Part shown: piece by piece, positions 1 through 64,000 of the stretch
Layout of the letters: every line of letters begins with the position of its first letter
Numbering within the stretch: position 1 is the first letter of the stretch
Assembly: GCF_040954645.1 (NCBI RefSeq)
Contig: NC_092808.1
Location: forward strand, 86,497,389-86,561,388
Length of the DNA: 64,000 nucleotides
Source: Diabrotica undecimpunctata
Taxonomy: Eukaryota > Arthropoda > Insecta > Coleoptera > Chrysomelidae
Direction of reading: 5' to 3'
Made by a program: the position numbers and the translations under genes
Notes under the pieces: model-generated
Databases searched by the model: none
The model's input: only the letters and a program-made list of their open reading frames with translations
Told to the model about the DNA's origin: nothing

Positions 1-58
1 GATTTCCCCAATATTTAAGAGTTTACTATTTAACTAATCTGCAAAGATTAAATTTCTT

Positions 59-1825
<1,767 letters not shown>

Positions 1826-1861
<36 letters not shown>
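1826..1861. repeat. (TA)n microsatellite
   Basis: A pure TA tract of about 36 bp, followed by TA-rich sequence with imperfect palindromes around ATAAGCATATATAACATATA-like words. Confidence 0.9.
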
Positions 1862-1863
<2 letters not shown>

Positions 1864-3704
1864 CATTATATGTTATATATGCTTATATATTATATAAGCA
1901 TTTTTCAAAACTGTATTAATGTACAAATAACTATTTAATTACAATGTGATATTATGTAATTGATCATTTGTAGACCAATTAAATCGAAAATAAAAATGTA
2001 TTTTATCGCCCTTTAATAAAACACTAAACCAAATAACTTACAAAATATTTGAAATATGTCGACTGCAACTCGCCTAAAATGATGTATGAATCGCAGCAGC
2101 AGTGTAAAAACCTGACATCTGCCGTTAATTCATTAAAAAGTAATTAAGGCCACCGAAATTTATGTGTTGTGAAAACTCTCATATGAGAATTAGTGGGAAA
2201 TATAAATATTCTACATTTGTCAAATGGTTAAGGAGTGTTAAGAATTATAAAATTAATTAAAATTGAAAAATTTTTATACGATTGTCCGATTGATGATTTG
2301 AAAATAAAATACATCAGTAACCTTATTCTACTAGATAGTAATAGATGCAATATATTTTTACTATAATCCATACTGTAAAACAAACACGTAAATCATGTTT
2401 GATCATTTATAACCCAAGAACGGCTGTACCGATTTTAATGACATAAATTTTTGGATTCATCTTTACCCCCAATAACAGAATAACCATTAAAATAAAAGTT
2501 AACAAAAAAAAAATAAATAATTTTGTTCCTAAACATATATTTTAAGTCTGTCAAATGTATTTCTACGTTGGTAATATCAATTCTTAGTATACTTATCGAT
2601 AATATATAGAGGTCAATATCTTCGTCTGCCACGCAAGAGACCAGGTTTTGATTCTCCGTCAAGAAAAATCTTTTGTTTTGATTAAATTCAATAACATTTT
2701 TTCTTTTTTTACTTTATGTCATATAAATGATTAGTTAATCAAATACATTAAGATGAAATAAGTAACCATTGTAATGAACAACAAATTTGTTGAATGCATT
2801 TTTAGGGTCCATGATATCTATTATCCAAAATTAAAAAAAAAACAATATTCGTTGATTAAAACCGGAGATATTGTGACTTTTATAAATTTGAATTTATGAG
2901 TTCAGTTTTTGAAATATTAAAAACTCTTTACTTTTGACGCATTATGGACGGGTCATTTTTAAAGGAATCATTTTTAAATCTTTATGCATAAACTTGAACT
3001 CTTAATCTTTTTTTAAATTGCTTATTGTTTATAAATAAAGCCCAGGTGAATTTGTAAAAAAAAAGGCTTGCGGGTGTTAAGGGTCGTAGTACGTTAAGTT
3101 TTTTAATTATTTGTAAAAATGCCAACATGGCGAATAAATAAAATTAACTTCCTCAATGTTATTGTATCTGAGTTTTTTTTTACATAATGGCTTTGGCTTA
3201 GCCAAATGTCTGAGTTATTTTAATTGGTTATAAGGTCTAAATCACAGTACTTTTGCAAACCTATCTTGCAATATTTAACACAAAATTTTTAATCGTTAAC
3301 TGGTTTAATTTGATAAAATAACCCTTTTTTCAAATTTGGTGCTTTCAGAGCTAATAGCTTGTAGAGATAATAGTTTATGCCATTGTAGATAAAATCGTTT
3401 TTATACAAAAATCTTATCTTTTATTATTTTTAAGTAAAAAAATTACGTTTAATCGTTTGCATATCTTGTTTTTACATGTTATTATTACCAAATTTATCAA
3501 AATCAGTTGTTAGATACCTGTATCTACGAGTGTCATGGGAAAACGGTTGGTTCCCTGGTCTATAAATAGCGCATGTACAATAAGGGCGTCTGTTATAGTG
3601 CTAAGCTGGTTCGTGTTTAATTTTCCTAGGTAATTTAGCTCTATTAGCGCATGTCAGTTTAATATATACTTGAGCATGAATTGGACCGGGTTTCATTTTT
3701 CATT
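1862..3704. other. AT-rich sequence without recognised gene
   Basis: No convincing coding region or structured repeat was seen. The open frame at 2435-2662 has no recognisable features. A TATA-like CTATAAATA occurs at about 3560, just outside the palindrome, with no gene attached. Confidence 0.6.
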
Positions 3705-6700
3705 GTAGATCAATTAAGTTGGTACAAATTAGGATTTTTTTGTCATAACTGTATACATAGGTGTGACAGTTGAAATTTGTAGTAGGAGATAATACAAAAA
3801 GACCCTCGTCTAGGGATTCAACAATTTTTAGTGCAAATATGTATAAATAAACAATCAAGCTGCCAAACTCATTATTATGCTGATACATTAAAACTTGCCC
3901 ATTTAGAGATCTAACGTCAACATACAATTTTTTCAGAGATAAAAAAGATGCAGTTAATAGAATATATGAACAACAAAACCGCTGTTTTTGAATATGGTTT
4001 TTTTCTTTCTATCTTTGAATAAAATTTATTTAAGTGAAACCTATCCTGTTTGAATTGTGTGAAAAATGACCTTATTTCTAAGGCCAGTCCAGATAATTTG
4101 ACTAAATGTATCTCAATAATTCGGGCGTTATTGTCTTTGTTAATGTGTATATTCATAACCTATGTAAAAAAGAAGTTTAAAAAAATACATTTATGTACGT
4201 AAATGATTTAATAAATAATCAATAGCAGCTTTGAAGGTTATAAACATTTACAATAACTCCGTAGAATTAAGTATAAATCGCAGGAAATATTCGGAAAGCT
4301 AGTTAAAATACATAACCAAAAAATGGTCCTGCGGCCTTTAGGAGCCAAGATAACTGATTTTTTAAATCACTGTTTCGTTAATTACTAATATTAAGGGCTA
4401 AAATTGACCAATTTCTGTAAGAAAAGGCTTTAAAGTTTTTAGTTTAGTTTAGTTTTTAAACAAAACTTTTAGCAAACAAAATTATTAAAAGTTGTTTAAA
4501 CAGGAGTGTTGTAAAAAAAGTTGTTTCGTTCCAACTAGAGTAAATGGAGTGGGGCTAGCCGAATAAAGTTCCAACAGCGTTCTACAAAATATCCAAAATA
4601 GTTTCACGATGTTTTCTTTTTAAATCGGGATACACCGTTAAAATTATAATATATCGTCTTTTTATTGCAAAATTATCCAAAACAAATCAGTTGATAACTA
4701 CTGGATGTACAAACCTTTTCTTAAGTCGCTTTTTAATGTTATTTTTGTATTTATTTATTTAAAATATAGTCGGATTAAATAAATATTATTCATAAACAGT
4801 ATTAGATTGTTATTTATAAACAATTTTTATTAATACTTGTAATACATTTGAACAAATCAATTTTTTAGTATTAAGAGTTTAGTTTTAAGTAGTAGGAGTT
4901 TTTAATTTAGAGTATTTAGTTTTTTATTAAATATTAAAAAATTATTTTAAGAACAAAAAATCGTATACATAGTATCATATTATAATAAACTATAACTTAT
5001 TAAATATCTTATTTGTGGTTTCGACACCGTATATTATTTATAATACAGTTGCTGAGCGATGTCTGTCACAAAACTAAAAAACAATGAGTTGCTATAAAGT
5101 TATTATTAAAAACTCTTCAAAATTTTGTAAAAGTGAGTTTTAGGTTTAATTTTAAGTTTTCTTAACTTAAAATATTAATTTTTAACTGAGTTATCGGGCC
5201 TTGAAAATGGATATTTCCTTGCTTTTAAAGATCTTAAATTGTTTATAACACGAAAACGATGCATTTAAGAGAAAAGTTACGAACATTTTTGTTTAGAATG
5301 AGCCAATTATTCTAAATAAACTTGTTACTGTCAAAAACAATTTAATAGTTTACAACATGTCTCAAAATAATTGCTTAAACCATTTTTGACCATCATTTTC
5401 TCTTAGCAACATCCACTTTTATTATAATAGTACTATTTCAAGTAAGATTATATAAGTAAATACATATTTTTTTTTAAAATATTTTTTAATGCCTATTATA
5501 CAACTGATTTGTTTAAATTTATTAAGGGTATTAGAAAAAATTGTTTATTAATAACAATTTAATACTGTTTATTATATTATTTTTCTAATAAAATTATATT
5601 TTAAATTAATAAATAATAAAAATAAATAGAAAGCAAACTTAAGAAAATGCTTGGAAAAACAATAGTTGTTAGCTGCTTTGTTTTGGAAAATTTTGCATTA
5701 AAAATACGATAAATCTTATTATTTTAACGTTGTACCCAGATTAAAAAAAGAAAGTGCAAATTTAGTCAAATAGAACCCGAGTCATTTTTTATCAAGAGCT
5801 CGATCATATAATTGTGTTGTATTTTTTTAAGAGCGTGATTGAAATTTTATTCGGCTAGTCCCACTCCTTTAACTCTACTCAGAACGAAAATTACTTTTTG
5901 TTTAAAACACTTCTGTTTAAACAATTTTCAAATTTTTTTTTTTTGGCAAATAAAAGTTGTTTTCTCATAAAGGTTGATTAATTTCAGCCCTTAATGTTGT
6001 TAATTAGGGCAAGAGTGATTGAGAAAATGGCTATCTTGGCTTCTAAAAGTTGAAGTTTTTTTTATTTTTAATGTTGTGTTGTTAACATCCTTTCTAAATA
6101 TATCAGGCGATAAACTAAATTATAGGGAGCTTTTGTAAATTTTCTTAAGGCTTAAAAAGTGCTATTAATTATTAAATCATTTTGTGTACGTAAATGTAAT
6201 TTTTCAAGCATTTTCCCTTAGGTTAATAAAATACGTCTTAACAAAGATAATAAGCACCGGATTATTAAGATACACTCAGTCAAATTATCTTGACCGGCCT
6301 TGGAATTTAGTTTACTTTTCAAAAATCTTATAAACAAATTAATTTTCGCAGAAGCTATTTAGGTGATCTGCCATATTTCTTGCACAAAATTTAATCAGAA
6401 CAACACCCTTGAGTTAAGGAAAATTTAAACAAGTTTTAATAAATAATAAAAAAGCTATTAACAATATTTATAAACAGTGATTTTGTTGTTTATTTTGCAA
6501 TTACTTTTTTGTTTATTATCCGATTTTAATCTAGCATATCTCTAAATAAGCTATCTATTCTAGGCTATCTATACGTTATATCTAAAAGTTATGAACAAAA
6601 TAACAAATTTGGCGTTTTAATTGTTTATTTAAACATATTTTCACTAAAAAAATTATGAATCCCCAGATGAGTTGTAACGATGAGACTACCAAAGAGAATT

Positions 6701-7930
6701 GAAGTACTATTGTAATAATAATACCTCAATCAACCATGGGAGCTTATCGTCTATACCTTGCCTAGCTCAGTATCTCAAGGGTGAGTTCGTCTTGTCTTAA
6801 ACTAGGGATTGAACCTGAGTTCTCAGTTGATAGCAAATAAGACAAATTTTAACCAAACATATTTATTTAAATGAATAAAAAAACAATAATTAACCCTGCC
6901 AAAGCTTAACAGTTAATAAGTGTTACTTATTGCTTCGATGGGCTGCTTGTGTGTTCTAGCTGTTGGGTCCTCCAATTAGAATTTGTGGCTTCTGGAGAGC
7001 TGCAGTCACACGTGGCTGTATGTCCTGACTAATTGTTGAAATCCAAATACCTATGCCAATAAAACCAATAAAATTTTGATATGTCCAATAAACCAATAAA
7101 ATGTCCAGTAAACTGTCCAGTAAACCAATAAAGTTTTGATACGTCCAATAAACTAAAAGATAGGGAACAACTTGCATTAGAAACACATCAAAAAGAAAGG
7201 TTTAACTTCCTTGCCATCTTACAAAATTACACTTAAACAAATAGCGTATGGCAAGGATAAAATGAAATAAGAATGTTACTACTTAGTTAAATTTTGTTAA
7301 AGAGTCCTAATGCATATATCAGAAAAAAAATGTGCATTCGAAAGAAAGTAAGGTTACAAATATTGGAAATGTGGTCAGAATTATAGAATAAATATCACAA
7401 TGAAACTACTTACCCCAAGAGAATTTACAGACCATAAAAATGAGTCTTATAATAATTTTTGCCTTCTTTTATAAATTTCAAAAAGAGGCAAAAAATAATC
7501 CCACTACAGAAAAGTTGTTTTGACAGAAAGTGGGAGACTGAATGAAGTTAGCACAGATGTCATAGGATGTTGCTATAGATATCATGAAACTAGCTTGTCT
7601 GTCAACACGGAACAAAATAGTCTGCCGAACAAAAAGAGAGAGGGCGAATCTTTATTCTACGTGACAGAAAGAGAGAGATAATAAAGACAGAGGAAAAAAG
7701 AAAAAACATAGGGCGCCAACTATTTTTATAAATAAAAAATAGTAAAAATTAAAATGAAGATAAAGAAATTAATAAATTAATAAACAAATTATAATGAAAT
7801 AATTATTTAAATATAAATTAATAGAGATGTGACGTTTATAAAGTTACAGAGTCTTTTCTATTATCTCATACCACACATTTCAACTGTCAGTCCCATATAG
7901 TGTTGAGTAAAAATCTAACTTAATTGGTCT
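3705..7930. repeat. Large imperfect palindrome (long inverted repeat)
   Basis: Two arms of about 1.5 kb face each other around a centre near 5230. Matching blocks, read against the reverse complement, include 3825-3890 with 6590-6655, 4060-4160 with 6225-6330, 4320-4430 with 5975-6065, 4500-4620 with 5835-5950, and 4670-4870 with 5500-5715. The outermost block, 3710-3800, pairs with 7853-7930 only after the solo LTR at 6673-7848 is skipped. By eye the arms are about 75-80% alike, so the structure is old. No open frame of note lies inside. Possible origins are a fold-back transposon or an inverted segmental duplication. Confidence 0.8.
6673..7848. repeat. Solo LTR (TGTAACG...TTACA) with 4-bp TSD
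   Basis: The unit begins TGTAACGATGAGACTACC and ends in AAGTTACA, with TG...CA termini. It is flanked by GAGT on both sides (6669-6672 and 7849-7852), a 4-bp target-site duplication. A diverged relative in the same orientation lies at 62711-63823. Both contain a degenerate cluster of short CCAATAAA-like words (about 7050-7155 here). No internal retrotransposon region adjoins, so this looks like a recombined LTR. Orientation is unresolved because no polyadenylation or primer sites could be tied to it. Confidence 0.75.
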
Positions 7931-9226
7931 AGTGGGAGTTATGTTATGTTTGGATTCAGGCGTTTTTGCGGTCGAAAGTGTATTATGTAGCTGATCAAGC
8001 TAGTTCATTAGATTTTTCGTTGCCATGTATTTACGATAACTTGGCATCTATTACCATTACGGCACAATTTCTTGTTCACAATGAAGGATTGCATAACTTT
8101 TTGCTTGAAGTACAAAGTTATATTCTCCGAGTGGAATAAAAATTTCGACAACTACTATAGACTACCTGAAAGGTACGGTATACTAATAACATCAAAAATT
8201 AGTAGTATCCATACGGTGTCCCTATATTAATTTCGCACATTTATGTCCTTTAAATAAATCTTTTTGTACTGTGTTACTCTGGAAGCAACCTGTCAACATA
8301 AATGTATTTGCTTAAGTTTAAACAGTTTTTGGTATGCATATACATGAAAATTTATAAGTTTGTACCATATTAGTTTCCTTATAACTATCGAATATTTAAT
8401 GTATAAGATTTACTAGGTACGCCTCTTTCTATATCTAAAAATTCCTTTAGTTTTTGTTTATAAAAGTGTTTGCAACGCATCTAAAAAAAATTTTAACTTC
8501 GCGGTTTAATAATTGTCATAAGTAGGTTTTTACTTCTATAATTCTGAAAGCCCAGCACCCTTAAGGTCCATAATCGCTTAAAAAGCGTAATTGAAAAATT
8601 TCTGATTGGCTTGCAGCGAGAACTGGTCAAGAGGGGTGGTAGATAACCAGAGAAGCGGGATGAAGAATGAAGTCGAAGTCAAGTTAAGTTGGGATTGAAA
8701 TTCGGAAGAAATAGCTTGTGTGTGTAGTCTTCAAAGCCGGCAAATTCTTTTAATTTGAAAGGTGAATTTTACTCAAAATGCGATCTGGCAGTTTTTTGTC
8801 GAGGTAATCACCGATTTATTCGTGCTGTGTTTAATCTGAGAGATTTGTAAGACGGCGTTTCCGACCATTTGAGAGGTCCCCATGGTTTTGGGAAAAAATT
8901 AAGTGGCCAAGTTTTGAAGATTGCTGTTTTTTGTCATCCATGATAAGCCGAAGCCCGAATCCAGCTTACAACTTTCAAAAAATTATCTTTTTGTGTTCCC
9001 CCGTCATTTAAGACCAATTTCCAATTTGAGTGGGGCACAGTTGTGTGTTGCTTGCAGTGTTTTGGATCCATTTCCAAGCCCAAAATCTTTCTTGAAGGAA
9101 ATACATCAACCAGAGTAATATTAAGTACTTTTTGTTAAACAAACTACTTTCGTGACAAACTTAAGAATTATAAATAAAGGAAATTATAAGTTCTATGGAT
9201 TGGCTAATTGTCATATTATTCTTCTT
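7931..9226. other. Intergenic sequence without recognised gene
   Basis: No reading frame here has a recognisable motif. The 65-codon frame at 8921-9118 is unsupported. The sequence is less AT-biased around 8600-8900 but shows no repeat or RNA gene that I can name. Confidence 0.5.
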
Positions 9227-9230
9227 TTAA

Positions 9231-11332
9231 CCCTTATCCGGACACTTATTTTTTCTAACGTAGTAGGACAGAGTGTGTCCATCGGACACACGGCAACAAT
9301 ATTACGGCATTTCATGTTATAATTAATAAAATGTGTATCAAATCTTTTGAATGTTTATTTCTAACTAATAAAGTAATAATTATTAAGTGCTTGCTTTATA
9401 AAAATTTAAAAAACAATCCATATCTAAACCTATAATAATCACTCACGTTTTACACTGCTGTATTCATTACAAACGTTCTTACTGCAACTATTACACGTTT
9501 AATTTTGTGTTCTTGTTTTTTTGATGGACATAGGTAACATCTTCTTTTGTGTGTTGACTGAGTTGCAGCATTTTGTGGCAGTTGCTTCTCCTGCAAAATT
9601 CGCTATAAGGGATCTGGTTGATTTGGATAATATGGGGCTTTATAAGTTGTTCTGCTGTTTCAATTATAAATAGACGTTTTTTTTGTGTCTTTTTATGTTC
9701 CATTTTGGATGCAAGTTGATCCAAATAACATAAGATGCTAGACAGCATACATCCAACATATTCATAAAATATGCGAAAGTCCAACGGTTTGTTGGATAGC
9801 ATATTATAAGCCATATCTAAGTCCGTAAAATAGTTATCAAATGTTATGTTCCTCTTGGTTCGATAATAAGGTTCGCTTAGTGAGGTCTTTTCTTTTACCT
9901 TCTTTGCCGAGATATGAAATCGCATTTAGAGGATAAAAAGTTTCTGAGTCACATGCCCACCATATTTTCATCCCATACTTGTCGGGTTTTGAGGAATTAT
10001 ACTATTTGAACGGACATCTTCCACGATAAGGTATCAACTGCTCGTCGATTGTTATATTTCGTGTTGGCAAATAATGCTTTTTCAAATTTTCCAATATTTT
10101 ATCCCATATATCGCGTATAGCAGCCAGTTTATCTTTTTTGCGTCTCTCGGATCTTGTCGTTTTGTCGTCGAAACGAATGAAACGCAAAACCTCCTTGAAC
10201 TGATTTATACCCATAGTGGCTCGAAAAATCTGTGGTCCATAAAGTGAATTCCATAAAGCTTCATAACTTGCATAGTTTGATTGATTTTAAATGCCCGGCG
10301 GTGAACAGGAGGCCAAAGAAAGCATACATTTCAATTCTATCACAGGACTTCCATGGTTTATTTTACAATACACCATGAGCCTCTAGATTGGTGTAACGGA
10401 AAATGTCATTCACAATATTTTCAGTCAAATATAAGCGAAATGTATCTATTGGTTCTTCAATGAGTGTTCCAGGTAGAAGTTGAGCTCTGTGTAATGGTCC
10501 TTTTACCATTTTCTGAATTTGTGTTCGTCCAGTCGGAAAAGGTTGTGATAACCACTCAGTTTTATCTTTTGCGGCATACATTTCTGGTTGACTGTTTCTG
10601 ATGTGTTCTTCAACAGCTGAAATTTTATTATAAAGTATTCTAGTCGATATCTACGTTTTATTTTATACTAACATGGATTTTTCTCTGATATTTGCTCATC
10701 CTCCTCTTCACTAGCTTCACAAATAATCATCATCTGATTCGGATTTCACGGCTAAATCCGCTACGCAGTGTTCGTCTTTATCAAAATCAGACAAGTTCTC
10801 AATTATATCTTTAAGCTCCGTTACGGTTAACTTTCTTTTGGCCATATTTACTATTTTATATATAGTTTAGTAGATCTGTAAAAACTACAACGTGAAGATA
10901 TTTCTACGTAAGGAATAAACATCAGTAAAATAAATTGAAAAACTTACCCGAAACTACAGGACTACGAAAATATGAAAAATAACAAAGTAAACTGCACTCT
11001 AGGCTAGCAAAAATGCAACTGAATGACTAGTCAGACTTGATTGGTACTTCATGTGACCGATAGTCGATAAATATTGATGATCAGTGGCGAAACCGCATCC
11101 AGTAGCATATTGTGTCCGCCGGACACACACTGTCCGGTTACGTTAGTAAAAATAATTTTATTTTTTATAGTTTATTTTGATTAGTTCAAAATATTGAGTT
11201 GTTGTCTCCAATAAGTTTACTTTAAAGTAGACAAAATCCTAATTTTTGATGTAATAATATACTGTGCTTTTCGAAATATACAGTAACATATCTATAAGTG
11301 TGTCCGATGGACACACCTTTTCTGGATAAGGG
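9231..11332 (-). mobile_element. piggyBac-like element #1, TTAA-flanked
   Basis: TTAA tetranucleotides sit at 9227-9230 and 11333-11336, exactly where piggyBac elements duplicate their target. The left terminus CCCTTATCCGG is mirrored by CC..GATAAGGG at the right. Subterminal palindromes built on TGTGTCC-NNN-GGACACA occur at 9273-9291, 11111-11127 and 11298-11316. The 2,102-bp element carries a minus-strand transposase broken by stops. It is therefore probably non-autonomous, but it has intact-looking ends and could be cross-mobilised. Confidence 0.9.
9439..10845 (-). pseudogene. piggyBac-like transposase #1, broken
   Basis: The start codon is taken at 10845-10843, opening MAKRKLTVTELKDIIENLSD and followed by an acidic stretch, typical of piggyBac N-termini. 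Three open pieces follow: 10363-10581 (N-terminal core), 10002-10214 (contains ITIDEQLIPYRGRCPF) and 9491-9925 (contains TFDNYFTDLDMAYNMLSNKP). A stop separates the last two. After 9491 a different frame reads a Cys-rich tail (CNSCSKNVCNEYSS) ending at a TGA at 9439-9441, fitting the terminal cysteine-rich DNA-binding domain. The family cuts and pastes at TTAA. Multiple stops and frameshifts rule out a functional product. Confidence 0.88.
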
Positions 11333-12406
11333 TTAAATGCAAATAATTTTAAAAATTTCAAAAAGTTTTAATATTTTATTTCGACATATGACAGTTAATA
11401 ATATCTCTTTCGGACATTTGGTACATAACCATAATTTTGAATTGTTTTGTTTGAATTTGAACGTAAATCTCAAAGTAAGCTCCGTTGAAAAATCTAGATA
11501 TTTTCATTTTAATATTAATTTAAATTTCTATGGTGTCCTCAACGTATGGAGCTTGTTGTAAATCTTTACAAATAGCGCCATTGTAAGTTTGTTTTTATAT
11601 ATTGTTAATATTATTTGAAATACCTTTTATTGTGAAGTAATAATAAATATGTAATAATTCTCTCTAAACCAAGTGTAGAACTATTTGCTTTAAAATATTC
11701 CCCTTTTAATACTTTTTAGGAAAGAAAAGCCCTTCTTTCCATCCAGCAAGAAGATTCTTTTAAATGGACCAATTTAAATAGTTTAGGAACCCTTCTTGTG
11801 TATGTTGCCCAGAAAATCTATGTAAGTATTTTTTTTAAATTCTTTCTTTATAGTTAACCCTTTTCAGTCTCTCTTTTATTCACTTACTTACGACCTAGCT
11901 CTCCAATCAAACCAAGAGTAACCGTTCGCAGACCTTTAGGTTTGTTTGCCTACCCTATTTCCAGCCCAGTAATTTCTGTCCCCAGTTTCAACTCCCTATA
12001 AGTGATAGTCAATATGGTATGCAAAATATTACCAGTACAAGTTTCTCCTTACCATCCCTTGTAAACTGAGACTTATTACTAAATAAACATTAGCACAGTA
12101 TCTTTCAATTTTCTGCAAATAGTTAGGTTGGATACTTATTTAATATTTTGTTTATTTGCAAAAACAGTTGTTTAGCACTGTATTTATAATAAGTTGGTCC
12201 ACACACATATAAGTTGCATTTCATTAGTTTCATTTTATTTTCCTGTTGGGAGTTCTCCATGTGCTATATGGAAACTAAACAAATTAGAGAAAGTTGTCAT
12301 TTGGTAACCGCCGGCCAGAAACGCGCAGTTGATATTCTTGTCGGGTAGCTTTGCCATTTCCATATGAAAATTCGTATACATACACCATACATATTAATTA
12401 GGAAAG
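9454..12406. repeat. Tandem duplication, copy 1 (2,953 bp)
   Basis: The sequence from 9454 to 12406 is repeated at 12407-15359 with a constant offset of 2,953. I saw about five substitutions (for example near 9787, 9846, 10812, 11145 and 11813), so identity is about 99.8%. The unit starts inside the piggyBac transposase tail and runs about 1.07 kb past the element's right end. The unit was therefore made after the piggyBac insertion. Confidence 0.95.
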
Positions 12407-13798
12407 ACTGCTGTATTCATTACAAACGTTCTTACTGCAACTATTACACGTTTAATTTTGTGTTCTTGTTTTTTTGATGGACATAGGTAACATCTTCTTT
12501 TGTGTGTTGACTGAGTTGCAGCATTTTGTGGCAGTTGCTTCTCCTGCAAAATTCGCTATAAGGGATCTGGTTGATTTGGATAATATGGGGCTTTATAAGT
12601 TGTTCTGCTGTTTCAATTATAAATAGACGTTTTTTTTGTGTCTTTTTATGTTCCATTTTGGATGCAAGTTGATCCAAATAACATAAGATGCTAGACAGCA
12701 TACATCCAACATATTCATAAAATATGCAAAAGTCCAACGGTTTGTTGGATAGCATATTATAAGCCATATCTAAGTCCGTAAAATAGTTATCAAATGTTAA
12801 GTTCCTCTTGGTTCGATAATAAGGTTCGCTTAGTGAGGTCTTTTCTTTTACCTTCTTTGCCGAGATATGAAATCGCATTTAGAGGATAAAAAGTTTCTGA
12901 GTCACATGCCCACCATATTTTCATCCCATACTTGTCGGGTTTTGAGGAATTATACTATTTGAACGGACATCTTCCACGATAAGGTATCAACTGCTCGTCG
13001 ATTGTTATATTTCGTGTTGGCAAATAATGCTTTTTCAAATTTTCCAATATTTTATCCCATATATCGCGTATAGCAGCCAGTTTATCTTTTTTGCGTCTCT
13101 CGGATCTTGTCGTTTTGTCGTCGAAACGAATGAAACGCAAAACCTCCTTGAACTGATTTATACCCATAGTGGCTCGAAAAATCTGTGGTCCATAAAGTGA
13201 ATTCCATAAAGCTTCATAACTTGCATAGTTTGATTGATTTTAAATGCCCGGCGGTGAACAGGAGGCCAAAGAAAGCATACATTTCAATTCTATCACAGGA
13301 CTTCCATGGTTTATTTTACAATACACCATGAGCCTCTAGATTGGTGTAACGGAAAATGTCATTCACAATATTTTCAGTCAAATATAAGCGAAATGTATCT
13401 ATTGGTTCTTCAATGAGTGTTCCAGGTAGAAGTTGAGCTCTGTGTAATGGTCCTTTTACCATTTTCTGAATTTGTGTTCGTCCAGTCGGAAAAGGTTGTG
13501 ATAACCACTCAGTTTTATCTTTTGCGGCATACATTTCTGGTTGACTGTTTCTGATGTGTTCTTCAACAGCTGAAATTTTATTATAAAGTATTCTAGTCGA
13601 TATCTACGTTTTATTTTATACTAACATGGATTTTTCTCTGATATTTGCTCATCCTCCTCTTCACTAGCTTCACAAATAATCATCATCTGATTCGGATTTC
13701 ACGGCTAAATCCGCTACGCAGTGTTCGTCTTTATCAAAATCAGACAAGTTCTCAATTATATCTTCAAGCTCCGTTACGGTTAACTTTCTTTTGGCCAT
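12398..13798 (-). pseudogene. piggyBac-like transposase #1, duplicated copy
   Basis: Same broken coding pieces as copy 1, at 13316-13534, 12955-13167 and 12444-12878, with two visible amino-acid differences (an Ile to Leu and an Arg to Cys). The start is at 13798 by homology. The duplication junction falls within the cysteine-rich tail and replaces the last residues, ending the frame at a new TAA (12398-12400) two codons after the junction. Not functional. Confidence 0.87.
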
Positions 13799-15359
13799 AT
13801 TTACTATTTTATATATAGTTTAGTAGATCTGTAAAAACTACAACGTGAAGATATTTCTACGTAAGGAATAAACATCAGTAAAATAAATTGAAAAACTTAC
13901 CCGAAACTACAGGACTACGAAAATATGAAAAATAACAAAGTAAACTGCACTCTAGGCTAGCAAAAATGCAACTGAATGACTAGTCAGACTTGATTGGTAC
14001 TTCATGTGACCGATAGTCGATAAATATTGATGATCAGTGGCGAAACCGCATCCAGTAGCATATTGTGTCCGCCGGACACACACTGTCCGGTTACATTAGT
14101 AAAAATAATTTTATTTTTTATAGTTTATTTTGATTAGTTCAAAATATTGAGTTGTTGTCTCCAATAAGTTTACTTTAAAGTAGACAAAATCCTAATTTTT
14201 GATGTAATAATATACTGTGCTTTTCGAAATATACAGTAACATATCTATAAGTGTGTCCGATGGACACACCTTTTCTGGATAAGGGTTAAATGCAAATAAT
14301 TTTAAAAATTTCAAAAAGTTTTAATATTTTATTTCGACATATGACAGTTAATAATATCTCTTTCGGACATTTGGTACATAACCATAATTTTGAATTGTTT
14401 TGTTTGAATTTGAACGTAAATCTCAAAGTAAGCTCCGTTGAAAAATCTAGATATTTTCATTTTAATATTAATTTAAATTTCTATGGTGTCCTCAACGTAT
14501 GGAGCTTGTTGTAAATCTTTACAAATAGCGCCATTGTAAGTTTGTTTTTATATATTGTTAATATTATTTGAAATACCTTTTATTGTGAAGTAATAATAAA
14601 TATGTAATAATTCTCTCTAAACCAAGTGTAGAACTATTTGCTTTAAAATATTCCCCTTTTAATACTTTTTAGGAAAGAAAAGCCCTTCTTTCCATCCAGC
14701 AAGAAGATTCTTTTAAATGGACCAATTTAAATAGTTTAGGAACCCTTCTTGTGTATGTTGCCCGGAAAATCTATGTAAGTATTTTTTTTAAATTCTTTCT
14801 TTATAGTTAACCCTTTTCAGTCTCTCTTTTATTCACTTACTTACGACCTAGCTCTCCAATCAAACCAAGAGTAACCGTTCGCAGACCTTTAGGTTTGTTT
14901 GCCTACCCTATTTCCAGCCCAGTAATTTCTGTCCCCAGTTTCAACTCCCTATAAGTGATAGTCAATATGGTATGCAAAATATTACCAGTACAAGTTTCTC
15001 CTTACCATCCCTTGTAAACTGAGACTTATTACTAAATAAACATTAGCACAGTATCTTTCAATTTTCTGCAAATAGTTAGGTTGGATACTTATTTAATATT
15101 TTGTTTATTTGCAAAAACAGTTGTTTAGCACTGTATTTATAATAAGTTGGTCCACACACATATAAGTTGCATTTCATTAGTTTCATTTTATTTTCCTGTT
15201 GGGAGTTCTCCATGTGCTATATGGAAACTAAACAAATTAGAGAAAGTTGTCATTTGGTAACCGCCGGCCAGAAACGCGCAGTTGATATTCTTGTCGGGTA
15301 GCTTTGCCATTTCCATATGAAAATTCGTATACATACACCATACATATTAATTAGGAAAG
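12407..15359. repeat. Tandem duplication, copy 2
   Basis: Direct copy of 9454-12406. The breakpoint shows only a 2-bp overlap (AC) between GGAAAG|AC and C|ACTGCTG, i.e. microhomology rather than long homology. The copy carries the piggyBac right end (to 14285, TTAA at 14286-14289) but not the left inverted repeat. The transposon copy here therefore cannot excise as a unit on its own. An assembly duplication of two haplotypes is the main alternative. Confidence 0.95.
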
Positions 15360-15610
15360 ACAGAATAATTTTATTTTTTAAATTTAATACTAACAATTTA
15401 TCGCTTAATTTAGTTTTGAGTCATATTATTAGATAACAAAATGGTTTAAGTTAATCCACTTAATGTTTTTCAACTCAATTTTAAGTATCAAAACAATTTT
15501 TTTTTTTAATTCTGATACATTGGATTTTTATTATTTCATACTTGTGATTATTTCAAACCGTGTATTTAAAAAGAAATGAATAATAAAAGGAATAGGAAAA
15601 ATAAATAATT

Positions 15611-15613
<3 letters not shown>

Positions 15614-15682
<69 letters not shown>
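15614..15682. repeat. (TA)n microsatellite
   Basis: An uninterrupted TA tract of about 69 bp in AT-rich non-coding sequence. Confidence 0.95.
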
Positions 15683-15687
<5 letters not shown>

Positions 15688-15750
15688 TTAATAAATAACT
15701 GTGTTCTTCTGCCATTTTCTCTGAGATCTTAATACAATTTACCAATTTTA

Positions 15751-15830
15751 TTGAGAATAAGCCACAATTTAACTTTAAAATAAGTTTATTTTGTCGTTTT
15801 GAGTTTCACTTTCAAAATCATTTTTAAAAT
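15751..15830. repeat. Fragment of an AATAAGCCACAAT repeat family
   Basis: Contains AATAAGCCACAATTTAACTT followed by a TTTATTTTGTCGTTTTGAGT block. The same order (AATAAGCCACAAT, then TTTATTTTACTGACGTTTCGA) occurs at 37985-38060. It appears to be a partial, mutated copy of that repeat. Confidence 0.5.
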
Positions 15831-16270
15831 ACGAGACATATTTAAGAGACAGAAATTAAATAATTTTTTTTTTACTTGAAAAAAAAAAGTTCTTCTAATA
15901 TTTGAGCAGACATATATTCAAATAATATTGTTAATATTTTTGAGTAGCATTGCTGGGAGTACTTTATTGAAAGATAGTTTATTCGATTATGAAATCAACT
16001 TTAGCTTAAGAATACCCATCAGAAAAATTAAATGTAATTTTTCTTAAAAGAAAACAATTACATGCAATGATAAAATTCTCGTGTTAGTTATCCCGTCGTA
16101 GGTCGTGAGAAAAAAATTAGGAAAAAACGGTTATGATACATCCCGACACGGTAAGTATTTGGTCTTACATTTAGTTTACTCTCAATATTAGCCAAAATCT
16201 TGAAATTTAAATGTATGCTAGTTTAAAATATAAACGATTATATTCTCGATATGTTATTGACTCACTAATA

Positions 16271-16282
16271 GTAAATATTGTG
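16271..16282. repeat. 12-bp target-site duplication (left) of hammerhead array
   Basis: GTAAATATTGTG, repeated exactly at 17518-17529. The pair brackets the whole tandem array, as expected of a retrotransposed insertion. Confidence 0.75.
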
Positions 16283-16320
16283 AAAAAGACAGAAAAGATT
16301 TGATTTCACGTTCAAAGCGT

Positions 16321-16380
16321 CTATGTATCTATTGATACGTATTTCGACTTAATAAGTCTCATCAGAATAGTTATTCATAG
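16321..16380 (-). ncRNA. Type I hammerhead ribozyme, inverted copy
   Basis: The reverse complement is identical over 60 nt to the copies at 16785 and 17194, with every conserved core residue present. It lies in the inverted leading unit, so any RNA from the plus strand would carry its antisense. A transcript spanning both could form a long duplex instead of folding into the ribozyme. Confidence 0.88.
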
Positions 16381-16784
16381 CCGTTCTTAACGTGAAAATC
16401 AATTTTCTCTGTCTTATTAGAAGTAACAATAACATGACTTCGTTATGGACGCAATAGCGACATCTGATAGAAAAATTTTATTCGGATCTACTCTGTATGA
16501 GTACGAGAAACAAATTCGTTAGGATTTCTGCCTAGATGAATAGACATGTCGTGGAATGCAAATTTTAGATTCCCCATGTCTTCTTTAACTTCTTTAACAT
16601 CTTTATCATCGTCTGGTCATGTCTTGCAATTTTTAGAAGGCTCCAGATTAAAGCAGAAATCTGAATTTGTTTCGAAACTATCTTACCGATTTTTCTATCA
16701 GATGTCGCTATTGCGTCCATAACGAAGTCATGTTATTGTTACTTCTAATAAGACAGAGAAAATTGATTTTCACGTTAAGAACGG

Positions 16785-16844
16785 CTATGAATAACTATTC
16801 TGATGAGACTTATTAAGTCGAAATACGTATCAATAGATACATAG
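16785..16844 (+). ncRNA. Type I hammerhead ribozyme, copy 2
   Basis: Elements in order: outer stem I CTATG (16785-16789), internal loop AATAA, inner stem I CTATT (16795-16799), core CTGATGA (16800-16806), stem II GACTT / loop ATT / AAGTC (16807-16819), core GAAA (16820-16823), palindromic stem III TACGTA, the A15.1 partner T and cleavage base C (16831). The second strand of stem I is AATAG, internal loop ATA, CATAG (16832-16844). All pairings are Watson-Crick. Predicted self-cleavage is between 16831 and 16832. The stem III lacks a loop, as in animal hammerheads thought to act as dimers. The stem I internal loop could dock with the stem II loop. Confidence 0.92.
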
Positions 16845-17193
16845 ACGCTTTGAACGTGAAATCAAATCTTTTCTGTCTTTTTCATTTTATTCGGATCTAC
16901 TCTGTATGAGTACGAGAAACAAATTCGTTAGGATTTCTGCCTAGATGAATAGACATGTCGTGGAATGCAAATTTTAGATTCCCCATGTCTTCTTTAACTT
17001 CTTTAACATCTTTATCATCGTCTGGTCATGTCTTGCAAGTTTTAGAAGGCTCCAGATTAAAGCAGAAATCTGAATTTGTTTCGAAACTATCTTACCGATT
17101 TTTCTATCAGATGTCGCTATTGCGTCCATAACGAAGTCATGTTATTGTTACTTCTAATAAGACAGAGAAAATTGATTTTCACGTTAAGAACGG

Positions 17194-17253
17194 CTATGAA
17201 TAACTATTCTGATGAGACTTATTAAGTCGAAATACGTATCAATAGATACATAG
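17194..17253 (+). ncRNA. Type I hammerhead ribozyme, copy 3
   Basis: Exact repeat of the 16785-16844 ribozyme, 409 bp downstream, with cleavage predicted between 17240 and 17241. Cutting at this site and at 16831/16832 would release a 409-nt monomer. Hammerhead ends (2',3'-cyclic phosphate and 5'-OH) suit ligation into a circle. Confidence 0.92.
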
Positions 17254-17517
17254 ACGCTTTGAACGTGAAATCAAATCTTTTCTGTCTTTTTCATTTTATT
17301 CGGATCTACTCTGTATGAGTACGAGAAACAAATTCGTTAGGATTTCTGCCTAGATGAATAGACATGTCGTGGAATGCAAATTTTAGATTCCCCATGTCTT
17401 CTTTAACTTCTTTAACATCTTTATCATCGTCTGGTCATGTCTTGCAATTTTTAGAAGGCTCCAGATTAAAGCAGAAATCTGAATTTGTTTCGAAACTATC
17501 TTACCGAGTAAATATTG

Positions 17518-17529
17518 TGTTTATATGGA
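17518..17529. repeat. 12-bp target-site duplication (right) of hammerhead array
   Basis: GTAAATATTGTG, matching 16271-16282. The array's last unit stops just before it, mid-unit, without a poly(A) or simple-repeat tail. Confidence 0.75.
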
Positions 17530-18139
17530 ATTAAGTCACAATTGATTATGATGATAATTACATATTAGCTGAAAATTTTACGTTTTGATTTTCACTCCGG
17601 AAACCGTTTCAAAAAAAGATTATTTAAAAGATTTTTGTTAAAGTTTCACGAGGTTATGTATGTCATTTTACAAAATTAAAAGATAACGCACTTAGTATTG
17701 CGCTGATGTTATTGGCAAAAGTTATGGTTAGGCATGTTAACTCATTATGACCTAGTGTTACTTTTATGTAACGCTTGCAGAGGTAATTAAAAAACTGTAC
17801 ACTAAGTTTCAGTTTGGCTATAATCACGTATATGGCGGTGTAAACGCTGATAGTTGTTTTAGTTAGTGAGTAACTGCAGTCTGAATCAGATATAATTTAG
17901 CAACTATCATGGAGCATAACATTCGTTTTGAATAAGTATTACTAAAATCTTATTTTTAGAGTAAAATGCATGATATTTTTACAACACTGTTAAACAATAC
18001 TTTTTTGTTGTCGTCTGTGAAAATTTATAGAATACTTTGAGTATGTTTGATAAAAACAGCTTTGAACTGTAGAGTTACATAATATGTAACGCTAGGCTCT
18101 CTGGAGTACGTGCCCTTTTCAACCTTGAAATAAGTATTA
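17530..18139. other. Non-coding stretch
   Basis: No gene recognised. Two similar words, TTACTTTTATGTAACGCT (about 17759) and TTACATAATATGTAACGCTA (about 18073), could be remnants of transposon ends close to the piggyBac fragment that follows. This was not resolved. Confidence 0.35.
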
Positions 18140-18715
18140 ATACTCTTTATTTATTTCGAAACGAGGTTTAACTATACAAGAAGCAATAGAATTGCATATA
18201 CAGATGATGCAGATGAAATCTTTATTGATTCTGTGGATGCCAGTGAATTATCGGATGAGGATTCTGGAAATAAGGATGAGGAAGGCACTTTGGACAATCT
18301 AACTGGCCATCAACTTCTGTCCAAAGTGAAAATTTGATTTAAAAAATATAGAGATGGTGAGAACGACGAAGCTCTTTCATATGATACATTCGAACAAAAT
18401 ACAGACGAAGAAACTATAGAAAATGAGAATTTTGAAAAGCAGGAAAAAAGAGAGGCGATATCCCCAAAAAAATTTAAACTTAATAGTAAAATTAACTGAT
18501 AGCGAGCAGATACGACTGCAAACCTAGAAAGCGACATGTTTGGGACAACCAGCCTGACATGCCAAATAAAGCAGTTTATAATGCCATGATACGGGAAAGA
18601 TTTACTCAGATAATGTGATTTATACTCAGATAACTCCAAAGTAGATGCTTATGACAAACTCTTTAAACTCCGCCCGCTTGCAAATATGGTAAAAAATAAT
18701 TTTCTTATTAATAAA
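18140..18715 (+). pseudogene. piggyBac-like transposase N-terminal remnant
   Basis: Plus-strand pieces in shifting frames read an acidic N-terminus (FIDSVDASELSDEDSGNKDE), then after stops a segment with DNSKVDAYDKLFKLRPLANM (about 18635-18690), which resembles the start of the piggyBac core domain. At least three frame changes or stops are present. The catalytic region is absent, so this is a fragment of a third piggyBac-type element, in the opposite orientation to elements #1 and #2. Confidence 0.65.
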
Positions 18716-18930
18716 AATTAATCTTTGATCTCCCTTATGTAGTATTTAATTTGGTTTTGGACAGAATAGAAATCAAAATGTGTTGGTTGTTTTAAATGTT
18801 GTTATGATATTGAGTTCATCTTGTGAGTGTTTCTAAATTTCGTGTGTTGTTTTGTTCTTTGTTCTATCATGCGAAATTCGTTGTTTATAAATGAAAATGG
18901 GTAGTCATTTTTTGTTAAAAAGTTTCTCAG

Positions 18931-19548
18931 TCAGGATTTCTTCTTTTTGTCCAAACCTCTTCTACCTTCAATCTTGCCTTCCACGATAAGTTGTAGCAGA
19001 CTGTACTTATCATTACAGAACACATGGCCCAGGTATGACGCTGTCCTCCTTTTAACAGTGGTTAAAAATTTCACCTCGTTACCCATTCGTCTTAATACCT
19101 CTGTGTTGGTCACTCTGTCTGTCTAAGGTATTCTCAGTATGCCTCGATACAGCCACTCTTCAACTCCGTAAAGTAGCGTAGAGAGTGCGTAGCATTTCGT
19201 TGCGCGCCATCGGAGGTTAACACTTAGGTGGCGGTTGCTTAAAAGCTTTCTCATTTTGATGAATTTGGATCTGGTTATTTCAATTCGGATCTTAATCTCT
19301 GCGTCTGGGCCCCACTTATCATTTACTGTATATCTTAGATATTTAAATCGGTGTACTCTTTCAATACGTTCGGCTTCAATATTCAGGTCGATATGTTGAA
19401 TGTTCGTTTTACTGATCACCATAAATTTAGTTTTCTTTCTATTGATCTTCAGTCCAAATTGATTGCCAGGTGTATTTTCTCTATTTAGCATCATCGGCTC
19501 AAAATTGGGTTTATTTTTTTTAACGTAACAGGCCCTGTAACGTACCAC
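18931..19548 (-). pseudogene. Non-LTR retrotransposon, RT C-terminal fragment
   Basis: Two minus-strand frames (19123-19548 then 18931-19113) read the region after the RT active site. Matching segments include LKINRKKTKFMVISKTNIQH, HRFKYLRYTVND and, further on, TASYLGHVFCNDKYSLLQLI. The same succession occurs in the element at 22141-24350. It is 5'-truncated, lacks the YADD box and is split by a frame change near 19118. The clade looks like the RTE-like endonuclease-reverse transcriptases of insects, but that is by resemblance only. Confidence 0.8.
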
Positions 19549-19563
19549 TATATATTCTGCTAA

Positions 19564-20735
19564 CTATAATTACCGAGAGATAAAATCAATACCATAGATC
19601 CCACAAGAACACAAGACAATGTGGATTGGTCCCTGGAAGAGGAACACGAGAACACATTCTCAATCATAGAGAAATTATAGAAAAATCTAGAGAATTTAAT
19701 CTAAAAACATATTTGTGCTTCGTCGACTACATAAAAGCGTTTGATAATGTAAAGTGGTATAAAATGTGGGGAATACTGAGAGAAATGGGTACCCCCGAAC
19801 ATCTAATATACCTACTAAAACAACTGTATATCAACAACACAGCAAACGTAAGAGTCAACAACCTATACTCCGATAATTTTAAACTAAAAGCCGGTGTTCG
19901 TCAAGGATGTATTATCTCTCCCACGTTATTTAATATATATAGCGAACACATCATGCGCATTGTATTCGACGGATGGCAAGAAGGAATATCAGTCCGATGC
20001 CTAAAAATCTGCAATCTCCGCTATGCTGACGACACTTTAGTACTAGCATCATCAATAAATGACCTTAAATACATCATAAACAGACTAGATACTATTAGTC
20101 GTGAATATGAACTTAAAATTAATGTACAGAAGACCAAGGTGATGATAATCGATCGAATTAGAAATAACCAGCCGGAAATACGAAACGTAGCGGGATTTGA
20201 AGTGGTAAACCGTTTCAATTACTTAGGTTTTGCTAGCACAAACAATGGTGGATGCGAAGAAGAGATACTTCGACGCCTTACAATGGACAGATCAGCAACG
20301 GTCAAACTTACTAAAATCTGGAAAGATACTAACATAACCAGGAACACGAAACTGCGCCTAGTAAGAACGCTTATTTTTCCTATCGCTACCTATGCGTCAG
20401 AAATTTGGACCATTAAAAAGTCCGACTCACGACGTATAAAGGCCTTTGAAATGTGGGTATATCGTAGAATGATGCGCATACCCTGTACAGCATATCGTAC
20501 ACATTACCAGACTAATGGAAGGCATGGAAAGGTTGGTGGTTGAAGGCAAGGTAGATGGTAAAAGAACCCGAGGAAGATTACCACTCCGATGATCAGACCA
20601 AATAAAGTGCGCTACCGGTTACTCTATGTCTGAGACATCACACCGCACCCAGGAGAGAAAAGAATGGATAACAACCATTCTTCAAATACCATAACGTCAC
20701 CACATCCTTACGAAGTATAAAGGATAGAGAAGGAG
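19564..20735 (+). pseudogene. Non-LTR retrotransposon RT fragment with intact YADD
   Basis: The main open frame (19626-20543, 305 codons) starts in the RT domain at PGRGTREHI and includes LCFVDYIKAFDNVKW, GVRQGCIISPTLFNIYS and the catalytic box LRYADDTLVLAS. It then has the post-RT region ending AFEMWVYRRMMRIP. After a frame change it continues (GKVDGKRTRGR) towards the element's 3' end near 20735. The endonuclease and the first part of RT are missing (5' truncation). It is oriented head to head with the fragment at 18931-19548, so the two are separate insertions. Confidence 0.85.
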
Positions 20736-22128
20736 AAACAGGGCGAAATAATTGTAGAATTGTGGATCTAAAATTCAAAAAGTTCTACTAATTTTCCAAA
20801 ATACTGACATCAACTCAAAAATATACTAAAATTCATTTTAAAAATATTCTTAACTTCTTTATAAGACTGAAATAACTCAAAATATTGCATTATTCTACAC
20901 AGAAGTGTTGTATTATCTTACTTTATTTTTGAGAAAGGCATATCTCAAAATACGACAGTATGGTGCAAATTGTTAGACCAGCTTTTTTATTTATCTTATC
21001 AACAATAAAGACACTTCTAATATCTGACGGTCATAGACATAAACTTACTTTCATCTTTCATCACACAAAAAAATATAGAATATTTAAAATCTGTTCACTA
21101 ATATAGTCTATTTTGTAAATCCAAACAATAAAGACAAGATATTCTTAAAATTACCCCAAACTATTAAAAAAACCCTCAGCTTGAGATTTTGCGGTAAAAA
21201 CTTGTATAAATGCAGAGAGTAGTTATTCAATGATTTGCCCAACCCCAAAATATCAAAATAACCTTTACCAGCACATGTTGTGTAAAAAACTAGTTTAAAT
21301 GCGTAAAACCACTAGTTAATCAACGATTTGGCCAACGCCCAGTCAATAGAGTATAATGACTAAAGTAATTTTAAGTATAATATGTAAATATATGGAGTCA
21401 TTTGTTTTGTTATATTATCTGTATGGTTATCATCTATTTAACCTGTTGCCCTGTATCTATTTTGAGAGCATCCAAAAACATGTTGAATATTATAATATTT
21501 AATTTGTATTATTAAACCCAATTCTTACTCCTCTTCAGATATTTGCTTGGATCACCAGGCGTTGATATTGACAGACATAAACACCCAAATACATATATAC
21601 TTTATACAATATTAAATTATTACGGTTAAAGTATTTTCAAAGCTTTCCGCTACGAAAGTCAGGAAGCTAAACTAATATGTTGTTAGTATTCAATAGTATA
21701 AATTATTTTATGTTGATGTGGGATAGAAGGTTGTTTTGATAAAATTAAAAACTTTTTTGATAAAATCTTCTTAAGCATACTGCTTTCAATAACTGTAACA
21801 TTAATATAAACATAGCATAACATTTTTTGTTGAAATCAAATGTATCTATCTATAATACTGTGTTTTTAACAAAAGGTAAAAGGTCGCAAAAATGTCAATA
21901 GTAGCATAGAAAAATGATCAATTTCTCGTCACGTTATTCTTGTCACTGAATAATATTCACTTTTAGGAACGTAGGCTGGTTGTAGAAAAGTCCAAGTAAA
22001 TATATTCTGACATTTCTTTTTAATTTTTGCGGAAATTATATTTTTTACTTTTGTCTGATTTTACTATCTGATTGACGTGATGCGGTAGGTGGTAGTATGA
22101 CAAGACCTGTTGCCAATTTTATATTATT
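20736..22128. other. Non-coding stretch with a weak direct repeat
   Basis: No gene was recognised. Two related blocks of about 55 bp occur at 21195-21245 and 21283-21340 (sharing TAAATGC, AGTT..TCAA.GATTTG and CCAAC.CC), apparently an old local duplication. Confidence 0.45.
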
Positions 22129-22140
22129 ATTGGTCACATT

Positions 22141-24341
22141 TTACCCGGGTGCGGACCCACAAACTTACCAGGGTGCGGACGTAGCATCAGACCACAATCC
22201 GGTGGTATGTAAGTTTGAAGTAAAGTTAAAAAAGCCAAATGTAAAGAACAGGCCCGAAACGCTAGATATTAGGAAGCTTTCCAACAATAATATTAAACAA
22301 CAGATGCAGGAGAATTTAAATACCGAAATATCAAAAATCCTTAAAAATAACAATGAACCGCTGGAAAAGTGGAGTGAAATTAAAGAAGAGATTAGGACTT
22401 CAAGCACTAAGTTTTTACTACTTGATAAGAGAAAAAAGAAAGACTGGATGACTGCAGAAATCCTTGACATGATGGAAGAGAGACGGATATATAAAATTAA
22501 AGATACTGCCAAATACCGCGAAACCCATAGACGAATTAGAGCTGAGATAAGAAAAACTAAAGAGAAATGGTTCTCGGAGAGATGCGAAGAAATCGAACAG
22601 TGCGAAAAGGTATACGTCTATCACAATATGCATAAGAAGATAAAGGAACTCACAATAAAGAAAAGTTACAATATTTTATCGAAAGGGCTATGCGATGATA
22701 ATGGAAATCTACAACTAGACCCCGACAAAATAGTTAGAATCTGGGAAACTTATGTGGAACAACTGTTTAATGATGACCGTCCTAGTGGGTATACACTGAG
22801 CAATGATGATACTGGCGCGTCTATTCTAAAATCAGAAGTGGAGAATGCTATAAAACGTCTTAAAAATAACAAAACACCAGGCAACGATAACGTATACGGG
22901 AAAGTATTGAAAATGCTATGCGAAACAAACAGTCAATTTCTAGACTCACTCGTCAGACTCTTGAACAATATTTATAGCAGCGGGGAGTTTCCTGAAGACT
23001 GGCTAGAGTCAACTTTTGTTGCCATACCGAAAAAACCAAAAGCAAAGTCTTGTGATCAACATCGGATGATAAGTCTAATTAACCACATTTCGAAGGCATA
23101 CACCAAGGTTATTTACAACAGAATAAGCAAAAAATGCGAGGATAACATTGGAGATTTGCAGTTTGGGTTTCGGAATTCTCTTGGGACAAGAGAAGCACTT
23201 TTTAGTCTGCAGGTACTCATCCAGCGCTGCAGAGATATGAACAAAGACGTGTACATATGCTTTATAGACTACGCAAAAGCATTCGATAACGTAAAGCACG
23301 AAAAGATAATTGAAGTTCTCCATAAGATCGGAGTCGACTACAGAGACATTCGAACAATAGCGAGTCTCTATTGGGGCCAAACAGCTAAAGTGAAAGTAGG
23401 ATCTACATTGACCAATAAAATTGAGATCAAGAAAGGGGTAACAAAGGGCTGTATCTTGTCTCCTATTGTCTTTAATATATACTCAGAAGAAGTATTTAAG
23501 ACAGCGCTGGAGGAAAGCACAGAAGGCATAAAGATAAATGGAGAAATAATTAATAACATAAGGTATGCTCATGACACTGTGATTCTAGCAAGTAGCATGG
23601 AGGAACTAAGTTGCCTAATGAGTAAGATACAAAAAACAAGTGCACAATACGGACTCAGACTAAATATTACAAAAACCAAATGGATGCTAGTAAGCAAAAC
23701 CCAACAACCACCACAGCAACTGATATTAGACAATGAAAGAATTGAACACGTGGATTCGTACATCTACTTGGGAACAACAGTTAACTCAAATTGGGATCAA
23801 GCGAAGGAAATACGTATAAGAGTAGAAAAGGCAAGAGCATCGTTCACTAGCATGAAGCAAATTTTCACCTCTAAATGCCTCACCCTACCTCTCAAAATTC
23901 GACTTCTGAAATGTTATGTATTCCCGGTTTTTGTTATATGGTATGGAGGCGTGGACAATGACCGCAACATTGATAAAAAAAGTAGAGGCCTTCGAAATGT
24001 GGGCTTACCGACGAATATTACGTATATCCTGGACTGAACACGTGACTAACGAAGAAGTACTACGCCGGATAGGTAAAGAGAGAGAAGTAGGAATAAGTAT
24101 AAAGAAAAGAAAGTTGGAATACTTGGGTCACGTTATGAGACATAATAAATATAGAGTACTACAACTGATCGTTCAAAGGAAAATAGACAGCAGAAGGGGT
24201 CCAGGGAGGAGAAGACACTTGTGGCTTCTAAACTTGCGGCAATGGTTCGGATTGTCATCTGCTGAACTATTCAGATCTGCCGTAAACAAAGTCAGAATAG
24301 GCATGTTTATTGCCAACGTTCGGAACGGACAAGGCACATGA
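22141..24341 (+). pseudogene. Endonuclease-reverse transcriptase, truncated and mutated
   Basis: The frame runs 22097-24037, but its first 15 codons are flanking DNA. In order it has the tail of the AP-endonuclease domain, a Lys/Glu-rich linker, then RT blocks FVAIPKKPKAKSCDQHRMIS, LQFGFRNSLGTREAL and ICFIDYAKAFDNVKHEK. The catalytic box is RYAHDT (codons at 23564-23575), with His where Asp is expected in YADD. A one-base indel around 23930 shifts the reading into the 23916-24341 frame, which carries AFEMWAYRRILRISW and the C-terminus. The active-site change and the frameshift both argue against activity. Confidence 0.9.
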
Positions 24342-24350
24342 AGAAGAAGA
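22141..24350 (+). mobile_element. 5'-truncated non-LTR retrotransposon with 12-bp TSD
   Basis: ATTGGTCACATT occurs at 22129-22140 and again at 24351-24362, bracketing the element. The 3' end is GGCACATG followed by AAGAAGAAGA, a short (AAG)n tail. The 5' end begins within the end of the endonuclease domain (SDHNPVVCKF). GGGTGCGGAC appears twice within the first 40 bp, a micro-duplication of the kind left by template switching at 5' junctions. Confidence 0.9.
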
Positions 24351-24362
24351 ATTGGTCACATT

Positions 24363-25374
24363 ATATAGGCGCTTGGACGTTTCAGGAGATAATTTTACAA
24401 ATAGTTTTGTTTTTCCTTAAATTCGGTATACAGTTGCAGTGATATTGCAATTTCTTCATTGTGTGCATCTATAAAATTAGTCAGCTTAAGGACCTACAAA
24501 AAATGATGTTGCCACATGTGTAACTGATTTGTTATCTTTCTTATTTTCTCGGTGTTACGGCTTATAACCTATTTCATTATCATAAAAATTCAAGATTTGT
24601 TCAATGTCTTTTAAAAACTTTAGTACATTATGAATAAGACACTTATATATTTAAAATATATTTAAAAAAATCTTATTTATTTAATGCCTTTGAGGATGGG
24701 TCTAAAAAACAACATTAAATAATAATTTATATCAAATCTTTCTACACACCTGTATTATTTATTAATCCATTTTACGACTTCTCACTAAAGGTTTTCTTTA
24801 ATAGTCAGTCTTAAAAACATTTCAGCTATACACTACAACTATTAGAAAATAACAACTATATCGTTCTTCTTAGTTGTCGCAGTTCGCTCTCCAAATACTT
24901 AAAATACATACTTAATCGTAGACATAACAAAGTAAATTTAAATTTAGATTTATTCAAGAAACATTGTGATAATATAAGTGTTTGTAAAATCTTTAACAGT
25001 GCTAAAATAAAACAAAACTTTAAATATAATCTTCTAATGTAAAATTCTAATACTGCAATAATACCACGTTTGAGTAAATAATTTTTTTACTTACCTGAAT
25101 AAATTATTTTAGAGTTCTAATACTGCATCCAAAACTTCTACAAATTTACTTATGGGTGATTTGAAGACTCTATATCGAATATTGAAGTGGTATTTGCAGT
25201 TTCAGTTTTACCGGTAGAGCTTTTCTTAAATTAGATTTTTTTTTGATAATTTTAGGGCTAACGAATTCGAATAAATAAATATAGAAAATGGTGTTCCGAC
25301 GTTATAAATAAATTTTTAAAATCTTAAAGGTACTTAGAAATGTCTTTAAAAATTTTAATCTAATCTATTTAATT
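24363..25374. other. AT-rich sequence without recognised gene
   Basis: No coding region, RNA or clear repeat was seen over about 1 kb. Confidence 0.5.
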
Positions 25375-25652
25375 AGCTTTCTTCGGTCCATCTTTGGACA
25401 TAGGCCTCCCCGATCCTTTTCCATTCTTCTCTGTCTGTCGCTACAGTCATCCACCTAGAGCCCACGTGCTTCTTGATATCATCTGCCCATCTAATTTGGG
25501 GCGTTCCTCTGCTTCGTTTATATTCCCACGGTCTCCAACTTATAAGAATTTTGGTTCCATCGGCCTTCTTTTTGTCTTATATTGTGTCTGGCAAATCTCC
25601 TTTTCAATTTTGCAACTTCTTGTCTAACATCCCTTACTTTTGTTTTCCCTCC
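25375..25652 (-). pseudogene. Non-LTR retrotransposon 3' fragment, part A
   Basis: On the minus strand this reads the extreme C-terminal region of a non-LTR polyprotein, in broken frames (a DDIKKHVGSRW-like end is recognisable around 25440-25490). It stops abruptly at the BEL insertion point (25652). Part B of the same element resumes at 33082 on the far side of the BEL element, in the same orientation. Confidence 0.75.
25648..25652. repeat. BEL target-site duplication (left)
   Basis: CCTCC, matched at 33077-33081. Five bases is the usual duplication length for BEL/Pao elements. Confidence 0.85.
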
Positions 25653-26254
25653 TGAGTGGGAGCCTTGTAAACGGCTCCCTATATTCGAGGGTTGGAAATC
25701 TTTTGATTCCAAGCCTTACTTCAAAGGACTTGTGAATGGATGTATCTCCATAGGTTTGGTTCTTCAGTGACCGTTGAAGGATAAGGATTGTTAAGGTGAG
25801 CAAATATTGCTCCAGAGAAATAAAATCACTTCAAGTTTATCGACTTATAATTAACTATTTTTAGATTAAAGAGGTTCAAAACGACCGTAGCTGACAGTAC
25901 AGTATCAAATAATTCTTTCTTTATCACACGTAAAAGAGAAAAACCGTATTTATGAGAAAAAATGCCCGATTTCGGCGTAGAGAAATATTTTATACGTGAA
26001 TTGAGAGTGAATTTAAATTTCGATGCCTCAAGGGCGATCTGTGAGAACTAACTAATAAAATAAAATTTGGTGCGTAAAAGTGTAGATTGCCCCTCTTGTA
26101 TTTAGGTGTGAAAACTATTTAAGAGGCTGTGGCGCCGTTAAGTCGACTAGCAAACTTGATATTAGTGAATATTTTACTTATTCTACACTAAGAAAAGTGT
26201 AAAGAACTATATTTTTATTTTGTATTTTAAAATGATATGTTCATTTCTGGAACA
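25653..26254 (-). repeat. BEL 3' LTR
   Basis: In coding orientation it begins TGTTCCAGAAATGAAC and ends CTCCCACTCA, giving TG...CA termini. Compared with the other LTR it differs at about five sites, including the penultimate base of the terminal CA. Confidence 0.92.
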
Positions 26255-26397
26255 TAGACTGCCCGCGTTGAAGTATTTACTTCAAAACGAAAGAAAGAGT
26301 GATTTGAGAAAGTAAGCAAACTTAACTTAAATGTAATTTAAGAAATAACTATTCCTAAACTAGAGTAATACATATAAATGTGACAAAATTTAAAATT

Positions 26398-28326
26398 TTA
26401 ATTTTCTACTTTGTCCACAGGAAGAGGACAGAGTTTTGTAATGGGTCTGTTAAAATATCCATCTCTAGTCTTTATTTTAACACTACGGACCTTATCGTCC
26501 TTACCAGTAAACAATTCAACAATTCTTGCCAATGGCCAGTGTAGGGGTGGAACTTTATCTTCCTTTAATAGAACTAAGTCGTTAACTTCAAGATTCTTCT
26601 GTGGTGTTAACCACTTGGGGCGATTCTGAAGTTGATTAAGGTAATCAATTTTCCAGCGTTTGGCAAATGATTGCTGAATCTTCATGTAGTTTTGCCAAAT
26701 TGTTAATTTATTGTCAGGTTTTTCCGTCACTATCTCTTCAGGAAATGACGTAATTGGTTTTCCTATTAGGAAATGTCCTGGAGACAATGTGTTAAAGTCA
26801 TTTGGATCATTTGACATAGCACAAAGAGGGCGTGAGTTTAGTACTGCTTCTATTTGTGCGAGAACTGTGCTAAAGGCTTCAAAAGTTAAAGTGGTATTGC
26901 CTAAAAGCCTTAAAATGTGATATTTGGCACTTTTTATGGCTGCCTCCCAAATTCCACCATGATGCGGAGAATGGGCTACAATAAATTTCCATTGGATTTC
27001 AGAAGAGGAGAGAAAATTGAATATGGACTCAAAGGTTTCCTTTTGTTTAAGAAATAGTGCAACTTCCCTCAACTGATTTCTAGCTCCTAGAAAATTAGTG
27101 GCGTTATCTGAGTAGATAATTTGTGGACAGCTTCTCCTACTGATGAATATTTTTAAAGCAAGTAAGAAACTTTCGGTAGAGAGACCTGTGACTAATTCGA
27201 TGTGCACTGCACGAGTAACCATACATACGAACAACGCTATGTAGGATTTTATTTTTGGAGCCTTTCTTAAATTGGAGCTTTTTATAAGAAATGGACCACC
27301 AAAGTCTAGACCAACATTGGTAAATGGAGGGGAGAAACATGAACGTTCCCGTGGTAAATCAGCCATTAACTGTGTGGCTGTCTTTGCTTTAAATTTAAAA
27401 CAATCGTGACACTTATTAATTATCCTTTTAGTTTCTTTGAGACCATTTAGACACCAATATCTTAAACGAAAATTGGAAAGAGTATTTTGAGGGCCTGCAT
27501 GACATAATCTTATATGTTCTCTATGCAGCATTAATTTTACTATGTGATTATGAGAGGGTAGAAGTAATGGGTACTTCTGTTCATATGGGACGTCTGAGTA
27601 CCTTAGACGACCACCTACACGAATCATTTGCTGATTATCTATGAATGGGTTGAGTTTTAAAATTGTTCTATTTGAAATTATCTCCTTATTTTTAAGACAA
27701 GAAAATTCTCGAAAAAAGTGTGCCTTTTGCAAAAGTTTTATTATTAAATTTTCAGCATTTTTTAATTCTGAAACAGAGAAGGGTCCAACATATTTTTCAT
27801 TTGGAAACTTGAAATTGTGAATGTACCTGAGAATAAGTGTGATACTGCGTTGTAGTTTTGAGAAGTTTAAAAATTTGAGAGATAAATTATTTTCAATGAA
27901 ACTTATTGGACTTTCTTGTGCTAGATGAACTATTTTCTTTTCCTCGGGTATTTTACTTACATTTGGTTTTGAATCATAAGAAGTTAAATCTAAGTTATAA
28001 TTAAGTAGAAATGAGGGACCTTGAAACCAAAATTTTGAGTTTAGAAGTTCAGGAGCAAACATGCCTCTTGACGCAATATCTGCGGGGTTTTGTTTTGACT
28101 TTATATATCGCCACTTAAATTGTGGGTTTCCTTGTATTTCAGAAACTCTATTTGCAACAAACTGTGACCATCTCGAGCTATGTGAGCCTAACCAAGCAAG
28201 TACGATTTCTGAGTCCGTCCAGCAGTTTATTGAGTCTATTTGAGTTAATTTATTATTTAGAATTTCAACTATTCTTTTAGTGAGTTTGCTGCATAAAACA
28301 GCACCCATAAGTTCTAACTTAGGCAA
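26398..28326 (-). pseudogene. BEL polyprotein, RNase H-integrase part
   Basis: A 642-codon open frame. It opens with an RNase H-like segment (PKLELMGAVLCSKL, then NCWTDSEIVLAWLGSHSSRW). The integrase zinc-binding region follows (HIRLCHAGPQNTL ... INKCHDCFKFKA). The integrase core shows its first Asp in VGLDFGGPF, its second in YSDNATNF and its Glu in HHGGIWEAAIKSAKYH. The C-terminus (LLKEDKVPPLHWPLARI) matches the domain that usually closes BEL polyproteins. The apparent start Met is internal; this was once continuous with the 28580-31891 frame. The frame itself is undamaged. Confidence 0.9.
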
Positions 28327-28579
28327 AGTTAATGTTTTTATTGGAGCTACCCTACTTTTAGAGGTGATGAGTGTGGAAGAGACATTCCTTGAGCTATAAG
28401 TAACTCTAATATATATGCAGCTGACGTATGCCTTCTCACTAGCGTCGGAAAATGCGTGGATTTGTATACTACATACATAATTTTCAATAAAAAAAAGGTC
28501 TGTGAATTTTTAAATGTTTTAGTGCTGAAATATGTTTAAGAAAATTTAACCATTCATTCAAGAGTGTAGATTCTAAACT
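28327..28579 (-). pseudogene. BEL polyprotein, broken joint
   Basis: The stretch between the two open frames still encodes the RT-RNase H connection in pieces, with an in-frame stop just after SKIQWN (28580) and a frame change before 28326. These lesions separate reverse transcriptase from RNase H and integrase. Confidence 0.75.
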
Positions 28580-31500
28580 TTAATTCCACTGAATTTTTGA
28601 AAGCCAAATTTTTTGCATTATTATTTTTGCAGTTACTATTACAGGATTAATTAATCCCTTGGGGTCGAAAAAACTTGCGATTATCGAGAGCACTTGTCTC
28701 TTAGTGTAGGAATCTTTTATTTCGATTTCTGGTACTGAAATAGAGAAACTATCTAATTTAGAGTCCCAACAAAGACCTAATATTTTATTGGAATGATTTT
28801 CTGAAGATATAACATACGTAGAGTCAGTTGAAAATTGTGAAATATTTTCTAAAAATTGTGGTGAATTTGAACACCATTTGTGAAGAGATATGCCTGCCTT
28901 TTGTAGCAGTGCAGTGATTTGCTCATGCGCAAGTGTGAGTGTTTCAATACTATTTGTACCATATAGTATGTCATCAATATAGCAAAAATTAATGAGCATA
29001 TCATGAGCGAGAGAATATTCTTCCTTATGCATGTTTGCGAGTTCAATTAAACATCGTGTGCTAAGGAAGGTAGCTGGTTTCGTTCCATAGGTAACCGTTT
29101 CCAATTGTATACATTTTAACGGCTCCGAGGGAGAGTTGCGCCACAAAATATTTAATAAGAAAGTTTGGTTGGGGTTTATTCTGATTTGTCTAAACATCTT
29201 TTTTATATCAGATGTGAATACATACTTGAAGAGTCTAAAGCTGACTAAAGTGTCAAATAGTTCTGGTTGTGTGGTATAACCCTTTAACATAATATCATTA
29301 AGGCTAAAACCAGAAGTGGTTTTCATGGATGCGTCAAAAACTACGCGCAAACGAGTTGTGAGAGAAGTGTCTTTTTCTACACTGTGGTGAGGCAAGAAAT
29401 ATTTGTTTTCTGAGTGTACATTCTGCAGAGAGAACGGAACATATTTTGCATGTCCTAATTCAACATACTCATCTATAAAAGATTTATATTGTTTGTAAAG
29501 AGAATCATTTTTTGAGAATTTGTTCTCCAAATTTAGAAATCGCCTTCGCGCCATTTGGAAAGAGTCGCCCAATTTATTATTTTCATTAGGCGTGCATAGG
29601 GGTAAATCTACTTGGAACTGTCCATTCGGTTGGATTTGTGTTGTGGCTTTAAATATTTTCTCAGCCTTTTCATCATCAGGACTTAAATGCTTTATTTCGG
29701 GAACTTCTTCAATGTCCCAAAACCTTTGGAGAAGATTATTTATATTTTCTTCTTCAGTGTGAGATTGAACAAATAAAGAAATATGATTCGAGTGTGAATA
29801 GTTACAGTTTGAGTGAGAGTGCATCTTTTTCTTAGATGAAACTTGTGGAGATAAGTAACCGAACATGACATATCCTAAATGAGTGTTTTGAAGCACTGGA
29901 AGACCTGCTCCAATATGAATTAAACCATCCTTTAATAGATCACAGTAAATTTCTGCACCTAATAAGAGATCGATTCTCCCTGGGGAGGAGTAAGAGGGAT
30001 CACTGAGCTTTATGCCAGCTGGTATTTTTATTTTGCTACGATCTAGAGGTACCTGAGGTATTTTACACGTAATATTATCCAAAACTGCACATGATACTTC
30101 AAATTTCATATCATTGTTTTTATATGGGAAAAATTCAATGTTTACCATTTCATTTGAGATGGAACAATTTTGAGAGATTGTGGAAACTTGTAATCTTTTA
30201 TTAGTGGTAGAGTAATTTAGTTTATTTACTAAATCTTTTGTTGCAAAGCTCGATTGAGATCCATTATCGAGAAGACATCTTAAGTGTACAGGTTGTCCAC
30301 TTTTAGAGTAAATTGTTACCAGCGCTGTGGCTAGCAAAACTTCGTTTTTTGGATTGAAAGTGGAGAGAGAAGAGATGCAAGATGAATTTTGACTTTGTGT
30401 GTCTGAGAGTAGACAATATTCATTTGTCTGAGTGCTTAAGTGAGTAGAAGTGTTTGGTGATTCATTATATGAATGTATAGAATTAATTCTTTGAGTAACT
30501 TGGGCATTATTACTCCTTTGAGGAGCATGAAAATGACTTTGAGAGATATGTGGTGAACTATGGCGAGTTTGTGAATCACCCTGTATACTTGCGGAGGATT
30601 GAGAGGTTTGTGGTGCATTAAAGCGTGATTGTTGCCTATTGGCGTGACTTTGATTACCATCATGTGAATTTGAAGCACTTTGATTGCTTCGAGTGGGAGA
30701 GAATAAATTATTTTCATGAGTGTGAGAAAAATTATTTTCTCCATGCAGAAGTGTATTGTGCTTTTTATTGCAAATTTTACATGTGTATTTAGAGATGCAT
30801 TTATCAGTAAAATGCTTAGTGCCAAAACAGTTTCTGCAAAGCTGTGCTTGCTTTACAAAATTAAACCTTTCTCGAGAATTTGTGTCTTTAAATAAGTTAC
30901 ACTGATATATTTTATGACCAGTTTGTTTACAAAATATGCAATTTTCATAGCTAGATTTATTATTATTTATAGTAGAAATATGAGCAGTTTTTTGAGTGAC
31001 TTTATTATTAAACTTTGACTGAGTTTCAGTGTAATTAAGTTTCTCTAAAACATCACATCTTTTTTCTAGAAATTCAAAAAAGTGTTTGAGTGTTGGAACA
31101 TTCTTAGAACCTACTTTATATTCAAAAGCCTTGTGAGAAGCAAAATCTATTTTTTCTAAAAATATTTCTATTAAAAGGAGGTCCCAATGTTCAATTGGAA
31201 CTTCGAGATTACTAAGAGCTTGAAGCGTTTGCTTCGTGTGTACAAGAAAATCTCTTAGTACCTGAGGAGTGCATTTACCTAGAGATTGAGACTTTAACAG
31301 CTTTTTTATAAGAGTACTAATCACTCGTGATTTGTCATCATATCTTTCTTTTAGGGTTTTTATAGCGATAGCAAAATTTGCATCTACTACTTCGATACTG
31401 CTAATTAAGTTTAAAGGTTCTCCTTTGAGGAAGGATTTTAAATATATAAACTTTTGTACATTATTTAAACTTGAATTGTTTGTGATCAGAGTTTCAAATA

Positions 31501-31891
31501 GTTGAAAGATTTCATTGAATTCTGAGAAATTGCCGGTAAAGGTTTTCATGCTAATTTCAGGCAGCCTCGCACTGGAAACAGCATTATTATTTGAGCTAGG
31601 TGCTTTATTTTCTGTTAAATTTAATTCTATTATTTTTCTTTGCAAATCTTTGAGTGTGTTGAAGTATTTTTCTTCAACATTTGCTCGATCAGCTGATTGT
31701 TGGTCGCTGTCATCAGTCTGTTCGATTTCTAATTGAATTTGTTCGTATTGTGTGAAAAAATTAAAAAGTTTTTCTTTCCTATTTTCAAAATCAAGTATTT
31801 CGTTTTCTGTATCTTTATTGGCTATAAACCATTCTGAGATACGTGTAATTGATGCTTGAAGTGATTTGCGCTTTTTCTTTAAAGCTTCCAT
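28580..31891 (-). pseudogene. BEL polyprotein, Gag-protease-RT part
   Basis: A 1,103-codon open frame starting MEALKKKRKSLQASITRI, a typical charged BEL Gag start. Residues about 110-190 form the DUF1759-like Gag core (KTFTGNFSEFNEIFQLFETL). CCHC-type clusters follow (CIFCKQTGHKIYQC; then CRNCFGTKHFTDKC). A Ser/Gln/His-rich linker leads to the protease (LRCLLDNGSQSSFATKDL). Reverse transcriptase comes last, with LRVVFDASMKTTSG and the catalytic box FCYIDDILYG. No stop occurs within it, but the polyprotein ends prematurely, so integrase is not made in frame. Confidence 0.92.
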
Positions 31892-32474
31892 TTTTTATTT
31901 AAAAGTGAATTTATTTGCAAATATATGCTGAGCGAGAAATAAGAGTGAATGATTTTGTTTAGTGTAAATGTCTTTTTCAACTAAGACGCGATTTTAATTT
32001 TAATAGAGTATTTTTACTAGAGTGATAAACAAATATTATTCGTGAGAGCGGGCTGTGAGACAATCTGTATAATAAACAATTGTCAGCTATCTTTAGCGAT
32101 ATTGAGAAGAAAGATCTGATGTCAAATCAAAGCCATTAGTTAATGTAAATATTAATAAACAAATAAAAGTCAAGACAAATATCTACCAATATAAATTATG
32201 TGCATGCAGTGATTATAGAAATATATAGAAAGAGTTTTAACCTCACCAAATGTTTTTCAAGTATCCAATTTAATTACCGCTGTCGCTTACCAGCACATAA
32301 CGCACTTTTCACAAAACACACGTGTCTAATCTTGAACGAAGGTCAACTTGTGCAATCTTTCTTCTAGGGACGAGAAACCATTATTCTTTCTTCCTGTTGC
32401 TCTCCGGCGTGTGTAATCCTTTTCTTTCTTCAGTCCTGTTTCATCAAATAATCTGTGCTCGATAGGACCACGAA
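31892..32474 (-). promoter_or_regulatory. BEL 5' untranslated leader with primer-binding site
   Basis: A non-coding leader between the 5' LTR and the Gag start. On the minus strand a primer-binding-like word TGGTCCTATCGAGC starts four bases inside the 5' LTR (complement at about 32457-32470). The matching tRNA was not identified. Confidence 0.6.
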
Positions 32475-33076
32475 TAAGTGGGAGCCTTGTAAACAGCTCC
32501 CTATATTCGAGGGTTGGAAATCTTTTGATTCCAAGCCTTACTTCAAAGGACTTGTGAATGGATGTATCTCCATAGGTTTGGTTCTTCAGTGACCGTTGAA
32601 GGATAGGGATTGTTAAGGTGAGCAAATATTGCTCCAGAGAAATAAAATCACTTCAAGTTTATCGACTTATAATTAACTATTTTTAGATTAAAGAGGTTCA
32701 AAACGACCGTAGCTGACAGTACAGTATCAAATAATTCTTTCTTTATCACACGTAAAAGAGAAAAACCGTATTTATGAGAAAAAATGCCCGATTTCGGCGT
32801 AGAGAAATATTTTATACGTGAATTGAGAGTGAATTTAAATTCCGATGCCTCAAGGGCGATCTGTGAGAACTAACTAATAAAATAAAATTTGGTGCGTAAA
32901 AGTGTAGATTGCCCCTCTTGTATTTAGGTGTGAAAACTATTTAAGAGGCTGTGGCGCCGTTAAGTCGGCTAGCAAACTTGATATTAGTGAATATTTTACT
33001 TATTCTACACTAAGAAAAGTGTAAAGAACTATATTTTTATTTTGTATTTTAAAATGATATGTTCATTTCTGGAACA
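32475..33076 (-). repeat. BEL 5' LTR
   Basis: Same length (602 bp) as the 3' LTR. Its inner end reads CTTA rather than CTCA in coding orientation, a single change that spoils the terminal CA. Confidence 0.92.
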
Positions 33077-33081
33077 CCTCC
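33077..33081. repeat. BEL target-site duplication (right)
   Basis: CCTCC, matching 25648-25652. Confidence 0.85.
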
Positions 33082-33690
33082 TATACACTTGTAGTCTTAT
33101 GTGCAACATTTGTATTTCCATTGCTCTTTAGGTTTTTATGATTTTATCCATATTTGCTTTTGTAAATGTCTACGTTTGGGAACCATACGTGAGAACAGGG
33201 AGTACGCATTGATTGTATACTTTGGTCTTAAGATGCTGTGGATATCTTTTGTTTTTAAGAATGTAGCTTAGTTTGCCAAATGCTGACCATGCCAGTCTAA
33301 CTCGTCTTTTTATCTCTGCTCTTTGGTTTTCTTTGTTAAGTTTTATAGTTTGACCCAGATATATATAATCCTGAACTTGTTCTATTTCATCTTGTCCGAT
33401 CCTCAGTATGATGTCTTCATCTGTATTTGTTATGATTTTGGTCTTGCTGTAATTTATATTAAGGCCTATCTTTCCAGCTTCTACGTCCAGTTCTTTCATT
33501 ATTTTAAATAATTTTTTTTTTGTAGGTTATTAATGCGATGTCATCAGCGTACTTTAGATGGTTCAAGCGTTGTCCACAAATTTTATACCTTTTTCTTCCC
33601 ATTCTAATCTTTTAAAAATATCTTTCAGAGCCTGATTGAAAAGTTGTAATATTCTTTCACCCTGTCTCACGCCTCTATTAAAAAAATAGT
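33082..33690 (-). pseudogene. Non-LTR retrotransposon fragment, part B
   Basis: Minus-strand pieces: around 33580-33690 a block GVRQGERILQLFNQALKDIF, around 33530-33560 the RT box LKYADDIAL, then the open frame 33170-33499 (KIGLNINYSKTKIIT ... VQDYIYLGQTIKL). With part A (25375-25652) these make one 5'-truncated insertion split by the BEL element. Frame changes near 33500 and in part A show it was already decayed or has decayed since. Confidence 0.82.
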
Positions 33691-34770
33691 TTGATAAAAT
33701 TGGTTAAATTTATCCCCTTTTAAACCATCGTGTTCGCTAGCCAGCAAATATTTGCCGTGTAAACTCTTTTTACCAACGAGGCATTACCATGGACATAAAG
33801 TTAGTTGTCAAGACCCATGTCAACGTGGTTTATCATACACTACGGCGCTTTGTAACCTATAAATACATATGAACTCTGTTCTTAGCAACTTTCCTTTTCC
33901 GACACTATTTAAAAAAACTTATTGTCTATCGTTGTTTTTCTTTCTTTGTTCTGCTTCGAATCCTGCGCTATCAGGATATTCAACGTATACTGTTTCATTC
34001 CTGACATTATATATTTTAGAACTCCTGTTTCGTAATTACGCTTCTTATTTTAAGTTTTTATTCGACTTCCATAAGATTTAACGTTCTTTGTTATCTTTGT
34101 TGCTTTTATTGCTATTTCTCTATCAATTGGATCCTCTGACGTTTGACAGGAGTATGATTGTTGTTCTAACTGTCCTTCTGTTTAGTTCAAACGTCACACT
34201 CGGCGTGTATTATCGCATTTCAAAACGATTTGTTACATTTTATTATATTATATAAAAGACAGATAAGACCTTATATAAAGTACCTATTTTTTAAATTGAA
34301 ATAAATAATAGGTAAAATGTACTTAATAATATTTATCTAAAAACATAAAAAAAAATAAAACACAGCCTTAGTTTTCCTTGGTTTGAGAGCAATTATATTT
34401 GATTCGCAGTAAACCAAACCAAGTATTACCGACAAACTTCCCCTGAAATTTATCCCTAAATATTTACATACATTTATTTATCCTTTAAATTATTTAGTAG
34501 CTTTAATTTAATAAAACCACAGTAGGTATCGTAACTTAATTAACAGTCCTGAAAGCACAACCGCAAGAGAAAATAAAGTAATTTACTTAACAAACTGCGT
34601 TAGTTGGTAAAATATTTTAAAGTTAGGTTTCAGCAGCCTTCTAATATTATAATAGATTCCTCATAAGTAAATTGACGGAAACCACTATATTTAATTCAAC
34701 ATACAATACACAATTCAATTTATGTCATATTATTTATTTATTTAAACCCTATCACCGTGCATATATACTA
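33691..34770. other. Sequence without recognised gene
   Basis: No motif-bearing frame was found. A TATA-like CTATAAATAC occurs at about 33857 with no associated gene. The 70-codon frame at 33869-34081 is unsupported. Confidence 0.45.
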
Positions 34771-35240
34771 CTAGCTGTACCCTACCCACGTTGCTATGGC
34801 ACCAACTAAAATAAATTTGAAAGACAGACATTACATAAATATTTAAATCATTTTAAATTATTTTATTGATTTTGTTCATTTTGAAAAAATTGTAATATTG
34901 CAGCGTTTCAATTTAATTCAATATTTACTGAAATAAATTATGGATTCATTAAATTTAATCCACACACTTGCCACGATTGTCCTTGTTCTTTATTGATAGT
35001 CATTGCGAAAGTGAGTTGCACCGGGAACTGTAAACGTTTGAATTCGAACAGCATATTTGTCGGGATCATTAGAATACGTGGCAACAGTACGTCTTCTTCT
35101 TTCAATTTTCCAGTCAAAATTGTTGCTCCAATAACATTGCTTACCATTTTTCGACTGAGAGTTTGGTTGCGTTGCAAATACGGGATGTTTTAAAATCTTT
35201 GTTTCTAGATTATCCATACTCAAATATCGAGAAGATATTT
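34771..35240 (-). mobile_element. Helitron 3' end with helicase tail
   Basis: The minus-strand frame 34938-35177 reads the C-terminal helicase region of Helitrons: IGATILTGKLKEEDVLLPRI, then FEFKRLQFPVQLTFAMTINK, QGQSWQVCGLNL, ending prematurely. About 165 bp further on, the strand ends GGGTAGGGTACAGCTAG (34771-34787), followed by T. This is the CTRR terminus and A^T insertion context of Helitrons. The rest of RepHel is missing beyond 35240. Confidence 0.8.
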
Positions 35241-36149
35241 CGAGAGTAAAATTTCAGATGTAATGACTGATTTTGTAATGTTATGGTCCAAAGAGAAAAA
35301 AAGTTTCTTCATTAGAAATACTACTGAAAAACATTTATTGAAAATAGACAAAAAAAAAACAGATAAATAGATGTTTGATATGTTCTATAGTAGAAACCTT
35401 CAATTCAGAAGAGTGATTTCATAGTTTAAACGCCGAATATCCCCAAATTTAAATGTACACAGCGGCCCTCGAAAACTGCCTGTTTTCTCGATTGCAATTT
35501 GCGTTTCCTCATAAGAAATTACAGAATATATAAAGCAGTATATTTATTTGTGCTTCTCTATAGTAGACTTGACCAGAAGTTGTCGTACAGTGTAGCCAAT
35601 TCTTGTTCACAAGTAGTAATTATGGTCATACAAAACCTGTATTCTTCCACGCAGCGATTATTACCATCATAAAAATACAAAAAACATGATTTTTTCAATA
35701 GTAAAAATTAAGCACAAACTTGTAATAAAATAAATTTTATTTATATGTCCCGTTTCGTTACATATTTAAATTTATAAAATAAAAATCGATATTTTAAAAC
35801 ATTATTTTTCAATCGTTTGGCAATGTTGGAATTAGCGAGGAAATTCCGTTTTACAATTTGGACCCAGACATGCCATAAAACTAGTTTTTATTATTTTTTC
35901 GCCGGAGGAATGGTTCTTTTACATGGGCGTTTCTATGGGTATTTTGTGAGTATATTTTAGGTGATAAGTTTGTAAACTTATTGTTGTTAATACTGTTTTA
36001 ACAATACTGTATTGTAGTATTGATAAAACGTGTTATTGATAATAAGAGTGTTATAGTTTGTCGTTTTATAGTAAATTTTTAGTTATATTCTTATACACAA
36101 TTGTTAAAATTATTGTATATATAGTATATACACAGATTATTGAAATACA
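35241..36149. other. Non-coding stretch
   Basis: No gene recognised between the Helitron end and the transposase start. Some of this could be the 5' part of the element encoding the DDE_3 transposase, but no terminal inverted repeat was found. Confidence 0.4.
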
Positions 36150-37661
36150 ATGGACGAAAAACCGAGTTGTTCCAAGAGAAGACAGCAAAATTCTGATGTT
36201 GATTCCAAAAATGAAAAGCCGCAAAAGAGACGGAAAATGTTAACGTCCGAAGGGAAGGTAATGATACGAAACGTTTATGAAGGAATTGTCGGCAGAAAAT
36301 GGCATTAAATGTTAGCCAAGCGGTCGACATTTGTAGCAGTTTAACAAAAGTATCCGTTAGCTGTATTTATCGTGTACTTAAAAATACATCGGAAAATAAT
36401 AAGCAAGAAAAAGGAAAAACTAGAGGTAGGAAAAGCATTAAGGCGTAACTAACACTGGCGAACTTTTGCATGCCGCAAAAGACAGACGTCTGACCTTAAG
36501 ATAATTCGCCAACGCACTATATGTGCACGGCACCATAAGAAGAAGGAAAAGCATTGTTTTCGATGACGAGACAAGGAATATTATACGTCAAAAAATTCAT
36601 TCATTTTATTTTGTGTGAGTGAAATTCCAACACTGAAAAAAATTTCTCAAGAGCTCAAAAACGATAACTCTTTACCCAAGATATCTCATAGGGTCTTAAT
36701 CAGAACCATGCGCGAAATGAACTTTCTAAAACGCAACAGAAAAAGTATGCTATTAGAAAAAAATGAAATTATTCGGTGGAAAAGAAAATATTTAGAAGAA
36801 ATACGAAAAATTCGCAGCACTGGATTCAAAATATATTATTTGGATGAAACCTGGATTAACGAAGGTGATACAGTTGGAAAAGTTTGGCAAGATTTAAATG
36901 TCAAAAGTAAACGCGAAGCATTTATAGAAGGCTGGTCTACAGGATTAAAAGCTTCATCAGGAAAGGACGGCGTTTAATTATCACCCATATAGGAAGTGAT
37001 ACTGGGTTCTTTGATAATGGTTTGCTTCAATTTGAGTCAAAAAAAAACAGGTGATTATCATAAAGAAATGACTTCCGAAGTATTTGAGCGCTGGTATAAG
37101 AGAATCTTATCAAAATTGGAATCTGGGTCTGTGGTTGTTATGGACAATGCGCCATATCATAGCCGCAGACTAGAACAATTACCGACGACGGCATGGCGAA
37201 AAGGGAGAATTCAAGAATGGCTTACAGAACAGGGGATTGCATACGAAGAATCAATGCTCAAAATTCAACAACTTGACATTGCACGGTTAAGGAAAAGTGA
37301 ATATCTTAAATATGTTGTGGATGAAACTGCAAAAGATTATGGTGTCAAAGTTCTACGTCTACCAACTTATCATTGCGAACTTGATCCCATTGAACTTATC
37401 TGGGCGCAAGTGAAAGGAAAAGTAGCACGCAATAACAAAACGCTCAAATTAAACGAAGTAAGGGAACTTTTGATTCAAGCAATCCTCCATGTAACTCCAG
37501 AGAAATGGGCTAAATGTATAGGCCACATAATTAAAGAAGACTATCGTATGTGGGAACTTGACACTCATATCAAAGTTTTACTAGAGCCAATTATAATTAC
37601 ACCAGGTGAAGATAATGACAGCGATAGCAGCACTGCATCTTCAGATTTAGACAGCGAATAA
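36150..37661 (+). pseudogene. DDE_3 (IS630/Tc1-type) transposase, interrupted
   Basis: Start taken at the ATG at 36150 (MDEKPSCSKRRQ). A frame change near 36295 leads to a helix-turn-helix-like segment (NVSQAVDICSSLTKVSVS). A 104-bp insert sits at 36440-36543. The next frame (36615-36977) holds the first catalytic Asp in YYLDETWI. A frame change near 36965 and another at a run of A's near 37040 lead to the last frame (36996-37661). That frame holds the second Asp in VVVMDNAPYHS and the Glu in YHCELDPIELIWAQVK. The C-terminus is an Asp/Ser-rich tail. Only a handful of lesions are visible, so inactivation is fairly recent. An unspliced domesticated gene is the alternative. Confidence 0.8.
36440..36543 (+). 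mobile_element. 104-bp SINE-like insertion with 12-bp TSD
   Basis: AGGAAAAGCATT occurs at 36428-36439 and 36544-36555, flanking the insert. The insert ends GGCACCATAAGAAGA, close to the GGCACATGAAGAAGAAGA end of the LINE at 22141-24350. Inside, TGGCGAA and TTCGCCA form an inverted pair. It is probably a truncated SINE or LINE 3' end mobilised by the same machinery. Confidence 0.7.
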
Positions 37662-37805
37662 TATTTTCTAATAGTTTAGTGGACATCAGCATAAAAAAAC
37701 CAAAAACAAAAAAAAAACGAGAAGAACATATTAAGTGTGTATAGTGTTTGTGTTTAAATATAATAGTACAATGTTTTGTTACATCCAAAATTATTTTGAT
37801 TTTGT
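37662..37805. other. 3' flank of DDE_3 gene
   Basis: AT-rich sequence including an A-rich tract (about 37700-37720). No inverted repeat matching the upstream flank was identified. Confidence 0.4.
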
Positions 37806-37895
37806 TTTTATAGAATTTTATTTTATTTTTTATTTTATTTTTTATTTTATTTTTTATTTTTTTTTATTTTATTTTTTATTTTATTTTATTTATTT
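37806..37895. repeat. (TTTTATTTTA)n-type low-complexity repeat
   Basis: A tract of alternating TTTTA/TTTTTA units of about 90 bp. Confidence 0.9.
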
Positions 37896-37984
37896 AGATC
37901 GTTTTCAAATACACAAATGGTAGCAATATTTATTTTTCTGTGGCTTTTTGCTTGTGGCATTCCGTATTTTTAGGGAGAATGTTG

Positions 37985-38223
37985 GAAATAAGCCACAATA
38001 CATCTATTTACATGTTTATTTTACTGACGTTTCGATCTCTAGTACAGAGACCGTTTTTAAAGTTAAGAAAAAAAAAAGAAAATAATATAAAAATATATAA
38101 ATATAAAATAATAAACAAATAAAATAAGTATAACTATAATTTATATCTTTGAAAACGTTCTTTGGATATAGAGATGGAAACTTTAGTAAAAACCTGCAGA
38201 TAAATATATTGTGGCCTATTTTG
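37985..38223. repeat. Small element with AATAAGCCACAAT inverted ends
   Basis: The left end GAAATAAGCCACAATAC is matched by a right end whose complement reads AAAATAGGCCACAATATA (38206-38223). Inside lies TACTGACGTTTCGATCTCTA with a short inverted pair TCTCT/AGAGA (about 38036-38050). On the minus strand this ends in GAAACGTC, the same word seen after a stem at 1635-1676. No open frame. It may be a MITE-like unit or a terminal piece of a larger element; a partial copy is at 15751-15830. Confidence 0.55.
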
Positions 38224-39230
38224 AACAATAATATTTAAACAATATAATATAATTAACGTTGAAATAAAAGTGAGTGTACGCCACTGGATTTTCATACGTC
38301 TTTCCCCACTTCTACGCCCTCAAACGATGACTCACTCTCCCAAATAGTGAAATTAGAGTTTAAAATAATTAACAGTTTTTTTGTGATCCTAATCACTCAA
38401 CACTTATTGAGTGATTAGGTTTGTGTAGTTTAAAAGAGTATAATTTAGGAGGTTGTGGGTTTTTAACATAGGTTCTTAATATGAATTAATAATGACTAAT
38501 TTCAAATTCTTCATATTCAGGCCTTAAGCTATATTTGTTATAATCTATGAAAACAACCAATTTAAAAAGAGATATAATTCTAAATGACCAACTTGGGACA
38601 AACAGTTCTCCACTCCTCAACTTATTCGGTTACAGACTATAAAATGTAAACGCATGCCAAAAATAGCTCACTTGAGAACGGCACTCTGCCGAAATAGCTT
38701 TAGTCATAGTAAATTATAATAAATTTTGTGGAAGTTTTAAAAGCAAAAGTGTTTTATTGTTAGATATGTTAAAAGTTTACGTAAGCTTCGATATTTAATT
38801 TTCTAGGTCCCTTAAAAAATCTTCATAGAACTAATTATACAGTAAATGTAATTTAAAAGTAAGCGATGCTTTAAAATATTTATTGCATTCAATACATCTT
38901 ACCCAATACCTTAGAAATAATTATAATACCAAGATAAATAAAATATTAAAATAAAATGGTTTTGAACTACTACAATTATTGTAGATAATCAATTATTGAA
39001 CCGATAATAATTATATCAATAAATAAGGTAACTTTATGTTCGATTAATTAATTTTAAAAATAAAATTGATTTAATTATTTGGCATGAATTAACCTTGTCG
39101 AAGCCGTTTTAACCTAACATTTAAAAAATTTACAAATTAAAAACTGCTCATATTAACAAATCTTCTGTTTCTTTTATTCCAATCCCCACGCTAACCTCCC
39201 GCCAACTTCCACCCAAACAACGTCACCATC
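38224..39230. other. AT-rich sequence without recognised gene
   Basis: Nothing coding or structurally repetitive was recognised over about 1 kb. Confidence 0.45.
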
Positions 39231-39233
39231 GAC

Positions 39234-39268
39234 GGTATAAATGAACGGTCCTCTATTCTCAGTGCCAG
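39234..39268 (+). promoter_or_regulatory. Core-promoter-like TATA box plus initiator
   Basis: GGTATAAATG starts at about 39235, and TCTCAGTGCC, an arthropod-style initiator (TCAGT), lies about 27 bases downstream. The spacing is that of a TATA-dependent RNA polymerase II promoter. The hammerhead-like element at 39332-39371 lies about 70 nt further on, as expected if both belong to a retroelement's 5' region. Confidence 0.5.
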
Positions 39269-39331
39269 TAATGTATTAATTAGTGATCAGTGTTGTAGTT
39301 TGCAGGGGCTCAGGAGACTGAGACCTCGAAA

Positions 39332-39371
39332 GCCCTGAAGAAGACATCGAAGAGGATGTCGAAAGCTCGGT
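39332..39371 (+). ncRNA. Hammerhead-ribozyme-like element
   Basis: In order: stem I strand GCC (39332-39334), CTGAAGA (39335-39341, fitting CTGANGA), one extra A, stem II GACATC / loop GAAGAG / GATGTC (39343-39360), GAAA (39361-39364), palindromic minimal stem III using A-GC-T, cleavage base C (39368), then GGT, which pairs with GCC by two C-G and one G-T pair. The extra base between the core and stem II and the 3-bp stem I reduce confidence. Similar minimal hammerheads are known from Penelope-like elements, but no Penelope protein is present here. Confidence 0.45.
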
Positions 39372-39483
39372 ACAATGAAAATCGACGCGGTTCAGCCCGA
39401 AAGAATGTTGAGTTTAATATTAATTCCTGTAATAGTAATAATCTTAGCTCTAGGTTAATTGTATTAATCGCGAAAACCTTTCA

Positions 39484-39485
<2 letters not shown>

Positions 39486-39547
<62 letters not shown>
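39486..39547. repeat. (TA)n microsatellite
   Basis: A pure TA tract of about 62 bp. Confidence 0.95.
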
Positions 39548-39553
<6 letters not shown>

Positions 39554-39708
39554 CCCTTTCAGCACGGCAACAAAAAATTTTCAACAAATATTTGGAAACG
39601 TTGTACTCTATGTTCTTATGTCTTAAATAGCACAGGAAAAATAATAAAATAATTCTTTATACAGGGTGTTTAGAAATAAAATACCCACACAATTGTGTAG
39701 GTTGGGCT

Positions 39709-41293
39709 TTATTTTACTAAAACTGTATAAAATATTAATACATTAGAACACATATTATTTGGTATGAAATTTCCTAAAACAGTTTTGGCTTTGGTGAGAC
39801 ATAGGTAAACATCACATTTAAGACATCTAACACGGGTTCTGCTTTTACAACCCGACCTTCTGCAAAATCTTGCTGCAGTTAAGTGGTCAATATTTGGCCA
39901 ATGTTCGTAACCATCTAACCTTTTATCTTCAGCTGGTTGTGGAGCTCGATAATTTTGTGGCCTGATTTGTGTTTCGTCTTGTGTTTCTTCTTCATCAACC
40001 TGTTCTTTCAGTTCTTCATTTGATCTTTTTCCTTTAGGTGACGATAATAAACTTTTAACGACTTCCATTCTAAATGTATAAAGATCTCGTATTTTAGATT
40101 TTGGAATATTATTTGACCGGCAATATTCGCGGTATTCCACCCAAGCATTTACTACGACTAAATCTAAAAAATGAAGTATGACTTTTAATGTCCACTTTCT
40201 GGTTTTTATCCAGGTTCTATAATATTCAAGTTGCTGGTCGCAGATGTCTACTCCACCCATATTAATATTGTAAGTTCTTACTATTTCAGGGCATTTGACG
40301 TCTACGTATTGTTTTTCTGTCTTACACCACCTTCTGACACTTTGTTCTGGTTTAATCCCTGACGCATTTGACAACATAGCAATGGATTTGGTATCCCGCC
40401 ATTTAACAGCAACCATGTTTTGTTCACTGCAATAAAACTGTTCACTGTCTCCTCTTCCAAATTTATTATCTGGTGTATATAAGGTATATATCCAAAAACA
40501 AGATGGGCACCATAGAGTTTCATTATTTCAGATGGTGTTGTATTAAGTTCTGTACCTTTCTTAGACAAACAATATATATTCGTATACGTAGCTGCCTGCT
40601 GGAAATGGCTATCTGGAAAATACTTTTCAAAATATGTAGTGCATTAGACTCTGAACAATTACATCTGTTCGATTACCTAGAAAATCTTTTTTATTTGGTT
40701 TATTCTCGATGCCCTGAAATGAACGTTTGCTCCACCGAAATGAAGGCTTTTCCATTTTAGAACTACGGTTTCCAGTGGTGTGTGGTTGATCAAATATGGG
40801 AGCTGCAGTTACACCTGAAGGACCAGAAGCCTCAACGTCATTTTGTGAACACGGGTTTTTGTTGTGAATTAGGAAATTGTCACGAGTATCTTCTCCTTCT
40901 TGGTCAGAATCCGAGGATTCGCTGTCTCCGAGGCTTTTGCGAAGGCTATTTGGCTCAATACTCCACACCGGGTCAGAATCTGAGTCATCACTAAAGCCTT
41001 CTAGTTCTGAATCTTCATAAATAATGTTCATTGCCTCTTCGATATCTTCTGGTTTGTTAAAGTCAAAATCTGCAAAAAGAGATAAGGACAATAATGATAA
41101 TCCAACCCACACAATTGTGTTGGTAGTAATGTAATTGGATATTTTGAGATTATAATATCATTTTTTAAATGTGTATATGTAGGTGCTTTCTATACAGATG
41201 TAGTAGTAATCTACATGCATTTACATTTTATTATTGACATTTTTTAATAACACAAAGTTACTTACATTTCTTACGGAATTGACGACTCGCCAT
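39709..41293 (-). pseudogene. piggyBac-like transposase #2, internally deleted, with intron
   Basis: The start is placed at 41293-41291 (MASRQFRKK). A GTAAGT donor follows at 41265 and a polypyrimidine-CAG acceptor ends at 41070, defining a 196-nt intron. Splicing joins in frame to an acidic segment (FDFNKPEDIEEAMNIIYEDS). The apparent upstream Met near 41112 is intronic. The N-terminal frame runs to 40627, another piece lies at 40302-40568, and the C-terminal half at 39709-40416. The last contains SIAMLSNASG, MGGVDICDQQLEYYRTWI and a Cys-rich tail. Between the last two pieces the catalytic core with its first Asp residues is largely missing. Confidence 0.8.
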
Positions 41294-41364
41294 TGTTACA
41301 AGACAAGCTGTGACTGTTAAAACAAAATAAATCCAACAATCGTATCAGGCAGCGCAAAGCATAA

Positions 41365-41368
41365 CACT
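41365..41368. repeat. Gypsy #1 target-site duplication (left)
   Basis: CACT, matched at 48064-48067. Confidence 0.85.
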
Positions 41369-41674
41369 AGTTACAGTACAATGACCGCTACCATCCAGTA
41401 AGTTCCACCACGTGGATTCCAACACGGGGCTACCGCTTGAACATTCTGGACTAAATTGCGACGTATTGAACAGCAAGATCAGCAATTAATAAATTATAAA
41501 AACACCATGTTAAAATCAATATTTTTCAGTCTGATTAATTAAAAGTCTGATTTAAAATTATAGTCTGATTTAAATTATTATTGTTGTTACTAAAATCTTT
41601 GTAAGTCGAAATAAAAGTTTTAATTGTGAAGTTCAGTTTTTAAAAAAGTATTTTTCCCAAGAACATTCATAATT
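41369..41674 (+). repeat. Gypsy #1 5' LTR
   Basis: Begins AGTTACAGTACAATGACC and ends ACATTCATAATT. I found no difference from 47758-48063. Confidence 0.95.
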
Positions 41675-42227
41675 GGCGCAGAGTCAGTACGGAAGTGGAA
41701 GAGTCTTTATAGATCCTCGTCACTTTTAAGTGTTTGTCCACTGTTCCAAGAACCAGCCCCAGGGAAACCGTCTGCAGAGTTCACCCGAGGGAATTAGAGA
41801 ATTAGAAGTTAGAAGAAGCCTTCAGGAGCAAAGGAATGCACATCGGCATCGTCTTTATCCTGTAAGCGATTTTATTATTACTTAGAATTAAGAAGATTAG
41901 ATTTTGAAAGAATTCTTAATAAATCAGACTCCTCTGAGTCCTTAGATTGAATCAGAGCTAAATTAGAAGATAAATAAAACAAAGATTTGAATAGATTAAC
42001 ACAAAGATTAAAGTAATTTAAAAATATCTCCTCTAAGTCCTTAGATTGACTTAAGAGTCAGATTTAGACAAAATTGAATAGCTTAATAAATACTATATAT
42101 TAATAAACATAGAGATTAATAGATAGAAAATAAGTAGATTAAGATTGATATATTTATATATTGATTATTGAAAATTACTATACCTATTTGACTATTGACT
42201 ATATATTATATTAAAAATTTTTAAAAT
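41675..42227 (+). promoter_or_regulatory. Gypsy #1 primer-binding site and leader
   Basis: GGCGCAGAGTCAGTACGG follows the LTR directly (from about 41675, sharing the final T of the LTR as TGGCGC). A 550-bp AT-rich leader follows up to the gag ATG. The leader has an imperfect repeat around CTCCTCTAAGTCCTTAGATTG / CTCTGAGTCCTTAGATTGA (about 41935 and 42030). Confidence 0.75.
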
Positions 42228-43364
42228 ATGGCAGTTCCACAATTTGACGTTAAAAATTTATGCATTCTTCCAAATTTTGACGGAAATCCAAATAAATTAC
42301 ATGAATTTATTAAAGTTTCTACAATACTTCTAAACCATTATTATGACAGACTTAATGCAGCTAGTATACAAAACAAATTTTTGCTTCATGGTATTATCAG
42401 TAAATTAACAGGTAGAGCCAAAGAAGTTATATCTGTATATGGATGCGAAACTTGGGATGAAATAAAAAACGCATTAATTCAAAATTTTGGAGACCAGAGA
42501 GACGAAAATTCGCTTACAAGGGATCTAGTAAATTTAAGACAAGGCTCAACAGAATCTATTATGCATTTTTACGAAAAAATTATGGGACTTTTAAGCTGTA
42601 TTAATAATTACCTAGAATTACATACCATAAATGCCGATATTAAAAGGAGCAAACAAGAATTTTTCCGTCAACAAGCTCTTACAACATTCTTAGCAGGCCT
42701 ACGAGAACCAATGGGCTCTGTTATCAGAGCAATGAGACCAGGAAGTTTAGCCACGGCAATACAATACGTACAGGAAGAAAATAATGTTCGATATCTTCAA
42801 AAAAATCAAATAAGTCAACCTTCAACATCAGGAAGAAGTGAAAATTATCAAGAACGCCGACCTCAGAGACAGCAGATGCCTGTACAAATCCAGAAACCAT
42901 TGTACCAGCAGACAAATTTTGCACCTCCACGATGGCAGCAACCAATGAGACAATTCTATCCGCAGAATCAGTTTCAGCAACCACATCGGCAACAAAACTT
43001 CGATCAATTTAGACAAAATTCAAACCCTCCAGCATTCAGGACCCAGAACCAGTCAAATGTATGGGCACCCAAACCTGGACAGTCAAAACAGTCTAGACAA
43101 ACACCTATGAGTGTAATATCAGAAACCACAACCAGAGGCCGTCAAAATTTTACACCAAATAACCGAGCACAGCCAAAATTCACCGTAGAAGAACTTTACA
43201 ATATACAATGCCACGGAGATGAGCAAGAAGAGAATGCCAACTACAACGATTACTACGAACCTGAATACGACAATTTTCTACAAGATACTTACGAAAATCA
43301 ACCAACCGAATACGAAGAAAACGTAAATTTTCGAGAGGACCCACCAGAAGCAATCGGAACGTAA
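42228..43364 (+). CDS. gag: Gypsy #1 Gag
   Basis: A 378-codon open frame beginning MAVPQFDVKNLCILPNFDGN. Residues about 10-190 resemble the retrotransposon Gag capsid region (LHEFIKVSTILLNHYY; ITWDEIKNAL-like block; NLRQGSTESIMHFYEKIMGL). The rest is Gln/Pro/Arg-rich and ends in an acidic Tyr/Glu stretch. No CCHC zinc knuckle is present, as in some relatives of this group, so RNA binding may rely on the basic region. The start is the first ATG after the leader. The 3' end overlaps pol by about 100 nt in the -1 frame. Confidence 0.9.
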   Translation: MAVPQFDVKNLCILPNFDGNPNKLHEFIKVSTILLNHYYDRLNAASIQNKFLLHGIISKLTGRAKEVISVYGCETWDEIKNALIQNFGDQRDENSLTRDLVNLRQGSTESIMHFYEKIMGLLSCINNYLELHTINADIKRSKQEFFRQQALTTFLAGLREPMGSVIRAMRPGSLATAIQYVQEENNVRYLQKNQISQPSTSGRSENYQERRPQRQQMPVQIQKPLYQQTNFAPPRWQQPMRQFYPQNQFQQPHRQQNFDQFRQNSNPPAFRTQNQSNVWAPKPGQSKQSRQTPMSVISETTTRGRQNFTPNNRAQPKFTVEELYNIQCHGDEQEENANYNDYYEPEYDNFLQDTYENQPTEYEENVNFREDPPEAIGT

Positions 43365-46300
43365 TTGAACTTCATTCATTTCCCGACAAGAAGGAGCTAC
43401 CCTACATCGAAATTTCTAAGCCTTCTTTACGACTTTTAATCGATACAGGATCTACAAAGTCATTTCTTAATCCAGAAATAGCTTCTTCATATTTTCCAAG
43501 TTACATAAAACATGAACCCTTTGTCGTCACATCAATTTTTCAAAACTATTCCCAAAAATATTGTGCCGAAATTCCTTCATTTTCAGAATTTAATTCTGAC
43601 AGCAAAATGAAATTTTACCTCTTTAAGTTTCACAAAACTTTCGATGGTCTTATTGGCCTCGACAATCTAAAACTCTTCGAAGCCCAATTAAACTTCCCTA
43701 AATCGCTTCTAGTTACAAAAGATTCTACAATCCCCATTAAATATTACGAAACAAATAAAACACAATTTTATTCCATTCATTTGGAAGCAAATTCTATTAG
43801 CCAAGTAAAAATTCCTGTCAAAGAAAAAAAAGGAACCATCATTATTCCTACCCAAAAAGTACAAGGCGTCGTAGTACGAGAAGCCCTTACTAACGCCGAG
43901 AACCACCTCGCCTGGACCGAAATTGCCAACTTCACGTCAGAACCCATTCATCTTTCTCTTATGGAACCACTCGAAAGCAATAAAATAGACATTCAAGATT
44001 TCCATATATATTCCATGGAAACAACCCCCGGACCAGACTACAGACAAGATATCGACGACTTAATTAAAACCGAACATCTTAACGAAGAAGAAGAGGAACA
44101 AGTTCGCCACCTATGCCGAAAATTCTCCGATATATTTCACCAACCAGACACTCCTCTCAGCTTTACTAACGAAGTTAAACACCACATCAGAACCAAGGAT
44201 GAAGAGCCTGTATATACGAAATCATACCGGTATCCGTATGTGCACAAGGAAGAAGTAAAGAAACAAATCTCTTCAATGTTAGAGCAAGGGATCATTCGAC
44301 CAAGTCAATCGCCATGGTCCTCGCCTATTTGGGTCGTGGCCAAGAAACCAGATTCATCCGGTAAAATAAAGTGGAGAATAGTGGTAGATTATAGAAAGGT
44401 CAACGAGAAGACAATTGACGACCGATACAAAATTCTTCACATTAGCGATATTTTGGACAAATTGGGAAGATGTCAATATTTTACGACCCTCGACTTAGCA
44501 AGCGGATTTCACCAAATCGAGATAGCTGAAGAAGACATTCCCAAAACAGCATTTAATGTGGAAAATGGACACTATGAATATTTAAGAATGCCGTTTGGAC
44601 TTAAGAACGCTCCGTCCACGTTCCAACGTATGATGGACAACGTATTGAAGGGACTTCAAGGAGAAATATGCCTCGTCTATATGGACGACGTAATAGTATA
44701 TTCAACATCACTACAGGAACACATAGTAAATCTCACAAAGGTATTTCAACGATTAAGAGAAGCCCGACTAAAAATCCAAGTTGACAAATGCGAATTCTTA
44801 AAGAAGCAAGTTAATTTTTTAGGACACGTAGTCACACAAGAAGGCATAAAACCGAATCCAGCGAAAATTGAAGCAATAGAAAAATATCCAATACCGAAAA
44901 CAGCAAAAGAAATAAGAGGATTTCTTGGACTACTGGGATATTACAGAAAGTTTATTCGAGACTTCGCAAAAATCACGAAACCTCTAACAAGATGCCTGAA
45001 AAAAGATGCAAAGATCGAACATACACCCGAATTCGTAGAATGCTTTGAAACGTGCAGGAAATTATTAATGAATGAGCCGTTATTGCAATATCCAGATTTT
45101 TCCAAACCGTTTAACCTCACAACAGATGCCAGCAACTTCGCTATCGGTGCAGTACTTTCCCAAGGACCAGTTGGCAGTGATAAACCAATTGCCTTTGCTT
45201 CCAGGACACTAAATGAAACCGAAACCAAGTACTCCAAAATAGAAAAGGAAATGTTAGCAATGGTGTGGGCAACTAAGTATTTTCGACCTTACCTATTTGG
45301 AAGAAAATTTAAAATACTTTCAGACCACCGTCCTTTGCAATATCTATTCTCCCTAAAGGAACCCAACTCCAAACTAGTAGGTTGGAGATTAAAATTAGAA
45401 GAATTTGACTACGAAGTAATTTACAAAAAAGGCAAAGCTAATACAAATGCGGACGCACTCTCTCGAATCGAAATATACACAAAGGAAACTAAGGACATCG
45501 ATTCACAAATTAAGGAAGTCTTCGATGATTTAGTAGACATGGAAGACGATGGATGGTCAACGACTAATAATCCAGATGCAGATCGAATAATCGACGAGAT
45601 TTTAGAAGAAAAAGCAACAGAATTAATTCCAGCAAACATCCCAGAAGATATTGTTGAAAACGAAGATCAAAACATGGACGAAGACGGAAATGAAACAATA
45701 CATACAGCAGTAGAAAACCCAATTCTTGGTATACCTATTTCGGAAAAACCACTTAACTTCTACAATAACCAAATTATAGTCAAAATCGTCAACTACAATC
45801 CACGACCTCCAGCAATTATACAAACCTTTCCGAATAAAAGACGTTATCATATCCAGCTGTCGAAAGATCAGTTAAAAGCTGATACCATAAAAATTTTTAA
45901 GGAACATCTCAACCCGAATAAGAAGTATGCAATTTTATTTGAAGCAGAAGAAGAAATTTTTGCAGAAATTTGCGAAATTATCAGGAAAACTTTTAAACAC
46001 AACGCATATGACTTAGTAAAGTGCAATCTTTTATTGGAAGACGTTAACCTAGAAGAACAACAAAAAGAGATTATAAAAAACTATCACGAAGGAAAAACGA
46101 ACCATAGAGGAATAGCTGAAACAGAAAGTCAAATAAGGAAACGATATTACTGGCCTAATATGAAGAAGGACATAGAAGATATCATAAACTTTTGCGATAT
46201 ATGTCAAGAAAATAAATACGACAGACTTCCTCCCAAACCAAAATTTATGGTTACACCAACTCCCACTAAACCACTGGAAATAGTTCACATTGATTTATTC

Positions 46301-47176
46301 CAGTCTGATGGACAGAAGTTTCTAACCATAATAGACGCATTTTCGAAGTATGGGCAAGCCTACCCAATAAATGGAGGAAATGCAATCAATGTACTCAACG
46401 CCCTATTGATTTTTATAACACATCATGGACTCCCAACAATGATAGTAGCCGATAATGGTACGGAATTTAAAAATAGAGTAATACAAGAATTTGTAGACTC
46501 TCATAAAATCTCAATCCACTATACAACACCAGAGAATCCGCAATCCAACGGGATGATTGAGAGATTTCATTCTACGTTAATTGAACATCTTCGAATCCTA
46601 AGGAACACCAAAGCAAAGCTCTCGATTAAAGAACAAATGCTATACGCTATAATTGGGTACAATAATTCCATACATTCAGCAACGAAGTTAAGACCCATCG
46701 ACATATTAAACGGACATATCGACGCAAAAGATCCCTTTGACGTTGACATACAGAAAGTAATACTGAACAATTATATCCAAAATCATAGAGAGATAACAAA
46801 GGAATTATACAAGGAAGTAAACCAGCAAATACAAGAGAATAAAAATAAAGTCATTGAAAATAGAAATAAATCAAGACAAGACCCTATTACGTATAAACCG
46901 AGCACAAAAATCTATACACGAAAAACAGTTACCAGAAATAAATTACTTCCGCGATATTCCGCAAAACATATAAAAAGAAATAACAAAGTGACTGTAAAAA
47001 CATCAAAAACTACAGTTCACAAGAAAAACATAAAACATCAACCTAAATCAAAAACTAATTCTAAACCGTCCGCACAGGATCACCCTGACGATGAGAGAAG
47101 AAGAGAAGATCAAGGACCTGAAAGACAACCCAGGACTAATTCCCCTCAACCTGGGACAAGCAAAGATTCATACTAG
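43265..47176 (+). CDS. pol: Gypsy #1 Pol (protease-RT-RNase H-integrase)
   Basis: The pol frame is open from 43265 to 47176, about 1,300 codons; the first internal Met (43607) is not the true start, since expression should come from frameshifting. The protease motif LLIDTGSTKSF lies at about 43433-43465. Reverse transcriptase spans about 44200-44850, with the catalytic YMDDVIVYS (YMDD at 44678-44689). RNase H starts near 45120 (TTDASNFAIGAVLSQ). Integrase has an H-H-C-C region (about 46080-46220), Asp in HIDLFQSDG, Asp in VADNGTEFKN and Glu in SNGMIERFHS. The tail is basic and Lys-rich. No stop or frameshift was seen. Confidence 0.95.
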   Translation: MRQFSTRYLRKSTNRIRRKRKFSRGPTRSNRNVIELHSFPDKKELPYIEISKPSLRLLIDTGSTKSFLNPEIASSYFPSYIKHEPFVVTSIFQNYSQKYCAEIPSFSEFNSDSKMKFYLFKFHKTFDGLIGLDNLKLFEAQLNFPKSLLVTKDSTIPIKYYETNKTQFYSIHLEANSISQVKIPVKEKKGTIIIPTQKVQGVVVREALTNAENHLAWTEIANFTSEPIHLSLMEPLESNKIDIQDFHIYSMETTPGPDYRQDIDDLIKTEHLNEEEEEQVRHLCRKFSDIFHQPDTPLSFTNEVKHHIRTKDEEPVYTKSYRYPYVHKEEVKKQISSMLEQGIIRPSQSPWSSPIWVVAKKPDSSGKIKWRIVVDYRKVNEKTIDDRYKILHISDILDKLGRCQYFTTLDLASGFHQIEIAEEDIPKTAFNVENGHYEYLRMPFGLKNAPSTFQRMMDNVLKGLQGEICLVYMDDVIVYSTSLQEHIVNLTKVFQRLREARLKIQVDKCEFLKKQVNFLGHVVTQEGIKPNPAKIEAIEKYPIPKTAKEIRGFLGLLGYYRKFIRDFAKITKPLTRCLKKDAKIEHTPEFVECFETCRKLLMNEPLLQYPDFSKPFNLTTDASNFAIGAVLSQGPVGSDKPIAFASRTLNETETKYSKIEKEMLAMVWATKYFRPYLFGRKFKILSDHRPLQYLFSLKEPNSKLVGWRLKLEEFDYEVIYKKGKANTNADALSRIEIYTKETKDIDSQIKEVFDDLVDMEDDGWSTTNNPDADRIIDEILEEKATELIPANIPEDIVENEDQNMDEDGNETIHTAVENPILGIPISEKPLNFYNNQIIVKIVNYNPRPPAIIQTFPNKRRYHIQLSKDQLKADTIKIFKEHLNPNKKYAILFEAEEEIFAEICEIIRKTFKHNAYDLVKCNLLLEDVNLEEQQKEIIKNYHEGKTNHRGIAETESQIRKRYYWPNMKKDIEDIINFCDICQENKYDRLPPKPKFMVTPTPTKPLEIVHIDLFQSDGQKFLTIIDAFSKYGQAYPINGGNAINVLNALLIFITHHGLPTMIVADNGTEFKNRVIQEFVDSHKISIHYTTPENPQSNGMIERFHSTLIEHLRILRNTKAKLSIKEQMLYAIIGYNNSIHSATKLRPIDILNGHIDAKDPFDVDIQKVILNNYIQNHREITKELYKEVNQQIQENKNKVIENRNKSRQDPITYKPSTKIYTRKTVTRNKLLPRYSAKHIKRNNKVTVKTSKTTVHKKNIKHQPKSKTNSKPSAQDHPDDERRREDQGPERQPRTNSPQPGTSKDSY
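43325..43331 (+). promoter_or_regulatory. Probable -1 ribosomal frameshift site
   Basis: The heptamer A AAT TTT sits in the gag frame exactly as X XXY YYZ, 31 nt before the gag stop and inside the gag-pol overlap. Slipping one base back enters the pol frame, which is open from 43265. A downstream stimulatory structure was not established. Confidence 0.7.
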
Positions 47177-47685
47177 TACACACGATTTCATATACTTTTT
47201 CAAACTACTACCAATAAAAGAAGAATTTGACAGAATTGAAACCAGTACGACGCAAAGACCACAGCAGTTCAAAATGGACTTAGCCATTACCTTTTTCGTG
47301 TATTATATTTATCCTTCATTTTCTTGTCCTATCTTATTAATCTTAACTTATCCGTCCAAACTTATCTCATCAATCTTCCGCCCAGATACAAATTCAAAAC
47401 CCCAATCCAGAGTTACATAAATTCAAGGACAACCATCCCAGAGCAACCGCTAATGCTTCCCAAAATAAGGACCATAGATATTCAAACAGCGATTAAATTC
47501 AAATCATTAAGGATTTGAATCATCAATTCTCTAAAGAAGATGAACATCTAGAGACAATTAATCCGAAATTATGGAACCATAGCCATAACCATTTTTGGAT
47601 GACTCCTTTATATATCTTTATTACAATAATCTGCCTCTATATATGTTACAGGTATAAAACAAATAACAAAAAAACCCAACTCTAG
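47091..47685 (+). pseudogene. env: Gypsy #1 env remnant (both ends, middle deleted)
   Basis: The frame at 47091-47420 overlaps the end of pol in another phase. Its first 50 or so residues (KDNPGLIPLNLGQAKIHT) resemble the N-terminal part of errantivirus envelope (F-like) proteins. Around 47598-47650 a different frame encodes a hydrophobic membrane-spanning segment with a short Lys-rich tail ending in TAG at about 47683, as envelope C-termini do. Nearly all of the ectodomain is absent and the two ends are out of frame. No fusion-capable product can be read. The gene choice is by position and resemblance. Confidence 0.6.
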
Positions 47686-47745
47686 CGACGAAACTCCAGA
47701 AGAGGCCAACTCAACAGTTCTGTTCGTCCCTCACAAAACTTCTTC

Positions 47746-47757
47746 AGGGGATGGAGT
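47746..47757 (+). promoter_or_regulatory. Gypsy #1 polypurine tract
   Basis: AGGGGATGGAGT immediately precedes the 3' LTR, as required for plus-strand DNA priming. Confidence 0.75.
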
Positions 47758-48063
47758 AGTTACAGTACAATGACCGCTACCATCCAGTAAGTTCCACCAC
47801 GTGGATTCCAACACGGGGCTACCGCTTGAACATTCTGGACTAAATTGCGACGTATTGAACAGCAAGATCAGCAATTAATAAATTATAAAAACACCATGTT
47901 AAAATCAATATTTTTCAGTCTGATTAATTAAAAGTCTGATTTAAAATTATAGTCTGATTTAAATTATTATTGTTGTTACTAAAATCTTTGTAAGTCGAAA
48001 TAAAAGTTTTAATTGTGAAGTTCAGTTTTTAAAAAAGTATTTTTCCCAAGAACATTCATAATT
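47758..48063 (+). repeat. Gypsy #1 3' LTR
   Basis: 306 bp, AGTTACAG...CATAATT, apparently identical to the 5' LTR. It is followed by CACT (48064-48067), the right target duplication. Confidence 0.95.
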
Positions 48064-48177
48064 CACTGAACCTACACAACCATCGTCGTTCGTACTGAAC
48101 GCTAGATTTTAGGATTTAGCAGTTTTACATCCATTCAAAACCATCTCACACGATTGTGTGGGTACGTGAGGGAAGGG

Positions 48178-48216
48178 ATATATATATATATATATATAAA
48201 TATATTATATATATAC

Positions 48217-48266
<50 letters not shown>
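48178..48266. repeat. (TA)n microsatellite, interrupted
   Basis: A TA tract with a few substitutions. It lies between the right end of piggyBac-like element #2 and the truncated LTR of gypsy #2. Confidence 0.92.
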
Positions 48267-48271
<5 letters not shown>

Positions 48272-49551
48272 AAGTCATATAAATCAATTACTATTAAAAA
48301 TTCTCAGGGTGCCTTTTTAATTTTACTTTAATCAGTTTACTTTATATATCTCTTCTAGTGGGTTCAGTATCTCCTAGTTGCTCATAATCGGGATAGAACA
48401 GGAAACGGAACTAACATTAAAACAACATAAATATGCACACAAATTATTATTTATTTTCAATAAGCAATACGATGAATATTAATAAATAACTTTTGTGGGC
48501 AATTATCTTTATACTCCTATACTCTAAATTTAATCTTAATTACAAACTATCTATTGATCTGTTTTATAATAATATCTACTAAAAAAATGACCATACAAAA
48601 ATATAATTTATTCACAAAAAAATAACTCTTTGAAACTTGGAATCTTAGTTCGTATGCTTATATTTGATTTTATCTTTAGAATATCTTAAAATTTTCTTTC
48701 ATTCAAATTATTTGACTGACCTTTACTTTTTACACCAATGATGTCTCCTCTCGATCAAACCACAGTTCCTTCCTTGATTGATTATGTTCGGCTACTATCA
48801 AATCTTTCCCGTTCTCAGCATCGATCCAAACCGCATACCAGCAAACTACTCCTCCGAAAACAAAAGCCCAAGCCTCTTTTGACCGGTACTCTTTTTTCAC
48901 AAATTCTCCTTTCTTTCTTAATTATATCTCGTGGACTATGCAGACTCAAAAGAGGTATTAATCTTCTCGCTTTTGATCTGCTCTCAGCTTCCACCTTTTT
49001 CACTAACAAAAGAAAACACTGGTACTCAGATTGACTACACGAAAACACGTCTTCTCTTCTGGTCTGCCGGTAACATAATAATTCTTTTCAATCTCCCCAG
49101 ACAACCTTCTCAACTCTCTCATTCCCCATCATTCCTTTGTAACCAATCATAAGCATTCATGTTTCCCTCTTATTTTCGATTTAAAAAATTTCCAACATAA
49201 TATTTAAAACTACTACTTTCACTCAAATTACTTTTCAGAAACCATTAACAATTTTGCCTTTTTTAACAGAAATAAGTTTCCAAATTCTTGTTATCTCATC
49301 TCTAAATCTAATTCTTATTTACTTTCGAAAAATGCCCACGGCAAAATACAATTACAAGTTTATTCTTAAATCTATAATTACGGGTTCCATTGTCCTTTCA
49401 CTATTCACTCAGTCTTTCACGGAACAATGTTTTCTCTTATGGTCTATTACAAATAAGTACAGGGTTGTATTTTAACTTATATGCCCGCGGTATATTAAAA
49501 TAATAAAAAAACTCTTTATACTATTTCTGATCGATAAACTGATCCATAACA
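48267..49551 (-). repeat. Gypsy #2 3' LTR, lacking its outer 89 bp
   Basis: Homologous to 55176-56470. In coding orientation it starts TGTTATGGATCAGTTTATCG, but its 3' terminal part (the equivalent of 55087-55175) is absent and a (TA)n tract adjoins instead. The frames at 48738-49475 inside it match those in the other LTR and are not genes. Confidence 0.88.
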
Positions 49552-49572
49552 AATCCCCGCCTTGTTTTTAGA
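49552..49572 (-). promoter_or_regulatory. Gypsy #2 polypurine tract
   Basis: On the minus strand AAGGCGGGGATT runs directly into the TGTTATGG start of the 3' LTR. Confidence 0.6.
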
Positions 49573-49701
49573 TACAAATTTTTTTTTTTAAGTGTAACCA
49601 AAAAAAATATTATTTTCTCTCAACACAAAATTTTTGTTTTGTAGTCATTTTATCCTATCCTAAATTTTTATTACTCCATCTTAAAATTTATACTCTTATT
49701 T

Positions 49702-50326
49702 TTATTCATGGTATTTGTACACATCCTGGATATTGTAAACTCCTCGTATCTTTTCTGATTCTACATGTCTAAGAACATAGCTGTATATTCCATTTTTATT
49801 TTGTATGATGTATGGACCCTCGAAAATAGGCATTAGCTTTGCACACACGTCCCCCGTGAGATTTGATACTCGTAACTCCCTTACAAGCACCTTTTCTCCC
49901 TTCTGGAAAGTCACTGGTCTTCGTTTTCTATTCTGGATTTGCCTTTGGAGATATTTTTCATTACTGCGCTGCAGCCTCCTTCGAACAGTTTCCAATACTA
50001 TTTGATACTCTCTCTGCTCCGGTTCTTCCTATGGCCGTACTGGCATAATACCCTTCATGACATATTCCGGCGTCTCTTTTGTCACCGTACTTGGAGTGGT
50101 GTTCAAGTAGTTTTCGATTTCTGCCACTTTCCTATCCCATCGTCGATGTTGTCCAATGGCAGCAATGCGGAGGAATTTTGTAGTCTCTTGTATAAAACGT
50201 TCTGACGGATTACTTTTAGGATGTCGGATACTGACAAAATTTGTCCCTATTCCCCTGTCTGTCTCTTGAATCGGTCACTCCGGAAATACGTAGCATTGTC
50301 TAAAAGAATTTTCCTTGGTGTTCCTA
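49702..50326 (-). pseudogene. Gypsy #2 integrase, C-terminal part
   Basis: Downstream of the SINE the minus strand resumes the integrase core with the second Asp in LLDNATYF (about 50290-50305) and the Glu region (SNPSERFIQ, about 50195-50220) in shifted frames. The open frame 49702-49995 then encodes the C-terminal domain (VTFQKGEKVLVRELRVSN ... MPIFEGPYIIQ). Several stops lie between. Confidence 0.8.
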
Positions 50327-50621
50327 ATAATAATAGTCTCCCGTTTTATACCGCTGTCGCGGCTTTGGGAGTATAGCAGGGTAGTCTGCTATATCTAGGG
50401 CCTACGGTATACAAGGAAGGTAACATGGCCAGTGCTACGCTTCAACCGTCTATTATTACCCCTGGTTTTACCCAAGGTACTCATTTTTATTCAGGCTGAG
50501 TCGACCTGGGGCCTATAGACATTTTTAAAATGTCTAGATGTTCTTGCCGGCGGTGGGATTCGAACCCCGGACCACCGGCTTGCGAGTCAAGCATCCTACC
50601 GCTTGCGCTACGCAGGCCCTC
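50327..50621 (-). mobile_element. tRNA-derived SINE with 14-bp TSD
   Basis: CCTTGGTGTTCCTA flanks the insert at 50313-50326 and 50622-50635. On the minus strand the head contains a polymerase III A box TAGCGCAAGCGG (50599-50610) and a perfect B box GGTTCGAATCC (50556-50566), so it is tRNA-related. The body is about 200 bp and the 3' end is (ATT)n. It interrupts the integrase gene between its first and second catalytic Asp. The parent tRNA was not identified. The head cannot fold as a standard tRNA anticodon arm, so this is not a tRNA gene. Confidence 0.9.
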
Positions 50622-51663
50622 CCTTGGTGTTCCTACGGTGGCTATAAAATTGTCTATCTTTCTCATAATTTCTTCCCCCTTTGTCGTACGGCATGTGTAT
50701 AGCTTTACATATTTCGAAAAAATATCTACCATCACCAAAATATGTTTGTTCCTCTGCGTGGTCATTATCAGATCACTTAACATATCTATTGCTACAATGT
50801 CTAATTTTTGGTGGGATACAATATATTTAGCCACATTTTCATTTCGGAAATTTCTGCTTTTATATTTTTGACATGTTTCACATCTTTGGGTAACTTCTTT
50901 AGCAATCCGGTAATCTTTTCGGCATATATAGTTTTCGCGAAAAACCAGCCAAACCTTCCTGCTGTCGATATGTCCATTGTCCTCGTGTAATTTCTGTATG
51001 ATCATTTCTGCCAATGTCTGTGATATCACGTATAGTTCCTTTCCATCAATTCGTTTGAAAAATATACCGTTTTCACTCTCCGCTCTTCTTTTTTCTCTTT
51101 CTTCCAGGTCTTCTTGATTTGTTCTAATTTCGTTTAACGAAAATACACCTTCCTCTTGTGTCAAAATGTTCAGTCCTACATGAAAAGCAATTACTTCCTT
51201 TTTCCCCGAGTCTTTATCCCTTGTGAGAGCGTCGGCTATAATGTTGTCTTTTCCTTTTATATATCGAAACTCAAAGTCATACTCCTGTAGTAACAAAATG
51301 CCTCTATGTATACGATTGTTAACCAGACGATTTTTAATTATATGTACCAAAGCTGCATGATCAGTTTCGATTGTGAATTTTGCTCCCAACAGATAAAATC
51401 TTAACTTATTTACACAGAAAAGTACGCTAGCAAACTCTAGTTCAGTCACACTGTATTTTCTTTCGTGTGTTTTTGTCACCCGGGAAATAAAACAAATCGG
51501 CACTTCTTGATTGTTTTGTATTTGCGACAAAACTCCCGCAAATTTTGGTATGGATGCATCAGTTCGTAGTATGAAAGGCAAATTGTACATGGGATGATAT
51601 ATTTTCATTCCTTTCGAGAATTCCTCTTTTACAATTTGAAAAGCTTTCTCTTGTTCTTCTTTC
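50622..51663 (-). pseudogene. Gypsy #2 RNase H and integrase N-terminal part
   Basis: The frame runs 50487-51608, but its last 45 codons are SINE sequence. It reads RNase H (LRTDASIPKFAGVLSQ; YSVTELEFASVLFCVNKLRF; FTIETDHAALVHI). The integrase zinc-binding region follows (HEDNGHIDSRKVWL ... TQRCETCQKYKS), then the core with its first Asp (LDIVAIDMLSD). The SINE at 50621 ends it. A stop separates it from RT upstream (about 51667). Confidence 0.88.
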
Positions 51664-51668
51664 CACTT

Positions 51669-52470
51669 CTATTTAACACCCTTCTTCAATAATTTGATCA
51701 GAGGAATTTCCTTCTGGCTTAAATCAGGAATTAGTTTTTTAAAATGGTTGATCGTCCCGAGAAAACCTCTCAATGTTTTTAAATTCTTTGGTCTTGGGTA
51801 TTCATCTATGAGTTTTACCCGGTCCTCGGCTAAATTAACTGTTTGTGTGTCCAATTTAAATCCCAAATATATCACTTCTTTTTGAAAAAATTGACATTTT
51901 TCAATATTCAGTTTTAATCCGGCCTTGTTCAATTCTCCCAAAATAATCTTTATGTGTTCCAAATGACTTGATGTATCTGGTGAAAAAATGAGTAAGTCGT
52001 CGATGTAGTGCACTATGAAATCTTCATATTTATTTAATATTGTATGGGGAGCTCTTACCAATGCTGCACACGTACTTTGTAATCCAAAAGGTACTACTTT
52101 AAATCGGTATACAATACCATCGATTGAGAAAGCGGTGTAATTTCTACATCTTTCTGCTAACGGTATTAACCAAAAACTATGTTTCAAATCAATTTTAGAA
52201 AACATGTGTATTCCCGTAATTCTTCCAAAAATAGCTTCGATGTTGAGAGGTGATTCATATTGAGATGCCGTGTGTTGATTTATATTCCGGGCATCCAAAC
52301 AGAGCCTCAATTCTCCACTGCTTTTTTTCACAATCACGATTGGGTTGGTGTACGGCGAGTCACATCTATCTATGATTTGATCTTCTAACATTTTGTTAAT
52401 TTCTCCTTTCACCTCCTGTCGGTATTTATATGGGATCGGATAAGTTTTCGATCGAAAATTTCCTAAGCCT
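51669..52470 (-). pseudogene. Gypsy #2 reverse transcriptase
   Basis: The open frame 51669-52412 holds RT blocks IIDRCDSPYTNPIVIVKKSS, LRLCLDARNINQHT, MFSKIDLKHSFWLIPLAE and the catalytic box HYIDDLLIFSPDTS. It then has YLGFKLDTQTV and RGFLGTINHFKKLIPDLS. It is closed by TAG/TAA at both joints, so it is detached from protease and RNase H. Confidence 0.9.
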
Positions 52471-52481
52471 TTAACCTCAAA

Positions 52482-53042
52482 TTAATGTTCATACTTTTTG
52501 GCTACTCTGTTTTCTTCATTTATTAAATCTTCATACTTTCTCAATATTACACGCAATTCCTTTTCCTTTTCTTCTTCACATATCAATTTTCTTTCTTTTT
52601 CCTCAATTTCTTTACACATATTTATTTTGTATTCTGCCTCCTCCATTTCGCATACTTCTTCAAATATCACTGTGTCAATTGTACCTTTTTCGTCTTCTTT
52701 TGTTAATCTTTCTTCTTTTTCTTCTTCTGGGCTCATCTCTTCTTTTGAGGAAACCCACTTTTCACTTTCTTTTGCCAATCTCCTCTTTCTTCTCTGTCCT
52801 TGCTTCATTGCCAAATTCATTTCCACCGTTTGTTCTTTGTCTAAATCATTTTTCCGTTTCTTATTTTCCTTTTCCATTTCCTTACTGTCCTGTTCTTTTT
52901 CTTTTTCCTCTGTGATTTTCATCGTGTTATTTTTGAAATCTATCACCACATGTTTTTCTGCCAATTCATCCACTCCTACGATCACATCATGCGACATGTT
53001 TGGCATCACAACACATTGTAGTGCATAAAATTTCTTATCCAA
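52482..53042 (-). pseudogene. Gypsy #2 protease C-terminus and Glu/Lys-rich linker
   Basis: The first 45 residues (MSHDVIVGVDELAEKHVVID) look like the end of a retropepsin. The following 140 residues are highly charged, largely Glu and Lys. The linker's role is unknown. A stop separates it from the 53043-53282 frame. Confidence 0.75.
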
Positions 53043-53598
53043 TCATACTTTTATTCGTATTCCTTCATTTATCGTTGCCAAAGTCCGTTTATTTGCGCCC
53101 ACTAAATTTACCTTGGGAATTTTGTAAATCAAATTCGTTAAATTAACTTCCTCTATTAGTTTTCTGTTGATCAGTGTAATTTCCGATCCAGTATCAATCA
53201 TAATTTTAATCGGTGTCTCGTTGATAAAACCATCTACAAATTTCAAATTTGTTCCACTTATTTTGTCCTTATTTTCTGCCAATTTAATAAATTCCTTCGG
53301 GTGACAAAAAATTCCTGTTTGTTTCTTTGTCTTTAGTGAGCGCCTTCGTGAAAAAACGCTTGCTGTTCTTGTTCGCTTCTACTTCTGTCGCTTTGTCTCT
53401 CATCCTCATATTCCTATATGTGTGTGTTTTTGACCGCTCTTCTATTTTCTCTTGGTCTCTCGGACCCGTATCGGTTTCCGCGATTTTCCGGTTCATTCGT
53501 TCTATTATTATTTCGGTTTTCCTGATATGTGCGAGTGTTGTTTCTATTCTGGTTCTCTCGATATCCGTTTTCGTTCCATTGCCGATTTCTTTGTTCAT
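53043..53598 (-). pseudogene. Gypsy #2 Gag C-terminus and protease active site
   Basis: The frame 53043-53282 contains the aspartic protease motif IKIMIDTGSEITLINRKL. The frame 53284-53598 is an Arg/Glu/Asn-rich segment; in a neighbouring phase the same DNA (about 53290-53720) reads an Arg/Asn-rich basic tail typical of Gag RNA-binding ends. Frame damage blurs the Gag-Pol boundary. Confidence 0.75.
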
Positions 53599-53722
53599 AG
53601 TTTACTCTTCCATTGTCTCTACTTTCGTTTTCCCTCCTCGGGACAAATTCTCTTCTTGTGTACTCTCTCCTAAAGTTTTGTCCTCTATCTCTATAGTCTT
53701 GATTTTCTCGTTGTCTATAATT

Positions 53723-54730
53723 TTATTGCGTTCTCCTCATTTTTCTTTCTCTTAATTTTGCTTCTCGTATTTGTAAGAATTGACATAAACTGGCAATATC
53801 TTTGTAGTTTTGTAGAGTTATGTGATCTTCTAAGGTATCTTCAAAATGTCTGGCTATTAGTTCCACTAGCTGTTCGGACGAATAGTTGTAATGTAAGTGT
53901 CTTGCATTGTTGTATAGTTGTAGGGCATATGTTTTTTCTGATATACCTATACTATCCTGGTATCTCCCATTTTGTAATTCCTTGTTTATCTCTATCTGTT
54001 GTATTTTCCCCCAGAGATAATTCAGAAATTTTTGTTCAAATGTTTGCCAATTTTGCAATTCTTCTTCTTTGCTATCAAACCATAAACTTGCCTCATCTTT
54101 AAGATGGTTCCTTATCGTTTCCTTTGCTGTTTCGAAATTACCGATATGTCGTACTTTCTTTTTTAAATTGTTGATGAAAATTACTGGATGTAATTTTTTT
54201 ACGTCCCCGCCAAACTGTATTTTTATGTCACCCGGACTTTGGATGAGTACTTCTCTTCTGTCTCCCGTCTCTCGTTGTTTTTTGATATCCTCAATTTGTT
54301 TTTCATTTTGCTTTAATCTCCTTTCTACTTCTTTCCTGTCTTCTTGTAGCGCCATTTCAAATTTTTCTTCTAACTGATCTAATTCCTTTTTCTGGACAGT
54401 CTTAATATCTTTCATTTTAGTTTCTACTTCTTCTCTTTGCATCTCTAGTTTCCTCTCTGTTTCTTCTCTGACTTTTTCTAAACAGACTTTTACATCATTT
54501 TCATATTTGTCCAAACGCTGCTCTATATTTCTGTTATTTCTATCCATTTTTTGTGACGATTCTTGTATTTGTTGTGTCTGTATTTGCATCATAGCTAATA
54601 ATTTTTCTAACATCCTTGTTTCTTTTCTTTCCTCCATTATTGTAGCATTTCCTTCATTAATAATTGTTTTCTCTTTTATCTTATCCTCTTTCCTTTCTTG
54701 CGTTTTGCTTTGACTCCTTGTGGTCGACAT
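53723..54730 (-). pseudogene. gag: Gypsy #2 Gag
   Basis: The start is placed at the ATG at 54730 (MSTTRSQSKTQERKEDKIKE), because codons upstream of it are leader read-through. The first half is a long Glu/Lys/Gln-rich coiled coil (about residues 50-180). The second half is the retrotransposon Gag core (KKLHPVIFINNLKKKVRHIG; SLWFDSKEEELQNWQTFEQK; HYNYSSEQLVELIARHFEDT). The frame ends at 53723 before the expected basic tail, which continues in another phase. Confidence 0.85.
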
Positions 54731-55086
54731 GTTCGTTCGATTATTTATCCCCGCCAAATATGAAGCTTTGAAATTTGTGCAATAATATCCCCGCCAAATA
54801 CGAAATTCGAGTAATGTTGTAAAGACGAAAACTTTTCCTCTTATCCCAAATATTATCAATTTATCACATAAATTTTAAATTCATCAAAAAATTAAATCAA
54901 TCAAAAATAGAATAAATGTAAAATTGTACCTAGATAAAATAACTCAAATAATATTTCATAAATTTTCAAATAAATATATCAAATTCTTTCCGACGGGCAA
55001 ATAAATTCTCTCAACCACCTGTTTTCCGTTTCTGATCCTTCAAATTCACAACTAGAGATACTTTTAAGCCCCACGTTGGCTCGCCA
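54731..55086 (-). promoter_or_regulatory. Gypsy #2 leader and primer-binding site
   Basis: On the minus strand TGGCGAGCCAACGTGGGG (complement of 55069-55086) directly follows the CAACA end of the 5' LTR. This position fixes the LTR boundary at 55087. The parent tRNA was not assigned. Confidence 0.75.
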
Positions 55087-56466
55087 TGTTGTTGTGGTCT
55101 GCTTTATGATGTTTTATTAATAATTAACACTAATTTAATTAATCCAATTATTTAATTAATTAATTTACTAATTTATGCAGAGTCATACAAATCAATTACT
55201 ATTAAAAATTCTCAGGGTGCCTTTTTAATTTTACTTTAATCAGTTTACTTTATATATCTCTTCTAGTGGGTTCAGTATCTCCTAGTTGCTCATAATCGGG
55301 ATAAAACAGGAAACGGAACTAACATTAAAACAACATAAATATGCACACAAATTATTATTTATTTTCAATAAGCAATACGATGAATATTAATAAATAACTT
55401 TTGTGGGCAATTATCTTTCCCAACAAACTCCTATACTCTAAATTTAATTTTAATTACAAACTATCTATTGATCTGTTTTATAATAATATCTACTAAAAAA
55501 ATGACCATACAAAAATATAATTTATTCACAAAAATATAAGTCTTTGAAACTTGGAATCTTAGTTCGTATGCTTATATTTGATTTTATCTTTAGAATATCT
55601 TAAAATTTTCTTTCATTCAAATTATTTGACTGACCTTTATTTTTTACACCAATGATGTCTCCTCTCGATCAAACCACAGTTCCTTCCTTGATTGATTATG
55701 TCCGGCTACCATCAAATCTTTCCCCTTCTCAGCATTGATCCAAACCGCATACCAGCAAACTACTCCTCCGAAAACACAAGCCCAAGCCTCTTTTGACCGG
55801 TACTCTTTTTTCACAAATTCTCCTTTCTTTCTCAATTATATCTCGTGGACTATGCAGACTCAAAAGAGGTATTAATCTTCTCGATTTTGATCTGCTCTCA
55901 GCTTCCACCTTTTTCACTAACAAAAGAAAACACTGGTACTCAGATTGACTACACGAAAACACGTCTTCTCTTCTGGTCTGCCAGTAACATAATAATTCTT
56001 TTCAATCTCCCCAGACAACCTTCTCAACTCTCTTATTCCCCATCATTCCTTTTTAACCAATCATAAGCATTCATCTTTCCCACTTATTTTCGATTTAGAA
56101 AATTTCCAACATAATATTTAAAACAAATAAACTACTTTCACTCAAATTACTTTTTAGAAACCATTAACAATTTTGCCTTTTTCAACAGAAATAAGTTTCC
56201 AAATTCTTGTTATCTCATATTTAAATCTAATTCTTATTTACTTTCGAAAAATGCCCACGGCAAAATACAATTACAAGTTTATTCTTAAATCTATAATTAC
56301 GGGTTCCATTGTCCTTTCACTATTCACTCAGTCTTTCACGGAACAATGTTTTCTCTTATGGTCTATTACAAATAAGTACAGGGTTGTATTTTAACTTATA
56401 TGCCCGCGGTATATTAAAATAATAAAAAAACTCTTTATTCTATTTCTGATCGATAAACTGATCCAT

Positions 56467-56470
<4 letters not shown>
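55087..56470 (-). repeat. Gypsy #2 5' LTR, full length
   Basis: 1,384 bp with TG...CA termini, set by the primer-binding site on one side and the (TA)n target on the other. It has a 10-12-bp segment (around 55420) that the 3' LTR lacks. Confidence 0.88.

Positions 56471-56543
<73 letters not shown>
56471..56543. repeat. (TA)n microsatellite
   Basis: Pure TA tract at the outer edge of gypsy #2. It hides the target-site duplication. Confidence 0.95.
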
Positions 56544-56546
<3 letters not shown>

Positions 56547-57684
56547 AAATGATATTGAACATGGGAGAAGGAAAAATAGTGTTTAAATGTAAAACGGAGA
56601 AAAAATAATTTTTAGTAAGTTATATACTAGAGAATTTTATAAAAATTATTTATATGAGGGTATTATTAAGAAATTAGCATATAATAAGTGTAAAAAGCTT
56701 TATTTTAATAATTATAATATTGTAAATATATTTAAGTGAGCCATGTGAATGCCAAATACACCTACAAACCAAATATACCTACTCGGAATAAGTGACAGTT
56801 ACAGAAATTAATAATTGCGAATGTGAAATAGGGTTATATGTTAGTTTAAAATGTTTAGTTTACATATAGTTACTGATTTAAGTTTATATTCTGATCTGAA
56901 AAGCCTAAATGTCGATAAAATTCTCGATAGAAAAGTAAAGAATTCTCTAGATCACAGAAGATGACCTGTTTGCGAAATGGACTATTCCAGAAAATTCAGA
57001 TATGTAGGAAATAGAGCAAATCGAATAGGATTTCTTGCCAGATGGTTCTGGAACATTGAAAAGGTATAAATACTCGATGATTTGGATTCAAAAATGGCCA
57101 GTCAGTTAGTAAGAAAGTTAGTTAGAAGACAGACACATTTAGTTACAGTCAATTGTTCAGTAAGTTTCAAGATAGTCAGTCAGAAGGTCCAATTGTTCAA
57201 TATAGTGAGTTAAATGAAGATTAAGAAACAGTACAAAGATAATATTATTGAAGATTAAAAATTATGTTATGTATAAATGGTGATTGGATAATGGAAGAAG
57301 TATTAATTGAAAATTAAAATTATATAATATAATATAATATATTTATAAGTATTATTAAGTATTATATTTATATAAATGCCATTAAGAAGAAAAATATTTT
57401 AAATTGGTGGAAGCTGATAATAGGAAAAAGGAATTTCACAAAAACAAGGATAACCGAGGCTGAGAACGAAGACATTGAGTGGTGATTAAAATCTATATAG
57501 TGGAAAATAGTTCATTTAGGCATTTAGTGACAGAAAGGTACAAAATTTTGTTAATATAATTTAGTTAGTGTCATAATTATTTCAGTTTTAAAGATAGTTT
57601 GTTTAAATTTTACATTGTCTATATAATTTAATTAGTTTCATAAGAATTTCATTACAAACTAATTCTTTAAGAGTAGCGATAAAA

Positions 57685-57688
<4 letters not shown>
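56544..57688. other. Sequence without recognised gene; promoter-like patch
   Basis: No motif-bearing frame was found. Around 57064-57107 GGTATAAATACTC is followed about 35 bases later by GGCCAGTCAGTTAG, a TATA plus initiator-like pair, and by several (C)AGTTAGT words. It could be part of an unrecognised LTR, since a purine-rich AATTGGTGGAAGCTGATAAT word lies at about 57400, but this is not established. Confidence 0.4.
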
Positions 57689-57715
<27 letters not shown>

Positions 57716-57716
57716 T
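57689..57716. repeat. (TA)n microsatellite
   Basis: Short pure TA tract of about 28 bp. Confidence 0.9.
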
Positions 57717-57739
57717 AGTAAAAAACACTCATTGCTCAT

Positions 57740-57760
57740 CATTCACACATAATACATCAT

Positions 57761-57849
<89 letters not shown>

Positions 57850-57867
57850 TGTTATGATATGTGAATG
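57740..57867. repeat. (TA)n array flanked by inverted arms
   Basis: CATTCACACAT...TCATAACAAT (57740-57766) is the inverted counterpart of ATTGTTATGATATGTGAATG (57848-57867), with six extra bases in the left arm. A self-complementary (TA)n tract of about 76 bp fills the middle, so the whole 128 bp is one potential hairpin. Confidence 0.8.
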
Positions 57868-59223
57868 TGATGTAAGAAAACTACAAGTTGCTCTTATTTA
57901 CCGGCTAGCTTTATGAAGATAAAAATAAATTTTTTTTTTTAAGTTGATTAATTTGTAATATTGATAAATTTAGAAATGCTTTTAATAAAATTTATTGAAC
58001 GCCTGAAAATATAAAAAAAAAACTTGACAAACATTTATTCTACTCACCTTGTATTCTCTAAATCTCACAGGATACTGTTTTTTTTATGCAAAGTGAATCT
58101 TTTCTATTATTGATAAAAGAAAATTTCGTTTGTTTATCTAAAGTATAGAAAGAAACGTGCTGTATTTTGAATTTGAATTTTTACTTATTTTTCTTAGAAC
58201 ATGCAGACTCTTAACTCAAGCGAGTTCTGTGACCTGTAGTGCTTGATAAAGAAATACAAAATTATATAAAGCAAAAATCACCACACAAGAAGTTTTATTT
58301 TTAATGTACTGTGCAATTATTCACAAGTGATCAATTAAATATTACACAACGATATCTTGTATAATATATAAAAAATTATTTAAGATTCTTCCAATAAATA
58401 AGCCAATACTTAACCGTTTAATACTAATATGAATGGATTTAGATTTATGACGTAATACAATATTGAAGGAAGTTTATGAAATTAGTGTTTTGTGAAGTTG
58501 CAACAAGAAATACTTGATCTAATACGTGTTTGTTTGTCAAAGTATTTACAACCTCACTTACTATCTTTTTAGAGCGAAAACAAAGGTTTATAATCCTTCA
58601 ATTTTTAGTTTAATATCGATTAACTGTTTTGTTTAATGATTTTAGTAAGCAAAAGAAACGGCGAATTATATTTGGTTAATATTACAAAAGCGATAATAAA
58701 ATTTTTGTGAACTTGACTTCAAATTATATTTTTTTTTTAAACAAAGATGATTTAGAATGATATAGGCTGTTTAAAAAAGTAAGATTATTTCTAAAGAAAT
58801 TTCAAAACTTGCGTTTAACTTTATTAAAGTTCACTTTCGTCTTTCAGATAATCCCTTCTCTGAAAATTTTATGGAAATCTTCAATAACAAAGATTGCATC
58901 TTTCAGTGACGTCTTCTAATGGATTAGGGCCGCAAAACTATCAGAATTATCTCTCCAATGGTTGAGAAATATTTATAAGTACCCAAAATGAATTTTAAAT
59001 GATCTTCAGTCAAAATAAACACCAAACGGTCTCTTTATTCAGCGAGAATTCAAATGAGTGGAAAAACTCACCTTTCTGGTAGCTGTTGACCTCTTTATGA
59101 TGACTGCTAACAATTCCCTTATCGGAAAATATACTGTTAATCTGCAGGCTTTGCTAAAATTTAATCAGAAACGATGGTTTCTTATCGGCAAGGTTATTTG
59201 AATATACTTTGTTATAATTCAGG
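57868..59223. other. AT-rich sequence without recognised gene
   Basis: No supported gene, RNA or clear repeat was found in this 1.35-kb stretch. Confidence 0.5.
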
Positions 59224-60088
59224 ACTTTTTTAAGGTTTTAAAATACTTTTGAAAAATTTTGCTTGCTGAAAAATCAAAAATTTTCTGGACTTCCTCGTAA
59301 CTATTGATTTTCTATTCACTTATTTTTCATTGCTTACCAGATCTCCAAGCATTTTGACAATGTTTTTAAAGATCTGACAGGATTTTTGTATATTTTTGAC
59401 ATTTATGATTAAAATAAAAAATATTTTAAATTTTAATAAATTGTTAAATCTTGAGAACTATATTGACTTTTGAAATGAATTGAAACAAATACTAGAGAAT
59501 TTAAGCTTTCTTTTGACATATAATTTCTACAACAAAAATGATAATTTAAATATTAAAATTTTTACTAACAAATTTGACATACACCAATTTTAACATGAAT
59601 TAGTTGCTTTTATTTTGCTTTTATTTAATTTTAAAGCTATCTGAAAGCACTTTTGATATTGAATCACTGAGAATTGTCTTCAGATTACCTGTCCATTAAA
59701 GATTATATCATTCTGAACTCTTATTTATGAGCTATATCCTATTTCATCTACTAACACGTTTTATTTTCCGAGCTCTATCCATGTTAACTGTATGTTTACT
59801 AACAAATTGAAACTTCTTACTTTGTGAATAAATGACTTAAATATTTTATCTGTTTTAGGACTGTTGAAGATTCTATTGACTTGTATATATTAGAATTTGG
59901 ATTATAATAAAAAATGAAATTAATTAATAAATACAAATTTATGATTTTTATTTCCACTCGATCCGAAGTGGTTTGATATTTGCTTTTTGTATCTTTATGT
60001 TGTGGCTATATTGGCTTATTCTGTAAGTATCTCTTACATAAATAATATAATATATATAACGAACAATAACTTAAGTTTAAATCATAAT

Positions 60089-60137
<49 letters not shown>

Positions 60138-60143
60138 ATAAAT

Positions 60144-60198
<55 letters not shown>

Positions 60199-60950
60199 AA
60201 TAACATATAATTTAGTACAGGAATACCAGAATAACCAATATTTGGATATTTGGAAGCTAAAAAATATTCACACTCACTTCACACGTTTCTCAATATATTA
60301 ATACAATAATATTTTAATAATTAATACAATGTATTACAATATTAATTTTTTAAATTTAGTGGAAAACTTTGAACATGTAGTCTAAAAATAAACAAATATC
60401 AATTGCATAAAGATTCTAGTTTACAAAATGAAAACTCGGATGCGAATCAATGAGGGAATCAAATATCAAAACTTTTATAAGTTTGAAGTCTCTCTGAAAC
60501 TTCCGTTTGGTGAATGCGAACTGCAAACTCACACGACAATCGAAGTTTTGTGTTTGCTTTCTATGTTGACATTCCGTGTCTATATAAAATAAGGAACTCG
60601 ATTCTAGTATAAATGCAGTAACGTAGCTTTTGAAATAGGAGATCACTAACAGAACTGTCGGTTCGAGTTACGTCCAAAAGTTGTCTCTACTTCGTATACG
60701 GTGACGGTATTAGTGCTTTCAAGGTAGCGATTCTCATAATATAGGACAATTTCCAAGATACTTCTTACATCTATACTGTTGTAAAAAAATTGTTTCACAT
60801 TTGAATTAAATTAATTGTTAATCAACATTTAAAATTTTAAAACTTAAAGCAGTGAATAAAAATTTACTTAATTTAATTTAAGGTTAATTTAATATTGTTT
60901 TACAAAAATACTGTATGATTATAAGAATACGTTTTGTAGGAACAAATTAG
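59224..60950. repeat. Tandem duplication of 1,727 bp, copy 1
   Basis: Repeated at 60951-62677 with a constant offset outside the TA tracts. I noticed no base substitution. The breakpoints share GACTTT (6 bp). No coding region is supported; the 76-codon frames at 60416-60646 and 62143-62373 are copies of one another without recognisable motifs. Confidence 0.95.
60091..60193. repeat. (TA)n microsatellite, split by a short spacer
   Basis: Two TA tracts separated by GTATATATATAATAAATAG (from 60127). In the second duplication copy the spacer sits 14 bp further right. Confidence 0.92.
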
Positions 60951-61815
60951 ACTTTTTTAAGGTTTTAAAATACTTTTGAAAAATTTTGCTTGCTGAAAAA
61001 TCAAAAATTTTCTGGACTTCCTCGTAACTATTGATTTTCTATTCACTTATTTTTCATTGCTTACCAGATCTCCAAGCATTTTGACAATGTTTTTAAAGAT
61101 CTGACAGGATTTTTGTATATTTTTGACATTTATGATTAAAATAAAAAATATTTTAAATTTTAATAAATTGTTAAATCTTGAGAACTATATTGACTTTTGA
61201 AATGAATTGAAACAAATACTAGAGAATTTAAGCTTTCTTTTGACATATAATTTCTACAACAAAAATGATAATTTAAATATTAAAATTTTTACTAACAAAT
61301 TTGACATACACCAATTTTAACATGAATTAGTTGCTTTTATTTTGCTTTTATTTAATTTTAAAGCTATCTGAAAGCACTTTTGATATTGAATCACTGAGAA
61401 TTGTCTTCAGATTACCTGTCCATTAAAGATTATATCATTCTGAACTCTTATTTATGAGCTATATCCTATTTCATCTACTAACACGTTTTATTTTCCGAGC
61501 TCTATCCATGTTAACTGTATGTTTACTAACAAATTGAAACTTCTTACTTTGTGAATAAATGACTTAAATATTTTATCTGTTTTAGGACTGTTGAAGATTC
61601 TATTGACTTGTATATATTAGAATTTGGATTATAATAAAAAATGAAATTAATTAATAAATACAAATTTATGATTTTTATTTCCACTCGATCCGAAGTGGTT
61701 TGATATTTGCTTTTTGTATCTTTATGTTGTGGCTATATTGGCTTATTCTGTAAGTATCTCTTACATAAATAATATAATATATATAACGAACAATAACTTA
61801 AGTTTAAATCATAAT

Positions 61816-61878
<63 letters not shown>

Positions 61879-61884
61879 ATAAAT

Positions 61885-61925
<41 letters not shown>

Positions 61926-62677
61926 AATAACATATAATTTAGTACAGGAATACCAGAATAACCAATATTTGGATATTTGGAAGCTAAAAAATATTCACAC
62001 TCACTTCACACGTTTCTCAATATATTAATACAATAATATTTTAATAATTAATACAATGTATTACAATATTAATTTTTTAAATTTAGTGGAAAACTTTGAA
62101 CATGTAGTCTAAAAATAAACAAATATCAATTGCATAAAGATTCTAGTTTACAAAATGAAAACTCGGATGCGAATCAATGAGGGAATCAAATATCAAAACT
62201 TTTATAAGTTTGAAGTCTCTCTGAAACTTCCGTTTGGTGAATGCGAACTGCAAACTCACACGACAATCGAAGTTTTGTGTTTGCTTTCTATGTTGACATT
62301 CCGTGTCTATATAAAATAAGGAACTCGATTCTAGTATAAATGCAGTAACGTAGCTTTTGAAATAGGAGATCACTAACAGAACTGTCGGTTCGAGTTACGT
62401 CCAAAAGTTGTCTCTACTTCGTATACGGTGACGGTATTAGTGCTTTCAAGGTAGCGATTCTCATAATATAGGACAATTTCCAAGATACTTCTTACATCTA
62501 TACTGTTGTAAAAAAATTGTTTCACATTTGAATTAAATTAATTGTTAATCAACATTTAAAATTTTAAAACTTAAAGCAGTGAATAAAAATTTACTTAATT
62601 TAATTTAAGGTTAATTTAATATTGTTTTACAAAAATACTGTATGATTATAAGAATACGTTTTGTAGGAACAAATTAG
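60951..62677. repeat. Tandem duplication of 1,727 bp, copy 2
   Basis: Direct copy of 59224-60950 ending at ACAAATTAG|ACTTTC. Copies this similar next to each other imply a very recent event or an assembly duplication. Confidence 0.95.
61818..61920. repeat. (TA)n microsatellite, duplicated copy
   Basis: Counterpart of 60091-60193. Left tract is about 14 bp longer and right tract about 14 bp shorter, leaving the total unchanged. Confidence 0.92.
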
Positions 62678-62710
62678 ACTTTCAGACAATTATTGATAAT
62701 TTTAACAATG

Positions 62711-63823
62711 TGTAACGATAAGACTACCAAAGAGAATTAAAATACTATTATAAAAATAATACCTCAATCAATCATGGGAGCTTATCTTCTATGCTTTGCC
62801 TAGCTGAGTCTCTCAAGTATGAATCCGTCTTGTCTGGTAACAAATAAGACAATGATTTTGTCTAAATACTAATCATATTTATTTAACATAAAAAAAATAA
62901 TATTTAAATAGCAAAAACAACTCTGCCTAACGCTTTACATTAAATAAATTTGTAATTGATACTTGTGGCATCAATGGGCTGCTTGTTTCTAAATATATGT
63001 GCTATGTGGTCTTCAGAGCATGTGGGTAGGCCCTATACAGCTGCAGTTATTCCATATAAAATACTACAAATATCCCATAAAATATTTAGTAAATACAATC
63101 AAATCTTTAATAAATTCTCCAATAAAATATTCAGTAAATTCTCCAATTCTCCAATAAAATATTTAGTAAATTCTCCAATAAACTTCCAGTAAACTAGAAT
63201 ATTAAACAGCCTATATTAGAGAAACATCAAAGAGGTTTAATATCCTTGCCAATTATTTTACAAAAATTACAATTAAACAAATAGCAGATGGCAAGGATAA
63301 AGAGAAATAGAATTAATATTAAAGTTAGTTAATTTTTGTTAGATTCCTACATGCATAGAATTAAAAACGTGGCTTTAAAAGAAGTGAGGTTATGAATATT
63401 GAAAATGCTGTCAGAATTATAGAATATAGATTACAATGAAAGTATTCACCCCAAGAGAATTCTGCAGACCATAAAATGAAGATTATAATAATTTTTGCCT
63501 TCTTTTATAAATTTCATAAACAGGCAAAAAAGAATATTCCCACTACGTTTAGATAAGGTGATTGACAGAAGGTAGGGAGGAATTACAATGAAGTTTAGTA
63601 CAGATGTCGTAGAACGTATGCCTATGATGGAGTTAGTTCTTCTGTCGACATAGAACAGAATATTTACTAGCGGATAGAAAGGGAGAGGGCGCCAACTACT
63701 TTTTGAAGAAAAAATAGTAAACAAGAAACTAAAGGTAAAGGAATTAATAAATTAATAAAGAAATTCAAATAAAATAATAATTTAAATATAAATTAATAAA
63801 GATGTGACGTTTATAACGTTACA
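62711..63823. repeat. Diverged relative of the 6673-7848 solo LTR
   Basis: Begins TGTAACGATAAGACTACC and ends ATAACGTTACA, aligned over its length with 6673-7848 in the same orientation, with many substitutions and small indels. It has its own degenerate CCAATAAAATATT cluster at about 63115-63190. Flanking tetranucleotides (AATG and AAAG) do not match perfectly, so a target duplication is uncertain. Confidence 0.7.
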
Positions 63824-64000
63824 AAAGGTGACATGAATAGTGCAGCTATTCCAAGGCGTTGTATAGAAAATAGCCTTAATAGAATTGACCAAACAGTCGA
63901 TTAACAATTATTTCCATTTATCATGGTTTACGGTAGACAAGTACATAGTATCATTTTTCAGTGTATAATGTCATTTTTGGATGGAAGTGAGCCTCCAAAA
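63824..64000. other. Window edge, unassigned
   Basis: Nothing recognised in the last 177 bp. A frame here runs off the window without identifiable motifs. Confidence 0.4.

Follow-up and report, generated by a model that had tools for sequence, protein, structure and literature searches.

What kind of element is the hammerhead-bearing repeat array at positions 16283-17506 of the window (the whole 64-kb stretch of beetle DNA analysed here), and by what route did it enter the genome? The array is one insertion, with a 13-bp target duplication on both sides. It is organized head to head, such that a 195-bp minus arm is followed by approximately 2.5 plus-strand units of 409 bp. The left arm (16282-16476) is identical to the reverse complement of unit positions 215-409, and the final base of the left duplication is readable also as the first base of the element. 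Beyond the centre lie two consecutive plus-strand 409-bp units and then about 215 bp of a third, as delimited by TRF and BLAST. The features of the insertion and its flanks are as follows.

16270-16282, no strand: left target duplication AGTAAATATTGTG, an exact 13-nt direct repeat with 17507-17519
16283-16476, minus strand: left arm, inverted unit positions 215-409, entered from end X (sequence identity and a minus-strand BLAST block)
16286-16415, minus strand: minus copy of hairpin A, the ribozyme with its long stem I (unit 276-405 of the circular fold, projected)
16334-16365, minus strand: hammerhead core 1, exact 32-nt core, predicted cut between 16334 and 16333
16475-16476, no strand: centre junction of the arms, a 2-nt overlap (AT) from arm comparison
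16475-16883, plus strand: unit 1, 409 bp (TRF and BLAST blocks)
16507-16673, plus strand: predicted hairpin B of unit 1 (unit 33-199 of the circular fold)
16750-16879, plus strand: predicted hairpin A of unit 1 (unit 276-405; linear fold z = -5.1)
16800-16831, plus strand: hammerhead core 2, exact core, predicted cut 16831/16832
16884-17292, plus strand: unit 2, 409 bp, with one base unlike units 1 and 3 (17039, G versus T)
17209-17240, plus strand: hammerhead core 3, exact core, predicted cut 17240/17241
17293-17506, plus strand: unit 3, partial (BLAST), terminating at site Y (CTTACCG/A)
17507-17519, no strand: right target duplication AGTAAATATTGTG, an exact repeat of 16270-16282

The 409-bp unit has a GC content of 33.7% and is non-coding, as the longest ATG frame round the circle is 58 amino acids on the plus strand and 51 on the minus strand. 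A search of the unit for internal promoter boxes returned one minus-strand B-box word, and neither an A box nor a TATA word was found there. A DNA transposon with terminal inverted repeats was also considered and rejected, because the two outer ends are unlike in sequence and the inverted parts are not constant from locus to locus.

An earlier note on this DNA had described three tandem hammerhead modules. All three are present, with identical 32-nt cores of which none would be expected by chance, and each reads CTGATGA-GACTT-ATT-AAGTC-GAAA-TACGTA-TC without mismatch (3/3). The tandem arrangement applies to cores 2 and 3, which lie in successive plus-strand units exactly one 409-bp period apart that differ at one base, whereas core 1 (16334-16365) is on the minus strand. 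The C reported at the cleavage position is found at 16831 and 17240. When we scanned for CTGANGA, a stem II of at least 4 bp, GAAA, a short stem III, U-H and a stem I of at least 4 bp, the 64-kb window gave three matches, compared with none in 20 resampled windows. Stem II is formed by GACTT and AAGTC with a 3-nt loop, stem III as read consists of two pairs closed by ACGU, and stem I is divided by an internal loop into an inner part of 5 bp and a long outer part. The exact cores and their pairing place the open stem at stem I, as in type I hammerheads. The further statement that all helices pair perfectly was too strong, given the two-pair stem III closed by ACGU, the internal loops in the long stem I, and a free fold that is 2.3 kcal/mol better than the hammerhead-constrained fold, in which stem III still stays open.

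To this structure we aligned 17 distinct 139-nt versions of the ribozyme. Standard pairs fill 95.8% of pair cells, a value helped by our having drawn the structure from the copy in the window itself. In loci L003 and L006 both bases of two stem II pairs are replaced (A-U to C-G and C-G to U-A). The percentage paired, the cells changed on both sides and the covariation score were reached by 0 of 500 shuffles; the double-changed pairs, reached by 19 of 500, and the further pair types, reached by 196 of 500, do not go beyond shuffles. In the long stem as drawn, two of the pairs do not form in most of the 17 sequences (15 for one pair, 16 for the other). At curated cut-offs Rfam gives no match in the window; below them, each copy scores 20.5 bits with RAGATH-1-hammerhead (cut-off 56.3), alongside unrelated families. 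From core and pairing, the RNA would be expected to cleave itself. As a separate observation, a stem II variant with two compensatory changes, GCTTT/AAAGC, occurs at two separate loci (L003/L044 and L006) whose unit lengths differ.

Scoring of 40 of 693 candidates gave at least 192 matches to the unit across the genome, which excludes the case, allowed for in the earlier note, of a repeat present only at one locus. We assembled 38 loci from 150 of these 192 matches, and the locus counts given here are for the matches listed. By match orientation, 21 loci are minus-then-plus, 13 are minus only and four are plus only; the plus-then-minus order is found in none of the 38. Reading of the sequences revealed second arms in L011 (just 40 bp), L019 and L068, so that at least 24 of the 38 loci are two-armed, always minus-then-plus. 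Six loci are single-armed on reading (L005+L004, L012+L013, L010, L044, L066 and L067). The counts for eight of the 38 come without a sequence reading, and L006 and L011 were read in part. The two-armed share is taken from the 38-locus set because L031-L050 were chosen mostly for having both orientations (19 of 20). Among 60 full units nearly all measure 399-402 bp; the 409-bp length given earlier for the unit is true of the window and of one of two units in L044 (the other is 418 bp), and is a minor length variant in the family, as is the 391 bp of one unit in L042. Tandem units of a few hundred base pairs (409 or 400 bp) thus occur in many dispersed loci, and the window locus is an insertion of an animal-type (non-LTR) retrozyme family. 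The family has been active recently, since the units of L031 are identical. The suggestion that the element is non-autonomous, multi-copy and hammerhead-bearing, of the same kind as animal retrozymes and accompanied by target duplications, is therefore upheld.

The ends of these insertions carry much of the information about how they were made. We number end positions on a 400-bp unit that starts from the first of two sites. Site X is at 400/1 (CTGTCTTTTTC), at the 3' base of hairpin A, and site Y is at 202-220 (CTATCTTACCGA), just beyond hairpin B. One X and one Y form the outer ends of 19 of the 23 two-armed loci examined, and X+X or Y+Y ends are found in none of the 23. The other four have one X or Y end together with a different one (L035, 325; L041, 138; L046, 240; L011, 186), the left end of L011, a Y, being taken from match coordinates. 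If ends were drawn independently, the probability of 19 mixed pairs out of 19 would be about 4e-6. The predicted ribozyme cut (348/349) coincides with neither X nor Y, and synthesis therefore seems to start inside the RNA. No oligo-A end is present at X or Y. A likeness between X and Y (11 of 16 bases) was considered as a common start signal and dropped, as the unit contains a further 16-mer that is just as close to X.

Flanking sequences were compared in a 23-locus set that excludes the joined loci L005+L004 and L012+L013 as well as L006, L011, L066, L067 and L068. A word of at least 10 nt is common to both flanks in 20 of 23 loci, compared with 3 of 506 swapped pairs. Duplications are 12-13 nt long in 16 of the 23, those of at least 10 nt are 83% A+T, and the retrozyme character of target duplications longer than 4 bp is thus present. 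The duplication of L068 is 12 nt; in L066 and L067 a duplication was looked for and none is in view. Among 19 sites oriented by their X end, two of them (L035 and L041) typed at one end alone, A occupies the second base outside the duplication in 17 and the mirror-image T in 16. The target motif AAAN-12/13-NTTT is therefore dyad-symmetric, as read without a background set in a window of 68% A+T, and such symmetry would suit an enzyme for which one motif marks the cut in each of the two strands.

The two arms of a locus also resemble each other more than they resemble other loci. Two units show on average 0.81 differences when they share an arm (54 pairs) and 0.59 when they lie in opposite arms of a locus (59 pairs), compared with 5.50 when they come from different loci (1657 pairs); L031, whose 12 full units are identical, supplies 30 of the 54 and 36 of the 59 pairs. 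When non-consensus bases were scored by arm majority in the 22 loci with both arms, 47 were found in both arms and 39 counts were one-arm. The shared ones amount to 6.0 per kb, versus 1.1 per kb for arms of different loci; L044, which has no second arm, contributes nothing to this count. Judged from these sequences, the variants common to both arms would be most simply explained by a monomer circle that is copied repeatedly.

Such a circle is predicted to fold into two hairpins, B (33-199) and A (276-405) of the 409-bp unit. The half of the unit that the earlier note could not recognize forms the second of these hairpins, with site Y directly beyond it. With hairpin B left out, X and Y are 44-62 nt apart. 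At the centre junctions (n = 20) the arms overlap by 2-21 nt in 11 cases and have 0-24 nt between them in nine. On the circle, five of the 20 centres have their two inner ends no more than 20 nt apart and the other 15 have them separated by 43-195 nt; the majority of centres are therefore non-palindromic. Of the 40 inner ends, six fall at unit positions 1-5, just before hairpin A, a pattern noticed post hoc that looks as if the hairpin or a bound protein halts synthesis.

Head-to-head inserts with target duplications are a property of Penelope elements, and we therefore examined the Penelope elements of this genome. A GIY-YIG profile gives at least 73 matches (150 of 6686 candidates scored), of which 15 loci (L051-L065) were read, picked for open frames or paired matches. 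In L051 the GIY-YIG match is above its cut-off and RVT_1 just below (29 versus 29.6 bits); a search with this protein returned no solved structural relative at E 0.01. An inverted pair is found in 11 of the 15 loci, some of the pairs being short or weak (L055 and L056). The hammerhead scan gives 13 matches to minimal hammerheads in nine of the 15 loci and none in 20 resampled sets, and Rfam flagged none of these hammerheads. Several Penelope families coexist, with minimal hammerheads of the CTGAAGA, CTGATGA and CTGAGGA types (L051-L065).

Eight Penelope loci were inspected at their ends. In six (L053, L054, L057, L058, L060 and L062) one end is 30-42 nt longer than the other; the exceptions are L051, with two long ends, and L065, which is not clear. 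All eight lie in (TA)n runs, as if the inspected families target TA microsatellites. The retrozyme insertion shares with these elements the head-to-head arrangement with one short and one longer end, and so carries a Penelope-like footprint. Its target is not identical to theirs (AAAN-12/13-NTTT versus (TA)n). The unit has no reverse transcriptase or GIY-YIG frame, and because its longest frame is 58 amino acids the retrozyme is not itself a Penelope element; sequence likeness between the unit and L051 is confined to short pieces at chance level. Near Penelope-type sequence we also noted a mir-981 precursor (L054:4930-5007, minus strand; Rfam 62.6 bits, cut-off 51).

We consider it fairly probable that the insertions arise when an RNA circle is reverse-transcribed from both cut strands of the target by a Penelope-type enzyme. 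Retrozyme copies would be transcribed and the hammerhead would cut the RNA into monomers of about 400 nt, which a host ligase may close into circles that fold into hairpins A (ribozyme) and B. A dimer of a Penelope-type endonuclease/reverse transcriptase could then cut the target at matching motifs, with the cuts in the two strands about 12 bp apart. DNA synthesis would be primed on each target strand and would start at a fixed internal site of the RNA, X for one strand and Y for the other. The two cDNAs would each travel round the circle a variable number of times before being joined in mid-insert. The array expected from this is head to head, ends in X on one side and in Y on the other, and is flanked by a duplication of 12-13 bp.

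By analogy, a Penelope-type enzyme is probably the driver of the retrozyme. Published systems are cited here from excerpts of the papers. According to the excerpted text of PMC11167929, both strands are cut and extended by a purified Penelope-like protein, which begins synthesis within its RNA at two adjacent sites. Three observations on the same in vitro system point the other way: start sites are alike on both strands, ribozyme mutants leave insertion unaffected, and uncut RNA is the main substrate (PMC11167929, in excerpt). We hold the odds slightly lower for these contrary points and because X and Y are 44-62 nt rather than about 40 nt apart. No individual driver is named, since the inspected Penelope loci lie in (TA)n and the retrozymes at AAAN-12/13-NTTT; this target mismatch is the main gap in the Penelope-driver reading. 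A more specific version, which we put forward tentatively, is that a Penelope-type dimer holds one ribozyme circle at two fixed sites, one for each half of the dimer, and copies it from both cut DNA strands at once. The same rule might explain the Penelope tail, and hairpin B would serve as the X-Y spacer, holding the two sites about one tail length apart (44-62 compared with 30-42 nt).

The same enzyme, priming on both strands, could instead have copied a linear multimer, transcribed from an older array and left uncut. Such a template agrees with X and Y being different from the ribozyme cut site and with uncut RNA as the main substrate of the purified protein (PMC11167929, in excerpt), and a homogeneous source array would yield homogeneous copies. 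What makes it unlikely is that in L038 and L041 variants absent from the other sampled loci are present in all units of both arms. This pattern needs source arrays that are already homogeneous, which itself calls for a rolling step, and the units of one locus seldom mix states that differ between loci.

Twin priming is a LINE process that gives inversions, and an inverted arm might thus be produced by LINE-type machinery through target-primed synthesis. The second cuts made by LINEs are not known to be sequence-specific; here both target strands carry the same motif, the outer ends are fixed start sites, one X and one Y, and these are without oligo-A. We judge a LINE origin to be quite improbable even though the window holds an RVT_1 reverse transcriptase frame of unassigned type (22097-24037), LINEs are named as possible drivers in the excerpted PMC7229834, and the 15-bp duplications of Nematostella repeats are likened to those of LINEs in the part of PMC4918200 used. 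Fold-back self-priming on an antisense template, proposed for rotifer Penelope elements in the excerpted PMC3846280, could likewise make an inverted arm, and the five of 20 centres whose inner ends lie no more than 20 nt apart on the circle agree with it. With inner ends 43-195 nt apart in the other 15, and with two different outer ends plus a duplication not expected from simple fold-back, it is a very improbable source of these arrays. Tandem and inverted repeats in an AT-rich genome could also be ordinary satellite DNA or an inverted-repeat assembly artefact without mobility. That explanation is scarcely credible for loci on many contigs with fixed ends, target duplications far above the swapped control, and a plus-then-minus order in 0 of 38 among the matches listed.

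Reverse transcription of an RNA circle from both target strands would join features of systems already in print. Like metazoan non-LTR retrozymes as described in the excerpted PMC7229834 and PMC7761336, the beetle family has small non-coding tandem units of low GC, a type I hammerhead, duplications longer than 4 bp and a predicted self-paired circle. The earlier suggestion that the family is possibly undescribed does not hold for the kind, as animal retrozymes of about 170-400 nt are reported in that portion of PMC7229834, and the beetle unit of 400-409 bp is at the top of the published metazoan range as given there. It differs from the metazoan retrozymes in those excerpts in that its arrays are head to head, end at two fixed outer sites and lie at a symmetric target motif; neither 'inverted' nor 'head-to-head' appears in the main text of PMC7229834. 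The enzyme that moves animal retrozymes is left open in the same parts of PMC7229834 and PMC7761336, with LINEs or Penelope elements named as candidates.

With Penelope elements (PMC3846280 and PMC11167929, both in excerpt) the family shares head-to-head inserts, a target duplication, a one-sided end extension ('tail'), a hammerhead, AT-rich targets, RNA-internal starts and the extension of both strands. The tail is given as 30-40 bp in the excerpt of PMC11167929 and 31 bp in that of PMC3846280. Unlike Penelope elements, the retrozyme has no protein, and its hammerhead exceeds the minimal Penelope type in length. Retrozyme duplications measure 12-13 bp, compared with 8-10 bp in rotifer Penelope elements (PMC3846280, excerpted part). 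Plant LTR retrozymes (PMC4918200 and PMC7761336, likewise in excerpt) are also hammerhead-bearing non-autonomous retroelements and have a circular RNA, which in the beetle is predicted. They possess LTRs, a primer-binding site and a polypurine tract, and have a type III hammerhead and a 4-bp duplication, whereas in the beetle stem I is open and duplications are mostly 12-13 bp. Another insect tandem repeat with a hammerhead, pDo500 of Dolichopoda cave crickets, is described as satellite DNA in the excerpted PMC2837043, and we liken it by description alone, not by sequence.

Animal retrozymes, the idea of a Penelope or LINE driver, and Penelope head-to-head inserts with a one-sided tail are thus already in print in these excerpts. 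In the open-access literature searched we came across no account of retrozymes that stand head to head and have two fixed ends. The family is of a known kind, and its insertion anatomy is new as far as that literature goes. It offers many insertions with readable ends, including L031 with its 12 identical full units, and makes both the mover of animal retrozymes and the origin of Penelope head-to-head inserts open to test. If the template is circular, both strands are primed and the starts are fixed, then X+Y ends, symmetric motifs and arm-shared variants are predicted. If correct, this would be a system, found in nature, in which a small RNA circle is written into tandem DNA, and the two-site rule would explain the long-known tail on one inverted Penelope pseudo-LTR.

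The window contains several other mobile or repeated sequences. A Pao-type LTR element at 25655-32776 has Peptidase_A17 and DUF1759 frames between repeats that are 99% alike and 6822 bp apart. Two further LTR-type elements lie at 41368-48056 and 48263-56430; one of the two has Ty3-like gag and pol and identical repeats 6389 bp apart, and the other a pol fragment and 98-99%-alike repeats about 6.9 kb apart. Near-identical direct duplications are present at 59223-62178 and 9454-12706, with spacings of 1727 and 2953 bp, and pieces of DNA transposon-like frames (DUF4817, DDE_3 and DDE_Tnp_1_7) occur at 903-1346 (minus strand), 36996-37661 (plus strand) and 39709-40416 (minus strand).
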